Shown: piece after piece, positions 1 through 64,000 of the stretch
Layout: each line of letters starts with the position of its first letter
How positions within the stretch are numbered: position 1 is the first letter of the stretch
Source of the DNA: Bolinopsis microptera
Taxonomy: Eukaryota; Ctenophora; Tentaculata; Lobata; Bolinopsidae
DNA: 64,000 nucleotides
NCBI RefSeq assembly: GCF_026151205.1
Contig: NC_087072.1
Coordinates: forward strand, 7,674,084-7,738,083
Direction: 5' to 3'
Made by a program: the position numbers and the translations under genes
Notes under the pieces: model-generated
What the model saw: the letters and a program-made list of their open reading frames with translations, nothing else
Databases searched by the model: none
Told to the model about the DNA's origin: nothing

Positions 1-3000
1 GTTTGCATAACATTCTTCATTTTGCACTTGTTGGTGTAAAATCAGAAGTCATAACAATTGATGATATAACTGAATTCGATATGAATTCAATATTTTGAAA
101 GTCGTGAAAAGAGGTTTTTCCTATCTGTTCGATACTTCGTGGTCTATAACGTGAGTTATGAGTTACCTAATTTTATATGGTGACAAGAAAGAAAACACAC
201 AGATGAGGCTTCAAATCTTCCATTTTAATTTAAGTCTTGAGAGTCTTTTATATGTATGAAATGTTCACTTTGACAAGCAAGATTCGTTTATCTAAAATTG
301 ACAGCTGTTGTACATTATTGAAACAATTGAAAATGAAATCAGCGGGCAAAAGATTCCTTTCATGAGAACGATGAAAACATCGAATTGTTATTATCAGTAT
401 ATTATATAGGGTCTAAGTAAGAGGTGTCAACTGCCTAGGCATCAAACCTTGGCATAGCAGTCGGTAATTATCTTCTGGCCCTAGTGACAAGTAGAAACGG
501 AACGTATCTACAAAAGTAGAAGAATTTTATTATGTTCATACAAGAGAAATGGCTTGCAAAGCAAGAAAGGAAGTTTATTTTACAGTATTCAGCAAATAAC
601 TTAATAACTATAACAAAAATCTTATACTCCACAAACTCAGCTCAATCTAATCAAGTAATCATAATCGTTAATCAGAAACTCAACTTAATGGTTAATCAAT
701 CAGTATATTATTACTATGCTCTGGGAAACGAGAACAACACATAAGTAAAATATTTCATCAGGTACAAAAATTGTCAAAAAATTGTAAAAGGTATTCATAA
801 TTACTTAGCAATTAAAAACAACATCAAATTTGCTCTGAGGAAAAACTTCAGCAAGATTTTTGTTTTGATCTAACTGCGGCTCAAAATTTTAAAATCAACA
901 TCACCAATCTCAATCATTATTTATATATAGTTACAGTCATTTGACAGATCATATTTTCTCATTGACATACGACTTGAAGTCTGTGCAACGGATCTGCATC
1001 ACTAGGCGACATAGCATAATTCATAAAGCACCACACACTACTGCGTCATTAGTACAATTATTTCCGCGGAACCACCAGGATAGCTTTATGTCCCCTGATA
1101 AACCAGATATCGAATAACAAGATCCGTACCTTCTTCTCCGCTCGCCACTTTATTGCAAGCACTTGGTACTTTGGTCATGTTAAACCTGACCAAACCTTGA
1201 AATTGCATTACTTTAACGAGTTGCATTGATCATCAATTAACCAATCTTGATGTACACTGTTAACTTGACAAGATGGCGCTTTAAAATGTCTACTTGTCCG
1301 GCTGACCGTACTGGAGGTCTCGACCACCTGCCTATTATGCTGACTTGACCCGCAAGTTTGAGGCTGAAAGCCAAACGAAGTAAAGTAGTGAGCTCTGTGC
1401 ATGCAGCGGTCTTCTCGATTGTGACGGCACAAGATGTGTTAATCCTTTGTGATATAATCGTTGCTGTACGTTTTTTGCTGTAACAAGTTTGTGTTGTTGA
1501 TACAATTAGCTGTTTTTAAAAATGTGATACGACTTTCGGACATTTAGGTTGCATTGAGACAAATTTCAAAGATGAGGATCGGGAACGGTGTTGGGTTTTG
1601 GCACAGCAATTACAGCTAGTAGTTAGGCCGGTCTGCTGTGACAACAAGAAATAGACTTGTGTTATATTGCCCGTTTAACTACAAGTCACAGTTAGTTGGC
1701 GGACCTAATAGCAATTGACTATCGAGGAGACTACCTTGTTTTCAGGATGATTGTTGTAAGTGTAACATTACATTTGATACAGACACTGTATTTCAGCTAG
1801 CCTGATAGGATGATGGTTACGAATGTTCAGATTCTTCCAGCCTCTCCCGTCATCCCTCCTGGTAAGTCTTAGGAACAAACGACTTTTTATTTCTACTCAC
1901 CTGCACCAAACATTAAAACAGATTAGGGTAACAAATATTTTCTTAAATCTAATATTAATGCAACATATGTAATATGATCATAGCGACTATGATGAGAAAA
2001 TTGTTGGTCGCGTAGTATAGATTTTGGGCAATGTTTAAAGTGCAGCTGTGCTGGACCGTGAGTTAATAACATCTGTCACAGTCTTTGTTGCTGACAACTT
2101 ATAGTGACCATCTAAATCACATCATCTCTGCATTAATTTGACCCTAGGATTTGTTCAAGATTATTGTGAATGATTTGACCCGTAGAGGTTTAAAATTTAA
2201 CTCTTTGAATGATCTTAATAAGCTTAAGATATTAGCCGATGATAGAGTTGCTTGGAGAAACAAATTTTTATTCTAGCTGTCTTGATCTGTACTGATCATC
2301 ATTTTAGGATGTCTTGATTTCTTTTAGGGGGTTTGAATATTTTAATGGTGTAAACAGTTTCTTAATAATGACCCTAGGATCGAGCAATTAGTATCATTAT
2401 GATAAACGTCGCCAGTAGGTAATATAGCGTTTGCTATAATGCTATGATAGGAGCAATATGTTGTTAGTCTTAGTTTTTTGCTGCCTTATTTGGGACCAAC
2501 GATTAATAATCTTAGTTTCAACTTCAAGCAGTCCTAACTCCTAAAGAACTTTTTGCCTGCCTTCATGCCTAAGTGTTCATCACTCTACATCTCAAGATAT
2601 TGTTATATAACTATAATATATATATATATATTGTTATATAACTATACAAGATAAAGAAGGGTTGTGTAAGATACAACTGCAAGCTTGTTTATTATCGACC
2701 TTGACTGTAATAATAGAGATGAAATCTCATCATGCGAAGCATCCCGGAAAGATGACGTAGGAAAGTGTAAACGCGATTAGATTGCATGCAAGGTGGTCAA
2801 TCAAATACTAATAATGTTGAAGTTCTCTAACAACAAAGAAAGCCCGCCAGTGCCATATTGCTTCCGTTGGCATGGCCTGAGAGAAATTTTCTGATTAAAG
2901 TCACAATTATTGGCGCCGTTTAGCCTGGTCGGTACTTTTGTATTTTAATTCTGCAGAGTTTGGAAATGGTTTGTGCTCAAGAGGCATGATCTAGCAAAAT

Positions 3001-6000
3001 CATTTCTCAGACATCCGTGATCCGGAGCCGATAGTTTTAAAATGGCGTTGATTACAGCTGATTATAATGCCGATTTACAACTTTAACTTCGCAAGTTTTT
3101 TTACTTGTAGTTCATCACTTCGACGTGCAATAGAATTTAATTGATTCACGTTGTTCCGAGTATACTTTCGTGCTTATAAGCTTGTCACAATCGAGGGCGA
3201 TACCGTTCTATTAGTTTTTGCTTTAAAGTTATTAAGAAAAAAGCACAGTCAACATGGAGATAAAAATATAGTTACTTTTACTTTAACAGCTTTTTCCTGC
3301 TTGATATCGTCCATTTATTGCTTGATTGTTTGGCCTGGTCGGTACTTTTGTATTTGAATTCTGCAGAGTTTGGAAATGGTTTGTGCTCAAGAGGCATGAT
3401 CTAGCAAAACCATTTCTCAGACATCCGTGATCCGGAGCCGATAGTTTTAAAATGGCGTTGATTAAAGCTGATTATAATGCCGATTTACAACTTTAACTTC
3501 GCAACTTTTTTTACTTGTAGTTCATCACTTCGACGTGCAATAGAATTTAATTGATTCACGTTGTTCCGAGTATACTTTCGTGCTTATAAGCTTGTCACAA
3601 TCGAGGGCGATACCGTTCTATTAATTTTTGCTTAAAAGTTATTAAGAAAAAAGCACAGTCAACATGGAGATAAAAATATAGTTACTTTTACTTTAACAGC
3701 TTTTTCCTGCTTGATATCGTCCATTTATTGCTTGATATCACTTCTTGTTTTTCGTTGTAAGCTGGAAGTTTGAGTTTCAGATATATCCCTCGGGCCGTTT
3801 TCAATTTGTTTCTTAGAAAATATATTTCTCGATTTCTCCTATTGCATATATGGCTGCACTTCAATTGACTCTAGTATTGATATCGTTTCAATGGCTGTCC
3901 TTCCTGATGGTACCATTCGTCATTCGTGGTCAAAGATATGGTCGAAGGGAAATATGGACTGATTTTAATGTACATAAGTCATAAATCAATTTCCAGGGTC
4001 TAAATACCTTTTGAATGTTTTAGCGTGATTAAAAGCTAAATACTTGGGTATAGAATTGAAACGGGTACAATTTAAGATGGAACGGTTTTGACCAAACAGT
4101 ATTTTAGACATGTAGTGCAATAATATCGACTGTCGTTGTCAACTTACCTTATCGGATATAAATAAAAAATATGAACGTAGGGCCTCCAGCGTCTTCGTAA
4201 TTTCTGTCAAATAAAGTCCGATAAGGTACTTGCACAAAAACAGCTGTTTAAGATTATGATTGCCATACTCTTCTGGTATAATTATAGACCAGACAAGTAT
4301 GGTGGTATTGTAACTATATCTGATTTAACTTAATTAATTTAATTTATAGGATAAAATATTTGGAATCTTCCCTATGGTAGCCCTCCAGGCTCCACGGTTT
4401 TTGATTTTGGGTATAACATTGTAACAACGACATCTCAATAGCTGGCTATGAAGTAGCTATTAACCATTCAATTAATCATTTGATTAATCAGCCTTCAACT
4501 TGTTATTCAACAGAATAACTTATTATTCAAAAGGCTAACTAGTATATCATCAATATCAAAAACAAAAATGGTCAATAGGTACCTAGTTGCCATTATGGAC
4601 AACGTCCATCTTATCGAACATAGTGGTAATTTGAACTATGGCCGACTAATATAGGCGGTATGGTAATTTAATGTTTGATGCCGAAGAGTACGTTGAGATG
4701 AATAATATACGCATTGATTTTATTCCACTATTTTTTCGCATTGCAATCACATGAATAAATTGTAACTGTCATTACTTTTTTTAATAACAATTCCGATACT
4801 CATAATAGTCGCAATCGCATGAAAAATTGTTACTATCATCAATTTTTTATAATAATTCCGATACTCATAATAGTTGTAAACAGACAATTTATTAATGTTA
4901 TCTCCGATATCGTTACTTGTTGCTAATGCTAAATTTGTAAATATTCCATTTTAACTTGTCACGTGGCGACGATATTTATATTTTCTTCACCACCTCTTTT
5001 CATCACGAATACACGATCACTTTCAATGACACAGGAATATTTACAGTCACAATCGCCACCGGTACTTCTCAGATCTCACAAAGTCTCATGGATAAATGTT
5101 ATCAGTATCCATGAATAAGGGTGCCCTAATTCCGGGGAAATGTGTTTTTGCGACATTACGGTACAATCAGCTCAAGTTCATTGTTCAGCACAAAGAGTTT
5201 GAATCCATAATTAAAAGTCTTCCTTCTATGCTTGTCAGCGAACGCGTGCAACAATTTTTAATTAGCAACATTTACAAAAACACTATCGACCTCAGGAAAA
5301 ATTCATTGCTTTTTTATGTCCGCTCTCGAAAACTAGTTTTTTCCGATATCGTATTAATTTAAACTTGCAAAGGATCGTTTCATCTGCCGCTTTCCGGACT
5401 TTCAAAGCGTAAAACTTTTCCTGAATCAAACCGTGAACTGACAGTACAAGTGAACAGTGGCTGACCGACTGCACTCTGGCGACTTACTGCAAACAGACCG
5501 CGACTTAAGTGACCACACTAAACACTTGTATTAGACATGGAGCGGTCTGAAATGTTGATTCAATTGAATAATGAATAGGTGCTATTATCAAGTCATTTAT
5601 ATTGTTACATAGTTTTTATTGTTAGTTCATTTTATCGGCGATCTTATCTGGCCAAGATAATATATAGTGAGTATTTAATACTTTTAGTGATCCTAGCCGA
5701 CCTCAAATTTTAATAAACTGATGGAAATTGTCCCCATGATGTTGTTAACATCCGAGAGACTTCTCTCGAATGATAACTCATACTGAACTCTTTTGATTAA
5801 GCAGTCTTACCTGTCAGAACTACAATATTGCGACTATAGCTACTGTCTCAGGCCTCAAGCAAAATTTACGAAGATCTTTCATCTTAACCATTCAGGTCTA
5901 AAATGATAAAATCAAGAAAATAGGTGGCCGAATGTCCTTAAAATGTTAACAAGAAGACAAACAATAGAATCAAACGTTCTAGTAATAAAACGTGGGAAGT

Positions 6001-6650
6001 CGATACTAAAAGTTTAGGTGCTCGGTGTTTTGTTCAAGATATCTAATAGTAGTATTCTACCATATTTCTTTATCTATACATAACAGCTTAAAAACAAAGC
6101 AATCGTAGTCGGATATTTCAATTCCGTCTGCAGTTACGTCATGAGTGAGCCACAATAGAAGTGGTCTGTAACTACTTGTTGTTAACTCACATGTACACAC
6201 GTGAGTTCTGATCTCTCCGCATGAGTTAAATCATGAAGTTTGGCTCCAATTCATGTAAACAAGACGTGAATTAAATTTTACAATTTCTCTTGCAGTTGAA
6301 GACAATAGTGCTCGGTGCACCAATTGAATCACTTCCTCCGCAAGTTTAATGCTTATTGCTTACTGATAGTAGAGCTTTTGCAAACATAATACCGATTCGT
6401 GGAGCACTTTAAAGTTTGTTTTAAGAACAGTCGTCCATCTAACAAAAGGTGGGTTGTGACGCGGCTACATCCTGATGCTCCATCTGCGAATTTCCTGGAG
6501 AAACATTAACTTGAGAAACCTGGGAAGCAGATCTGATGAGGTCAAAGCATCGCCTGTTAAAACAGCCCCATCATCTCAGACCTCGTCTAATCACCACGTC
6601 CTGCATCCAAAAACTGCTGTTTAAACGGACCACGTGACAGACACGTGACA
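1..6650. other. Gene-free AT-rich region
   Basis: I see no convincing coding exon on either strand. The open frames are short and show no recognisable domain or splice-compatible partner. The stretch holds the 410-bp tandem duplication at 2923-3735 and a TATATA-rich patch at about 2601-2645, in which the same 15-base AT motif occurs on both sides of a (TA)n run. The end of the region may contain promoter or 5' UTR sequence of the NHL-repeat gene that starts at 6826. Confidence 0.6.
2923..3735. repeat. 410-bp tandem duplication
   Basis: Two head-to-tail copies begin with GCCTGGTCGGTACTTTTG at about 2923 and 3333, an offset of 410 bp. They differ by only a few substitutions, such as TTACAGC/TTAAAGC and GCAAGTTT/GCAACTTT. 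The second copy ends near 3735. Neither copy has a coherent reading frame, so this looks like a recent local duplication of non-coding DNA. Confidence 0.9.
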
Positions 6651-6825
6651 GAAATACCTGCTTGCTGTGTAACAACGGATCATCAATATTATTGAGCTAG
6701 TGATCGCTGCTGGTGTACTCATCTCATATCGCACTACTACGGCGACTCTGCACACAAATTGTTTGAATACGTCAAGTTTTGTGGTGTGAAACTTTCTTAT
6801 TGTTGGATCAGCTGTTTAGTTAAAT

Positions 6826-6943
6826 ATGTCTACAGCCGCAAGTCACGTGGTCTTACCTCGACTCAAGAATTTCAACCAGGTTTCCTTTGTGGCCAATGCT
6901 GTCACATCGTCCGCAGACAAGATGAAAGGGGGTAGGGGTAAAG
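6826..6943 (+). CDS. NHL-repeat gene, alternative first coding exon A
   Basis: This exon starts with ATG at 6826 and reads MSTAASHVVLPRLKNF onward, ending before a GTGAGT donor at 6944. It is 118 nt long and leaves one base (G), the same phase as exons B (8135) and C (8689), so all three can join the common exon at 9048. The joining codon is GTG (Val). It lacks the AYRWK motif seen in exons B and C. The product would be about 508 residues. Use as an alternative promoter and first exon is inferred from phase and donor only. Confidence 0.5.
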
Positions 6944-8134
6944 GTGAGTGGTTAGATCCATGTTTGTGTATGATGGCTTGTACTAGCTGCAGAACTTGCG
7001 AAATTAAGGTACAAGGGTCCTCTTACCTGGGGATCCTAGGCTAATAATATTCATAAAATAGGGTCTAGCCCTTGGAACATTCTAGCAGATATAAGATACA
7101 ATTCATGGGATAGAAGCTAGGTTTATAAATAAATATTTTATAGCTGAACTGTTGTTTGTTAAACTTATCGTGTGTCGTGCGTTTTAAGTAGCTTACCCGG
7201 AAATTTGGCAAGCTTGTAAAATTGTAACAAAACAAGAATTGCGCCCGTTGTTTCGTTTTGGCGGACGCTAGACTTCCATTTCACTAACTATAACTATTAA
7301 TATAACATTATAAGCTCTAATCAGCTCACCTTATAATAATAATATTGAAACATCAGTACACTACGCGTGCCACGTTCAAGTTGGGCGTATTACAAAATAC
7401 TATACATTACTAGTATACATCAAAATACGCTCGTGCCGCGCATTCATCGACCACAGACTAGCTATACACCACATCTCCGCAAGCAATCCTCGCGCGCGTG
7501 CGCGCGGCAAGTTGACATGGTAACGAACGGAAGTAAGTAAGTAAGTAAGCAAGGAACACGACATATATTTGACCCACCTACTGCAATCCCCGAAATCCAC
7601 GTTTTTCTGCAAAAACCTCCATTCGTAACCTTTCACTATTGCCTTTTTTCAAAAGGGTGAAAAGGAAAAAATGAATAAAAATGCATCGCCTTCACTTGAT
7701 TGGACATAAGTTCGTATTGTTTACCTGTCAGTGGAATGTAAATCATCCGTATTAATAAAATGGTGATAACGTCTTGACTCTTGAGAGAAGATGTTCAGTG
7801 TCACCATTGAAAAGTGTAATTTTGATCTCTTAGGAAGTTCAAGACTGAAAATAGGTGTTTAAATTCCTCCTGGACGGTAAAAATCCAGAAATAACTGACT
7901 CATGACTCGGTAGGGGGTATTATTAACAATAATTTCAGCAAGTAACCTACGTTACAAGTTCACGATATAAATCTGACTAGTTGGCATAAACTTGAGAGTG
8001 CCGACCTCACTCTTTGTTTGATTAGATTTAGTTTTGTCACACTGACTGAAGTGTGAAGTAGTTGAGCCACTGTTCACTCTAGACTGACTTGACTTACAAT
8101 ACACGGTGTTGTAAAGCACACCTACAGTAGAATC

Positions 8135-8291
8135 ATGACAACAACAATATCTTCAACACTGCCTCCTCTGGATCGGCTTGATACCGTGGCCACGGCTAAC
8201 ACCTCCGTGAAGCTGAACCTTAAAGCAGCAGCCAAGGCGGCTAGAATCGCTTACAGGTGGAAGAGTTACTCAAAGGATGGCAGAATGAAAG
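8135..8291 (+). CDS. NHL-repeat gene, alternative first coding exon B
   Basis: This exon starts with ATG at 8135 (MTTTISSTLPPLDRLD) and ends before a GTGAGG donor at 8292. It is 157 nt long and leaves one base, in phase with the exon at 9048. Its second half (KAAAKAARIAYRWKS) resembles the equivalent part of exon C (SIGNAAKYAYRWKRA), which suggests that exons B and C arose by duplication. The product would be about 521 residues. The purine-rich DNA after the donor has no obvious function. Confidence 0.6.
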
Positions 8292-8688
8292 GTGAGGAAT
8301 GAGAAGCTCCATTTTTGAGTGCGGACTGCGGAGAAGGTAAAATTTTATTGGCTTGTTTCACCGCGGTTTCAGACGGCGCCTTATGGAAATTGGAATGGCT
8401 GCTCGTTAGAATGTTATCTAATTTTGGCTTGTTGGCCTTGGATTTATTAAAATTCTTCAAAATGAATGATGAACATGTGGCTGATATGATACCTGTACCG
8501 GTGAAAATAGATTCAGCACTATCACACACTTATCACTTATCCAATCAACTGCCAATTCTTTCCATGATTAGCAAGACGTGATCTTAATAGCGAAATACTT
8601 CATACATTTCCGATCATGCACTATACACTACACAGTTCACATCTATCTACATTTTAAAACTTGATATCTAAAAACGTCTGACTAGATA

Positions 8689-11600
8689 ATGTCAAACACT
8701 TTGCCAGTCATTGCCAGCCCCTGCTCCCTGGTAGGCGGCAACCTTACAACCGTCCCTAAAAGTGTAGGCGGTCTTGCCAACGGGTTTACCAGACCACCAC
8801 CCAGTACCCCGTCTGTTCGTGTGAGCCTGAGGAGTATCGGTAATGCGGCTAAGTATGCTTATCGGTGGAAACGGGCCGGTCTCGCAACGGACGAATTTGG
8901 CAATAAGATAGGTCGTAGTAAGTTTTGGAGACTACTAAGGCTATTTGCGATTTTTGTTGTAAACGTATCTTTTAAATTTAGTTTTACCATCAATTTTGGT
9001 CTAGTAATAATTTTGTGGCATTTGAATTGATTTTCCTTTTATTTCAGTGAACAAGGGACCGACGATTGAGGAGTTACGGCAACAAGCCTTAGATAGAGCT
9101 AAACAATCTATGTACAAAGAAAGTGGAATAATAATGGGAAAACTGAAACGTTTAACTTGCTTGGTAAGTTCTTAATTTCGACAGAGAACTTGCACTAATA
9201 GTAATAGTAATAATAATGTGTATTTAAACAAATTCAAGTTCCTTTCACTTGCTTATTGATCAAAGTTGATCATAATAAGTGAATTAGATTTTCCTAAGAA
9301 GGACAACACATTCTATAAACAGTTTTTTATATAAAATTCTCATTTTTGGATTAACCACGATGATATTATACTAAAATTCGAACCCAGGTCGCAAATATGA
9401 GAAGGGAAACCGATATTGATGCAGAGTACGTCAGACTGGAGATAAAGAAACTCACCAAACGAGCAATTCAGGTGATCATCACGTTTTCTAGATTACCATT
9501 CGTGTCGTTTGTACTTGTAGTCACTAGTCATCTATTGTGGTATGACATTTTAGAGGCGATTGCTCATTGCATGCATACATTTTTTTGAGTTCATCATAAC
9601 GTTCTAGAAACTCTCAAAAACTTAGTCTTAAAGTTGAGTTTTGAAAGAAAATTGCAAACGTTTCTCTTGACGTACGCTGTAACCCCTTTTGATCGCGCGC
9701 CGAGAGGTATACAACGTGTAGAAACGTTTCTCAGTATACTTACTCTGGATTCAATTTGCCAGGAGATTTACGCTAGGGAGGAGGAGCTGTTAGAGCAGGT
9801 AGATAAACTAGTGAAAGAAGCTAACACCACTCTTGATGGCCAGTACAAGCAACTCTCTAACCTCAAAACCCAATTCAATTCCAAGGTCAGTCGATTTACC
9901 AACTTATACTTTTATACGATAGGAAACTTGAAATTGAAAAAAAGCTAAATTAACATTTACATAGCGATAAATAAGTCAATTTAGGTTAACTGCTGACATT
10001 TTCAGGAGATGGTGTGCAGTGAAAGACTTGAACAGGAGATTGATCACGAAGTTCTGAAAACCCCTGCCCCTCTAATAACTTACCAAGAGAACGTTCAACA
10101 AGCCCTGAACTTCCTGAAAACCAATGAGGCTAACTACAAGAGAAGATGGGTGGGGTTCAGGACTGCCAACGAGCCGAACTTTAAGAACACTGTCAAAGTG
10201 CTGGGATTTGTTGGAATATCAGACCCCAGAGCAGTCAGACCTTGGAGGTTAGTACGGTCAAAAAGCTACTGGATTTTCACAAATAAGATTTAGATGAGTA
10301 GAGGCAACCTTTTTGATTGATCTAGAATGGGCGTTAAAATAAGTAATTACCCGACAGAAGTATTGGAAAAGAAGGAATAGAGTACGGACAGTTTAGAGGA
10401 CCCGTTGGGATCGATGTTAGCATGAGAGGGGAAATTGCCATCTCAGACTTCGAAAATCATCGAGTACAGGTGATCAAACTATAGCACATATTTATTATTT
10501 ATCGCAGACATCAATAATAGTTCTAACTTATTTAGTTCACAGATTTGACTCGCCATTATAAAAAAACAATATTTTTATAACAGATTCTTTTCTCCAATAT
10601 AATACGACTAAATTTCTTTCGCAGCTGCTTGATAAAAACGAGGAGTTCAAAGGAGTGTTTGGAAGCAAGGGATCAGATTCTGGTAGCATGAAGGGGCCGA
10701 ACGATGTTAAATGTGATAAGGATGGTCGATATGTGGTGGCGGACACTTTCAATCATAGGATCTCATGGTATGATAATGTAAGTAGACTTCCACTAATCAC
10801 CCAGTCCTGAATTGTTCCTTCGTAGGGAATGTTCCATTTATAATGATTCACGAAAGTGGTCCTCTTCCATTTGCTCATTTGCTAACGCCGGTATTATATC
10901 AGAAATTGGAGCACCTACAAAGCATAGGAAGAAAAGGAAACAAAGCAGGAGAGTTTGACAGACCTAGAAGTTTGGCTATAACCAGCGAGGGTAACATTGT
11001 GGTGGCGGACACTGGAAATCAACGTGTCCAGGTAAGCCAGCAGGAGTGCAAGGGAAAACAGTGATTGTTCCGTTATTGACATTCTTGTGGATACAATTCA
11101 TAATAATATGACCATTTTGACATGTTATTTATTCTACTGATCACAGGTATTCACGGGAGATGGGGAGTATTTGTTTGCGTTTGGAGATCTTGGCAAGGGT
11201 CCAGGCCAGTTCAAAGGACCACATGGACTGGCTGTTGATCACAAGAACAATATCTACGTGGCTGATCTCTACAATCATCGCATCCAGGTACTGTACACTG
11301 ATAGCATTGTTTTTCAGTCAATAAGATACTTTAAAATCAGTCCAGCATTGTTATTACAAGTGCACTGCTTGCCACTAACTTTTTAAAGCGTGAGACAGTC
11401 CGAGCACGTATAAGTCGTGATAGTTTGTCGTGAGTGTAAGATATTCACTGATAATAGAAACATGCTAAATTAAAATAGTGAGTGGAATATGCGGTATATC
11501 TAACAAGATGATTATAATGGTGCATGACACTGCACGACACCCGATAATATCGTTAAACACATCTCTTAGGTGTTCGACGAATCAGGAAAGTTTGTCAGAT

Positions 11601-12038
11601 CGTTCGGGAAGGAAGGACGGCTGGAAGGCGAGTTATCAGAACCACGAGCGATAGCCTTCACTCCGTCCACCTCGCCGGGGGAGGCAGGTAACCTTCTGGT
11701 GGCAGAGATGGAGAACCAGAGAGTTACTATGTTTAGCGACGATGGACAGTACCTCTGTATTTACGGGGACTCTTGTGAGGTATTATATTTACTAGCCACC
11801 AGGTTTTATGTTCATTTTGTTCTTGATCAAGGGCTCTAAGGAGTTACAGTGCCCCAATTTGGAGTGCAAAGTGTTGACAAATAATAAGTCAAGAACTAAA
11901 AGTTGTATCTAAAACTAACATGATATTTGTGTTTTGCAGGAGAACAGTTCGTTTGGTTGTCCAAGCGGAGTAGCAGTTGATTCAGAAGGGAGAATATTTA
12001 TCAGCGACTCAAAGCTCAATGTTATCCACATTCTCTGA
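8689..12038 (+). CDS. Coiled-coil/NHL-repeat (TRIM-NHL-like) protein without RING or B-box, isoform C
   Basis: Eleven exons join in frame: 8689-8917, 9048-9163, 9388-9471, 9763-9885, 10006-10247, 10358-10469, 10625-10777, 10903-11031, 11147-11287, 11570-11779 and 11940-12038, giving 545 residues. Every intron has GT-AG borders and phases agree throughout. Exons 2-5 encode a charged helical region (EIYAREEELLEQVDKL) like the coiled coil after a B-box. Exons 6-11 encode about six NHL blades, with VVADTGNQRVQ, IYVADLYNHRIQ and LLVAEMENQRVT as their signature strands, mostly one blade per exon; this should fold as a beta-propeller. No RING, B-box zinc ligands or filamin domain is seen, so ubiquitin-ligase activity is not supported. 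In animal TRIM-NHL proteins the propeller binds RNA or protein. Two further first exons (6826, 8135) join the same body. Confidence 0.85.
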
Positions 12039-12531
12039 GAACCAGAATGAGATAAGTTTTCGATATCTCTCTACTGTTCAGAGAGGTGAATTTGTTTGAT
12101 TGATAAGATGAAAGAGTGTAAAACACAAACCTAATTCATTGGTGATCGTTGTTCAGAAAAGCTCATTAAAATAGAGGGTGTAAGATGACGGAGAGTGATC
12201 TTAAGATCTTAGTTAATCGACACAGATGAACTTTACAAAGGACTTGCAAGCTGAATTTGTCAGAAATTGACCGAGGTCAACCAAATGCATTCAGATTCGT
12301 GAAGTGCAGAACTATTGTTTTAGAACTAGACTGTTGTTTTAGAACTAAACTGTTTTAGATGTGTGGAATAGTAGGCTACATGAAAGGAATACAGGAATAT
12401 CAGTATCCTTGAATTTTGCGAGGAAACCGACCGTGTAAAGAATGTATAGTGCTGTAAATATATTCATTTTTTTTCAACAGTTGATAACATTTTTTCATCG
12501 TTCTTGTTTTAGGTATTGTAAAACTATCTAA

Positions 12532-12537
12532 AATAAA
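12532..12537 (+). terminator. Candidate polyadenylation signal of the NHL gene
   Basis: An AATAAA lies about 500 bp after the NHL stop codon (12036-12038), within an AAATAAATAAATTC context. It is the first canonical signal in a position that fits a 3' UTR. The next gene (cathepsin Z-like) converges from the opposite strand and ends at 13148. Confidence 0.5.
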
Positions 12538-12778
12538 TAAATTCTAACATTAACATTTAATAAGGGAAACTCAATAGATTGAGGAAAATAATTAAATATT
12601 TTGAGTACAAAAATTAAACAGCTAAGCTGTATACAAATCACATTATATTCATTATTCAACTTGTAGGAACCCGCCTATAAAACGTACAAATTATTACGTA
12701 CAAAACATAATATAAAACAAATAGCATTAATTATATCGCAAATATGTTAATCATAAATAAAATCATCCCATATCTAAA

Positions 12779-12915
12779 GGTCTGGATACTGGTGGGGAAA
12801 TTAACATATGTTTTGACACGTGACAGTCATCCCGGGTTTTGATTGGAAGCTGATTGCTTTATCACTGTCACGTGTCAGAAAAAATGGTTGACCTACCCAC
12901 CAATATCCAGATCGT
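12779..12915. mobile_element. Short MITE with paired CACGTG motifs, copy 1
   Basis: Terminal inverted repeats TCTGGATACTGGTGGG (12781-12796) and CCCACCAATATCCAGA (12896-12911) bound about 130 bp. Inside, TTTGACACGTGACAGT and ACTGTCACGTGTCAGA face each other, so the element folds into a long imperfect hairpin. A related element lies at about 20160-20279. It has no coding capacity, and the superfamily and target-site duplication are not resolved. Confidence 0.6.
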
Positions 12916-13147
12916 TAATTTTACCGATTGAAACTCGGATGCTCAACAATTTAATTCACACAATTCAATGATCATGAATCCAAGGGCCAGAAAGATCAGA
13001 GGGTCACATCAGAAAATTACATAAATTGAACACCTTAGGCCCGAAGATATTCACATAGTTTTCATTCCGTCAAACAAAATCAATTTAACGGATTTTATAT
13101 CGACTATTGTTCAAGACTCGATAATATCAGCATCAAATGGGGTATGT

Positions 13148-16100
13148 TTACCATGTTTTCTTGGCAACAGCCCAGTCACACGAATCCTCCACACCGATCA
13201 TATCAACACCCCTGACAATACGGAACCAGCCCTCTTCACCCCAGTAGGTACCCCAGGAGTTCCTTCCAATCCAGAACTTTGTACCATCGGCATCAACTCC
13301 GTAACCAACTATCGAGATCTCGTGATTTGCACACTTGTCTCCGTCCGGATCGTTGAAGATTCCCCCGGTGTACGCCTCAAACTTGTCGTTAACGCATAGC
13401 GAGCAAGCAATCGGACCACGGGCGGATATCTCAGCCATCATGTTTCCTTCTCCGGCCACTTGCCCGTGCTCGGTGATGTGCCACTGAAAGAATATGATCT
13501 ATAGCTGTAGTTACTTTTAAATTGGCGTGTAGAAGAATTTAAACATAAGTCGGCTCGAAAAAGCGATCGCTTAAAAGATATATGCTTGATATCTGATAAA
13601 AACAAGGAATGACGTTAAGAATAAATCATTGCTATTTGTCACCACAGTGATAAGTATTCCGTGAAGATAGATAAAACTAACCGTGTAATACTCCGTCACA
13701 GCCCAGCACTTGTAATCAATGTGATCAGGATAGAACTGGGTGGGCATGCAGTTCTTGCAGATGTTGATTGGCTCGCACTGGTCATCTGTAGCGGTGTAAA
13801 TACTGCACGTGTCGTCCGTGATCCCATGCTCCATGATCCAAGAGTAAGCTGCGGTAGGGTCCCCTCCGTGACAACCTGAAATATGGTGGAACTTTAAAAT
13901 AATCAAGCTGGCGTGCTAAGTCATAAAGAAATAATTAAATCGCGGCAGATACCACTTTCATTATTCTCCTGATGTGCTATAAAATTAGAAGCGCTATTTT
14001 AAAGGAATAAAATAAGCCTAATACCTGCAGTATCATTAGCTCGGACGCAGTCCACTAGGGGTTGAGGAGACAGGTTAATATCTGGCCACGCTCCCCGCCT
14101 CGCCATCTTGATTCTGTCAGCCAGAGCGGAGGTAGTGCCGTGAGCCCAGCAACTTCCGCAATCTGTTGGTTTATTTAGTGACACATTGACAGGTTTGAGG
14201 TGAGGTTTTAAACAAGTAAACTGTGCAAGTTAGCTATTTGGGTTTGCTTTTAAGCGTGAACTCATTTTCTGAAAATCACTAGTTAAGCATTATTAGTCAA
14301 GAACTTACAAACTGGGATGTGTTGGTTCCTGTTAACAGTGGTGTAGTCTTTACCGCCCATATTTCGCGGATCATATGCCTTAGGTAGGTCCTCAACTTTA
14401 AGGTAGGTATGAGGTTGCGGTGTCTTAACATGAGTCTTCGCTGTCTGATTGAATGTATAAAGTAAGACAGGTTAACCAATTAAAGAGAAGAGGATTTTCT
14501 TACTGCTCAAAACCTAATACACAATCAATAATGTATAATATGTTGAATCCTCATCTTTTATATATATGCTATATATAGCATATATTATGTTCTTAATGAA
14601 GTAAAATTCACCAGACAAAATCACTTACCGGGTCTTTCACGACACAGGTTTTAGAGTGGTATTTGGGCTTCTTCTTTTCGACGGTTGGTGCGGTTTGAGA
14701 AACTTGTTCCCAGCTAGGGACGCCCCACGTGCAATCAGTTTCAAGTGCCAAGTTGTGTTTGTGCATCATCACTCTGGGGAGATTTGGATATTGTAATGAA
14801 ATTAGAATCGATCGACCCTCGAGGAATATAGTTATCTGGGGACCGCAGCCTATCATATTTATGTTCACAATCATAGAGATTAGGCGGAATGACAGGCTGA
14901 GCGCGGCCCAGTAAAGCGCCGCCCAGTAAGGAATATTATAGATAAACGCGAATGTCATGTCTGAGATCTGATATCGCAATCGTTTTGATAAGTAGACTAT
15001 CTAGCTATTGATCGAACAGTCTGCACTAGATGGCCGGTAATACGTGAGCGATCGGGTAAATAATAAATATAATCGAATCATGCATGCATGATCAAATTCA
15101 CGATGCGATGATTGCGATCGACGTGATTGATCTGACTCGATATATATATCGAGTATATAATATTAATTATGTACGTCGCGTTATATTTTCCCACGCTGCG
15201 CGTGACTGACTGTCAAAGTATTCTAGCGCGTTCCAGTAAAAATAAAAAGTAGACCTCCCGTTCTATCTGGTCACTTGTAGAATGTTACAGTTATCATCGG
15301 TATCATCAAAATAGGGTTTATCCGAATGCCTTCGACTGTCGACACACATATATAGGTTTCTAAAACACTTTGTGCACACGAAAACATGTACAGGGTAATT
15401 AAGAAGCCTAGTTATGTTACAAAAATTTTATAAAAATAGAAACCTGGAAATTTAGGTACATACCAAGTGTGATAGAATGACTAACTACATATTATATTAG
15501 TTTTACCACATTTCGGCACCCTCTTTTCAGTGGCCTAATTTCACCGGAATTGGAGGAATACCTTTTATAAATGCAATTTCCCAATGTTTTCCAAACAATT
15601 CTTCAGCTTATGACTAATAAAACTTACTTAGCAAAACCGTTGATTCCCCAGTATGATCCCCAGGAATTCCTGAGCCACCAGAACTCAACACCGTCCTCTA
15701 CACCCCATCCGACTAACTGACAAATACTTGATTATGACAGGGAACACAAAGTTAAACTAATATGTACATTTGCTAACAAAGCTGTAATTATAAAGGCAAA
15801 TCACACATGGCCACACAAAATACTAATAGAAAAGTAAAAAAGAAGTGGCAACTAACAGAAATCTCGTGGTTGATCATGGGGAAGAGTTTGAACTCGCTGT
15901 AGATCCCGCCTGTGTAATTCTCAAACTTGTCTGTCACCATGATTCCGCACCCGATGGGACCTGACAGTATTAAGTAGTGATAAGTGTTTACAATTTAGTA
16001 ATATGACGGATTATTAAATTCTGGGAACAGCTTTTTTGTCCAAGTTGTATTACAAGACAGGTGTGAAATTTGGTTTTTGGCCGATTTTCGATGTAAGTAA

Positions 16101-19100
16101 TACTCATTACTCATCCTGTAATCTATTCTGTGGAATTATTTATGTAGTTCTGCAGATAGTACAATTCATTCTGTTGCAGATATTCGAATAATGATATATC
16201 AATGATAATGAAATGCAGTGACCAAGAAATATTGCACTGTACTCCAATATTTACAAAGGTTAATACATTTATGGGATTTATAGTGCAAGCGAAGTACTAA
16301 GCCTCTAATTAATTGAGCGAGCGATGTGACACATAGAAGATCCGAGTCCACTGAATGTTCATAAATGCTAAATCTGAGCCTCTAAATTATTATTGTAGCC
16401 AAACAATCAATTTGACCGAATCTGAAACAGTGCCTCTGACTTGAATATGCTGCGGTTTCTTACAGTAAATTTATACCATAATAGTTTCTCCGAAACGTGT
16501 CGTGTACATACAATACGAAATTACCAATACTGACAAAGCACGATCTTTTGATACCACTTCTTTACTCACTAAAATATACCCTTCACTGTGAAGCCTCTGG
16601 AATGAAGCTGCTCTTATCACATATTTTATGGTATTCAATGATACTTCTTAGTATCTTCTGCTAATTTTGTTATATGTCCGACAAAAACCAGCTATTGCTT
16701 TCGACTGGAGAGCGTTCAGATAAAAAGCGTGTGGAGTAGGCATGGCAGATTCAAAGAGACTACAATCTTCGCTGTTCATGTATATATTTATATCTAACTG
16801 GCTTAATCGACCAAGTAAAGGTTTGAAAGTATTACTAATGATTTTGAGACTTCAGGAGCCAGCATCTCACATTGTGAGATTCTCACAACTAGGGAGAGCA
16901 CGTAAACTAAAAGCACAATGCAAAGGAGCTATTTATGTAAATTTATAGGCTGAGCAACTTGTGATTTACAAGATCACACTAGTTTAATCCAGACTTGGAG
17001 AGATTAGGATCTTGAAAGAGACTCAGTTCGTACCAGTACGTACTAAACAAAAATCTGAGTATGAAGATGAAACTATAGTAGGCCCTTTTGAATTATGCAA
17101 AGACTAATCTGCTCACCTTTGCACCCGGTGAGTAATGCATGCTCTGTTAGCACAGAGAGGAATGATTTTAATGTCCTCGGTGCAATACGGGCCCAACAAC
17201 CTTTCCGTTGTTAGTGCTGAACGCACTTAAGTAAAATATTTTGTCTCTTTAGTAAAGTTAATTGGGATTTGGGTGACCATTTGAGTTTTGACTGCGTGAT
17301 ATAATGACGACCTGATTGGGCTCCCTGTACGATTAGTGTGCCAATCCAATCACATGATCCCGCGTGAAAATAAACTCGTTGTGTTTGATACCTCGGTCAT
17401 CTGAAAAGCTTCCATATTTTTAGGAAAAGTGCAAGTGAGCACTCATTAACTGAACAATAAGCCCAAAAGTTTGCACTCTGACCTATCGGCCGACCTAAAG
17501 ATTTAACATGACATCATTTTTTTCTAAGTTGGTAAATTAATAACCCGTCACTTTAAAGATGATCGCGTTTGCCATAAGGACTACGGAAACTGTACAAATT
17601 GTTCAACGATATAATTTCATGAAATACTGCTGATTCTAAATACATTTTTATATTAAATATTTATACACCATGTTATAAATGTGTATTCAGGCTGACTTAG
17701 CATGGCCCGTAACCTCGTGTTTCTCGTATTTCTGGGTCTAGAGATTTACAGTGGGTCCAATGCTGCTATTCCAGGTAGGACGATTAATCATAGTTTTATT
17801 ACAATGCTCCAATAAATTACCTTGTCATTTACATTGAATACACACTACAATAGAACAGTAAACCCAGTAACCCCGGTGACCCCGGTAACCCATAGTTATC
17901 ATAATTAATAATTTCTTGTGTGGTTAACAGCTATCATTCCAAATCCAATTAACTACTCGTAATTGTACAAAGCTGATCATGATATAATACTAATATTTCC
18001 CCTCAGCTTGCGCACAGGAGCATAGAGACTTTGCAGGAAGTGATATATCTGGTTTTTCAACCATGGACAGCCTTATCAGCTGTATCAAATATTGCCAGTC
18101 AATAGAGGGCTGCCTATCTTTCACATACGACATCAAACCCAAAAATTGCTGGCCTAAGAACAAAGAATTCAGTGAAAATGAGGCCATAACCACTCAAAGT
18201 GATCAGGATCTATTTAGTGGCAACATAAAGGAATGTGCAGGTACGGTAATGTTATTATATTACTTACGACATTCTACCACTTATCTTTGAAGTATGCACA
18301 AGAAATCACTGAAATCACTAATAAACCGGAATCAGACAAAAAATGTAAATGAATGTATTTGATAAGTTATCTTAAGGGGGCATACCCCAAATCTGTCCAG
18401 ACCTAATGACCTCATAGGCAGTTCAGTGACCTTCTAGCGCACCGTTTCCACACCAAAAAAAATTATTTTGAGAATTCCCATTTTTGTAATCGAGCATTTC
18501 CTGGTTAAGAGTGCAATTTTCGGAAAATATTATTTTGTGGTTGAGACGCTATAAAATAATTATTTCTTGCGGTATCGGGTTGAAATTTTGCTCGCCGTTT
18601 ATTCACATATATGTCAAGGTGTGTGTAAAATCTTGATATCGTATCTAAAAAGGCTGGTGTGTTATGAATTTTTAAAGTCAAAAAGATAAAATTGTCCTTT
18701 TCAGGCTTATTTTAACAAAAAGTCAGTCAGGGAAGATCGGATTATTTGATGCTTGACATCAAATTGTTCTCTGAATTCTGGCGCAGTTTTAGATGCCCTC
18801 AAAAATGTTTTTACTCATTCACCTTCTGATCTATTGGACAAACAACAAATTTAGGCACATTTTTCGTTTTTAATATTTACTGATTTTTCTAAAATTTTGA
18901 TAGGAATGTGCTAGTGACTTTTTGAAGGGTGCAAAATAACCGCAACTAGCACATTTATATATGAGTTATGAACAACAAAACACCCTAAAATGCTTCCCTT
19001 TGAAGTTATGGGAGAAAATGTGATTTTTTGGCTTTGCAGATTAAAAATCACATTTTCTCCCATAACTTCAAAGGGAAGCATTTTAGGGTGTTTTGTTGTT

Positions 19101-22100
19101 CATAACTCATATATAAATGTGCTAGTTGCGGTTATTTTGCACCCTTCAAAAAGTCACTAGCACATTCCTATCAAAATTTTAGAAAAATCAGTAAATATTA
19201 AAAACGAAAAATGTGCCTAAATTTGTTGTTTGGCTTTGAGGTCCAATAGATCAGAAGGTGAATGAGTAAAAACATTTTTGAGGGCATCTAAAACTGCGCC
19301 AGAATTCAGAGAACAATTTGATGTCAAGCATCAAATAATCCGATCTTCCCTGACTGACTTTTTGTTAAAATAAGCCTGAAAAGGACAATTTTAGCTTTTT
19401 GACTTTAAAAATTCATAACACACCAGCCTTTTTAGATACGATATCAAGATTTTACACACACCTTGACATAGATGTGAATAAACGGCGAGCAAAATTTCAG
19501 CCCGATACGGCAAGAAATAATTAACTTATAGCGTCTCAACCACAAAATAATTTTTTCCGAAAATTGCACTCTTAACCAGGAAATGCTCGATTACAAAAAT
19601 GGGAATTCTCAAAATAATTTTTTTTGGTGTGGAAACGGTGCGCTAGAAGGTCACTGAACTGCCTATGAGGTCATTTGGTCTGGACGGCACAAACCACTGT
19701 TTTGGGGTATGCCCCCTTAATTACAGTTGACGGAGGTTGGAGTGACTAGTAGTAGTAGTGAGATTTTGTAGTTTAGCAAACGCTAAAATCCTATTCTTGT
19801 ATTTCTAGGGTAAATAATAGAGTATTTCCTTTCAGAATATTGTGAGGGTTTAAATGAATCTTGGGAGCACGCAGTAACAAGTGGTAGCTTTCCTCTAAAA
19901 GCAGAGAAGACAATCACAGTGTCCTGTGAGAGGAAGTACATTAACGTAGGAACAATAACCCTCACGTGCACTGTCGGAACACTGACCGGGGGAGAACCCA
20001 CCTGTCTTAAACCAAGTGAGATAAAATTGCTTTATTTACGTCAAATAATATGACATGCTGATTTGAAAATGCAACCAGTAGTTAGGGCTGCTGTGTTGCA
20101 TTTTCAGGCAGTTAGTTGATAAAACGATAGATAAATAATTTTAGTATTGTTTGTTGAAGAGAGTGGCCCAGTGGGAGTCATATTTTTGTGTGACACGTGA
20201 CCGTGAATAACCAATCAGCATCCAGCATCGACCAATAAAAACCCAGAACCACTGGACCACGTGTCACCAGTATCCACTTATATTAAATAGTATTTTAGTT
20301 ACAAACCTCTAGCGTATATCTCAGCCTTCATCCTGTCAGCACCTCTAACACTGCCGTACTGACTAACTTTGTAGTTATCATACTTCTCAACTGGGTGGCA
20401 CTGAAGGAGGGTGCAGTCAGTTATTGTAGCTTTTTGGAGATCATGTTATAAACATTAAGTACGACATGTTGGAACTATGAAATAAATTCATTCGTTTGTT
20501 AACCACACGGCACACAGTTTAATATAATTATAATGAGCGATATTTTAGGTATCCTCGTTGATTTTAACTTACTCCAGTTTCAGGATCACATGTCTCACAT
20601 ACACCCAGTGGCTCACATTCGCCGTCTTTTGCCTGATGAGTGATAGGGACTTTTAGCCGAGACTTGATCATAAAATCAGACTAAGGATAGCACTGTTCGG
20701 CACATGATTCCTTTCATTTTCATTTCGTCTCGTGTCGAGTGACATAAAAACATAGACACGACAGGCTAGCATGAAAGTCTGCTTAAACCATATTAGAATA
20801 GAAACAAGATTATAATGTTCAGATTAGAATAGCAACAAGATTATAATGTTCAGATTACACGTTGTTAATTCTTACCACGTAGTTCTGACAGGTCTCGTCA
20901 GGAATACCCTTACTCTCAATGTACTCCAGTGCAGCGCCCGGGTTACCTCCTGTAGGATAAATGTAGGAGGTAGGATCAATGTAGGAGGTAGGATCAGAGT
21001 GAAAACTAAACTACATAATATCTCTTTACAACCAACATTTTGCAAGTTTTAAAACAAAAATATTCTTTTAAATTATAAGGCCTGCATAATTAAATTGCAA
21101 GCTGGTAATCTATCTGAAGAAACGTACCCTCGCAGCTACCACCACCCCTGCAGTTGACCAGAACCTGAGGAGACAGCTGGATCCTAGGCCACGTGTTGTT
21201 GCGCATTATGGAGATCCTGTCACTCAGAGCTGATGTCGTGCCCTGAGCCCAACAACTACCGCAATCTGGGGAGATGTGAGATGTTAGAAAGCTCTTAGTA
21301 CGCGGTGCACTATTTTCATGTGATAATAGTTGAGTTAAAATAGGAGCGTGACTGTATAGACGTGATTTCTTTAAAACATCAGGAATCGAGCTAAGGAGTT
21401 GTGATTTAATTAGTATCATGGGTGTAAAGTGCTCTACACGGGCATCTTTGTATACGATTTCTGCTCAGATACATTGTATGCCACGAGCTTATCACCGAAA
21501 TAAAAATATAGCGTCAGTAAACCAATTTCTCCAGTTTCTCATGTCTCTTCAATCATTTCAACAATAACATGTATCATGTTGGTGTGAGTGTCACGTGGCC
21601 ACATGTTGACAATGAAACTGGATACGAATTAATGTAAAACTTTGTTCCGTGCGGTGCCCATACATTTACCCCAGGTAAGAATTACAAATAACCTTATCAA
21701 GTCGCTGACACAAAACTTCCAATAAAGCATCTGGCACAGTTTTTCATCTTGCACTTTGTTCAAGTACACAACTATGTAAAAAAGTTACACAACAATGTAA
21801 ACAGGAAAGTTACACGTGTACATGTGAGTCACACACGGGTATGTAGAGAATGTTACACTCTTGTAGTGTACACTTTGACTTACATATGGGGATGTGTTGG
21901 TTCCTGGTGGCGGTTAGATAGTTTTCTCCGTTAACATTGCCCCAATCCCAGCTGGTAGGAAGCTCGTGTTTTGTTAACAGTTGGTGGGGTAAGGGTGAGG
22001 TTATCTTCTCTCCTCTCGAGAACGACGCTGGAACAAAGGATATAAATAGTAACGGAGTTTTATATTAACAGGAAACGATGTTACAGAGTCGATATATTTT

Positions 22101-22765
22101 AATGTTGCCATGGGGTGGCAAGTCCCCATACATCGTGGTCCGGTAGTTTCATTGCGTCCTAATATATAGTCCGATAATTTCACTGCGTCATAATGTATAT
22201 AAACTTTTATATATTAACCTCTTAATATTTTGACTTTTGCTTTTTATCGAATCTGTGGTAAGTTATCATCGCGTGATAATCGAGCAACGAACTTGGCAAA
22301 TTCTAATTTTCGTATTTAAGCGATAGCATGTGATGATGACGTTAGCAGTAATTCTGAATTCTACAAAACATTCGCTGCGTGTGTAGGAAGCTGATTCCAA
22401 AAACAGGGGAGTAGGATATCGAATAACACTTATGAGGCATGCTACTCAAGTCATGCTTTGCAATACAAGGAAACAATACATATTGGTGAGGTAGGAATCA
22501 GGAATGTATCTTTGTTCCGATATAAATTGTACAATTGAGAACCAAAATAATATTAAATCTAAATTAGAGAGAGCTTTAAAGAGGAAGTAGATCATCAACT
22601 TTCAAAGGAAATAAATTAATTGAGGAGAAATGAACAGAAACGTTCATTACATTGTAAACATCTGATGATTTTAATAGTGTTTTATTTACCTTTAGCATCT
22701 CGACAACCTTTCATAGCTGCAACTGATGCCAGAGCTACTGCAGCGAGTAGCACCAGCAGTCTCAT
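13148..22765 (-). CDS. Double-domain cathepsin Z/X-like cysteine protease (papain family C1A)
   Basis: Thirteen exons on the minus strand join in frame to 575 residues: 22690-22765, 21884-22027, 21128-21265, 20876-20949, 20573-20632, 20307-20400, 15857-15960, 15628-15716, 14629-14773, 14309-14444, 14025-14162, 13682-13875, 13148-13483. Residues 1-17 (MRLLVLLAAVALASVAA) are a signal peptide. Domain 1 has the cathepsin Z mini-loop and active site RNQHIPIYCGSCWA (Cys78), NHEIS (His227) and RNSWG (Asn247), ending with LALETDCTWG. The exon at 14629-14773 encodes both that C-terminus and a linker with a propeptide-like Cys (SKTC). Domain 2 repeats RNQHIPVYCGSCWA (Cys358), His518 and Asn539. Both triads are intact. 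Cathepsin Z is normally a single lysosomal carboxypeptidase of about 300 residues. The splice positions at HIP-Y/CGSC and before the next Gly are shared by both domains, pointing to internal tandem duplication. Intron 6 (about 4.3 kb) hosts another gene. Transcript proof is lacking. Confidence 0.85.
14831..14929 (+). mobile_element. TTAC...GTAA mini-MITE, copy A
   Basis: This is a copy of the short family seen also at 36163, 51271 and 63388. It starts TTATCTGGGGACC and ends GCCCAGTAA, with the conserved core GGCGGAATGACAGGCTGAGCG. The 3' end carries an extra GCGCCGCCCAGTAA. Flanks GGAATATA (14823-14830) and GGAATATT (14930-14937) match at 7 of 8 bases, fitting an 8-bp target-site duplication. 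It lies in the intron between exons 8 and 9 of the cathepsin Z-like gene. Confidence 0.75.
17702..20015 (+). CDS. Secreted PAN/apple-like plus sushi (CCP) protein, nested gene, 3' end unresolved
   Basis: Three exons join in phase 1: 17702-17774, 18007-18240 and 19836-20015. The first encodes a signal peptide (MARNLVFLVFLGLEIYSG). The second, flanked by phase-1 introns, has six cysteines and the apple/PAN-like features CIKYCQSIEGCLSFTYD and NCWPK. The third is a sushi-like module with EYCEGL, an internal SCERKY, LTCTVG and GGEPTCLKP; its four cysteines and final G-x-P-x-C fit CCP domains. Exon 3 may splice at 20016 (GTGAGA, phase 1) to exons I could not find, or read on to a TGA at about 20049-20051. 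The gene lies wholly within intron 6 of the opposite-strand cathepsin gene. Such proteins are usually secreted adhesion or recognition molecules; the ligand is unknown. Confidence 0.65.
18376..19716. mobile_element. 1.34-kb foldback element flanked by TTAA
   Basis: Two arms of about 650-670 bp are near-perfect reverse complements (about 18376-19028 and 19043-19716) around a short loop, GGCTTTGCAGATT. The ends are GGGGGCATACCCCAAA and its complement. TTAA lies directly outside both ends (18372-18375, 19717-19720), as expected for a TTAA target-site duplication (piggyBac or Kolobok type). The right arm has small indels relative to the left, so the copy is not brand new. No transposase is present. 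It lies in intron 2 of the PAN/sushi gene. Confidence 0.9.
20160..20279. mobile_element. Short MITE with paired CACGTG motifs, copy 2
   Basis: The ends AGTGGCCCAGTGGG and CACCAGTATCCACT are imperfect inverted repeats. Inside, GTGTGACACGTGACCG and GGACCACGTGTCACC face each other. Terminal CCAGTATCCA and the inner GACACGTG are shared with the element at 12779-12915, so both belong to one non-coding hairpin family. It sits in intron 6 of the cathepsin gene, just before exon 6 (20307-20400). Confidence 0.5.
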
Positions 22766-23599
22766 TCTACGGGAAGGTCTAAATAAATTATACTATGGCC
22801 AACGTTCTAGTCATAGACTACTAAAATTACATAATGTAAGGGTAAGCTAAAGTCTAAACATTTGATTATTTCACCGAGTTCATCAATTTAGAGGGTTAAC
22901 TTTTCTAGTCAAGACAGTGTAAAACACAGGCTGCTTAAACAAAATGACAACTTAAAAGAAATCAAATAGAATAAATGTTAGATAATTTACTTTACTTCAA
23001 CAAATTTATATTAAGATAATCTGATGCCACGTGAAGGGTGAGTTATAATACTACGCTGTAGTCTTATCAGTTACAACTCACAAGATACCACGGGGCAACG
23101 CCTGATCAAATTATGGAAGCTAAGTAACTGTGCATGACTTCATAATTTAGGAATCAAATCTTATCGTAACTCAAGGTGTCGTCTGATTTAAAAAACACTG
23201 ACAGGGCCTGTACCGTTACACGAAGAGTAAAATAGTCAAGTCTATTATGATCAACTTTTTTCCATGAAAGTTCGTGTTTTCAGATAAATACATATATGCA
23301 TATGTTTATTTCATTAGACGAATAAAAACGAAGACGTCATAATTTAAGGAAGCAAAATCTTGTCTTATTCAAATAGCATGGCTAGGTTACGCTATGAATC
23401 AGAACATTATAATATATTATGGAATAAAAATAGTGAGTTGTTATATAAAATTAATATCAAATGCTTCAAATTAAATAATTTAAAATACTCAAATAAAATT
23501 TACGACGACAAAATGTGTAAATGTGATTAACATAGCTTCGTGTTATTATCCTAGTTTCAAGGATTAATAGTGTTGAGCTAACAGCCACACATTATCAGC

Positions 23600-23926
23600 T
23601 CAACCTTTGGTCTTCGGCGGATTTTTCTGAATTATAGGCTTGGGTCTCGTCTTGAAAATGTACTTCTCCTCAATGACAGATTTGATTACCCAGTTCTTAT
23701 CAGCAGTTTTAGTCATGACCCCAAAAGGTTTCTCAAGTTTCACAACTTTTCCAGTCAGTATGTGATGTCCTATAACCAGCTGTGGGGTCCCCGTTTTGTC
23801 GATGTGGAGGTCCCCAATGTGGGCACCTTGGAATGCGACGGATGAAGGACAGTCCACCTTGCCTTGTAGCTCCACCATCCCCCATTTGTCCAGGGTGTCT
23901 TGTATCTTCAGCACAACTTGAGGCAT
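23600..23926 (-). CDS. CHTF8: Chromosome transmission fidelity protein 8 (CTF8)
   Basis: A single coding exon encodes 108 residues from MPQVVLKIQ to the TGA at 23600-23602. The core WGMVELQGKVDC, GDLHIDKTGTPQLVIGHHIL, GKVVKLEKPFGVM and IFKTRPKPII matches the CTF8/CHTF8 family closely in order and spacing (human about 121 residues). CTF8 is a small subunit of the CTF18-DCC1-CTF8 alternative clamp loader, which acts with PCNA in sister-chromatid cohesion. The frame is open upstream to 23977, but a TTAG acceptor just before GGCCCAACAAAAGG suggests a 5' UTR intron, so I chose the start at 23926. The next gene (cathepsin) starts about 830 bp further on. Confidence 0.88.
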   Translation of the reverse strand: MPQVVLKIQDTLDKWGMVELQGKVDCPSSVAFQGAHIGDLHIDKTGTPQLVIGHHILTGKVVKLEKPFGVMTKTADKNWVIKSVIEEKYIFKTRPKPIIQKNPPKTKG

Positions 23927-24797
23927 ATCTTCTACCGCTGATACCTTTTGTTGGGCCCTAATGTGATAAAGTGACACGTAATACTATTTATTTTCAAGTA
24001 AAAATGGAGTGTATAGCTGTGTGAAATTAGATTATGTTAGGAATTTCCCAAAATAACACCTCACGTACACGAAAATCAGACATTTAATTTGTTTATTGAT
24101 GATGGTGATCAGTGAGAATGTTAAAGGATGATCGTTTGAAAAGAACTGTTGAAGGTTGATTCAATTTACATTTAAATAAAGATGGGATCCTAGAATAAGA
24201 TTACGATCTTGAGGTAGGTGTACTAGAGCAGTCATATTTTGGAATGTTTGAGCTATGCGCACTGATGAGAAAGAATTTAAGAAAACACAGATCGATATAG
24301 TTAAAAGATTAAGTTCTAAAATAAAATAAAATAAATTCATACAAAGTCATCACTCATCATCCATCATTCATGTTCAATAGTAACCCCGTTATTATTATAT
24401 AACCCCATTATATCATATTATAAGAATAAGTAAATATTCATCGGAAAATAGATTATAATTTGATTCATAACTAATAAATTTAATAATAATATACATCACG
24501 TCATGCAAATAATATTCTATGTAATAAACATTAACATGCATTAAAGAATTATAATAATATGTACAATTAAATTGTTGAACAAAAATTACAAGTTTACAAA
24601 TTGTACAGCTTTAAATTGACAAAATGTCTCCAAATTATTCGGGCGGTTTACATAAATTTCACACACACATGAAAGTATATAAATTATGCAAAAAATCAGT
24701 TGAGAAATAATAAAAATCTTACATCAACTCAATTAGAAAAGTGTGCATACTAAGGCTCACCAAAGATCCCCGAAATGTGCTATGTCCGTGAAACAAC

Positions 24798-25450
24798 CTA
24801 GTAAAGGTGAAGCAGAACCTTCACTGCCATGTAAACATTGCAAAGTAGTCCAGTAAAGAATGCTAGAGCTCGAGCAGGTTGACGAACTTGTCCAAGATAA
24901 ACTACAGTGTGGATGAATCTGGCAGCAGTGAAAATCTGGGAGACAAGAGTAACACAGCCAGCATCACCAGCACCAGAAATAGCGTAGACAAAGATCAGTC
25001 CAATGAAAGGGATTATGTTTTCCATGTCGTTCAGATGAGCTCTGAAAATGGGAGATATTTAATTTAATCGAGAACATCGTTGATCGAATAAGAAAACATG
25101 TTAGTGCTGCACTGTTTTGTAATAAGTTAGCAGTAAATCGGGGTTTTTATTTACAATAAAACCTCCAAAAGCATAATATTGGGGTTTGGCCAGGTATAGT
25201 ATCACCAAGTGGTAAAAATAGTTGTATTTTTCAGATCATGACCAAGTATGACTCACCGTCTGATTCTTTCAACAACAGGGTCACTAGTGCTCACTGTAGC
25301 ACCATCACCCATGAACTTGGCATCCTCCTCAGATGCAACAACCTTCTTCTTCGAGCGAGTAAATCCAACAATCGGACCAAAGGTTGCCAATTTGAGAAGT
25401 AGAATTGTCGACCACCAAACGGCGGCTTGAAGGGCTGCATTCAGTTCCAT
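24798..25450 (-). CDS. Microsomal glutathione S-transferase 1-like (MAPEG), copy 1
   Basis: Two exons, 25257-25450 and 24798-25041, join in phase 2 to 145 residues; MGST1 proteins are usually about 150-155. The junction recreates the MAPEG signature RRAHLNDMENIIPF, near the glutathione site. Hydrophobic helices at about residues 8-30, 73-90, 95-110 and 120-142 fit the four-helix membrane topology. Family members conjugate glutathione to lipophilic electrophiles or reduce lipid peroxides in the ER and outer mitochondrial membrane, as trimers. An acceptor (TTGAACAG) lies 6 nt before the ATG, implying a 5' UTR intron. It is nearly identical to copy 2; exon 1 differs mostly around KFMGDGA. Confidence 0.85.
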
Positions 25451-26059
25451 TGCTACCTGTTCAAGGATGATTTAATTTAAATTTTAAAAACAAAAATGCG
25501 ATCATAGAATAAAATCATGATATTGAGGGAGGAGAGCTGGAGGTCTTCTGTCAGTCATACATTGGAATGTTTGTGTTCTGCGCACTGATGAGAAAGAATT
25601 TAAGAAAACACAGATCGATATAGATAAAAGATTAAGTTCGGAGATCAAATTACGTAAATTTAAGTCAACATTCATCATACAATAGTAACCCTATCATATT
25701 ATAAAAATAAGTAAATATTCATCGAAAAATAGATTATAATTTGATTCATAACTAATTTATTTGATAATTTAATATACATCACGTCATGCAAATAATGTTT
25801 TATGTAATACAAATGTAACATGCATTAAAGAATTATAATAAAATGTTTAGTTAAATCGTTCGAACAAAAACTAAAAGTTTACAAATTGTACAGCTTTAAA
25901 ATCACAGAAAGTCATCGAATTATTCGGGGCGGATTACATAAATTCCACTTGAAAGTGTATAAATTATTTTAAAAAATCAGTTCAGAATTAATTGAAATCT
26001 AACATCAACTCACTCATCATGAATTTGCAAGTCGAAATGTGCTATGTCCGTGAAACAAC

Positions 26060-26698
26060 CTAGTAAAGGTGAAGCAGAACCTTCACTGCCATGTAAACAT
26101 TGCAAAGTAGTCCAGTAAAGAATGCTAGAGCTCGAGCAGGTTGACGAACTTGTCCAAGATAAACTATAGTGTGGATGAATCTGGCAGCAGTGAAAATCTG
26201 GGAGACAAGAGTAACACAGCCAGCATCACCAGCACCAGAAATAGCGTAGACAAAGATCAGTCCAATGAAAGGGATTATGTTTTCCATGTCGTTCAGATGA
26301 GCTCTGAAAATGGGAGATATTCAATTTAGTCGAGAACATTGATAGAATAAGAAAACGTGTTAGTGCTGTTTTGTAATAAGTAAATAGGGGTTTTGATTTA
26401 CAATAAACACATCCGAATTTCAAGTGGTCACTTTCGTGAGATATGACTTACATCAGGTACATCGGCGTTTGGCTGTAGTTTAAAAATCATGACTAAATAT
26501 GACTCACCGTCTGCTTCTTTCAACAACAGGGTCACTAGTGCTCACTGTAGCACCACCCTTAAACTTGGCATCCTCCTCATTCGCAACCACCTTCCTCTTT
26601 GTGCGAGTAAATCCAACAATCGGACCAAAAGTTGCCAATTTTAGAAGTAGTATTGCCGACCACCAAACGGCGGCTTGAAGGGCTGCATTCAGTTCCAT
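26060..26698 (-). CDS. Microsomal glutathione S-transferase 1-like (MAPEG), copy 2
   Basis: Exons 26508-26698 and 26060-26303 join in phase 2 to 144 residues. Exon 2 differs from copy 1 by one residue (FIHTIVYLG for FIHTVVYLG). Exon 1 has several changes (TKRKVVANEEDAKFKGG) and is one residue shorter. The MAPEG signature RRAHLNDMEN and all hydrophobic segments are kept, so the gene looks functional. The same acceptor-like motif sits before the ATG as in the other copies. Its upstream side (higher coordinates) is directly next to the opposite-strand non-LTR retrotransposon, which begins within about 100 bp and may have displaced the original promoter or first exon. Confidence 0.85.
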
Positions 26699-26803
26699 TG
26701 CTACCTGTTATCCGAGGTACTGATTTAATTCTAGTCAAAGAAACGTGGTAATCTAGATATTTAAAATAGATAATTTTATGACTTGGAACCGCCTGCCATA
26801 GTG

Positions 26804-29536
26804 ATGGAGGTCACAAAGAAACTTAAACTACCAACAGCAGCAGAGAAGGGAGTATGGAAGGGAATTGATGAAGACCTGATTGTTTTGGTGAACAATGTAG
26901 CAGCAGAGGACGTGGAGTCTCGACTGGAGAAGGTAGAAAAGCTGGTATACAGCTATCTGGAAAGCAGATTCGGTGAAGAGGAAGCGAAGAAACCTCGTGT
27001 TCCCCAGAAAGAAAAGGAGAACAAGGAGACAAAAGTTATTCGCTTGGCCAAGAGAGAGGCTAAGAGAAACAAGAAAGATGCTAGGAGAAGCAATGATCAG
27101 AATATGTTGGCTCAAGCTAAGACTGAGTACCTGAGACTCGTGCGCTTACACAACAAAAGCCGTCGTAATGAGCTCAGGAAGAAGAAGAATAAGGAGAGCA
27201 AAAAGGAACAGTCACAGTTTAAACAAAACCCATTTCAATTTGGAAGGAAACTGCTGGACGGGGATAAGAAGAACAAACCCCCTAATTTCTCCAAGGAAGT
27301 GGCTGACAGATTCTTTAAGAATGAGTACTGTGATAAGGAGAGAAGTGCTCTATATGTAAAGCTTAAAGGACTGCCCGATGCCCCAGTACCAAAGACTGCA
27401 TTTGAGATGGAGAGATTAGACTGGGATGAGTTTCAAACGAAGCTGAAAAGCCGTAGAAATAAATCATCACCTGGTCCGAATGGAGTCCCATATCTGGTAT
27501 ATAAGAGATGTCCCAGAATGGCGAAAGCAGTATTCAAATTGCTGGATTCTCTATGGGAAAGCCAGAGAGTCCCGCTGCAATGGCGAGTAGGTGAAGCCAT
27601 TCTGATAGCAAAAACTGAGGATTTAGATGACCCTAGTAAGTTCAGAAACATCACTAAAACAAACACTAGTGGGAAGTTGCAGATGGGATTACTAGCGGAC
27701 AGAATGCTAGAGTATATGGTCAGCAATAGCTACATAGACACGTCTATCCAGAAAGGATTCCTGCGTAAGACACCAGGTTGCCTCGAGCATACTCAGGCTC
27801 TGATGGAAGAGTTGAAGGATGCCAAATCTAATAGACGACAGATCTTTGCAGTTTGGGTGGACCTAATGAACGCCTACGGCCGGGTTCCCCACAACTTGAT
27901 AATATATGCTCTAAGACATTATAAGTTCCCAAACTGGCTCATAGAATATATGTTTAGGTACTATGATGAGCTGATTGTGAGAGTGGTGACAAAGGACTGG
28001 AAAACAAACTGGTTCTTTTATATGTTAGGTCTTTTTCAGGGCGACCCTCTATCGGTTGTACTGTTCTTAATAGTTTTCAACCTACTATTGGATCTCCTGA
28101 AAAATCAAAGCGACTTGGGTTACAAGCCGTCTTTTAGTTCTAGCAGCACGTCAAGTCGTGCTTTTGCTGACGACCTAACTCTGATGTCTCCCAGGCTGGA
28201 AAAGATGAAGAAGCTAATAGATGTGATGGAAAGATTTCTTACTTGGTCAAGGAAAATGAAAGCCAAGCCGAGTAAATGCGTATCCCTGGGGATGAAGGTT
28301 ATAGATGGAAGGTATGTGTCCTATGACCCTGAAATTTTCATAGATGGAGCTCAAATCCAGTTTATTGGAAATACACCGATGAAGTTTCTTGGCCATTGGA
28401 TATATGTGGATCTGGGCCTCAAAGATACCAAGAAGCTGATAGAAGACAAACTGATTACACTGTTTCAGGCAGTGGACGGATCAGGCCTTAATGGAGTGAT
28501 GAAATGCTGGATTTACAACAACCTCCTAACCAGCAAGCTCTCCTGGGACCTGATGATCTACAATCTCCCGGTTAGTTTTGTCAAAGATCTTGAAGCAATA
28601 TGTACGAAGTATCTGAAGAAATGGCTAGGTGTAACAAAGACAATTACTGTCAGTGTGCTTTACAGAAATAAGGATTGCTTTGGATTGAATCTTAAAAGAC
28701 TATCGGACTTATACAAGTTCCTTCAGGTGTCCAAAGGTTACTCTCTAAAGAACAGCAAGGATCCTAAAGTTAAGGAGGTCTACGAGCACAGGGCCAAGAA
28801 ACAAGAAGGGAGCAGTCGGTGGGGTTACACTAATGAGCTGAGTGCTAGAGAAAGAGATCTCTACTTCAGAGAGTTAGTAGGGGTAACAGTGCAAGGCAGG
28901 ATGGGCTTGGGATCCAAGAGGAGTGTAGCCAGTGAAAAGGAAAAACTGAAAGAACTGGTATCCCACATCTCAGAGCAGGATATCCTGTTGACACTGGTAG
29001 ACAAGGGAGTTCAAGGACAATTCTTAACATGGGAAAACACCATGCAGCTAGACCTAGGTTGGAACAACCTTATTTACAACTACAAGATGAGCCCTGCTCT
29101 TCTTAAGTTCCACCTCAATGCAACCCATGACGTTGCAAATACTCCAGCAAACATGAGCCTGTGGAACTATGCTGACACAGGACACTGTCCACTTTGCGGA
29201 TGGAGACACTGCAACATTAAGCACATTTTGGTAGCCTGCAACTTCTCGCTGAACAACAAACGATACAATTGGAGGCATGACAACGTGCTGCGGGTCATTG
29301 CGAAATCCCTACTGGATCAAATCGAGAAGTTCAACAACAAAGATTTTAAACTTGAAGTTCAGGACTGGACAGGCTTCAAGTCATCTAGCAGCTGTTACCA
29401 AAAACCGAAGACGAAGATGAAAAGAGAGAGCCCTTTTGAGAAAGACCAAGATTGGCAGATTATCTGGGACGAAGATGACCTCCCAGCACAGTTCCCCAGC
29501 ACATCTACGGAACTGCAGAACGTCCCGATATTGTAG
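26804..29536 (+). CDS. Reverse transcriptase ORF of RLE-type non-LTR retrotransposon
   Basis: An uninterrupted frame of 910 codons runs from the first ATG (26804); the same frame is open upstream without an ATG. A lysine-rich N-terminal third leads into the RT: SSPGPNGVPYLVYKRC (fingers), WVDLMNAYGRVPH (motif A, catalytic Asp), FQGDPLSVVLF (motif B) and RAFADDLTLM (motif C, two catalytic Asp). Near the C-terminus CPLCGWRHCNIKHILVAC is the CCHC knuckle typical of RLE elements, followed by KRYNWRHDNVLRVI. The TAG at 29534-29536 cuts the frame just where the endonuclease continues in another frame. No N-terminal CCHH fingers or Myb-type DNA-binding motif is visible, so the 5' end may be missing or the family may lack them. 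Confidence 0.85.
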   Translation: MEVTKKLKLPTAAEKGVWKGIDEDLIVLVNNVAAEDVESRLEKVEKLVYSYLESRFGEEEAKKPRVPQKEKENKETKVIRLAKREAKRNKKDARRSNDQNMLAQAKTEYLRLVRLHNKSRRNELRKKKNKESKKEQSQFKQNPFQFGRKLLDGDKKNKPPNFSKEVADRFFKNEYCDKERSALYVKLKGLPDAPVPKTAFEMERLDWDEFQTKLKSRRNKSSPGPNGVPYLVYKRCPRMAKAVFKLLDSLWESQRVPLQWRVGEAILIAKTEDLDDPSKFRNITKTNTSGKLQMGLLADRMLEYMVSNSYIDTSIQKGFLRKTPGCLEHTQALMEELKDAKSNRRQIFAVWVDLMNAYGRVPHNLIIYALRHYKFPNWLIEYMFRYYDELIVRVVTKDWKTNWFFYMLGLFQGDPLSVVLFLIVFNLLLDLLKNQSDLGYKPSFSSSSTSSRAFADDLTLMSPRLEKMKKLIDVMERFLTWSRKMKAKPSKCVSLGMKVIDGRYVSYDPEIFIDGAQIQFIGNTPMKFLGHWIYVDLGLKDTKKLIEDKLITLFQAVDGSGLNGVMKCWIYNNLLTSKLSWDLMIYNLPVSFVKDLEAICTKYLKKWLGVTKTITVSVLYRNKDCFGLNLKRLSDLYKFLQVSKGYSLKNSKDPKVKEVYEHRAKKQEGSSRWGYTNELSARERDLYFRELVGVTVQGRMGLGSKRSVASEKEKLKELVSHISEQDILLTLVDKGVQGQFLTWENTMQLDLGWNNLIYNYKMSPALLKFHLNATHDVANTPANMSLWNYADTGHCPLCGWRHCNIKHILVACNFSLNNKRYNWRHDNVLRVIAKSLLDQIEKFNNKDFKLEVQDWTGFKSSSSCYQKPKTKMKRESPFEKDQDWQIIWDEDDLPAQFPSTSTELQNVPIL

Positions 29537-29907
29537 TCTGGTCTGATAAAGGAAAGGTGGTCATATTAGTAGAGTTGACAGTTGGTGACGAGAGTAACTT
29601 TAGTGACCAAGTAGAACGTAAACAAGCACGTTACAACAGAGAGCTTATTCCTGGGCTGCATGGCAGTGGGTGGAAAGCTCAGCTTTTTACGGTAGAGGTT
29701 GGGTGTAGAGGCTTCTGGCATCATACCTTACCAGCCCTACTAAACTACTTTGGTGTTACAAAGAGAGTAAAGAAAGCAGTGTTCCAAGAGGCGGCTTTGG
29801 TTGCTCTCAGATGTTCCTATGCAATCTGGTTAGCAAGAGAAAACAAGAAGTGGAGTCCCTGCTACAACATCGCACAAAGACCCACTGTTCTACCATCAAC
29901 TGAGTGA
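29521..29907 (+). pseudogene. Restriction-like endonuclease domain, frameshifted from the RT
   Basis: The frame reads RPDIVVWSDKGKVVILVELT and GDESNFSDQVERKQARY, the PD-x(n)-E-x-T plus Lys pattern of the PD-(D/E)xK-like endonuclease at the C-terminus of R2/NeSL-type elements. It overlaps the last codons of the RT frame but is shifted, so the two halves of one original ORF are separated by a single frameshift near 29520. It ends with TGA at 29905-29907. The domain itself has no internal stop. Confidence 0.75.
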
Positions 29908-30124
29908 GCTGAGTGTTGGGCCCTTAAAACATTGTTTAAAGCCACACCTGGAATCTCAAGTACCAGGATCAGTGATGGAAGCTAAGCAGATACATAGATG
30001 GAGTTGCTATCGAAAGATATAGAACTCAGGTATCCAACATCGTACCTTGATTATATTGTAGTATTTTCCCTGACATCATGTTATTCAATTTTATATCCTA
30101 ATAAAGCTTTAAAATTAACTAATC

Positions 30125-30480
30125 ATTTAAAATTGGCTTGGTATTTTGATTTGCATAAAAGCTAAAACAAAACATTCAATATCTTGCTAATGTCCATATA
30201 ATAATAGTAATACAATTCGTACCAGTAAATCAAAAGCTAATTAAAATTACTCAATAATCCTATTCTAATTTTAAAAGATAATATAAGAGATTAAAATATC
30301 AAAAGAGATGGGTTTATTAAAGTTTAAATCTAAAAAACTAACAAAAATCATGCATAAAATTGAAATCTATTATTTCTAAAAAATCCGTCACCAATGCCCA
30401 AAATTATATCATTCCGTTAGATTGATATAATATTATAACATTTCAATAAAAATCCATTTCATTCCACGCTGATAAAATGT
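30125..30480. other. AT-rich spacer
   Basis: This lies between the non-LTR element and the 3' end of MGST copy 3. It is very AT-rich, with no open frame of interest. I see nothing else in it. Confidence 0.6.
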
Positions 30481-30507
30481 CCAATTTCCATTGAAACAAC
30501 CTAGACC

Positions 30508-31101
30508 CTAGTAAAGGTGAAGTAGGACCTTCACTGCCATGTAAACATTGCAGACCATCCCAACCATGAATGAAAGAGCTCGAGCAGGTTGACGAACTTG
30601 TCCAATGTAGACAACAGTGTGGATACATCTGGCAGCAGTGAAAATCTGGGAGACAAGAGTGACACAGCCAGCATCACCAGCACCAGAAATAGCGTAGACA
30701 AAGATCAGTCCAATGAAAGGGATTATGTTTTCCATGTCGTTCAGATGAGCTCTGAAATATTTGAAATCTAAATTCACAAGTTTAGTAAATTAAATATTTC
30801 AAGAACATATTATATTATTTCTATGTACATATTTTGGCATATTAATATATGATATGACCAAATATGTTGAACTGTTTATTCAAATATAATTGAATAATAC
30901 TGTTACCGACCTTCTGTATCTTTCAACAACAACATCCGTGTGTTTCAGTTGAGCACCTTCGTTACCAACAACATCTTCTTCATTTGCAAAGACATTCCTT
31001 CTGAAGCGAGAAGATGCAGTCAACAGACCAGCTGTTGCTAACTTGAGAAGTAGTATTGTCGAATACCAAACGGCAGCTTCAAGTTCGGCAGTTAACTCCA
31101 T
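30508..31101 (-). CDS. Microsomal glutathione S-transferase 1-like (MAPEG), copy 3
   Basis: Exons 30911-31101 and 30508-30751 join in phase 2 to 144 residues. The second exon stays close to copies 1-2 (CIHTVVYIGQVRQPARALSF, then a changed MVGMVCN). The first is clearly divergent (MELTAELEAAVWYSTILLLK). Keeping the frame through RRAHLNDMEN requires a donor at AGAAG|GTCGGT (30908-30910), which is weak. A better-looking GTAAC six bases on would break the frame. The acceptor ATCCTAG one base before the ATG suggests the conserved 5' UTR intron. Confidence 0.8.
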
Positions 31102-31109
31102 GCTAGGAT

Positions 31110-32235
31110 AAAAAGTGGATTATGAGATAATTGCATCGTATGATGAGTTAGCTCGTGTTCATTGGATTTAGGAATGAGCAAATAAATGTCATACTTTATG
31201 GACCTAGAGAATGGTGGTGAAATTCGGATAAAAAGTGAATAAATATGAGATTTATCAACAATAAATTGACTGGCAAGAATTTTAAAGATCAGTTTCTGGA
31301 TAGTAGTTCATATTATTATAACTTTAAAACTATGGCATAGTTTGCATTGCATTCTTTAAAATTTAAAGTACATACACTTAATATTTTGCATCTGCTTGCA
31401 ATAAAGGAAACACAAATATCTAACAAATTAATGACATATGATTTAATAGTGAAACAAAAAATACTTTATATCAATAAATATCTCTGATAAATATAGGATG
31501 GGATCGTTCACATATTATGTGAACCAGATTTCAGCCATTTTATCCCCCCCCCCCCCCCCCTGTAAGCCACTTTACACATCTGTGTAGAAATTACAGAAGC
31601 ATAACTTTGTTTCAATCCCCTTGCCCCCTCCCTCCCCCTTCTCCCCTTGGCTAAGATAATGATATGTAAATGATCCACGAGAAAAATGAAATGAAATGAG
31701 GTATTTATATCCCGCTCATATGATTAACCAACTACACAAGGAAGGTGGTTAACCATGTCAGAGCGGCTGACTGTGAGTGATGTGAGCAAATGTGTAAAAG
31801 TGAACAAAAGTATAACTCAACATAGCATAAGGCAAAGACAAAATTAAAACATCTTTCATTGTAAACCACACTAAACTAAATAGAAGCAGTAACCATACAA
31901 TAAATGTAGGTATAAAAAAATTAAGTACAGTGACATAATCAATCAAGAAAGAAACAGATCCTAGAAAGGTAGAGATCAAAACATAAAATGGAGTGCGGTA
32001 AAAAATAAAAGCCAAGGTGTCTTACAAAGTGAAGACAATGGAAACAAAAAACATTAAAACTGATTATATAAATGGTTCTTTAAACAGTTGGTATCAGTAA
32101 TACATCAACATCAGCAAAAGAGAGTTCCAGGTTTTTACAAAAGGTTTTTTACAAAAGTACAAACAATATCATTACAAAGAGTTCGTTTGTTCTTTATAAT
32201 AGTTAATAGTTTTATAAGATGTGTTATTGTGTCAA
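31110..32235. other. Gene-free spacer with a C17 run
   Basis: AT-rich sequence between MGST copies 3 and 4. It contains a run of 17 C at 31544-31560 and a C/T-rich patch (31618-31650). Minus-strand frames at 31758-32015 are rich in hydrophobic codons but look like AT-bias artefacts, without a start context, splice partner or homology I recognise. Confidence 0.5.
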
Positions 32236-32239
32236 ATCA

Positions 32240-32819
32240 TTAGTATAAGTGGAGTATTACCTTGCCTCCTAGATAAATGTTGCATACTACCCCAACAAAC
32301 CAAGCTAGACCACGAGCAGGCTGTTTAACCTCTCCTAGATAAACTACAGTGTGGATAACTCGAGCAGCAGTAAAAATCTGGGACACAAGAGTAACACAGC
32401 CAGCATCGCCAGCACCGGAAATAGCGTAGATAAGGATCAGTCCAATGAAGGGGATTATGTTTTCCATATCATTGAGATGAGCTCTGAAATGCGAATAGAA
32501 ATATAGTGCAAAAATTTGAGGCCTTTCAATTTTTAACAAGCACTGGTTAAAACTTTATTATATCTGATTGTGATTGGGTAAAATTGAGATCACATTTATA
32601 ATTTCGAACTAACATCTGAAATCATGATTGCACTTACCGCCTTCGTCTCTCAATCACATCATTATCTAATTTCACCTCACCACCAAAAAATGCTGCATCT
32701 TCCCCAGCCACAAAGATTTTCTTGGTAACACGAGTAAGAGCAATGATAAGTGGAAAAGTAGCTAGCTTTAAAAGCAATATAGTTGACCACCAAACTGCTG
32801 CAGCAAGCTCAGCACCCAT
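32240..32819 (-). CDS. Microsomal glutathione S-transferase 1-like (MAPEG), copy 4
   Basis: Exons 32638-32819 and 32240-32483 join in phase 2 to 141 residues from MGAELAAAVWW; an in-frame ATG two codons upstream is also possible. The junction gives RRRRRAHLNDMENIIPF, with the MAPEG signature intact. This is the most divergent copy (FPLIIALTRVTKKIFVAGED; LIYAISGAG; GEVKQPARGLAWF; NIYLGGKVILHLY). It has a good GTAAG donor. An ACTTATAG acceptor lies upstream of the start, as in the other copies. Intron position and phase are shared by all four, so the array grew by tandem duplication. Confidence 0.83.
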
Positions 32820-33075
32820 CAGCATTATTATCCTATAAGTCAGAGATGTGTCAATATGTGAGTGGAACAACTAAGTTCATAAGGTCAATGAGATGCATGG
32901 GGTCAGGAAATTTGGGGTTAGACCAAAAAATCCCACTGCTTTTTATCATCAGCCTCCTGGTAGATTCAATTATTGATTTGATTTGATTTGAAACTTTTAA
33001 AAATAGTACATATATGATACAGCAAAGAGAATTAAAAATAAACATCATGAGGCATCATGATGTGTAAAAGTCGTA

Positions 33076-33750
33076 CAGCAGGGTGTCATAATTATTGGCG
33101 CGTAGACAATTCTGCGTGAAATTTTAGCTTACCCAAGCTTTTAGAAACGATCATTACTTGACTTCTGAGGGTCAGTTTCCTATGGAGTTTTGATCATTCG
33201 AGAGATAATCCTTTATACTACAGTTCAGTCTAAAAACGAAGTCCGAAAGAAGTTAAATTTTGTTGATAATCACGACGAAAGAGAAGAATTTGGATTATCG
33301 GACTTGAAGCCTCCGGCTGCTTCCCCTGAATTCCGGGATGAGTCTGCCCGACTATATTTTATTGGGTCAGTTAGAGGAGAAAGAGAGCTTTTATAAAATC
33401 TATAGTTTTCGATATGTTTCGCTATCGCCTGAAGAGCTGTGCACTTTAGTCTAAAGAATAATTTTAGAAAAAATTCACCAAAAAAAAATACACATAAATT
33501 CCTTACTCCTTCGTAAATCTAACCAAGTATGGAATCGACCCTTTAAATAACGGCCTCAATATGGGTTTTGAGGTATATCAACACAAAATTTTGAAATTCT
33601 GAAAAATTTCAGACGATTGTCTACAGACCAGTTTTTGAATTTTGTAATTTCGATATTCAGAAGTAAAGTTATGACCCGTCGAAAAATATTGATTTCATCA
33701 TAAAATACACATAAAATTTCAAACACGCCAATAATTCTGACACCCTGCTG
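33076..33750. mobile_element. Tc1/mariner-type non-autonomous element with TA duplication
   Basis: Inverted ends CAGCAGGGTGTCATAATTAT (33076) and the complement of AATAATTCTGACACCCTGCTG (ending 33750) are each bordered by TA (33074-33075, 33751-33752). A TA target and a CAGGGTGTC-like terminus fit Tc1/mariner. The 675-bp interior has one open stretch (33190-33396, plus strand) with no recognisable transposase motif, so it is non-autonomous. Confidence 0.8.
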
Positions 33751-33754
33751 TAGA

Positions 33755-34840
33755 CCATATTGTATAAATACTAAAAGCATGAGTATGTGGTACAGGTTCT
33801 GGGGTATTACAGGTAATATTACTACCCCAGACTGACTACTAACACCACCTCCATCTAAACACACAAATTTAATCTAAAACACACAAATTTAGAATTATCA
33901 GAATAAATAATATAACGATAGATAATGTCACCACGATGCGACTCAAGATGTGGCCACAACAGTCCACGGCATTTGTTACACAGCGCTGATAGATACGCAT
34001 GACCACATGCATTCGGATATAATTTTGCGTAATCCAATTCACAATTACGTAAATTTACTGAAGACCACGCTGCACGCTAGGGCCATATCCTGGCGACAGA
34101 AAGTAAATGTGATTTAATAGATATAGTTCTGTTATATTTGTTACATTCGGCTGATCTTACTAATTCTCTCGCCCAAAAATTATCACGTGACTTTGGTTTT
34201 TATTTAGTTTTGCAGCCGAAAAAAATCAGTTTTATATCATATATAAACCCTAATCCCAACCCGGCCTAAACCCAAATTAACCAAGACCATAACCCCAAAG
34301 CTTGAAGCTATCATATCCATAACCTTAATCACAACCTTAACCCTAACCCGAGCCCTAAACAATCGAATTCGTGTTTACTAGCCTGTCGCGTGACCATGAA
34401 AACAATTTTTTGCCCATAACTTTCCAGGGAAGCATTTTTAAATAATGTCATGAGGGGTGATTCGGAATCAGCGTCAGAAAATACACCAAATAAAGTAAAT
34501 TCTGCATCTGTACCTTTTCACAAAAAATTTCTTATGGGCGAGCGATTTAGTCACTAGTGGAAACAATTATATTTGGTATCGTGACCGATCTATCAGTGGC
34601 ATGGCGGGGGCCACTCGCCACCTATAAATATTATGTCAATATTTTGTTGCAGACCTGCCGCGCACGATCCGAGTACGTGGCTGTCCTGTATATCGTAATC
34701 ACGATACCGGATACAGCTGCTCACGATATATAATACAAGTGTTCATTTAGTAAACCGACTTCGCATAGCCATCAGCCATATGTGTCTAGTGTCAACGCGT
34801 ACCATGCGTGCAACGCGCGCTATATATAATACGCTAAGCT
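33755..34840. other. Gene-free region with degenerate CCCTAA-like tract
   Basis: No coding exon seen. At about 34245-34365 the plus strand carries scattered CCCTAA, ACCTTAA and AACCCTAACCC motifs, a degenerate telomere-like composition without a regular array. Confidence 0.45.
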
Positions 34841-34841
34841 G

Positions 34842-35975
34842 CAAGCGAAAGGACTCTGGTTAGAGTTGATTCACGATGTCAATCCTTCGCATCTCGCCGA
34901 TCTTTGACGGATGTTACTCGTCTAAATTTCTTCGAAGTAGCGCGCGCCGCTTTCTTTTCGAAATGGCCCGATGGCAAGTGCTACGAAGTAGCGCGCCGGG
35001 CCAAACCATTAACAATGGTCAAGCCGACCCAGGAAACCCTACCGGCTGGGATATATCTCCAAAAGTAAAATAGATAGAACCTTCCGGTTTTCAACAAAAT
35101 TTCCGTCTCGTAAATTTAAAGTTAGCTCCTGAGGAGCCAAATTTGGGACAACTTAGATTCTGAATTAAACCGAAAAGTTTGATTTTGGGCTATAAAAAAG
35201 GTCACAGCTTTGCGAAGTTATGTCGTTGTCATGACTACTAGGCTCAATGCAGCGTGCGAGAGGTAAACTTGACGTGACGCGCGACGCCCAACGTGCTGTT
35301 GAAAATCTATCACCTCTAGCAAGCCCAGCAGGCGGTAAGGTTTTCTGGGTAGGCAAGAGAGCTGCATGAGAGTTCATAGTTCAGCTGCGAAAGAAAGCAG
35401 AAGGAAGGGGGGAATGGAAGGGGGGATTTGCAGGGAGGTAGGAGATGTTTTGCGATATAAGACTTATAATTTCGGCGGAATATGTATGAAGTTTTAAAAG
35501 TCAATTTTGAGGGCGAAGATCGCGTTTTTACCTACCCATCCAGGACCCTTTCTTGTTGGCGAAATTCTCTACTTTCTTTTGATATTTTAAAATTGAAATT
35601 TGACTTGATTGGTGGAGAGTTATGGCTTGTCAAAGTGAACGTTTTAAAATGAAAGCGCAAATTATTTTAAACGCGCTTAGGTTCGGCCGAACCTAAGCGC
35701 AGATCGATCTGCATACGTGTGGTTGCGAGAAGATGCGCGGCGCGGCCCGATAGTGCATCGTTGTAGCGCGCTGCACTACTGGGTCGCGCGCGCATCAAAT
35801 AATGCTTCTCGCAACCACATCTAACCGCCACATCTAACCGCCACATCAACCGCCGATCTAACCTTCAGTAGATCGGCGAGATGCACCACTGTGCCTCACC
35901 GAGCTGCGAAGGATTGACATCGTGAATCAAGTGCATCGCGCTACAATGGTTAGAGCAATGGAGAATTTTTATATT
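34842..35975. mobile_element. GC-rich TIR/foldback element
   Basis: The left end (CTCTGGTTAGAGTTGATTCA, then CGATGTCAATCCTTCGCATC) is the reverse complement, with a small insertion, of the right end (GCGAAGGATTGACATCGTGA, then ATGGTTAGAG). GATCGGCGAGATG at 35870 pairs with CATCTCGCCGATC at 34888. Inside are GTGGTTGCGAGAAG paired with CTTCTCGCAACCAC, and a perfect 28-bp palindrome at 35673-35700. Related termini (CTCTAACCAGAGCCC) occur at 40408-40430 and 56734-56756. Borders are approximate, and it is not coding. Confidence 0.55.
35673..35700. repeat. Perfect 28-bp palindrome
   Basis: GCGCTTAGGTTCGG is followed directly by its reverse complement, with no spacer. It lies inside the GC-rich foldback element and is probably part of its nested hairpin structure. 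Confidence 0.9.
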
Positions 35976-36162
35976 AAAATACTTTTATGGTGATTAATGG
36001 ACTGTTTAGGCCGTACGTGGGTTTTAGGCTGCAGGGCTTTTTATTCTGAGAACGCGCCATGCAAAGTTTTGTGAGCGACTTAATTACTATTTTGGGTGAG
36101 CGGCAAGATGTCGAACCTTGATTTATTTTACTTGTAAATGCTTGCTTTTGGCCAGTAAAACG

Positions 36163-36274
36163 TTACCTGGGGACCCCATGCCAGGCTATTATGTTCATAA
36201 ACATTCATAAAAATTCATAAACATTCCGCCGAATAAAGATTCGGCGGAATGACAGGCTGCGCACCGCCCAGTAA
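36163..36274 (+). mobile_element. TTAC...GTAA mini-MITE, copy B (longest)
   Basis: This 112-bp copy starts TTACCTGGGGACCCC and ends CGCCCAGTAA. It has an additional internal hairpin, ATTCCGCCGAAT/ATTCGGCGGAAT. Flanks GTAAAACG (36155-36162) and GTGAAACG (36275-36282) match at 7 of 8 bases, an 8-bp target-site duplication with one change. Confidence 0.85.
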
Positions 36275-37160
36275 GTGAAACGTAGGCCTTCGACTGCTTT
36301 CAATTAATAGAATGTTTTTTTAAATTTTTATATCACGCTGGTGAGTGAAAACTGGACCGCGGGTATAACTTTGGTTACAGTTAGAGCCGGGAATAATTTA
36401 GAGACGCCTTTTCTACGTCTGAGCAGTGGAATTTAGTCGAGAATTGACACCGGATTTGAACGAAAGTCGACACCGCGCCAAACTCCTCCCTTGAAGAACC
36501 AGAGTCATGTTGGTGAAGCTTTTACCTTGAATTAACTTTAAGAGTTTAAGGCCGAGTTATTAACTTAATGGAGGTTTTACTATCAGTGGTATAAATTGCG
36601 TGTTTTGTACCTGGTTTGAGAATGGTTAGTCAGTTTTGATTTTTGATTTGTCCTAAAACCTGCTAAATGTTTCCAGTGTAGAGAATCCACGTGAAGTGTC
36701 GGCCTGTCTAGTCTCTACGGATACCCGCTTCCCCGAAATTGGCTGATTTCATTACTTTTACTTGGAGACTACTGCAGATTAAAGGACCGACTCGATAGAA
36801 GAGAGATGGGAATATTTGTGTTGATAGTGATAGTCGTTTATTTTATTTATAATTATTATATAGCTTATTAATATGTGGACACTGAATGGAACGATCTAAA
36901 ATTTATTTTTCCTTGGTATGATGAATGTGTTACTGTTGAATCGAGGCCCTTCTTAAAATTTAAAAGACTGATTTAATTTTCCGTCAGGAGATTGTTGTTA
37001 TTTTTATTTGGGTTATGATTTAGACCGGTTAAAACAAGTGTTACCAAAAGGTTAATTAAGTATAACTATAAGTAAAAAGTGTTGGTGTTCTAAAATATGC
37101 GATAATTAATGTTACGTTCAACGGAATAAGGCGACTAAATATCTTGAATAGCCTAAATAT
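36275..37160. other. Gene-free region
   Basis: AT-rich sequence with no coding exon or recognisable repeat that I can support. Confidence 0.5.
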
Positions 37161-37164
37161 TAGG

Positions 37165-37600
37165 GCTGTAATACAAATCGTTAGTATTTCCTCGTTTATA
37201 AAACATTTAAACTAACAAAGTGACCGAGCAATTCATAACGTTTGAGAAACTAGTGGCCTAGGAAGTTCCATTGGACCGTTTGAGGTTAATCCCCAGTTCT
37301 GTAAACTACGGATCCAGGCAGAAGACTGTAATCGAACGAAAGAGAGGGAAGGCTAACGGCAATTGTTAAGTGTGTCGAAGAAGAAGACAAATGAAACTCG
37401 AAGATGGATGGTAAAAGATAGAAGTGTCGACAATAACAAGGCTTTAGAACAAAACTTCCTCTACTCAGGATAACAAGGCCGACGACCTGACTTAGCACGT
37501 GAGGTGGACTCCTAGACTAGTTTCTCAAACGTTAGGAATTTCTCAGTCACTTTGATAGTTTAAATGTTTCATAAACGAGGAAATACTAACGTTACAGTAA
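37165..37600. mobile_element. TIR element, about 0.43 kb
   Basis: A left arm of about 85 bp (from CGTTAGTATTTCCTCGTTTA at 37179) is the reverse complement of the right arm (37510-37591, ending TAAACGAGGAAATACTAACG), with scattered mismatches. The 250-bp interior has no recognisable coding sequence. The exact ends and target duplication are unclear. Confidence 0.7.
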
Positions 37601-39345
37601 CGAAATGTTTGAAATGATTGATAAAGTGGTTATCTGCAAATGGTTGTATAGTCATGTCTGTGTTGCCGTTAGAATTAGATAAAGGTTTTGGTGCAAGCTT
37701 ATGCTCGCTTGATGAAACATAATTGGCTTTGATGTTTGAGTCTCTGTGTGCTTTGTGTTTTCAGTTTTCAATTAATCTGAGATTGAGTCCTCATAATCAT
37801 ATCAAGACCTGATCGTTCTTCAGCGGAAAGAAAAACCTCTTCACTCATAGTTTTGGGAGAAGCAACTTGCTTCAAGCAAGTGATAGATATCATATATAAA
37901 TTAGCTAACGTACGTCAGGAAAGTTGCAAAAGGATTAGTGATAATCATAATGTATTTTTGGGTCAATTCAAAATTGATAATGTGCAGCTTTGACTTATAA
38001 GCTCTAAGTAGAAATTAAGAATAAGTACATGGTGAATTCAGACGTGATGAGCACATTAAACACAAATAGATCAATCTAAATCTGAATTCTTTTTTCCTTT
38101 ACGCACGCGAGCCTTTTTGTCCAAATACGATATAGATAACATCAACAGTCCGGTGTAGAGTGATTTATCATCATCCGTGTAAAAGAATTTTTACTTGATC
38201 TGTGGGTCTGGTACCGATCGCATATTTTGATAACGGCATACTCAGTTTTGATATCTGAACTGGTTATAACAATACTGTAACCGATGTGCAATGAAAACGA
38301 GCGCTAAATATAGCTGATTGCACCTTTATTAATTAACCTAAAAATGTTGAATACGGCCGTACCGATGCATCGTGAACACCCTGTATTTCAATAACAGCAT
38401 ACATTCAAGAGCAAGCAGCAGTGTCAAGCATGAGCCACTGCTTGGATAATCATTTGAATTAAAATGCATATGATTTGCTAACTTACTATAAACATCATTT
38501 GTCAAAACGACGCTTATTCATTATTGATAATACTATCGATTTGTTATTACAAACATGAGGTTTAACGTGTAATTTTAAGATCAAGCTTATCTAAATAGTT
38601 TAATGTAACACAAGAATTTACAAGAATTGTCGAAGGAATTTTTCTTTGCTTAGGTTGCCCCAATCCTAACCACTTTATCAGAAAACTGTTGGAATTTTGC
38701 TCCCGATAGTCGTAGTTAGGCAATTATCGTCCACGAATAGCTTTATAATGCGTTTAGTTACTGTTACTGTTACTGTTAGGGTAGGTATTACTCAAGGATT
38801 AGGGCATGTATTCATTCAGCCTTTATGGATTTAGCTTTTATCTTCCTATGTATAGTCAATGCTTCTATGTACCCGTAGGTTTATACACATAACAAAAAGA
38901 ATCATCGAACTCAAACATCCCATTTCCTATTTCGAACTGTTGCAGTGTTGCCGCTCCGATTTCACGTCTCAGACGAGAACGTCCCAAATAGCACTGAGAA
39001 GTATTTTAAGATGATGGTAACTATCTTATGAGGTACGTTGTAAAACCAGAGAAGGATCTGACGTGTTTTTTAAGATAACGTTATTTCAAGTAGAACACTT
39101 AAAGGTGTTGTCTTGATCATCTTTCTGAAGAACTCGTTATTGGACTAAAAGTTGGTTTAATGCATATATCAACATTTTCAGGCGTGTTGCTTTGCTTTTA
39201 AAAAAGTTTCATTATTTTTAGGTAGTGCGCCATCGACAGTGAGCCGCGCGTGCCGACTGTATGATGGTTTTTTAGCGCTAATTTCGGCCAGCACAATTTT
39301 CTTCAAACAAATAGATATTAAGTATCCTTCCCGACCTCCGATTGC
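37600..39345. other. Gene-free region
   Basis: No convincing exon on either strand; short frames only. It includes a small GTTACT repeat near 38760. Confidence 0.5.
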
Positions 39346-39349
39346 AACA

Positions 39350-39812
39350 AAAATTGGTAAGCTTACTCATAGACTTACAAGGAAAGTGTCCGAAAAGTTT
39401 AAAGCATATCCAACCATCAGACATTATGTTACAGCTAAAAGCAGCGTATTTCGCCCCATTTTTATCACTAAATCAACTTTGATATCCACCAAATTTTTCG
39501 GACAGTTGTGAAAGCCCTATTGGAAGGTCGTCGCCAATTTTCAGAATGATCTCATGCAAGGAACTGAAGATATATCCAAATAATACGACAAAAATCAACG
39601 AATTTGGTCAAATTTGGTCAAATTACGCGACTTTTACAGCTAATTTAGCTCCAAAAGCCGCGCACCATCAAATATGGCACCTAGGCAAAACTCACTGATC
39701 TTTTCAAAAAGGTATGACAAATTTGGTATTGTGAAATTTCTCACAGTCTCTAGAAAACAATGGTACAAAAATTTTAAAAATCCGAGCAAGTTTATTTTTA
39801 TGGTGCACCTCC
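39350..39812 (+). repeat. Dispersed repeat, partner of 55775-56252
   Basis: This segment is the reverse complement of about 55775-56252, at high identity over some 460 bp (for example TTGGTAAGCTTACTCATAGA here and its complement near 56225). The partner lies inside a TIR-bounded element, so this is a second, probably partial copy in opposite orientation. The related terminal motif CTCTAACCAGAGCCCTCTCG at 40410 may mark its far end. Short frames inside it show no transposase motif. Confidence 0.75.
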
Positions 39813-40127
39813 TATTATTTTATTAGTGATGAAACTTTTTAAGAATTTGAGTTGATGATTCCGACTGAAATTATAAACATATTTTTCATTTGCTCTGTTC
39901 AACACACGCGTGTTCAACTCTACTAATAAATTGCACTGCACGTGGAGCGGCAGCAGCATGAGAGCCACAGACTGACAGACTGCAGCTGTACACTCACTAC
40001 TAGTAGTATCAAACTGCGCGGTAATTATCGCAAATAAATATTCCTGGAATACAAGGGTCATGCTCACTCTGGACAGATTTAGCTTTTAAGCGACCTGTCT
40101 GTATCTTTATAGTTAGAGATCAGTCAC

Positions 40128-40162
40128 ATATTACGTAATATGTGACGTCACATATTACGTAA
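40128..40162. promoter_or_regulatory. Palindromic TTACGTAA-CRE-TTACGTAA cluster
   Basis: ACATATTACGTAATATGTGA is followed by CGTCACATATTACGTAAG. A consensus CRE (TGACGTCA) is flanked by two TTACGTAA sites, each in a CACATATTACGTAA context. These are bZIP (CREB/ATF, C/EBP, PAR) consensus palindromes. No gene follows within several kb, so a regulatory role is only a possibility. Confidence 0.4.
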
Positions 40163-40459
40163 GCCAGCCTCAGCTTATGCTAATATAATGTCTACGTAAT
40201 AACTACATGGCTTACGGAAGCGAAGAGAGTAGAAATCAGAGGCAACATGTAAGTGCGGAAATATTTTGTAAATAATGCGATTTCACACCTGCCAAGATTT
40301 TTGTATGTACGGCAAATTCGTAGACAAAAGAACCGCAATTAAGCTGAACATTTCGCCAAATTCGCAGCCTTTAGGCACTCTCAGGTAGGGTTATACAACT
40401 GCTTTTGCTCTAACCAGAGCCCTCTCGCTTCACGCTTGCAGTAGCGCGCGACTTACTTG

Positions 40460-42140
40460 TGAAACAAGCGCGTCACACAGTACGCGACTACGCGTATATA
40501 TACATATAATACACATGGCTATGTGAACAACTGCTTAGTAATAGTAATAGTATATTAATATATATAACGTTGCCTTATACACGATTGCTTAATTCAACAC
40601 AACAAATAATGTATACCCTTAATGTAAGTTTATAATTAGATTGGCTGGATAATTGGAGCAGTGGGGCTAGTTGAGCTGGTGATCAGCATAATTGATGCAG
40701 AGTATTCAATATTGTAACTTTACAACATTAGATTCCAATAAATTTTGTGTATAAGCTAAAATGTCTGCAGACTATGATGTTATTTAACTATAACTATAAT
40801 ATACATGTAATCGTGAATAATAAGTGACTCAATATGTTACAGTTAAGGAATTACGATCCATTTTGACTAGATATTCATTTGCCAGGATTCACCTTCTTTT
40901 GTTTTTATCACTTTATCAATAAATGTTGATTGTCGACAATATTAAAAGTCGCTGCATATCATCACCAACTTTCCATTTGATAATAGGAATAATAAACTTG
41001 TTGAACACATAGGTGTGTTTTTACCGATTTTAAAAATAATTCTTCTCTCAGATGTTACGTCATGAAAAACATTTGATCCTAATCATAGTTGTGACTCTAT
41101 CTTATCTCAGGGTACATAGCGGTACTTTACACAAATCTAATAGAACGAATAGCGGCTGATGGTGCGAAAAGGTGCGGTATTACGTCAAATTCAATAGTGC
41201 GATTCTGCACCCACCACACTTTTTGACTATTTCCGGTCAAAATAGCCAAAATCTGGCTAAGGTAATATGTCAACAACCCGGAACCCCCCCAATGGTTGCA
41301 GTTTTCTGTTTTAGTATTTCAGAGCTATCATTGACTTTGAATCGTCGACAAAGGAAACATTATATTGACTAGAAGCCTGGTGTAATAAACGGTCATTTTC
41401 ACCATAATTTGAACAAAGGAACAGTCATTTATTGAATTTTGTTTTGAATACTGCTTAGAGTTAATCTAGAAGAGCAAAAGAATTACAATTTGAACATATC
41501 GATAGCCGACCTTCGTGGTGAACATTCAATGTTCAAATTTACTGTACAATCCACGCCGGAAATCATTAATTGCCGCTTTTGTTTTCTGTGGGTTGCAGTT
41601 CTGTACGACTATGTACGAATTACGATACTTAAAATATTGGTATTTTCTATGAAAACATCAGCTTATCTTTAGCCCAATTTTGCGATGATTTCATCTATAA
41701 TCACTGAAAGTGATACGATACTTCACATTTAGTAGTTGTGCTAGCCTCCTCGACTTTTGTCATAACACTGATCGTCACCTTCTATTTGTTGAGAACACCT
41801 GCTGCCACCTCCTCTTTTCTCTTTTTCTCCAATGACCAAGGACCAAGTCTTCGTAGCGACCAATAGACAATTAATATCGTTCTTCATTCATCAAAGTCAG
41901 AAGACTTCAGTAAATACGACACCAATTCATTTCTTTCTTAAACCATATTGTTAATGGAAAGGAGTTTATGCATAAGCTATAATTATGACAATGTATGTTA
42001 AAATGACCGCTGCACCAATATGCGGCCTGTGCCAGTGTGCCCTATAACTACTTTATGTATATGAATGGTGCATTTTGTTTGCCTTATTAACTTGTAGTAG
42101 CTGCATATTCAACCTTTAGAATTGCATAAATGAGTTATTA
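40460..42140. other. Gene-free region
   Basis: AT-rich and without a supportable exon. Short frames at 41172-41672 lack splice context and homology. Confidence 0.5.
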
Positions 42141-42144
42141 TTAT

Positions 42145-42207
42145 GATATTGAATTTATATTATCTATTTGTACTAATAGTACAAATAGATAATATGAATT
42201 CAATATC
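42145..42207. repeat. 30-bp-arm hairpin
   Basis: The left arm 42145-42174 and right arm 42178-42207 pair at 29 of 30 positions around the 3-base loop AAT. The arms run from GATATTGAATT to ATTTGTACT. Such a short loop makes it a strong cruciform former. No element ends are evident beyond it. Confidence 0.9.
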
Positions 42208-42340
42208 ATTACTTCTACATTATCATCACTACTATTGTGGTTATATCACATCAAATGTTTTTAATTATCTTATCGTCAGATAATCATCAACTTATCGTTA
42301 ATAATTCTGTTTGACAATTGATTGTTTGCGTCACCGGTTT

Positions 42341-42740
42341 GCAGCCCAGTGCAGCTCAGTGCAGCTCAGTGCAGCTCAGTGCAGCTCAGTGCAGCCCAGT
42401 GCAGCCCAGTGCAGCTCAGTGCAGCCCAGTGCAGTTCAGTGCAGCTCAGTGCAGCTCAGTGCAGCTCAGTGCAGCTCAGTGCAGCTCAGTGCAGCCCAGT
42501 GCAGCTCAGTGCAGCCCAGTGCAGCTCAGTGCAGCTCAGTGCAGCTCAGTGCAGCACAGTGCAGCTCAGTTCAGCTCAGTGCAGCTCAGTGCAGCTCAGT
42601 GCAGCTCAGTGCAGCCCAGTGCAGCTCAGTGCAGCCCAGTGCAGCCCAGTGCAGCTCAGTGCAGCCCAGTGCAGTTCAGTGCAGCTCAGTGCAGCTCAGT
42701 GCAGCCCAGTGCAGCTCAGTGCAGCTCAGTGCAGCCCAAT
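42341..42740. repeat. Minisatellite, 10-bp unit x 40
   Basis: Exactly forty 10-base units GCAGCYCAGT run from 42341 to 42740, with C/T variation at the sixth base and a few other substitutions (GCAGTTCAGT, GCAGCACAGT, TCAGCTCAGT). The unit has no stop codon in three frames of the plus strand and in one minus frame, so long low-complexity open frames appear there; they are by-products of the repeat. Confidence 0.95.
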
Positions 42741-45286
42741 TTAGCCCAGATAACAGTAGTAACAGTGCAGTGTGCTTAATCCTTTCATTCTCACCTGACT
42801 CCTTCTCCATTCGATCAAGTGCTGAAAGTTGGCACCTGTTTTTAACTACACAGCTAACTCTGTGTAATCGCATGAATACTTGAGAGTTTAACTGAAACAT
42901 ATTTCAAGCAGGGTTTCCTTTCGTTGCTTATCATTGAGTCGACGAAGAACATTATCATATTATCAAATCATTTGTCTTTATAATGAAGTCTCGCCGACAC
43001 TCAAACTCAAATACTTTGCGTTTGTTTCGTATTCCTATTTACTCATTACAACATATCCGCATTATGACGTTAGGAAATGGTGGCCGCGGAATGCGGATGC
43101 CACTGATTATAAGACAATAGAAAGAGCCAAGGAGTGAGAGGTTTGTTTAATGTTAGAATTTTAGTCTGGTCGTGGCTATTTGTCTCTTATAGCTCTTTTA
43201 GTTTTATATCTTTAAACTATACGGGGGAAAAAAACAGTGAGTCCCATAAGTCGTACCATTTTCTTGATTAAATGGTTTGTAAATTACACACGCACCTACC
43301 CACAGAGTATTCACTATTATTAAGTAGATTTCCGTGCTGATCAATGCCTTAGTGCAGTGCTATCAAACATTAAACGTAAACGTACAAAGGATTTATATAG
43401 GCTGCCATTGGGTAATCCTCTCGCTCTTTTTTACTTACTCTCTCAGGAAGACATATTATACCTCGATATCATCTAACGACCAAGTAAGCTGCTGTCTCAA
43501 ATATACAAATTCAGATGATGATGAATAAGCATCATTGAGAATGTGGCATCGCAGTTTGGCCCACGAACTATAAAATTCGCACGTGTTTGCACTCATGTCA
43601 TGTCAAATCATGTTTGCATATCATGCCGTCAGCCGTGGTCCACACTTCCCACCAACTCATGATAATATAAAGCAGGTACTGTGATCGTCACATATAAAAA
43701 ATTAATATCATAATGAAGGAAATGCAGGTTAATTTGCGCTCGTGTGCTGCAGAGTCTCATGATCCAAGTCACGGATTGCAGCATGCAATAAATTGATCAT
43801 CGCTCAACTGTCACTTTATTACTGTCAACTGTCACTTTATTAGTCCGGTTTAGACAAGTCTCTACGCTCCGGAGTCAACTCATTTCTGTCTGGCCGGCGG
43901 ATCTCTGATTCGCTGATGAGAACGCACAGATTTATACTTGTCCAGTATCAGAGATCGTAGCAGTTGGAAGCAGATCATCTGGCATCGCTTCATTGCTGTT
44001 TTACTCGCTAATACGGATGTAAGACCTCCCGGGGACACTTTACCTCCCGCGAACATGTTACCTTTTGGTGTCCTGGTCAGTCGATACTCAAACAGTAACA
44101 TAAACTAAAACACCAATCTTTCCCATCAATGTTTAGAGGTTGTTGTAAGCGAACACTTCAGCAAGGACGTATTACTATTTGAGTATTTGTAGTAGTCCTT
44201 CACAACGCAGAAATGGGTACAAAGACTTTTGAAACACCCTAAATGTGATTTGTGAGGTCATGAACCATCTTACCGGCCGCTAAAAGGCTACCATAACTTT
44301 ATATTACACCTGGCCCGAACTGCAATCCATACACTTACAGAGAGCCAAACCCCTACAACAAACAATGAAACATAATTGTAACCCTTTGGTGCACAAACGC
44401 CCTCAAGTAAAAGTAACATATTGCATTTATTATAACAGAGGAAACTTTGTACCTTTGATTAATTACACCCTAGAAACTTATAAAGCTTCTTCACAAATGA
44501 AAAGCTTTATTTTGAAATTAGCTGTCATGTGCAAGGCTTAGATTGCTCTTATGAGAACCTGCTCTAGTTAGTTAGATCGAGTTTCCTAAAACAATAGAAC
44601 TTGTGTAGTTGTCTGACAGCCCAGGCACTGGGTAGTACTACTACTAGTGAATGCTGGCTGAGACAGTCTTTAATTAACTCTTTCAGTTTTATTTTTAGTC
44701 GAGTCATTAAGATATCTTGTTAGTTCGATTAAACAGCTCACCAATTAAAGCAACTAATGCTCACCGTTCAATGAGGCATTGATACAATGCTTTTGTAGTC
44801 ATGTTGTTTTGATGCTAGTGTTCATTGAGCTCCGTCTTGCTTGTGCAGTTGAAGGTTTTCGTTAGAATGCCAAGCCAACGCCCTAAGTTGATTAAGATTT
44901 CATGCTTGAGATTTATTCCTTCCATTTATGCAGGCAGTTGTAGCAAGATTCAACCTGACTAAGTTCAAGCATTTGAGAAATATTCCGTCTTTGAAGTTAA
45001 GTGATTGGTTTCAACTGATTCAAACTTTATTACATTATGCTTGGAAGCTATCATTAGAAAACAAAATGTAAAATGACTCGTTAGCTTCAATTCGCCCTCG
45101 ACTAAATGCTTCAAAAATTGTATTAATCGAAACTCAATTAGTTGAACTATAGACATGTGAAATATCATATGCCTATCTTAAAACTTCTTCCTGTGACAAT
45201 CTTCTTGGGAAAAACGTGGTCCATCTCGTGCGAACTTTCCTAATGACCTATGCACCTATGTAATCGTAGTAATCATGATCATAAGC

Positions 45287-45336
45287 AAACCTTTGATGTC
45301 ATCATAAGCATATGATTATGATGACATCAAAGGTTT
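45287..45336. repeat. Perfect 21-bp inverted repeat
   Basis: AAACCTTTGATGTCATCATAA (45287-45307) is repeated in reverse complement at 45316-45336, with an 8-base spacer. It would form a stable hairpin. No coding context is apparent. Confidence 0.9.
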
Positions 45337-46204
45337 GGATATTACTTTCTGCCATCATAATTAAAATTCATAGGCACAGGCAATAATCATCGAAGATTTA
45401 GATTCGCTATAAGTATATAACTATTATAAGCTGCACCTAAAATTCCCCCTGCTTGTGCAGTCCTATTTGCTAATTTGCTCTCTAGCGGTGCAGCTGACCC
45501 GTTCACTATCTCATATCTACACGATCGGTAGGTCAGTGGATATTGTACATGTAGATTCTGATTAGTACCCTGCATACCCATCAATTGTTTGAAGGATTCA
45601 GCAATCATATGTTAGTATCTTGCTACATGTCTGCATACAATACTGTGCACCCATGCAGTAGACTGAAGAGGACACTAGGTCGGGAGGATACTATATAACA
45701 AAAGATACTTGTTTGAGAAAGCAATGCCAATACGCCGACTGCCAAAGTTCAAGGATATTATTAATTAGTTTTGCCTTCGATAATATTATTGACATAATCA
45801 ACATAATTGACATAGCAAGGGACTTGACTTCGTACTGCTAAGCTTTATTGCCGTTTTAGAGTGCTTTTTAATCATACACACGTACATTTTACGTAGCAAG
45901 CCCCCCGAGTGCCAGTTTTTTAGATCCGGCTTATGCTAAAAAAGGTGTAAAGGTCCGCAGGCCGCTGACGGTACGTATTAATTTTGCACACTTTTTCAAT
46001 CAATGTGGTTTATTTCACAATATACCGTATATGGAGGAGGCGTTATTACTATAGGTGCATAAACTTTGCATGAAAATCACTCTAAACCGGAACTGCGAGA
46101 TTTTTCTAAAAGGGCCTCTCGTACCGACAGTTGCGAAACCATCTGGGATCGATGTATTTTTGAATGCTGATCCTGGATCACCCCACATGACATAGGGTCT
46201 AAAT

Positions 46205-46221
46205 CCCCCCCCCCCCCCCCC
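46205..46221. repeat. Homopolymer C17
   Basis: A run of 17 cytosines. The other long C run in the window (31544-31560) has the same length. Confidence 0.9.
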
Positions 46222-49200
46222 TGGCGAGTTATCGGCTAAAACTGTTTCGATCACGTGACATGACCACCTAAGAAAGTTGGTATGATATCTCGTTTTGGTT
46301 AGAGTTTAGCATATGCTTCAGTTAAGGATTGGGTAAGGGTTGAGGTGAGAGTAAAGGGTTACTGAATTGTCCTCGAGGGCCATCTAGAGAACCTGTTTAA
46401 GTACGCCACGTGATATTCGAGTGTAGAGTACTTAATCATCATCCTGAACCTTCTTTAGAAATTTGTCTTAAATTTAATGTCATCGAACCAATCCATATTC
46501 TTGAGCTATTGCAAACTTATTCGTTTACTCTTCTGGCATATGTTAAGATCCTTGCCGCCTGCATGAATTAAACTGTAATCGATAAAGGGATCGTTAGAGT
46601 ATAATTAAGATGGTCAGATTGCGATTATAGCACGTAGTACATAAAGGCACCTCTCGACATGGCTCCTTGATTGGTATCGTGATGAAAGTATCTTCATCAG
46701 TAATTTTATGTGTCCGTCCCCGGGTGCCGTGCTTTATATAATACCGATTGCCATGTATTAGTACATATATATATATATATATATGGCCATAAGCCAAAGA
46801 ACGTCATATTTTCTTTATCTTGATTTATCCCTGATTTCTGATCGGAAAATGCCTCTATTTATACATAATAATGAATGATTTTTAAATAACCATAATTATT
46901 TAAAATTTGAAATGGCTCTGGATTTACGATCACATCTGTTAACTACATACGAATCAGATCGTTTGGTCATTACACCAAACCCCATGCAAATATAACTATA
47001 TAACTTTAAAGCTTTAAGAGCACTCTTTACCGATCAAACGAAGGTTTTAAAGTTCAAATGTCCACGCTTATACTTTATAATAGTTTCATGGTTTGCGTAA
47101 CGAAAGCTTACTCCCTACATTTAACATTAGTGTTCGCTGGAGGTTACATTTCATCTTAAAGCTATCCTATCTAGTTCAACGCAACCCTCGTTTTTCATTA
47201 AAGGTATTAGACTTAAGCCGTTTCTTCATTAATCACGCACGGAACGCTGGGTGGGACTTTACAAACATTGTGGCAGCAAAACATCTTCCATCTTATGAAA
47301 TGAGCTGTTACACGTAAAATTCATTGCGGCCTCGTGTAATCTGTCTCGTACCAGGTTGCTTGATTGGATCTAGAATGAATTAGTAAATTGTCCTGAGATC
47401 CGTATTTTTGAGCACGCACGGAGACATGTCGACTATAAACTGCCGTCTTTTTATTGCTTTGTGACACGATCTTTTAATACCCACCACAGCCACCTCTCTC
47501 CAACTATGATTTTACTGAAGGATTATCTTGACAGTATAATTATGATTGTATATACGTGGCCCCTGGGTGCTCATTTCAGAGTTGGAGAACAAGTACATTG
47601 CATCTGTCAAGCGTCTCGTAAACGCGAGCTAATGAATTGTTCTGATTGAGGAATATCACGGGAACTGTACTATATGTCACATGGGTTACTAATGTTAATA
47701 CGTTCGCTAACTGGCCAGCACCATGTTTGTTTTCTTCATGATAATTTATAGCCCTGTTGTTCGTGCTACAGCCGCATCTTACAGGCCTATTAATTTCAAC
47801 CTGTCAAAAATCTCTACGAGGATTCGAATAGTGTCATTTCAATTTTGCTGTTGCATCAAACCCGTTTTCAGATTTAAATTTTGGTGCTGCTAATCGAAGT
47901 TCAGAATTTACTCATACTTTTTGCTTCAACGATTTACCTTGAGAACGGAAGGGCAGAGCACCAAGTCCGCTAACGTAATTTCCGTCCATTTAATTTCCAC
48001 CAGAATTAAAATCTGTCAGCATCTTCATTCTTCTGGTGTATTAAAGTATATTAGTTGATTAACCTGGCTGATCGACCTCTCACAATCTTGCTTTTTATTA
48101 TTCACAGTAAAACGACTACACAGCTGCTGTTTTCCAAACAACTGGCAAAAATTAAAGCAAAAATTTTCAAAAGAACAAAGAGTTTGTCGATTTGCCTAAA
48201 TAAGGTGCGGCTAGGTAATTCACTTCTGAACGCTGATAACGTTGTTGTCAAATGTCTCCACAGTCAAAAAATTTCGCCATTTATATCTTGATAACATTTG
48301 ATTCTTGTTGAAATTATCAGAAGGCATAATTTAAATGTACTTTTAGGAACCAATGGCGTCTGATGACACTAATTTAATCGGGAATTGTCACTAATGATGT
48401 TAAATGGTGCCATTCCAGTGACAATGTTAACGCCAATAGATGATGATTCCATCCTTACCAATGATGTGAATTCAGTAATATTATTAATGATATATATTAT
48501 ACTAGAAACCCGCTAGTCGAAAGCTTTGTTCGAGGAAATTTTAAAAATCAGTTATGTTTTAATTTCTCTTCATCATATAGCTCTGTTATACTGTAGACAT
48601 AATGGAATTTATCTAACAATGGCGACAGCGTTGTTAGTATTCGGATTCCCAAAACGATACTTTTTACCGCATCAAAAAATACCAATCACAACCAAAGTTA
48701 TGAATATAAGTCATAGCGTGAGCGTAAATGTGAGCTAGTTTTGAAATCATGACGTAGCATACAGCATAACAACGCGCGTAGTTAAGATGTTTTTGCTCGC
48801 GCACGTGCATTTTAACGTTGCTACGCAACAGCGCAGTAAACCTTTGCTAAAATAACGACATTATTCTAACGGTTATTTTACCTCACTTCCGACGTTAATT
48901 ATAAAAAATCTAAAGCCTAAATCAAAATTCTAAGAATGCTATAGCCTATTCCTATCCTTTTTCTACAACCCTGCTAAAAATGGCGAGGTTTCAACTCCAT
49001 TTGCGAGCTGGGTTTGATTTCACCAGAGGGTCATTTTGAGGTCGATTTTCGGTGTTTTTTCTTCTATGTCCCCGTTGCCGGGGAAATTTCGTCAAGTTTA
49101 AATTATAGTATAGATATATAATAAACCTAGCATGCCTTGGTTGCAGCATCTCTTCACTTATACTTATAGGTGCATATAGGGCCCGATGTAATTGCTATGA

Positions 49201-49439
49201 CCAGTTTACTGGTCAACTGGTGTTTCGGTGTCCCTAATTTTGTTTACACTCGGTCACTTGTTAAGGCATTTAAGGTCATTCGGCGAACTTTCTTTGAAAT
49301 AAAATGATGGATTAAACAGGATTAAACATGAGATTACCAGAGAGAACACTAACGGACTCGTCTTGGCTATACAAGAATGAATAAATGAATAAATAAAATT
49401 ATCAAAACTGAATCATTTAAAAATAATAAAATTTAACCG

Positions 49440-50725
49440 TTTACAATTTCACGAAAATAAAAGAAGATCGTCTATAATAATTTAAGGTAATACAGTAAAT
49501 AAAGTTCGAGTACTACATCTGTTTGCGAGGGTTAAGGGACGTTTTAGGAGGATTACGTAGATTTGAGGAGTCTGTAAGGTACTTCCCGAACTCTTTTATA
49601 TGTGGTGAGTTCATTATTGCTCCATATTCTTTTAGCATCAACAGACTTTTGAGGTTGTCAGAGAGGTTGGACCTGAGTTGATGGTAGTAGGGGCACTCAG
49701 CTAGGACGTGGTCTTCGGTTTCTAGAATGGGAGTTTCAAAGAAGGGGAGCTCCTCTAAAAAATGTATGACATCCGTTTCTGAGGAGCAGCAGAAGCGACA
49801 CGTTTTAAGAGCTGTGTTGAGTTGATCTTTGGTGTAGCGACCTTTTTCTATCCTAAGATCGTGACTGCTAGATCGGAGTTTAGCAATATTGACCCTTTTA
49901 AGCCGGCAGGGGAGCTGTAAATAGGGTTCTTCGCCAAACTCGAATTTAACCGCTGTGTAGAAAGACATTTTGGGCTGGTTGAGGAGATCTCTCTTCCAAT
50001 GGTCAACAAATGTCTCATGTATGTACTCACAAGCGTCTAGGGTTAGGTGATAACTGCGGCTTGGAGACTGTACTCATCTTGGCAATAGTTGACCACGCAT
50101 CATACCAGGTTAGATTCAGTAGCTTTTGCTCTTGAAAGGTGTGGTGCAAAAGAGTGTTCACGTTACCTTCTACCGCCAGTGATGCCCGATGGAAGTAAGC
50201 TAAACATTGGGGAATGACGGTAACTGTCCAGGGGGTTCTACCAGTGTCACCATAGCAGAAGTTGTTATTAGCTTTCTTGTGAACGCCTAGTATCCATTTG
50301 AGAATCTTCAGATGAGTTGGTTCGAGAGGATCTTTAGCTGCAGATTTAGGCAGGCTCACTTCTTCTTTTTTCGACAGGATAGCCTTTACGATGTTTGTTG
50401 ATGAGAGCCAGACGGGACATGCATAGGTCGCTACAGGCTTTACTAGACTATCGATAAGTTTAAGCATCGTGCTGGTAGTGAGCGCTTTTGTGTTGATAAT
50501 TCGCCTCATTGAGAAGAATGAGCGTAGAGCTTTCTTCCTAAGTTCGTCGATAGCTTGCTTAAACGATCCATTCAGAGAGAATTGGATTCCGAGATAGCAG
50601 TATCTTTTTACTGGTATAATGTCCAGGCTTCCTAGTTTAAAGCCATAAGAACATTTAAGTGTTCGTGAGCTTGTATTGAAGACCATCACACTGGTTTTGT
50701 CGATGTTCACTGATGTATTTGTGTA
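49440..50725 (-). pseudogene. 3' part of a non-LTR retrotransposon (RT C-terminus), frameshifted
   Basis: On the minus strand, 50710 to 50027 encodes the late RT region: KTSVMVFNTSSR, KRYCYLGIQFSLNGSF, KKALRSFFSMRRI and YACPVWLSS, the pattern following motif D in Jockey/CR1/L1-like elements. The frame then shifts near 50040 and continues as EYIHETFVDHW and 49968-49513, which contains a Cys-rich stretch (CRFCCSSETDVIHFLE) of the sort found at the C-terminus of such proteins. The 5' part, including RT motifs A-C and the endonuclease, is absent, as expected for 5' truncation. The 3' end is AT-rich with ATTTATTC repeats (around 49380). It is inactive. Confidence 0.75.
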
Positions 50726-51208
50726 ACAATTTGAAATTTTATTGATTAAAAAAAATTATTGCAGATCGCTCCCACTGAATCGCTCGCCTCAATTAAAAAA
50801 AAATTCTTGTGAAAAGGCTCTGAGGGTATGCAAAAGTAATCTGAGTAGGACGCTGATTCCGAATCTCCAATACTCCATGTCATGCATTTTTTGTTTTTAA
50901 AATAATTCAAAACATCATGCAATTTTATCAAAACATTGTGCAATTTCATCAAATTCTCCATTTTCCACCTTCATGTTGATCCACACTATAAATATCTCCG
51001 GGATTTCGACGCGGGATCATATTATCACTCAGCCCGGCCCGCTGTTAGATAAACATCTCAAGGTGATATCATCCCGCCCCGGAAATTTGTATAAACCCGG
51101 CCCGCTTTTTAGTCGTAACTGATGTTTATCATTCAATTCTTCGACTTACAATAATCAATGATACTGCTGATTAGAACTCGATAATAGTAGAACAGTTAGA
51201 CGCGCGAT

Positions 51209-51387
51209 CACGTGGGCGCGTCACGTGCGTACCACGTGCCACCAATAGCATACGCCGAGTCTATACCACGTTACTGGGCCGCGCTCAGCCTGTCATTCCG
51301 CCAAATCTTTATTCTTTAATGTTTATGAACATAATATAGCCTGGGGTCCCCAGGTAAATACCACGTGACACGAAAGCGCACCACGTG
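51209..51387. promoter_or_regulatory. Cluster of five CACGTG E-boxes
   Basis: CACGTG occurs at 51209, 51222, 51233, 51362 and 51382. Three sites lie upstream and two downstream of an inserted mini-MITE (51271-51357); without the insertion all five would fall within about 85 bp. Palindromic E-boxes are bound by bHLH-type factors such as MYC/MAX, USF and CLOCK. The cluster lies about 210 bp before the ORF at 51598 and 880 bp before the gene at 52263. The function is inferred only. Confidence 0.45.
51271..51357 (-). mobile_element. TTAC...GTAA mini-MITE, copy C
   Basis: This 87-bp copy is in reverse orientation (TTACTGGGCCGCGCTC to GGGGTCCCCAGGTAA). It is flanked by a perfect 8-bp duplication, ATACCACG, at 51263-51270 and 51358-51365, and is inserted within the E-box cluster. 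It was part of the evidence that fixed the family's true ends. Confidence 0.92.
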
Positions 51388-51597
51388 ATATGAAACATCG
51401 TAACCGTCCACTTCTTTTACACGCAAATTCCTGGGAACGTTGCCAAAGCAGCTAATTCTTGGAATTTCTCCAACGCGTGGCGTGAGAAGTTGGCGACTAG
51501 CCAGCTACCCTTGTCCGTGCCCTAAAAATAGTATTGTAATTTTGCTTGCTCTCCTTCCAGCTCTTGTTCCTGCTAACGTTCAAGCTATTGCTCGACT

Positions 51598-51753
51598 ATG
51601 ACATGGACAGATCGGTTTGACATTCAGATTGATGAACTGCTTTCCAATCGTGTTCCGGACAGTACAGTTAGAGTCAACAACTGGGCTCTAAACAAATTTA
51701 ATTCTCTTCTAAAGTATAAATCCCTTGTCGAAATCGCCGGAGATAAAATATAA
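51598..51753 (+). CDS. Short ORF, 51 residues, unknown
   Basis: An ATG at 51598 opens a frame of 51 codons ending with TAA. The peptide (DRFDIQIDELLSNRVPDST, then VNNWALNKFNSLL) resembles the N-terminal helical part of tyrosine-recombinase-derived (KIAA1958/Crypton-like) proteins, which would make it a truncated relic. This likeness is weak and recalled by eye. GC content and codon use look coding. A perfect hairpin follows at 51864-51893. Confidence 0.35.
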   Translation: MTWTDRFDIQIDELLSNRVPDSTVRVNNWALNKFNSLLKYKSLVEIAGDKI

Positions 51754-51863
51754 TCCATAAACACTTCACGCTCAGGGCTAAATAAATGTAATCCCTCAGC
51801 TGGCGCTTCGGGATTACATATTAACACAAAACTCGTGCGCTGCGCGCACTCGTATGTGTTTAT

Positions 51864-51893
51864 CAGATCATCCCGCTAGCGCGGGATGATCTG
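51864..51893. repeat. 13-bp-arm hairpin
   Basis: CAGATCATCCCGC and GCGGGATGATCTG are separated by the loop TAGC. Related CGGGATCAT and ATCATCCCGC words occur at 51010-51075, so the two may be ends of one mobile sequence of about 0.9 kb around the ORF at 51598. Confidence 0.7.
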
Positions 51894-52262
51894 TTATATA
51901 AACCCTTTGCGTGGCGGGTTTATGTTATTATAACTTAAAACGTTTTTATAGCCCACTATTTTACAATTAGTGATCATTTCTAATTTATGACCCCTGTCCT
52001 TTTCCAGACGAACAAGTTATAAACATATAGGTACATCACTCAATTCATTTCGATGTTTCAACATTAATAATCAGCACAGGATCATTGCTCAATCTCAGTC
52101 AAGATTATAATATCTCTTAGGATATTTGAGACCCGTTTAAGCCCACAATAATTAATTAAGGTTGTCCAATCAAAGGCCTCCAAATTATAAAATAATTAAA
52201 TAGCCTCTCTCTGACTTGAAAGATAAAGTCTAACTATTTATTTCTCCAGTTGTAATAAGGAT

Positions 52263-54650
52263 ATGGATTTGTGTACCAACTTGCCAGAGAACCTGTGCTC
52301 TAAACCCATCGACCTGACCAATGTTGGCAGTCTTAACATTATATGCTGGGACCAGTTCCTCAGGTTTGTAGGTTTGCTGTCTTTTGGTTAGGTTTCTTAG
52401 GTTTATCCAGTTCCTCAGGTTTGTAGGTTTGCTGTTTTTTGGTAAGGTTTCTTAGGTTTATCCAATTCCTCAGGTTTGTAGGTTTGCTGTTTTTTGGCAA
52501 GGTTTCTAAGGTTTATCGATTGTTTCAAATACTTTTTAAGGTAAACATGATTATTTTCGAATTTTGAACCTGTTTTCGAAGAACAAATTTCAGACTGACG
52601 AGGCTTGATGACGACACTGACTGGCACGATCAGTTTTTAGCTCGCACCTACAGCGAAGAGGAGTTTATGAGAAAGAGAAAAGAGAATGTAAAGAAACGTT
52701 CCAAGAGCGACACAAGCACGAGACATCTCCCTCAACAAGCGAACTTTTTCCCTAACAAATCTGCATCTGCATCTCCTGCAGTAAGCGTCCAATAAAATGT
52801 GTTTGTTTAACTTTACATGGATTTAGGCTTTCTGTTTAATTATAATGTTCATCTTTGAAACCGACTATTGTAAGCCCTGGCTACAACCAAGTCAAAATAG
52901 TTTTTTGTAACAATAACTTATAACTGAGCTTTTCAATTTCTATCATATCTTGGAAAACAGTCAGAGAAGTCGGAGAAGAAGTTCGTGAGGCAAAACTCGG
53001 CGAGTTACAGACATTCCTTACCGGGCATCGTTGAAAATGGGGTTTATACCGAACAGCGAGCTGCAGATAGAAAGTGAGTAGCGGTTAATTCGTGATTTGG
53101 TGGTCTTCGTGCTAGTTTCCGCTCAGAATTCGATAATAAATAACAATGGAAATCATCACGCTCTTAAAATACCAATCACATCGCAAACGCCTCACATCGT
53201 CACAACCCAGTTAACGGTAGTAAATTTTAATGTTCATATACATTAATGTGTTTAGACAATTCAATATTTAAATGAAAATTAACAGGCACATCTTTCAGGG
53301 GTTTTACAGAGAATTTTATGGAAATAGACCAGACGACTAATCTAGATAAGAAGTCAGTTTCGATGTCAGATCTGCGTAACGTGAGCCAGAATACTGGAAG
53401 TAGTAATTTCTTTTCCAAATTCACAGCTACAACAAAGAGCCAAGAGAACCTCTCTATGGTAAGTACATTTGTCTTCATTGGAAGTTCAGCAAATATTCTG
53501 GAATGAGGTTTCCCCCTTGTTTTCTATATGCTACAGGAGCAAATTAGTACACGTACTCAAGTTCGACACGCTCTCTAGTTCTACACGTATTGTAGTTCGA
53601 CAAACCTTAAGGTTTGACTCTGTCGAACTAAAATGCGCTACTGTCGAACTAGAGTTTTGAAATCTAGGTTATCAATCTATTTTCCTGTTAGCTAGATCAG
53701 AACCGAGTGGCAAACAGGAGAATTAAAACTATACTGAAAGGTTTTGGAATTTTTAACCGCTGGTTGCTAGAGGTTAGAAAATTGTTTTATCTGCCATTGA
53801 CATTGAGTGGCTCAGTGGCTTAGTTGGTTAATCTGCTTGTCTACTGGCCCTGACGTTGCGAGTTCGAATCCCAGTTGGGCCAAGATTTCAAAATAGATGG
53901 GCAGCCGTCACTCACCAAACCATGGTGTGAATGGTAGTGGCTCTCATTAGAGCTGCGAAAATAATACGAGTGCATATGCCTGGGGTTGCGTCCCGACTAT
54001 GCTGCAGGGAAATCTGTACCGAAAGGACCGTCGCCGCACCGCAAAAGAAAAGGAGATCGGCCCCTCGATCCTAGCTTGCTAGGTTCGCCATTGTTGTTGT
54101 TGTTGTTGTTGTTGTAACCGCTGGTTGCTAGATGTTAGAAAATTGTTTTATCGGCCATTGAACCCTGCGATCCTATTCCTATGATGAGTACCCGGCAATT
54201 ATAGCCGTTGGATCACAAGCAGAATATATTTGTCGAACTAGAGTACGCTACCTGGACTTTAGTTCGACACGTACCGATAAGTTCGATGTTCGACAGGGGT
54301 GATATCTAGCAAACTCAAGTTGTCGAACTATAGTGCACGTGTCGAACTAAAGTACGTGAATGGAGAAAATTGGGAGGAGGGAAGGGTTAGATAGGGACAG
54401 AAGCTTCGCTCAGAATCAGATATAAGCCGGGCCTTCTCAGCCTTTTACAGAACATGCTGATATTATTTTATAGTTTAAACTTAAAAAACTAAACAATTTA
54501 ACTCTAGTTGCTAACGAAGATGGAATTGTTCAGCAGGGGAAGGACGGGACGAGATACCGACCTGATGCGCCGTTAAAGGACGGCATCTCACAACGAGTGT
54601 CAAACGTCAAACGCATGCTCCGGCTTAATGGCTTGATGCACTCGGAATGA
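52263..54650 (+). CDS. Five-exon gene of unknown function
   Basis: Exons 52263-52363, 52594-52780, 52961-53073, 53299-53458 and 54537-54650 join with matching phases (2, 0, 2, 0) and GT-AG borders to 224 residues. Most donors are strong (GTAAGC, GTGAGT, GTAAGT). I recognise no domain. The protein is hydrophilic and rich in Ser, Lys and Glu: a basic patch (FMRKRKENVKKRSKSD), KFVRQNSASYRHSLPG (candidate basophilic-kinase sites), and a final KRMLRLNGLMHSE. It is probably largely disordered and cytoplasmic or nuclear. The last acceptor is CAGCAG, so one extra Gln is possible, and its pyrimidine tract is poor. The last intron contains a SINE. Exon 1 carries a repeated donor region (see the 55-bp repeat). 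Confidence 0.6.
52352..52516. repeat. 55-bp tandem repeat x 3 spanning the exon 1 splice donor
   Basis: The unit CCAGTTCCTCAGGTTTGTAG, followed by GTTTGCTGTTTTTTGG and a TTCTTAGGTTTAT end, begins at 52352, 52407 and 52462. The first copy contains the end of exon 1 (TTCCTCAG) and its GTTTGT donor, so the exon end and donor are present three times in a row with few changes. Confidence 0.9.
53755..54161 (+). mobile_element. tRNA-derived SINE with (GTT)n tail and 46-bp flanking duplication
   Basis: The body is 53801-54115. Its head is tRNA-like: TGGCTCAGTGGCTTAGTTGG (A box region) and GCGAGTTCGAATCCC (B box), ending near GGGCCAA. A 230-bp tRNA-unrelated body and a (GTT)n tail at 54091-54115 follow. 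The flanks AACCGCTGGTTGCTAGAG (53755-53800) and the same 46 bases at 54116-54161 differ at only two positions. It lies in intron 4 of the 52263 gene. Confidence 0.85.
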
Positions 54651-54654
54651 ACAA

Positions 54655-55645
54655 AACCTTCATGAAGACCTACCCACTACCGCCATGCTCTACATCACGG
54701 AAATATGCAAATGTTCATTCCAAAACCATAATTAACCAACTAAATATGTTAGCAGATTTTTAATGTCAAGCAGATTGGAATACAGTGGTGTTATCAGTTT
54801 CATACCATACATGTTGGTATGTAACTATTGGTACTGGGGGTGTGAGGCTATAATGGAAGAATATGTCGGACAACTTCATCAGCTATAAGCAGAAAGCTTG
54901 TTGCTAAATCACAAGCTGCATTTCCGAGCGATGTGAAGCATAACTGTTGATGGACTGTGAATAAACCTGTTAAATTGAGCAATTTAGTTTAGATTCATAA
55001 ACTGAAAGATCTGTTGGGTATTTTAAATGGTTTATTGATTGTTGCTAGACGCTAGTTCTATGTCCAAGATTAATGATGATAATCGAGCTGAAAATTTATC
55101 GGTACATTCGTAATTATTTGGTGTCTTTTTTAGTTTTAAGTTATGCGTCAAGGTCATATACTTATTATGCAAGGCATATTGGGATTTGTTTTATTTGAAC
55201 AGATCGGTTTCATGTGCCTCTCATTCAAATGGTGAGTGACATAGCAAGTGACAACCCAGAGAACGTTTTATTTATCACCGGACGGAACAAAAGTGAAAAG
55301 TTATCGGACCACCATAAAATCAAAAAGTTCCGAAACTTTGATGTGGTGGAATTAACTTCATATGTCCTAGTATAGAGTGTCTTCCAAATCTAAGCCAAGC
55401 TAATTAATCTTAAATTGGACGTAACTACTACTAGCAGTAGCACTGCAATACGATGTGAGTTGTGAGTGGAACATGTGAATCTGCCCATTCTTTCAAATAT
55501 GAAAATTTCTGAATACAATTTTGACAGATTGGATGGACTACATGCATTGTGCCCCTACTTGCCGTGTCTCTACTACAGTCACAGATGGCATCAAGATACA
55601 AATTGTTAGCCAATTCTCGGTTTTAGAGATTCTTATTCTTAGATT
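54655..55645. other. Gene-free region
   Basis: 3' flank of the preceding gene. No exon or repeat that I can support. Confidence 0.5.
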
Positions 55646-55649
55646 CTTA

Positions 55650-56855
55650 GACTAATTGACCCAGTCAAAAAAGTTTCAGTTGTATATCATATATCTTTTA
55701 CAGTTTTTGCGGAAAGTCGCGTTAAAGTTGATGCTAGCATCAACTTTAACGCGACTTTCTGCAAAAATAGGGGGTGCACCATAAAAATAAACATGCACGG
55801 ATTTTAAAAATTTTTGTACCATTGTTTTCTAGAGACTGTGAGAATTTTCACGATACCAAATTTGTCATACCTTTTTGGAAAAATCAGTGAGTTTCGCCTC
55901 GGTGCCATATTTGATGGTGCGCGGCTTTTGGAGCAAAATTAGCTGTAAAAGTCGCGTAATTTGACCAAATTTGACCAAATTCGTTGATTTTTGTCGTATT
56001 ATTTGGATATATTTACAGTTCTAGTTCCTTGAATGAGATCATTCTGAAAATTGGCGACGACCTTCCAATAGGGCTTTCACAACTGTCCGAAAAATTTGGT
56101 GGATATCGGAGTTGATATAGTGATCAAAATGGGGCAAAATACGCGGCTTTTAGCTGTAACATAATTTCTGATGGTTGGATATGCTTTAAACTTTTCGGAC
56201 ACTTTCCTTCACCTTGTAAGTCTATGAGTAAGCTTACCAATTTTTGTTGCACGGATAATATATCCGTGGCCGTACCATTTTACTTCACCTAACCATGTGC
56301 TTTCGCGCCACTGCGGGCGCGCTTGTTTCACAAGTCAAGAAAAGCACCTATCCACGAACCCCGATGGGAAGGTTCGTGCGCGCGCGCGCAGTGCTGACAA
56401 CAGCGTCTATGTAGCGCATGTAGTCTTGGCACTGCACTTCTCCCTCCAGTAACCACTTTTCAGGTCTTTCAGTTTGAGTTAAGACAGCTAATGCATAAGG
56501 GCTGACACACGTTAAATTTATTACAATGTCAATAAATTTGGTAAATTTCTAGCTTTAGCTGCCAGAAATAAATGTTCGGTTTCTATAGTGTATAGGGGTT
56601 AATTAGGTATAAACTACAGTATAGCTGTACTTACACCTACATTCACAAGCACAAAGCATGCAAGCAAGCTAAGCTCACCTGGTCCAATGAGCGGGAAACG
56701 GAGGAGGCGGGAGGCGGGCGCGCGCTACTGCAAGCGCAAGGGCTCTGGATAGAGCAACCATTTTACTGACACCACGGCATCAACTTCAACACGATTTTCC
56801 GCAAAAACCGTAAAAGATATAAAACTTAAACCTTTTTTACTGGGTAAAATGTCTT
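55650..56855. mobile_element. TIR element, about 1.2 kb
   Basis: Ends of about 80 bp are inverted: GACCCAGTCAAAAAAGTTTC, with ATCTTTTACAGTTTTTGCGG further in, versus CCGCAAAAACCGTAAAAGAT and CCTTTTTTACTGGGTAAA on the right. Just inside the left end, GCGTTAAAGTTGATGC and GCATCAACTTTAACGC form a further hairpin around CTA. The body at 55775-56252 has a reverse-oriented copy at 39350-39812. A GC-rich stretch before the right end includes CTACTGCAAGCGCAAGGGCTC, shared with 40415-40445. It has no transposase and is non-autonomous. Confidence 0.65.
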
Positions 56856-56977
56856 AATGGCCTTCAAATAAAATTTGGAGGACTTCGCCGCTTCGACGCG
56901 CCGCGCGAACTAGCAATAGCATTCTTGCTTCGTCGTCGATCTAGCATTCGTCGATCTAGCATTCTTGCTTCGTCGTC

Positions 56978-57008
56978 GATCGTTGCTCTGCTTCGCAGAG
57001 CAACGATC
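56978..57008. repeat. 14-bp-arm hairpin
   Basis: GATCGTTGCTCTGC and GCAGAGCAACGATC flank the loop TTC. It is preceded by an imperfect tandem repeat of TCTAGCATTCTTGCTTCGTCG (56940-56980) and followed by GGATTGACATCGTCAATCAA, similar to the right end of the 34.8-36.0 kb foldback element. It may be a fragment of that family. Confidence 0.8.
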
Positions 57009-57278
57009 TCGACGGATTGACATCGTCAATCAAAATAAAATCAGCATGAAAAAATTAAAAATTGGCCAAGAAATAAAAATTTGAGTGCCCAAAATTTGGA
57101 CCCCCAAGTGGTGTCAAAAACGCGAATTAAATAGCGTCCCAGATATTGTTATTTATCGTTTTTTGTACATGCCACCTGACCATCCAATAACCTTACGGAG
57201 GACGCACCTTATATTTATAATGGGAATGCCGCATGAATGAATTTTGGAAAGAAGAATAAGTCCTCGGGAGCGAGGTGT

Positions 57279-57957
57279 TGTAGGGTCCCAACCCTACAAT
57301 TATAGTCCCATCATATCAACTACTGTTATTGTTTGCACCTGCCTGGCAACCGCAGATTAGACAGTAGTTGTGGCCAGCATGACAGTGGAATGCAATTATC
57401 TGAAGCGTTCACCGCATGCTACGGACAGCAAAACCACACAAATTGCGTTCGGTGGTTTCCGGCAGGGACATGTGGTTTGAACTCAAAACCTATAATCACT
57501 GCCGGAAAAACGTCATGATAAGGTTTTATAAACATGAACTAAAGATTCATCCAGCTAGAATCAATTAGTGAGTCCTGAAGGGCTAGAATGACTACACCGT
57601 CTAGCTAAAACCACCACCGGAAATGCGTCACGTTTGTTTACACGAGAAAGCTCATCGGCTGGCACTCCTAGGGAGTGCCGACAATTAGTAGGACTATAAA
57701 ACCGCCCCCACCTTCAGAAAACTCTTCGTTCTTTGTCTCAGCCCTTTCAGTCCTTTCACTCTTTTTGTTCGAATCGAAATAGTTAAAGTTTAATAGTAAT
57801 TCAACACTTGTAGTTTTCGTTTAACATTGTTTCCTAAAGTTCCCGAGTTTCATTACCGAGTTCACAACAAACTAAAATAACACAACGCAAATTCGAAGTC
57901 CTAACCTGAAAGCACTGACTACCATAGACGGTCAATCTCATTAATCTGGTAGTTACA
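57279..57957 (+). repeat. 5' LTR
   Basis: It starts with TGTAGGGTCCCAACCCTACA, itself an inverted repeat, and ends GGTAGTTACA. ACTATAAAACCGCC at about 57691 is a TATA-type core promoter, followed by pyrimidine-rich TTCGTTCTTTGTCTC, a likely start region. GGCACTCCTAGGGAGTGCC upstream of the TATA box is a palindrome. Confidence 0.9.
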
Positions 57958-58066
57958 AAGTGGTGCTGCGACCGAAGAACCTTTACTGCAACAACCAACA
58001 TACAGGTACCAAAGCACCTTTCTCCAGTTGAGCACTAATTTTGTTACAATACCAAATAGTATAGCC

Positions 58067-59464
58067 ATGTCACATCATTCGTCACACCACTCGCTTGATG
58101 TGGATTCTCCCATTCAAAATCCATTAGAGACGGAACAGGACCATAATACCAACACAGCTGAGGCAACCAATCGACCAGCTCTTCGACCGAAAATGTTCGC
58201 AAATACAGAACAGGTCGACCAACTGAGTGAGGGGGATAGGCGTCCCGGCATGAATCAGCAACCATTAGGCGAAAAGGGATACCTATCTTGGACAGCCGAG
58301 TACAACCGTCGGCACCAACAACCTCAATCACTGAATGCTCTTCCAGCAAGGACCCCTAACAGTATGTTCAGGGGTAGGAAGCCTAATGAATATAGTTACG
58401 GTGATGACATTCACGATTACTTAAAGAGTTTCGATAACTATAAGATGGTTACCGGATTACAGACTGAACAGGCGTTTCAGGTTTTCTGTACGTTTTTAGA
58501 CAACAGAAGTCTGAACAGGGTCCTGTCTCTGAAGCTAACAGGTAAACAGCTTGCAAATTGGGAGTCTGTCAAGGAGAAGGTCATCCAGAAACTGGATCCA
58601 ACATACGACACGGAAAGCTCTATAGATGAGCTGTTTGCCGTGAAGCAAACTGGGTCGGAGACGACTCAGGACTTTGCAGACCGGCTGGAGAAAACAGCAC
58701 AAATGATATCGGCTTGCAAGTTCATGGCTGGTGAAGCTACTGATAAGTTGATGAAGGACGCTTTTATAAACGGTCTTAAGTCCCAACAAATGATGTTTTG
58801 CCTGTTGCAGAAAAGCAAGCTCACGTATGACACAGCTTTGCTGGAGAGCTCTAAACTAGAAAAAATCCTAGGAAAGATCAAAGCGAAAGTAACCAACTTA
58901 GATTCATTAAATGATGCAGCGGGACTCTTAACAATCGAGGAGAAGGAAACCCCTCATTTTCAGCCATTTCAAAATAAGTGCTGGGCTTGTCGTGAAGTAG
59001 GCCTGGTTAAGAAAGACTGGCCGGAACCGGACCATCGGAAGTGTCACAATTGTGGTATGCCTGGTCATCTGATGAAGGACTGCAGATTCCCAATAGAAGG
59101 TTGCACTTATTGTCAGGGCAACAACCACACGATAAAAAACTGTTTTAAGAAAGAGAGAGACGACAAGGAACAGGATCGTTATTACAACCAACCAAGCTCC
59201 AACGAATTTGACGAAGAATCAGTTATTTGTAATCGGAGTCCATCAGAAGATACTGGACACACGTCTTGTGCTGTGTCAAGAAGTCAGGCCATCGATAGAG
59301 GAAAGCGTGTAAGATTTAACCAACCTCCGGAACCTGTTAGTACAGTTCTAGACGAAGTGGAAGAGCATGCCATGAATTACTCACCATACTTTGATGAAAG
59401 GCAGGTTTTTCTGACTGACGATGAAGAGTTTATTGAAGAAGAGGCCAGGTTGGAAAACTACTAA
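58067..59464 (+). CDS. Gag polyprotein of the LTR element
   Basis: An intact frame of 465 codons runs from the first ATG (58067). A Gln/Asn/Pro-rich N-terminus leads to a capsid-like helical region, with DDIHDYLKSFDNYK and a later FADRLEKTAQMISACKF, in the style of retrotransposon gag domains. It ends with zinc knuckles: CHNCGMPGHLMKDC and CTYCQGNNHTIKNC fit CCHC. An earlier CWACREVGLVKKDW keeps two Cys but has lost the His and the final Cys. The C-terminus is acidic. The product should bind RNA and assemble particles. Since no pol follows, reverse transcription would have to come from another element. The family (Ty3/gypsy-like versus other) cannot be fixed from gag alone. Confidence 0.85.
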   Translation: MSHHSSHHSLDVDSPIQNPLETEQDHNTNTAEATNRPALRPKMFANTEQVDQLSEGDRRPGMNQQPLGEKGYLSWTAEYNRRHQQPQSLNALPARTPNSMFRGRKPNEYSYGDDIHDYLKSFDNYKMVTGLQTEQAFQVFCTFLDNRSLNRVLSLKLTGKQLANWESVKEKVIQKLDPTYDTESSIDELFAVKQTGSETTQDFADRLEKTAQMISACKFMAGEATDKLMKDAFINGLKSQQMMFCLLQKSKLTYDTALLESSKLEKILGKIKAKVTNLDSLNDAAGLLTIEEKETPHFQPFQNKCWACREVGLVKKDWPEPDHRKCHNCGMPGHLMKDCRFPIEGCTYCQGNNHTIKNCFKKERDDKEQDRYYNQPSSNEFDEESVICNRSPSEDTGHTSCAVSRSQAIDRGKRVRFNQPPEPVSTVLDEVEEHAMNYSPYFDERQVFLTDDEEFIEEEARLENY

Positions 59465-62115
59465 GCACCATCAAGGAAAATCATGATGTGAAAACAGGTT
59501 CACACCGGTCAACCACAGCACGCGAAAGTATACGTGCAGGTTGTGTTGCCATTGAACCACAACGTGTACTCGCGAAAAGCGAAAGTACACATATTTTACT
59601 AGACACTTGCCATATTATGGTATCTTGAAGCTATACACGTAAGTTGCCACGTCACCAAGATGCCAATGTGCTCCAATGTAATTCTTGATATTACCATGTT
59701 ACAAAACTTATGGCACAACTCCACAAACAACAGAACTTCCACACAGTCTGGAACAACTAATTGCCCGTCACTGCCAGAGCTCGATGTGTGCCTGTGGTTA
59801 ATAGTTGGTTAACATCATTGCAACTTTGCTCTCGGTCTCCATATTCGATCTCATTAGTCGAGGAGAAAGAGCATATAATCTTATAATGGTAAATTGCCCG
59901 GATCCCGCAATACCCTAGATATTTTGCATGAGTTTAACTAAAACAGACAACAGGTTCACAAGAACATCCAGAGCATTGGCTCTTCCTGAAACATTATTCA
60001 TGGAATCATGACAGCAGATAATGCGTTAGTTCCAACTCTGTGAGAGCTGAGATAATTGTGCCAGTAAGCGTTCATTTTATTACGGACGTTACAATGTTTT
60101 AAAGGGCCATGGAGCACACCTGATATTCTAAAGCGGATCAGCAAATCAGTCAAAAGCGAAAGTCGGGCTAAGTCGGAGCCAGCTAGGAGATCTGATGTGA
60201 GAAATCAAACTCCCCGAAAGTAATTGCAATTGGAGAAACAGACTGATATAAATCAGAGAATTTTAGAACTAAGGGTACGTGTGCTAGGCTATCATTATGT
60301 GCTTAATGATTCTAGGGTAAAATCACACCTGATCAGGTCTAAAGAAGGAAAAATGGGTACTGCAGTATGCCGAGCTAAATATTTCAGCTATACATTGCTG
60401 GGCCGACCAGTAGATGCATCTACTAGATAATGTTTCGGACATGCGCAAAGCAGAGTTGGGTACAGCAACTACCCAGGGTCCGAAGTTGCCACATTATCAC
60501 ATCGCAATAACAAATGCGGGTCGGCGGTCGACCAATTTAATTTAAGACCCCACACATGAGCCTGATGAAGAGGCTGTTACGTTGATTGTTTCAACGAAGA
60601 TAGACCACATTGTCCTATAGACCGTTTCAAGCATGATTGTTATCATGGCAATGGATTGTTACACTGCCATGATTGATGAAACGAACAATCATTGAAAGAT
60701 TTAAAATTGTTGAAGTAACCTGATCATAATGATAGCTGTGAAATCGCGCACCGTAATTTGTGCCTGGATTGTACCAACAGTGGAATTAGAGTTCAATTGT
60801 CCAATCAAGTGGATGTCATTACAACCTTGTCATGTAGGTTCCTGTGAGAATTCATACCATAACCAAGTCGAAAGTACATGTCATTGAAAGGAGAAAAGAT
60901 ACTGAAGTATGCAGTTCATATTACATATTATTAGAAGCATTTTTCGGCTCCATGGCCATATGGATTATGGAGGTCCATCACGATGCTATTGGAATATTAG
61001 AAGACAACCAGTTTCCCCATTGAATGAACAGAAGAAGTTTATGTCAGTCAGAGCTCAGGTTCCATATGCAAAAGAGTTTAGACTGTACTCATTTGCTCAG
61101 TTATACATCATTCACGATCACACTGTAGTCATGGCATAACAATTTGGTACCTGTAGCAAATAAAGACCTTAGAGTCCGTGTACTTTGTACACATGCGAGC
61201 GACGTCGCGGTAAAACGTGACTATGTACTCTCCAAAAGATGACGACACAGACGGAATATCAACTTCTCAAAAAGCTGGATTGTCACCTCACTCTCCTGTT
61301 GTCAGTTTTGCGGATTCACGACCCAAAGAACAACAGTCACCCCTCACGGTGTGACAATGACCAGGAAGATGAGGACTTTTACAAACAATAGCTCGTCCGA
61401 CCATATGATGTAAGATATCATTACAGTTATACAAACTAATTTGTTCATATTATTCTAAGTTTAAAGTAAATTAGTTAAAGTGATTTTAATAAGTATAATA
61501 ATTTTAGTGCAATTTAGTTTATGTAGAATTAGCAGATTATTACATAAACGTAGGATATTATAGTATTATGTAAATAATTAAGTAAATATAGTGCAAAATA
61601 AATTCTTTTTTTAATGTGTGTATATTTAAACTTTAGGGAAATTAAAATTTGTGTGAAAACAGATTATTATGTAAACGTAGGTTATTATTTTCGTAAATAC
61701 CAAATAAAAATATATGTCTAAAGAAAACATCATTTAATAAGTTATAAAAAAAATATAGATTATGTGTAAGTGTGAAATGTATATGAAACATTATATTATA
61801 TTATAAAAGTAATATACAATCATATAACAGAGTGTATTTAAATATTGTGATAAAAGGATTAAAGTTTTTTTAAATAAATGTGTATGTTATTTAAATGTTA
61901 TGTGTATTTTTGACACTATTTATCATAGATTGTAGAGTAAATTACTCCCACAATCAAATCAACAGCATCATTTTTAAATTTTAGTACGAGATTTTATGTT
62001 CAAAAGACCGAGAAGAATTGCATTATTTTATGTATTAGTTGTAATTCAAACTCGAAGATCAGTATGTTAAAAACGTATATTTAATCATAACAGTTTTCTA
62101 AAGGAGGGTGGAGTT
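59465..62115 (+). other. Non-coding interior of the LTR element
   Basis: Only short frames are found (60224-60430, 60909-61139, and a 43-codon frame at 61231). None shows the YxDD, DDE or DTG motifs of pol. The stretch 61430-62050 is extremely AT-rich. It may be decayed pol or unrelated filler acquired by a non-autonomous derivative. Confidence 0.6.
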
Positions 62116-62793
62116 TGTAGGGTCCCAACCCTACAATTATAGTCCCATCATATCAACTACTGTTATTGTTTGCACCTGCCTGGCAACCGCAGATTAGACA
62201 GTAGTTGTGGCCAGCATGACAGTGGAATGCAATTATCTGAAGCGTTCACCGCATGCTACGGACAGCAAAACCACACAAATTGCGTTCGGTGGTTTCCGGC
62301 AGGGACATGTGGTTTGAACTCAAAACCTATAATCACTGCCGGAAAAACGTCATGATAAGGTTTTATAAACATGAACTAAAGATTCATCCAGCTAGAATCA
62401 ATTAGTGAGTCCTGAAGGGCTAGAATGACTACACCGTCTAGCTAAAACCACCACCGGAAATGCGTCACGTTTGTTTACACGAGAAAGCTCATCGGCTGGC
62501 ACTCCTAGGGAGTGCCGACAATTAGTAGGACTATAAAACCGCCCCCACCTTCAGAAAACTCTTCGTTCTTTGTCTCAGCCCTTTCAGTCCTTTCACTCTT
62601 TTTGTTCGAATCGAAATAGTTAAAGTTTAATAGTAATTCAACACTTGTAGTTTTCGTTTAACATTGTTTCCTAAAGTTCCCGAGTTTCATTACCGAGTTC
62701 ACAACAAACTAAAATAACACAACGCAAATTGAAGTCCTAACTTGAAAGCACTAACTACCATAGACGGTCAATCTCATTAATCTGGTAGTTACA
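62116..62793 (+). repeat. 3' LTR
   Basis: Matches the 5' LTR along its length. The few differences include CAAATTCGAAG/CAAATTGAAG, ACCTGAAAG/ACTTGAAAG and CACTGACT/CACTAACT. LTRs are identical at insertion, so this implies a young insertion. Confidence 0.92.
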
Positions 62794-63049
62794 AAGTCTT
62801 AACTAGAACGTATTTTTACGTTCGTATTTTCTGAACAATTTGCCAATCATGCGCCCATTGTTTCAAGTTTTCTATTCTGCGTGAATTTGGGTCGCCGTTT
62901 ATTAATAGTAAATAGTTGGTATTAACGTAAAGATTTTACTTGTACGCTCACTCGCAATACCTGAAAGCGACATCTGGAAATTCTTATCTGTCGGTTTAAA
63001 TCTTCTATCAAAGGAACCTTAACCAACACCTCGTACAGACTCATGGTTT

Positions 63050-63177
63050 CTGTACACTGTACACTGTACACTGAACACTGTACACTGTACACTGAACACT
63101 GTACACTGTACACTATACACTGTACACTGTACACTGTACACTATACACTGTACACTGTACACTGCACTGTACACTGT
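63050..63177. repeat. Minisatellite, 7-bp unit (CTGTACA)n
   Basis: About 18 units of CTGTACA, with variants CTGAACA and CTATACA. Runs of two or three standard units separate the variants, giving a loose higher-order pattern. Each unit holds the palindrome TGTACA. Short minus-strand frames over it are artefacts of the repeat. Confidence 0.92.
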
Positions 63178-63387
63178 CTCTGGATCGGAGCGTAGTGTTT
63201 TTAATATTAATTAATTGGGTCCCTAAATTGGAAGTAAAGCTCTTGTTTTCCTGCAACTCTACTCCATACCTTAATTCCAGATTTTCAAAGAGGAATTGAG
63301 TAATTACAGCCAGTAACCGTAAGATGAGCAGAACAAACCATTGCAAGCCAAGCTGCAGATCCGAAGTCTGAACCATCGCACCACCTC

Positions 63388-63461
63388 TTACCTGGGGACC
63401 TCAGGCTATTATGTTCATAATAGAGATTCGGCGGAATGACAGGCTGAGCGCGGCCCAGTAA
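63388..63461 (+). mobile_element. TTAC...GTAA mini-MITE, copy D (shortest)
   Basis: Only 74 bp, from TTACCTGGGGACC to GCGGCCCAGTAA, with the core ATTCGGCGGAATGACAGGCT. It is flanked by a perfect 8-bp duplication, ACCACCTC, at 63380-63387 and 63462-63469. Confidence 0.92.
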
Positions 63462-63474
63462 ACCACCTCAAACC

Positions 63475-64000
63475 TAAGTTATTTCTATTGCTTGATCACA
63501 CAGACTCAGGTAAACAGGAATTAAATACTTTATCATTTATCACAAGTAAAAACAAATAACATAATTTCAATCTAACACATCAAGGTAGGTAATCAGAAAA
63601 TTCCAATCTACCAGTACCACGTAAAACAGTGACAAAATTCACTCTATTTTGCAAAATTAAATTTTAAGTCAATCATATGATGGCAATCTATGTCTCATAC
63701 TCTCTAAAATATTTTTGTCGAATTGTTTGTCCTCGTAGGAAAAATCTGTGCAGTAAGCATATCTTTGGATATAATAACTGTGCAGAAGTTTGATCTCTTT
63801 ACTCATAATTTAAGATTCCTTAAAGAATGCCAGTAGAACTAATTTTCCTTGCTCATTCCGTATTATTACAATTATGGGGTAAAATCTTTCTCGATGTCCA
63901 TAATAGAACGAAAACATTTCATACAAAAACTTCGTATAATTCTATGGAACGTTAGGGAATAAGAACTTGACCTGAAGCTGAAGGAAAACTGACCTCTATG
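63475..64000. other. Gene-free end of window
   Basis: AT-rich sequence; I see no exon or repeat here. Confidence 0.5.

What the first reader, a model, noticed from the sequence alone, without database searches (positions are those of the whole stretch)
13148..22765. One gene encodes two complete cathepsin Z-like proteases in tandem
Seen: 13 minus-strand exons join in phase into one 575-codon frame with one signal peptide and two copies of the cathepsin Z hallmark HIPxYCGSCWA, each with its own Cys/His/Asn triad (78/227/247 and 358/518/539). The decisive exon, 14629-14773, carries both the C-terminus of domain 1 and the linker into domain 2 without a stop. The linker has a Cys in a propeptide-like position, as if a second proenzyme had been fused. 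Known: cathepsin Z is normally single-domain, with a short propeptide whose Cys blocks the active site. Inferred: internal gene duplication, giving a double protease that may be cleaved in the lysosome or stay bivalent.
Basis: partly seen in the sequence, partly recalled or inferred. Interest (0 to 1): 0.82.

Follow-up and report, generated by a model that had tools for sequence, protein, structure and literature searches.

The report
Fused double cathepsin Z gene
In what is probably a comb jelly genome, the only cathepsin Z gene that could be found encodes two complete cathepsin Z enzymes in one protein, the second with its own propeptide acting as the linker, which suggests a two-enzyme precursor, although proof from transcripts is still missing.

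Summary
Thirteen minus-strand exons with GT-AG borders join into one 575-codon frame holding two cathepsin Z (CTSZ) units, each with Gln-HIP-x-Tyr-Cys, catalytic Cys/His/Asn and a Cys-bearing propeptide. One signal-like peptide precedes unit 1. Exon 14629-14773 carries the end of domain 1 and the start of propeptide 2. No other CTSZ gene was found in the 264.7-Mb assembly, which fits the ctenophore Bolinopsis microptera.

The origin needs correction. The domains share 48.7% identity, about what each shares with human CTSZ (52.2, 44.4) or a protist CTSZ (50, 51), and the tree does not settle whether they are sisters. The split is old, or one copy evolved fast.

Most likely it is a double proenzyme cut at the second propeptide/mature junction into two carboxypeptidases that may pair as human CTSZ does; this step is inferred. 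Not excluded: exon 2 to 11 splicing, which gives a complete single-domain enzyme, or an internal start in intron 8, which overlaps a dispersed repeat. No transcript data were available.

The parts
22690..22765 (-). exon 1: start codon, only signal-like peptide, propeptide 1 Cys21
   Evidence: hydropathy
21884..22027 (-). exon 2: propeptide 1 and start of mature domain 1 up to NQHIPI
   Evidence: aligned to 1deu
21128..21265 (-). exon 3: domain 1 active-site Cys78 (YCGSCWA)
20876..20949 (-). exon 4: domain 1
20573..20632 (-). exon 5: domain 1
20307..20400 (-). exon 6: domain 1
15857..15960 (-). exon 7: domain 1 with His227
   Evidence: intron 6 before it is 4,346 bases and holds a + strand PAN-domain gene candidate and a fold-back repeat
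15628..15716 (-). exon 8: domain 1 with Asn247
14629..14773 (-). exon 9: C-terminus of domain 1 (NLALETDCTWGVP) plus linker/propeptide 2 with Cys303, no stop
14309..14444 (-). exon 10: rest of propeptide 2 and start of mature domain 2 up to NQHIPV
14025..14162 (-). exon 11: domain 2 active-site Cys358; same length (138 nt) and border phases as exon 3
13682..13875 (-). exon 12: domain 2
13148..13483 (-). exon 13: domain 2 with His518, Asn539 and stop
14831..14920 (.). copy of a short dispersed repeat inside intron 8; makes much of the hydrophobic stretch of an in-frame alternative start

Best explanation
One gene makes one secreted/lysosomal preproprotein: signal peptide, Cys-propeptide 1, CTSZ domain 1, Cys-propeptide 2 (the linker), CTSZ domain 2. 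Each domain has the full catalytic set and the HIP mini-loop of a carboxypeptidase. Because the linker is itself a propeptide, the maturation cut known for human pro-CTSZ (made by cathepsin L in vitro) would, at the second site (before LPKAYD, residue 328), both activate domain 2 and free domain 1. Equal amounts of two diverged carboxypeptidases result, which may pair as the human enzyme does. Shown: gene anatomy, catalytic residues, propeptide Cys, no other CTSZ gene found in the assembly. Inferred: expression as one mRNA, the cut, the disulfides Cys21-Cys78 and Cys303-Cys358, activity and pairing.
For: Thirteen in-phase GT-AG exons, one start and one stop. Domain 1's C-terminus and propeptide 2 share one exon. 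Exon 10 read back is open for 9 codons without a Met and then meets a stop, so unit 2 has no start of its own at that exon. Reading exon 9 on into intron 9 ends after VSDFVW. Domain 1 matches 1deu over query residues 33-279; the second half matches it from KTPQPHTYL (propeptide part) on, query residues 38-279 of 298. Between the domains pN is 0.368 against 0.722 for random codon pairing, while pS is saturated (0.743 against 0.775): the protein sequence has been kept. No CTSZ-like gene among the other matches: 101 of 107 and 83 of 94 matches are outside this gene, best 65.9 and 72.4 bits at 33% identity. Human CTSZ: short propeptide disulfide-linked to the active-site Cys, not self-activating, processed by cathepsin L in vitro, active homodimer (PMC13257197 section 2 read; passages of PMC10707025, and PMC10650516).
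Against: No transcript evidence. An in-frame open stretch of 76 codons with a Met at 14958 runs from intron 8 into exon 9. Exon 2 to exon 11 splicing would keep frame and give a complete single-domain enzyme. The 50-residue linker alone matches no solved structure up to E = 10, and the alignment to procathepsin X begins 12 residues after Cys303, so propeptide 2 is recognised by its C-terminal part and by the spacing of its Cys only. D2 has two Cys (494, 515) that D1, human and the protist lack. Absence of AATAAA/ATTAAA from introns 8 and 9 (0 found) is weak support for one transcript, since by base composition only about two would be expected (my estimate).
Confidence: 0.58

Rival explanations
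1. The chain is never cut between domains: it acts as a permanently linked pair, a single-chain version of the CTSZ dimer, comparable with polyserase-2 and -3 whose protease domains stay in one chain.
For: Human CTSZ is an active homodimer; tandem serine proteases that stay in one chain exist (PMC1435904 abstract).
Against: The linker is a propeptide that should have to leave the domain 2 active site, and it holds a basic stretch (EKKKPKYHSK), so a cut there is expected. Not testable here.
Confidence: 0.2
2. The locus makes single-domain enzymes by alternative splicing: exon 2 to exon 11 (or 3 to 12) puts the one signal and propeptide 1 onto domain 2; retention of intron 9 gives domain 1 alone as a 314-residue chain.
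For: Exon borders at HIPx|Y are phase 1 in both domains. Of 25 in-frame single-skip junctions, 5 leave one copy of each of four motifs (E2-E11, E3-E12, E4-E13, E5-E13, E6-E12); E2-E11 and E3-E12 join at matching places and give 295 residues.
Against: Phases match because the domains are homologous, so this needs no selection; no splice evidence.
Confidence: 0.12
3. Two adjacent genes wrongly joined: domain 2 has its own promoter and start in intron 8 (Met at 14958, MTFAFIYNIPYWAALYWAALSLSF).
For: 76 open codons upstream of exon 9 in frame, with Met and hydrophobic stretch; 188 of 20000 simulations reach 75 for one acceptor.
Against: The reading would still include about 23 residues of domain 1's C-terminus; from its 14th residue the stretch lies in a repeat with 42 other listed matches (14831-14920; 40 of 1352 candidates scored); exon 3 has 67 open codons upstream too, so with 12 acceptors looked at the run is not remarkable; hydropathy peak 2.0 against 3.15 for exon 1.
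Confidence: 0.07
4. Assembly or haplotype artefact.
For: None seen; only one assembly was available.
Against: Exon 9 spans the junction, one locus, and the domains are 49% identical so not collapsed alleles.
Confidence: 0.03

Closest known systems
Cathepsin Z/X (human procathepsin X 1deu, cathepsin X 1ef7)
   Same: Catalytic set, HIP mini-loop, short Cys-bearing propeptide, 52% (D1) and 44% (D2) identity
   Different: Human is one domain; here two in one chain. No RGD in either propeptide and no ECD motif (read), C-terminal insertion 8 residues shorter; D2 has 8 extra residues in the central loop and two extra Cys
Single-domain protist CTSZ on contig JAIYDP010000008.1 (L001)
   Same: 50% and 51% identity to D1 and D2; phase-1 intron at HIPQ|Y as in both domains, read by eye
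   Different: One domain; no second CTSZ seen by eye among the frames of 60 or more codons in the 3 kb fetched on each side
Polyserases 1-3 (human tandem serine proteases)
   Same: Several protease domains from one chain, cut apart (polyserase-1) or kept joined (2, 3) (PMC1435904 abstract)
   Different: Serine proteases, unrelated fold (recalled)
Grapevine papain-like protein reported with two Peptidase_C1 domains
   Same: Two C1 annotations in one protein (PMC8556938, one passage)
   Different: Plant papain type; the passage does not say whether these are two complete enzymes

Membership tests
Cathepsin Z/X (per domain) | Papain-family C1 domain | tested here: met
   PF00112, two stretches, 315.5 bits
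Cathepsin Z/X (per domain) | Catalytic Cys, His, Asn and oxyanion Gln | tested here: met
   C78/H227/N247/Q69 and C358/H518/N539/Q349
Cathepsin Z/X (per domain) | His-Ile-Pro insertion beside the oxyanion Gln | tested here: met
   NQHIPIYC and NQHIPVYC; absent from DPPI in the same alignment
Cathepsin Z/X (per domain) | Short propeptide with a Cys that binds the active site | tested here: inconclusive
   Cys21 and Cys303 at 27 and 25 residues before the mature starts; the disulfide cannot be tested, and the linker alone has no hit
Cathepsin Z/X (per domain) | C-terminal insertion of human CTSZ (14 residues, PMC13257197) | tested here: inconclusive
   8 human residues there are missing in D1, D2 and also in the protist L001, so it may be lineage-specific
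Cathepsin Z/X (per domain) | Strict carboxypeptidase activity | not testable with these tools
   needs an enzyme assay
Cathepsin Z/X (whole protein) | One catalytic domain per chain | tested here: not met
   two complete domains in one frame

The most novel reading that the evidence does not exclude
Two CTSZ paralogues that split before animals arose have been locked into one gene in ctenophores as an obligate heterodimer: the second propeptide is a redox-labile tether, its Cys303 bonded to Cys358, so that after proteolysis domain 1 stays disulfide-bound to and inhibits domain 2 until the compartment turns reducing.
Probability: 0.12. Interest if true: 0.72.

Novelty: new variant of a known kind. 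Interest (0 to 1): 0.5.

Why it matters
Human CTSZ works as a dimer and does not activate itself. A natural single-chain double CTSZ would show how activation and pairing can be built into one precursor, and if it is the only CTSZ of ctenophores it bears on how the lysosomal and extracellular digestion toolkit of the earliest animals was assembled.

Tried and rejected
Recent internal duplication: not supported, but not excluded. D1+D2 sisterhood has AU p 0.23 to 0.39 in three models; D1+human with D2+protist is best (0.63 to 0.79); D1+protist with D2+human is rejected by the AU test (0.013 to 0.022) but not by KH or SH (0.07 to 0.14). Only four CTSZ sequences were available, so this tree is thin.

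Repeat origin of intron 8: in the matches listed only the stretch around 14831-14920 is repeated (query 690-800 at most); 40 of 1352 candidates were scored, so weaker repeats elsewhere in the intron are not excluded.

Relatives in public collections: viral contigs gave no relative for D2 and 2 distant ones for alignment A1; genome contigs gave 20. I read 14 of these 22 (12 of 20 and 2 of 2). Of the 14 only L001 has HIP; L002, L008 and L009 have an insertion of the same length without HIP. The other 8 were not read.

Papers: the listings showed no description of a two-domain CTSZ or of a ctenophore CTSZ. These cover open-licence full text only and are capped: 15 of 400, 20 of 31, 20 of 103, 0, 2 of 2, 2 of 2 and 12 of 1,103 papers listed; titles and abstract starts were seen, not whole papers. 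PMC6733828 (passages) mentions cathepsin B-like activity in Pleurobrachia. PMC11797021 (passages) has 0 occurrences of 'cathepsin' in its main text.

Full report
Observation. I rebuilt the gene from the sequence. Thirteen exons on the minus strand between 22765 and 13148 join in phase; 12 of 12 introns are GT-AG; the protein has 575 residues (63.9 kDa). Two CTSZ units follow one signal-like N-terminus. Mature domain 1 starts at residue 48, mature domain 2 at 328; active-site Cys 78 and 358, His 227 and 518, Asn 247 and 539, oxyanion Gln 69 and 349; propeptide Cys 21 and 303.

Is it one gene? The junction exon 14629-14773 holds the domain 1 C-terminus (NLALETDCTWGVP, aligned to human NLAIEEHCTFGDP) and further on KYHSKTCVVKDP, whose Cys is 25 residues before the second mature start, against 27 in unit 1; that the human propeptide Cys lies at a like distance is recalled. 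Exon 10 continues with TPQPHTYLKVEDLPKAYD, aligned to human YPRPHEYLSPADLPKSWD; the alignment does not reach back to the Cys, and the 50-residue linker alone finds nothing up to E = 10. Reading back from exon 10 is open for 9 codons without a Met, then a stop. Reading back from exon 9 is open for 76 codons with a Met at 14958. This is the best case for a separate start, and I tested it: 188 of 20000 first-order simulations of intron 8 reach 75 codons, but 12 acceptors were looked at and exon 3 has 67 open codons too; from its 14th residue the hydrophobic part lies in a dispersed repeat of about 90 bases with 42 other listed matches; and that product would start with a piece of domain 1. I consider it unlikely but not excluded. 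AATAAA/ATTAAA are absent from introns 8 and 9 and present twice within 601 bases after the final stop, but intron 6 has six; this is weak evidence.

Is it the only CTSZ? Searching the whole assembly with each mature domain gave 107 and 94 matches at E up to 0.001, of which 6 and 11 lie in this gene. The rest peak at 65.9 and 72.4 bits with 33% identity. Short matches outside the gene reach 46% over 38 residues, but the same places do not match the catalytic exon as a CTSZ would, and bit scores alone do not separate, since 6 of the gene's 17 own exon matches score under 50 bits. So no second CTSZ gene was found; gaps and withheld stretches could hide one. The assembly (264,652,675 bases; matches at megabase coordinates only on C1-C13; C1 at least 26.1 Mb) agrees with Bolinopsis microptera (265 Mb, 13 chromosomes, largest 26.2 Mb; PMC11797021 table), although the scaffold number differs (232 here, 346 there). 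The species is therefore inferred.

Age of the two domains. D1-D2 identity is 48.7% (114 of 234), D1-human 52.2%, D2-human 44.4%. A contig filed under a Verrucomicrobiaceae MAG (L001) carries an intron-bearing, single-domain CTSZ, 50% and 51% identical to D1 and D2. In the four-sequence test the tree D1+human, D2+protist is best under three models (AU 0.63 to 0.79), D1+D2 is not rejected (0.23 to 0.39), and the third is rejected by AU (0.013 to 0.022) but not by KH or SH. With rat and human DPPI as outgroup, (D1,human) with (D2,protist) is best of seven named trees, five others are not rejected by AU at 5%, and a free search found a slightly better tree that was not among the seven, with D1 outermost and human joined to D2+protist (log-likelihood -2679.95 against -2680.50). 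So the domains are about as far apart as animal and protist CTSZ are here. Either two ancient paralogues were fused, or a duplicate diverged fast.

Introns. A phase-1 intron at HIPx|Y is shared by D1, D2 and, by eye, the protist, and exons 3 and 11 have equal length and phases; later introns of the two domains differ (five in D1, one in D2 at a different place). This fits an old split of intron-bearing genes and argues against a retrocopy. A consequence is that splicing exon 2 to exon 11 would yield a 295-residue single-domain enzyme with signal and propeptide; of 25 in-frame single skips, 5 leave one copy of each motif. This is the best splice-level rival.

Mechanism. In human CTSZ the propeptide is bonded to the active-site Cys, cathepsin L removes it in vitro, and the mature enzyme is an active dimer (PMC13257197 section 2; passages of PMC10707025 and PMC10650516; the primary paper by Dolenc et al. 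was not seen). PMC10380794 (passages) says both monomer and dimer are active. Here propeptide 2 is the only connection between the domains, so its removal separates them. I therefore favour a two-enzyme precursor cut in the lysosome or secretory granule, giving equal amounts of two diverged carboxypeptidases that may pair. The domains differ much less at amino-acid-changing sites than random pairing would give (pN 0.368 against 0.722, pS saturated), and both keep the catalytic residues, so neither looks like a dead subunit. D2 has two added Cys (494, 515), the second close to its His, and eight added residues in the central loop, hints of a different substrate or partner surface.

Verdict. Real, and a new arrangement of a known enzyme: each unit meets the catalytic and HIP features of CTSZ tested here, but the one-domain-per-chain architecture is not met. 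No two-domain CTSZ appeared in the listings; a grapevine papain-type protein with two C1 annotations is mentioned in PMC8556938, so two C1 domains in one protein are not without precedent. Interest is moderate because expression and conservation in other ctenophores are untested.

Noticed in passing
17702-20053 (+ strand, inside intron 6): Candidate nested gene on the opposite strand: signal-like start at 17702, PAN domain exon about 18007-18240 (PF00024, 28.6 bits), then a Cys-rich CCP-like exon from about 19836 without a Pfam match at E up to 0.001.
   Followed up: partly
18395-19685: Near-perfect fold-back repeat (arms 445 + 190 nt, 98-100%) with TTAA next to both ends; 75 matches listed genome-wide, nearly all 93% or more identical (40 of 475 candidates scored), many as paired arms: probably a young mobile fold-back family.
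   Followed up: partly
L001 (JAIYDP010000008.1), 3001-3894 and flanks: A contig filed under a Verrucomicrobiaceae MAG carries an intron-bearing CTSZ gene and, by eye (recalled motifs), a histone H3-like frame and an ArfGAP-like frame: probably eukaryotic contamination of a bacterial genome.
   Followed up: partly
L002, L008, L009: Archaeal and Prevotellaceae C1 proteases with five residues between the oxyanion Gln and CGSCW (NSVGE, NYPKT, NFPHT), the same length as HIPxY in CTSZ but without HIP.
   Followed up: no
whole genome G000: The Peptidase_C1 search counts 154 matches, dozens being nearly full-length domains in one open frame of 270-950 codons, unlike the 13-exon CTSZ gene: a large set of cathepsins with unbroken catalytic domains.
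   Followed up: no
26774-29536, 50027-50755 and 57953-59464: Long frames that look by eye like reverse-transcriptase-type (first two) and gag-like zinc-knuckle (third) retroelement proteins.
   Followed up: no
42305-42883: Tandem repeat stretch (SSVQLSAAQC...) open in three frames, a simple-sequence array.
   Followed up: no
23600-23983 (- strand): Frame of 127 codons just upstream that resembles CTF8 by eye (recalled).
   Followed up: no
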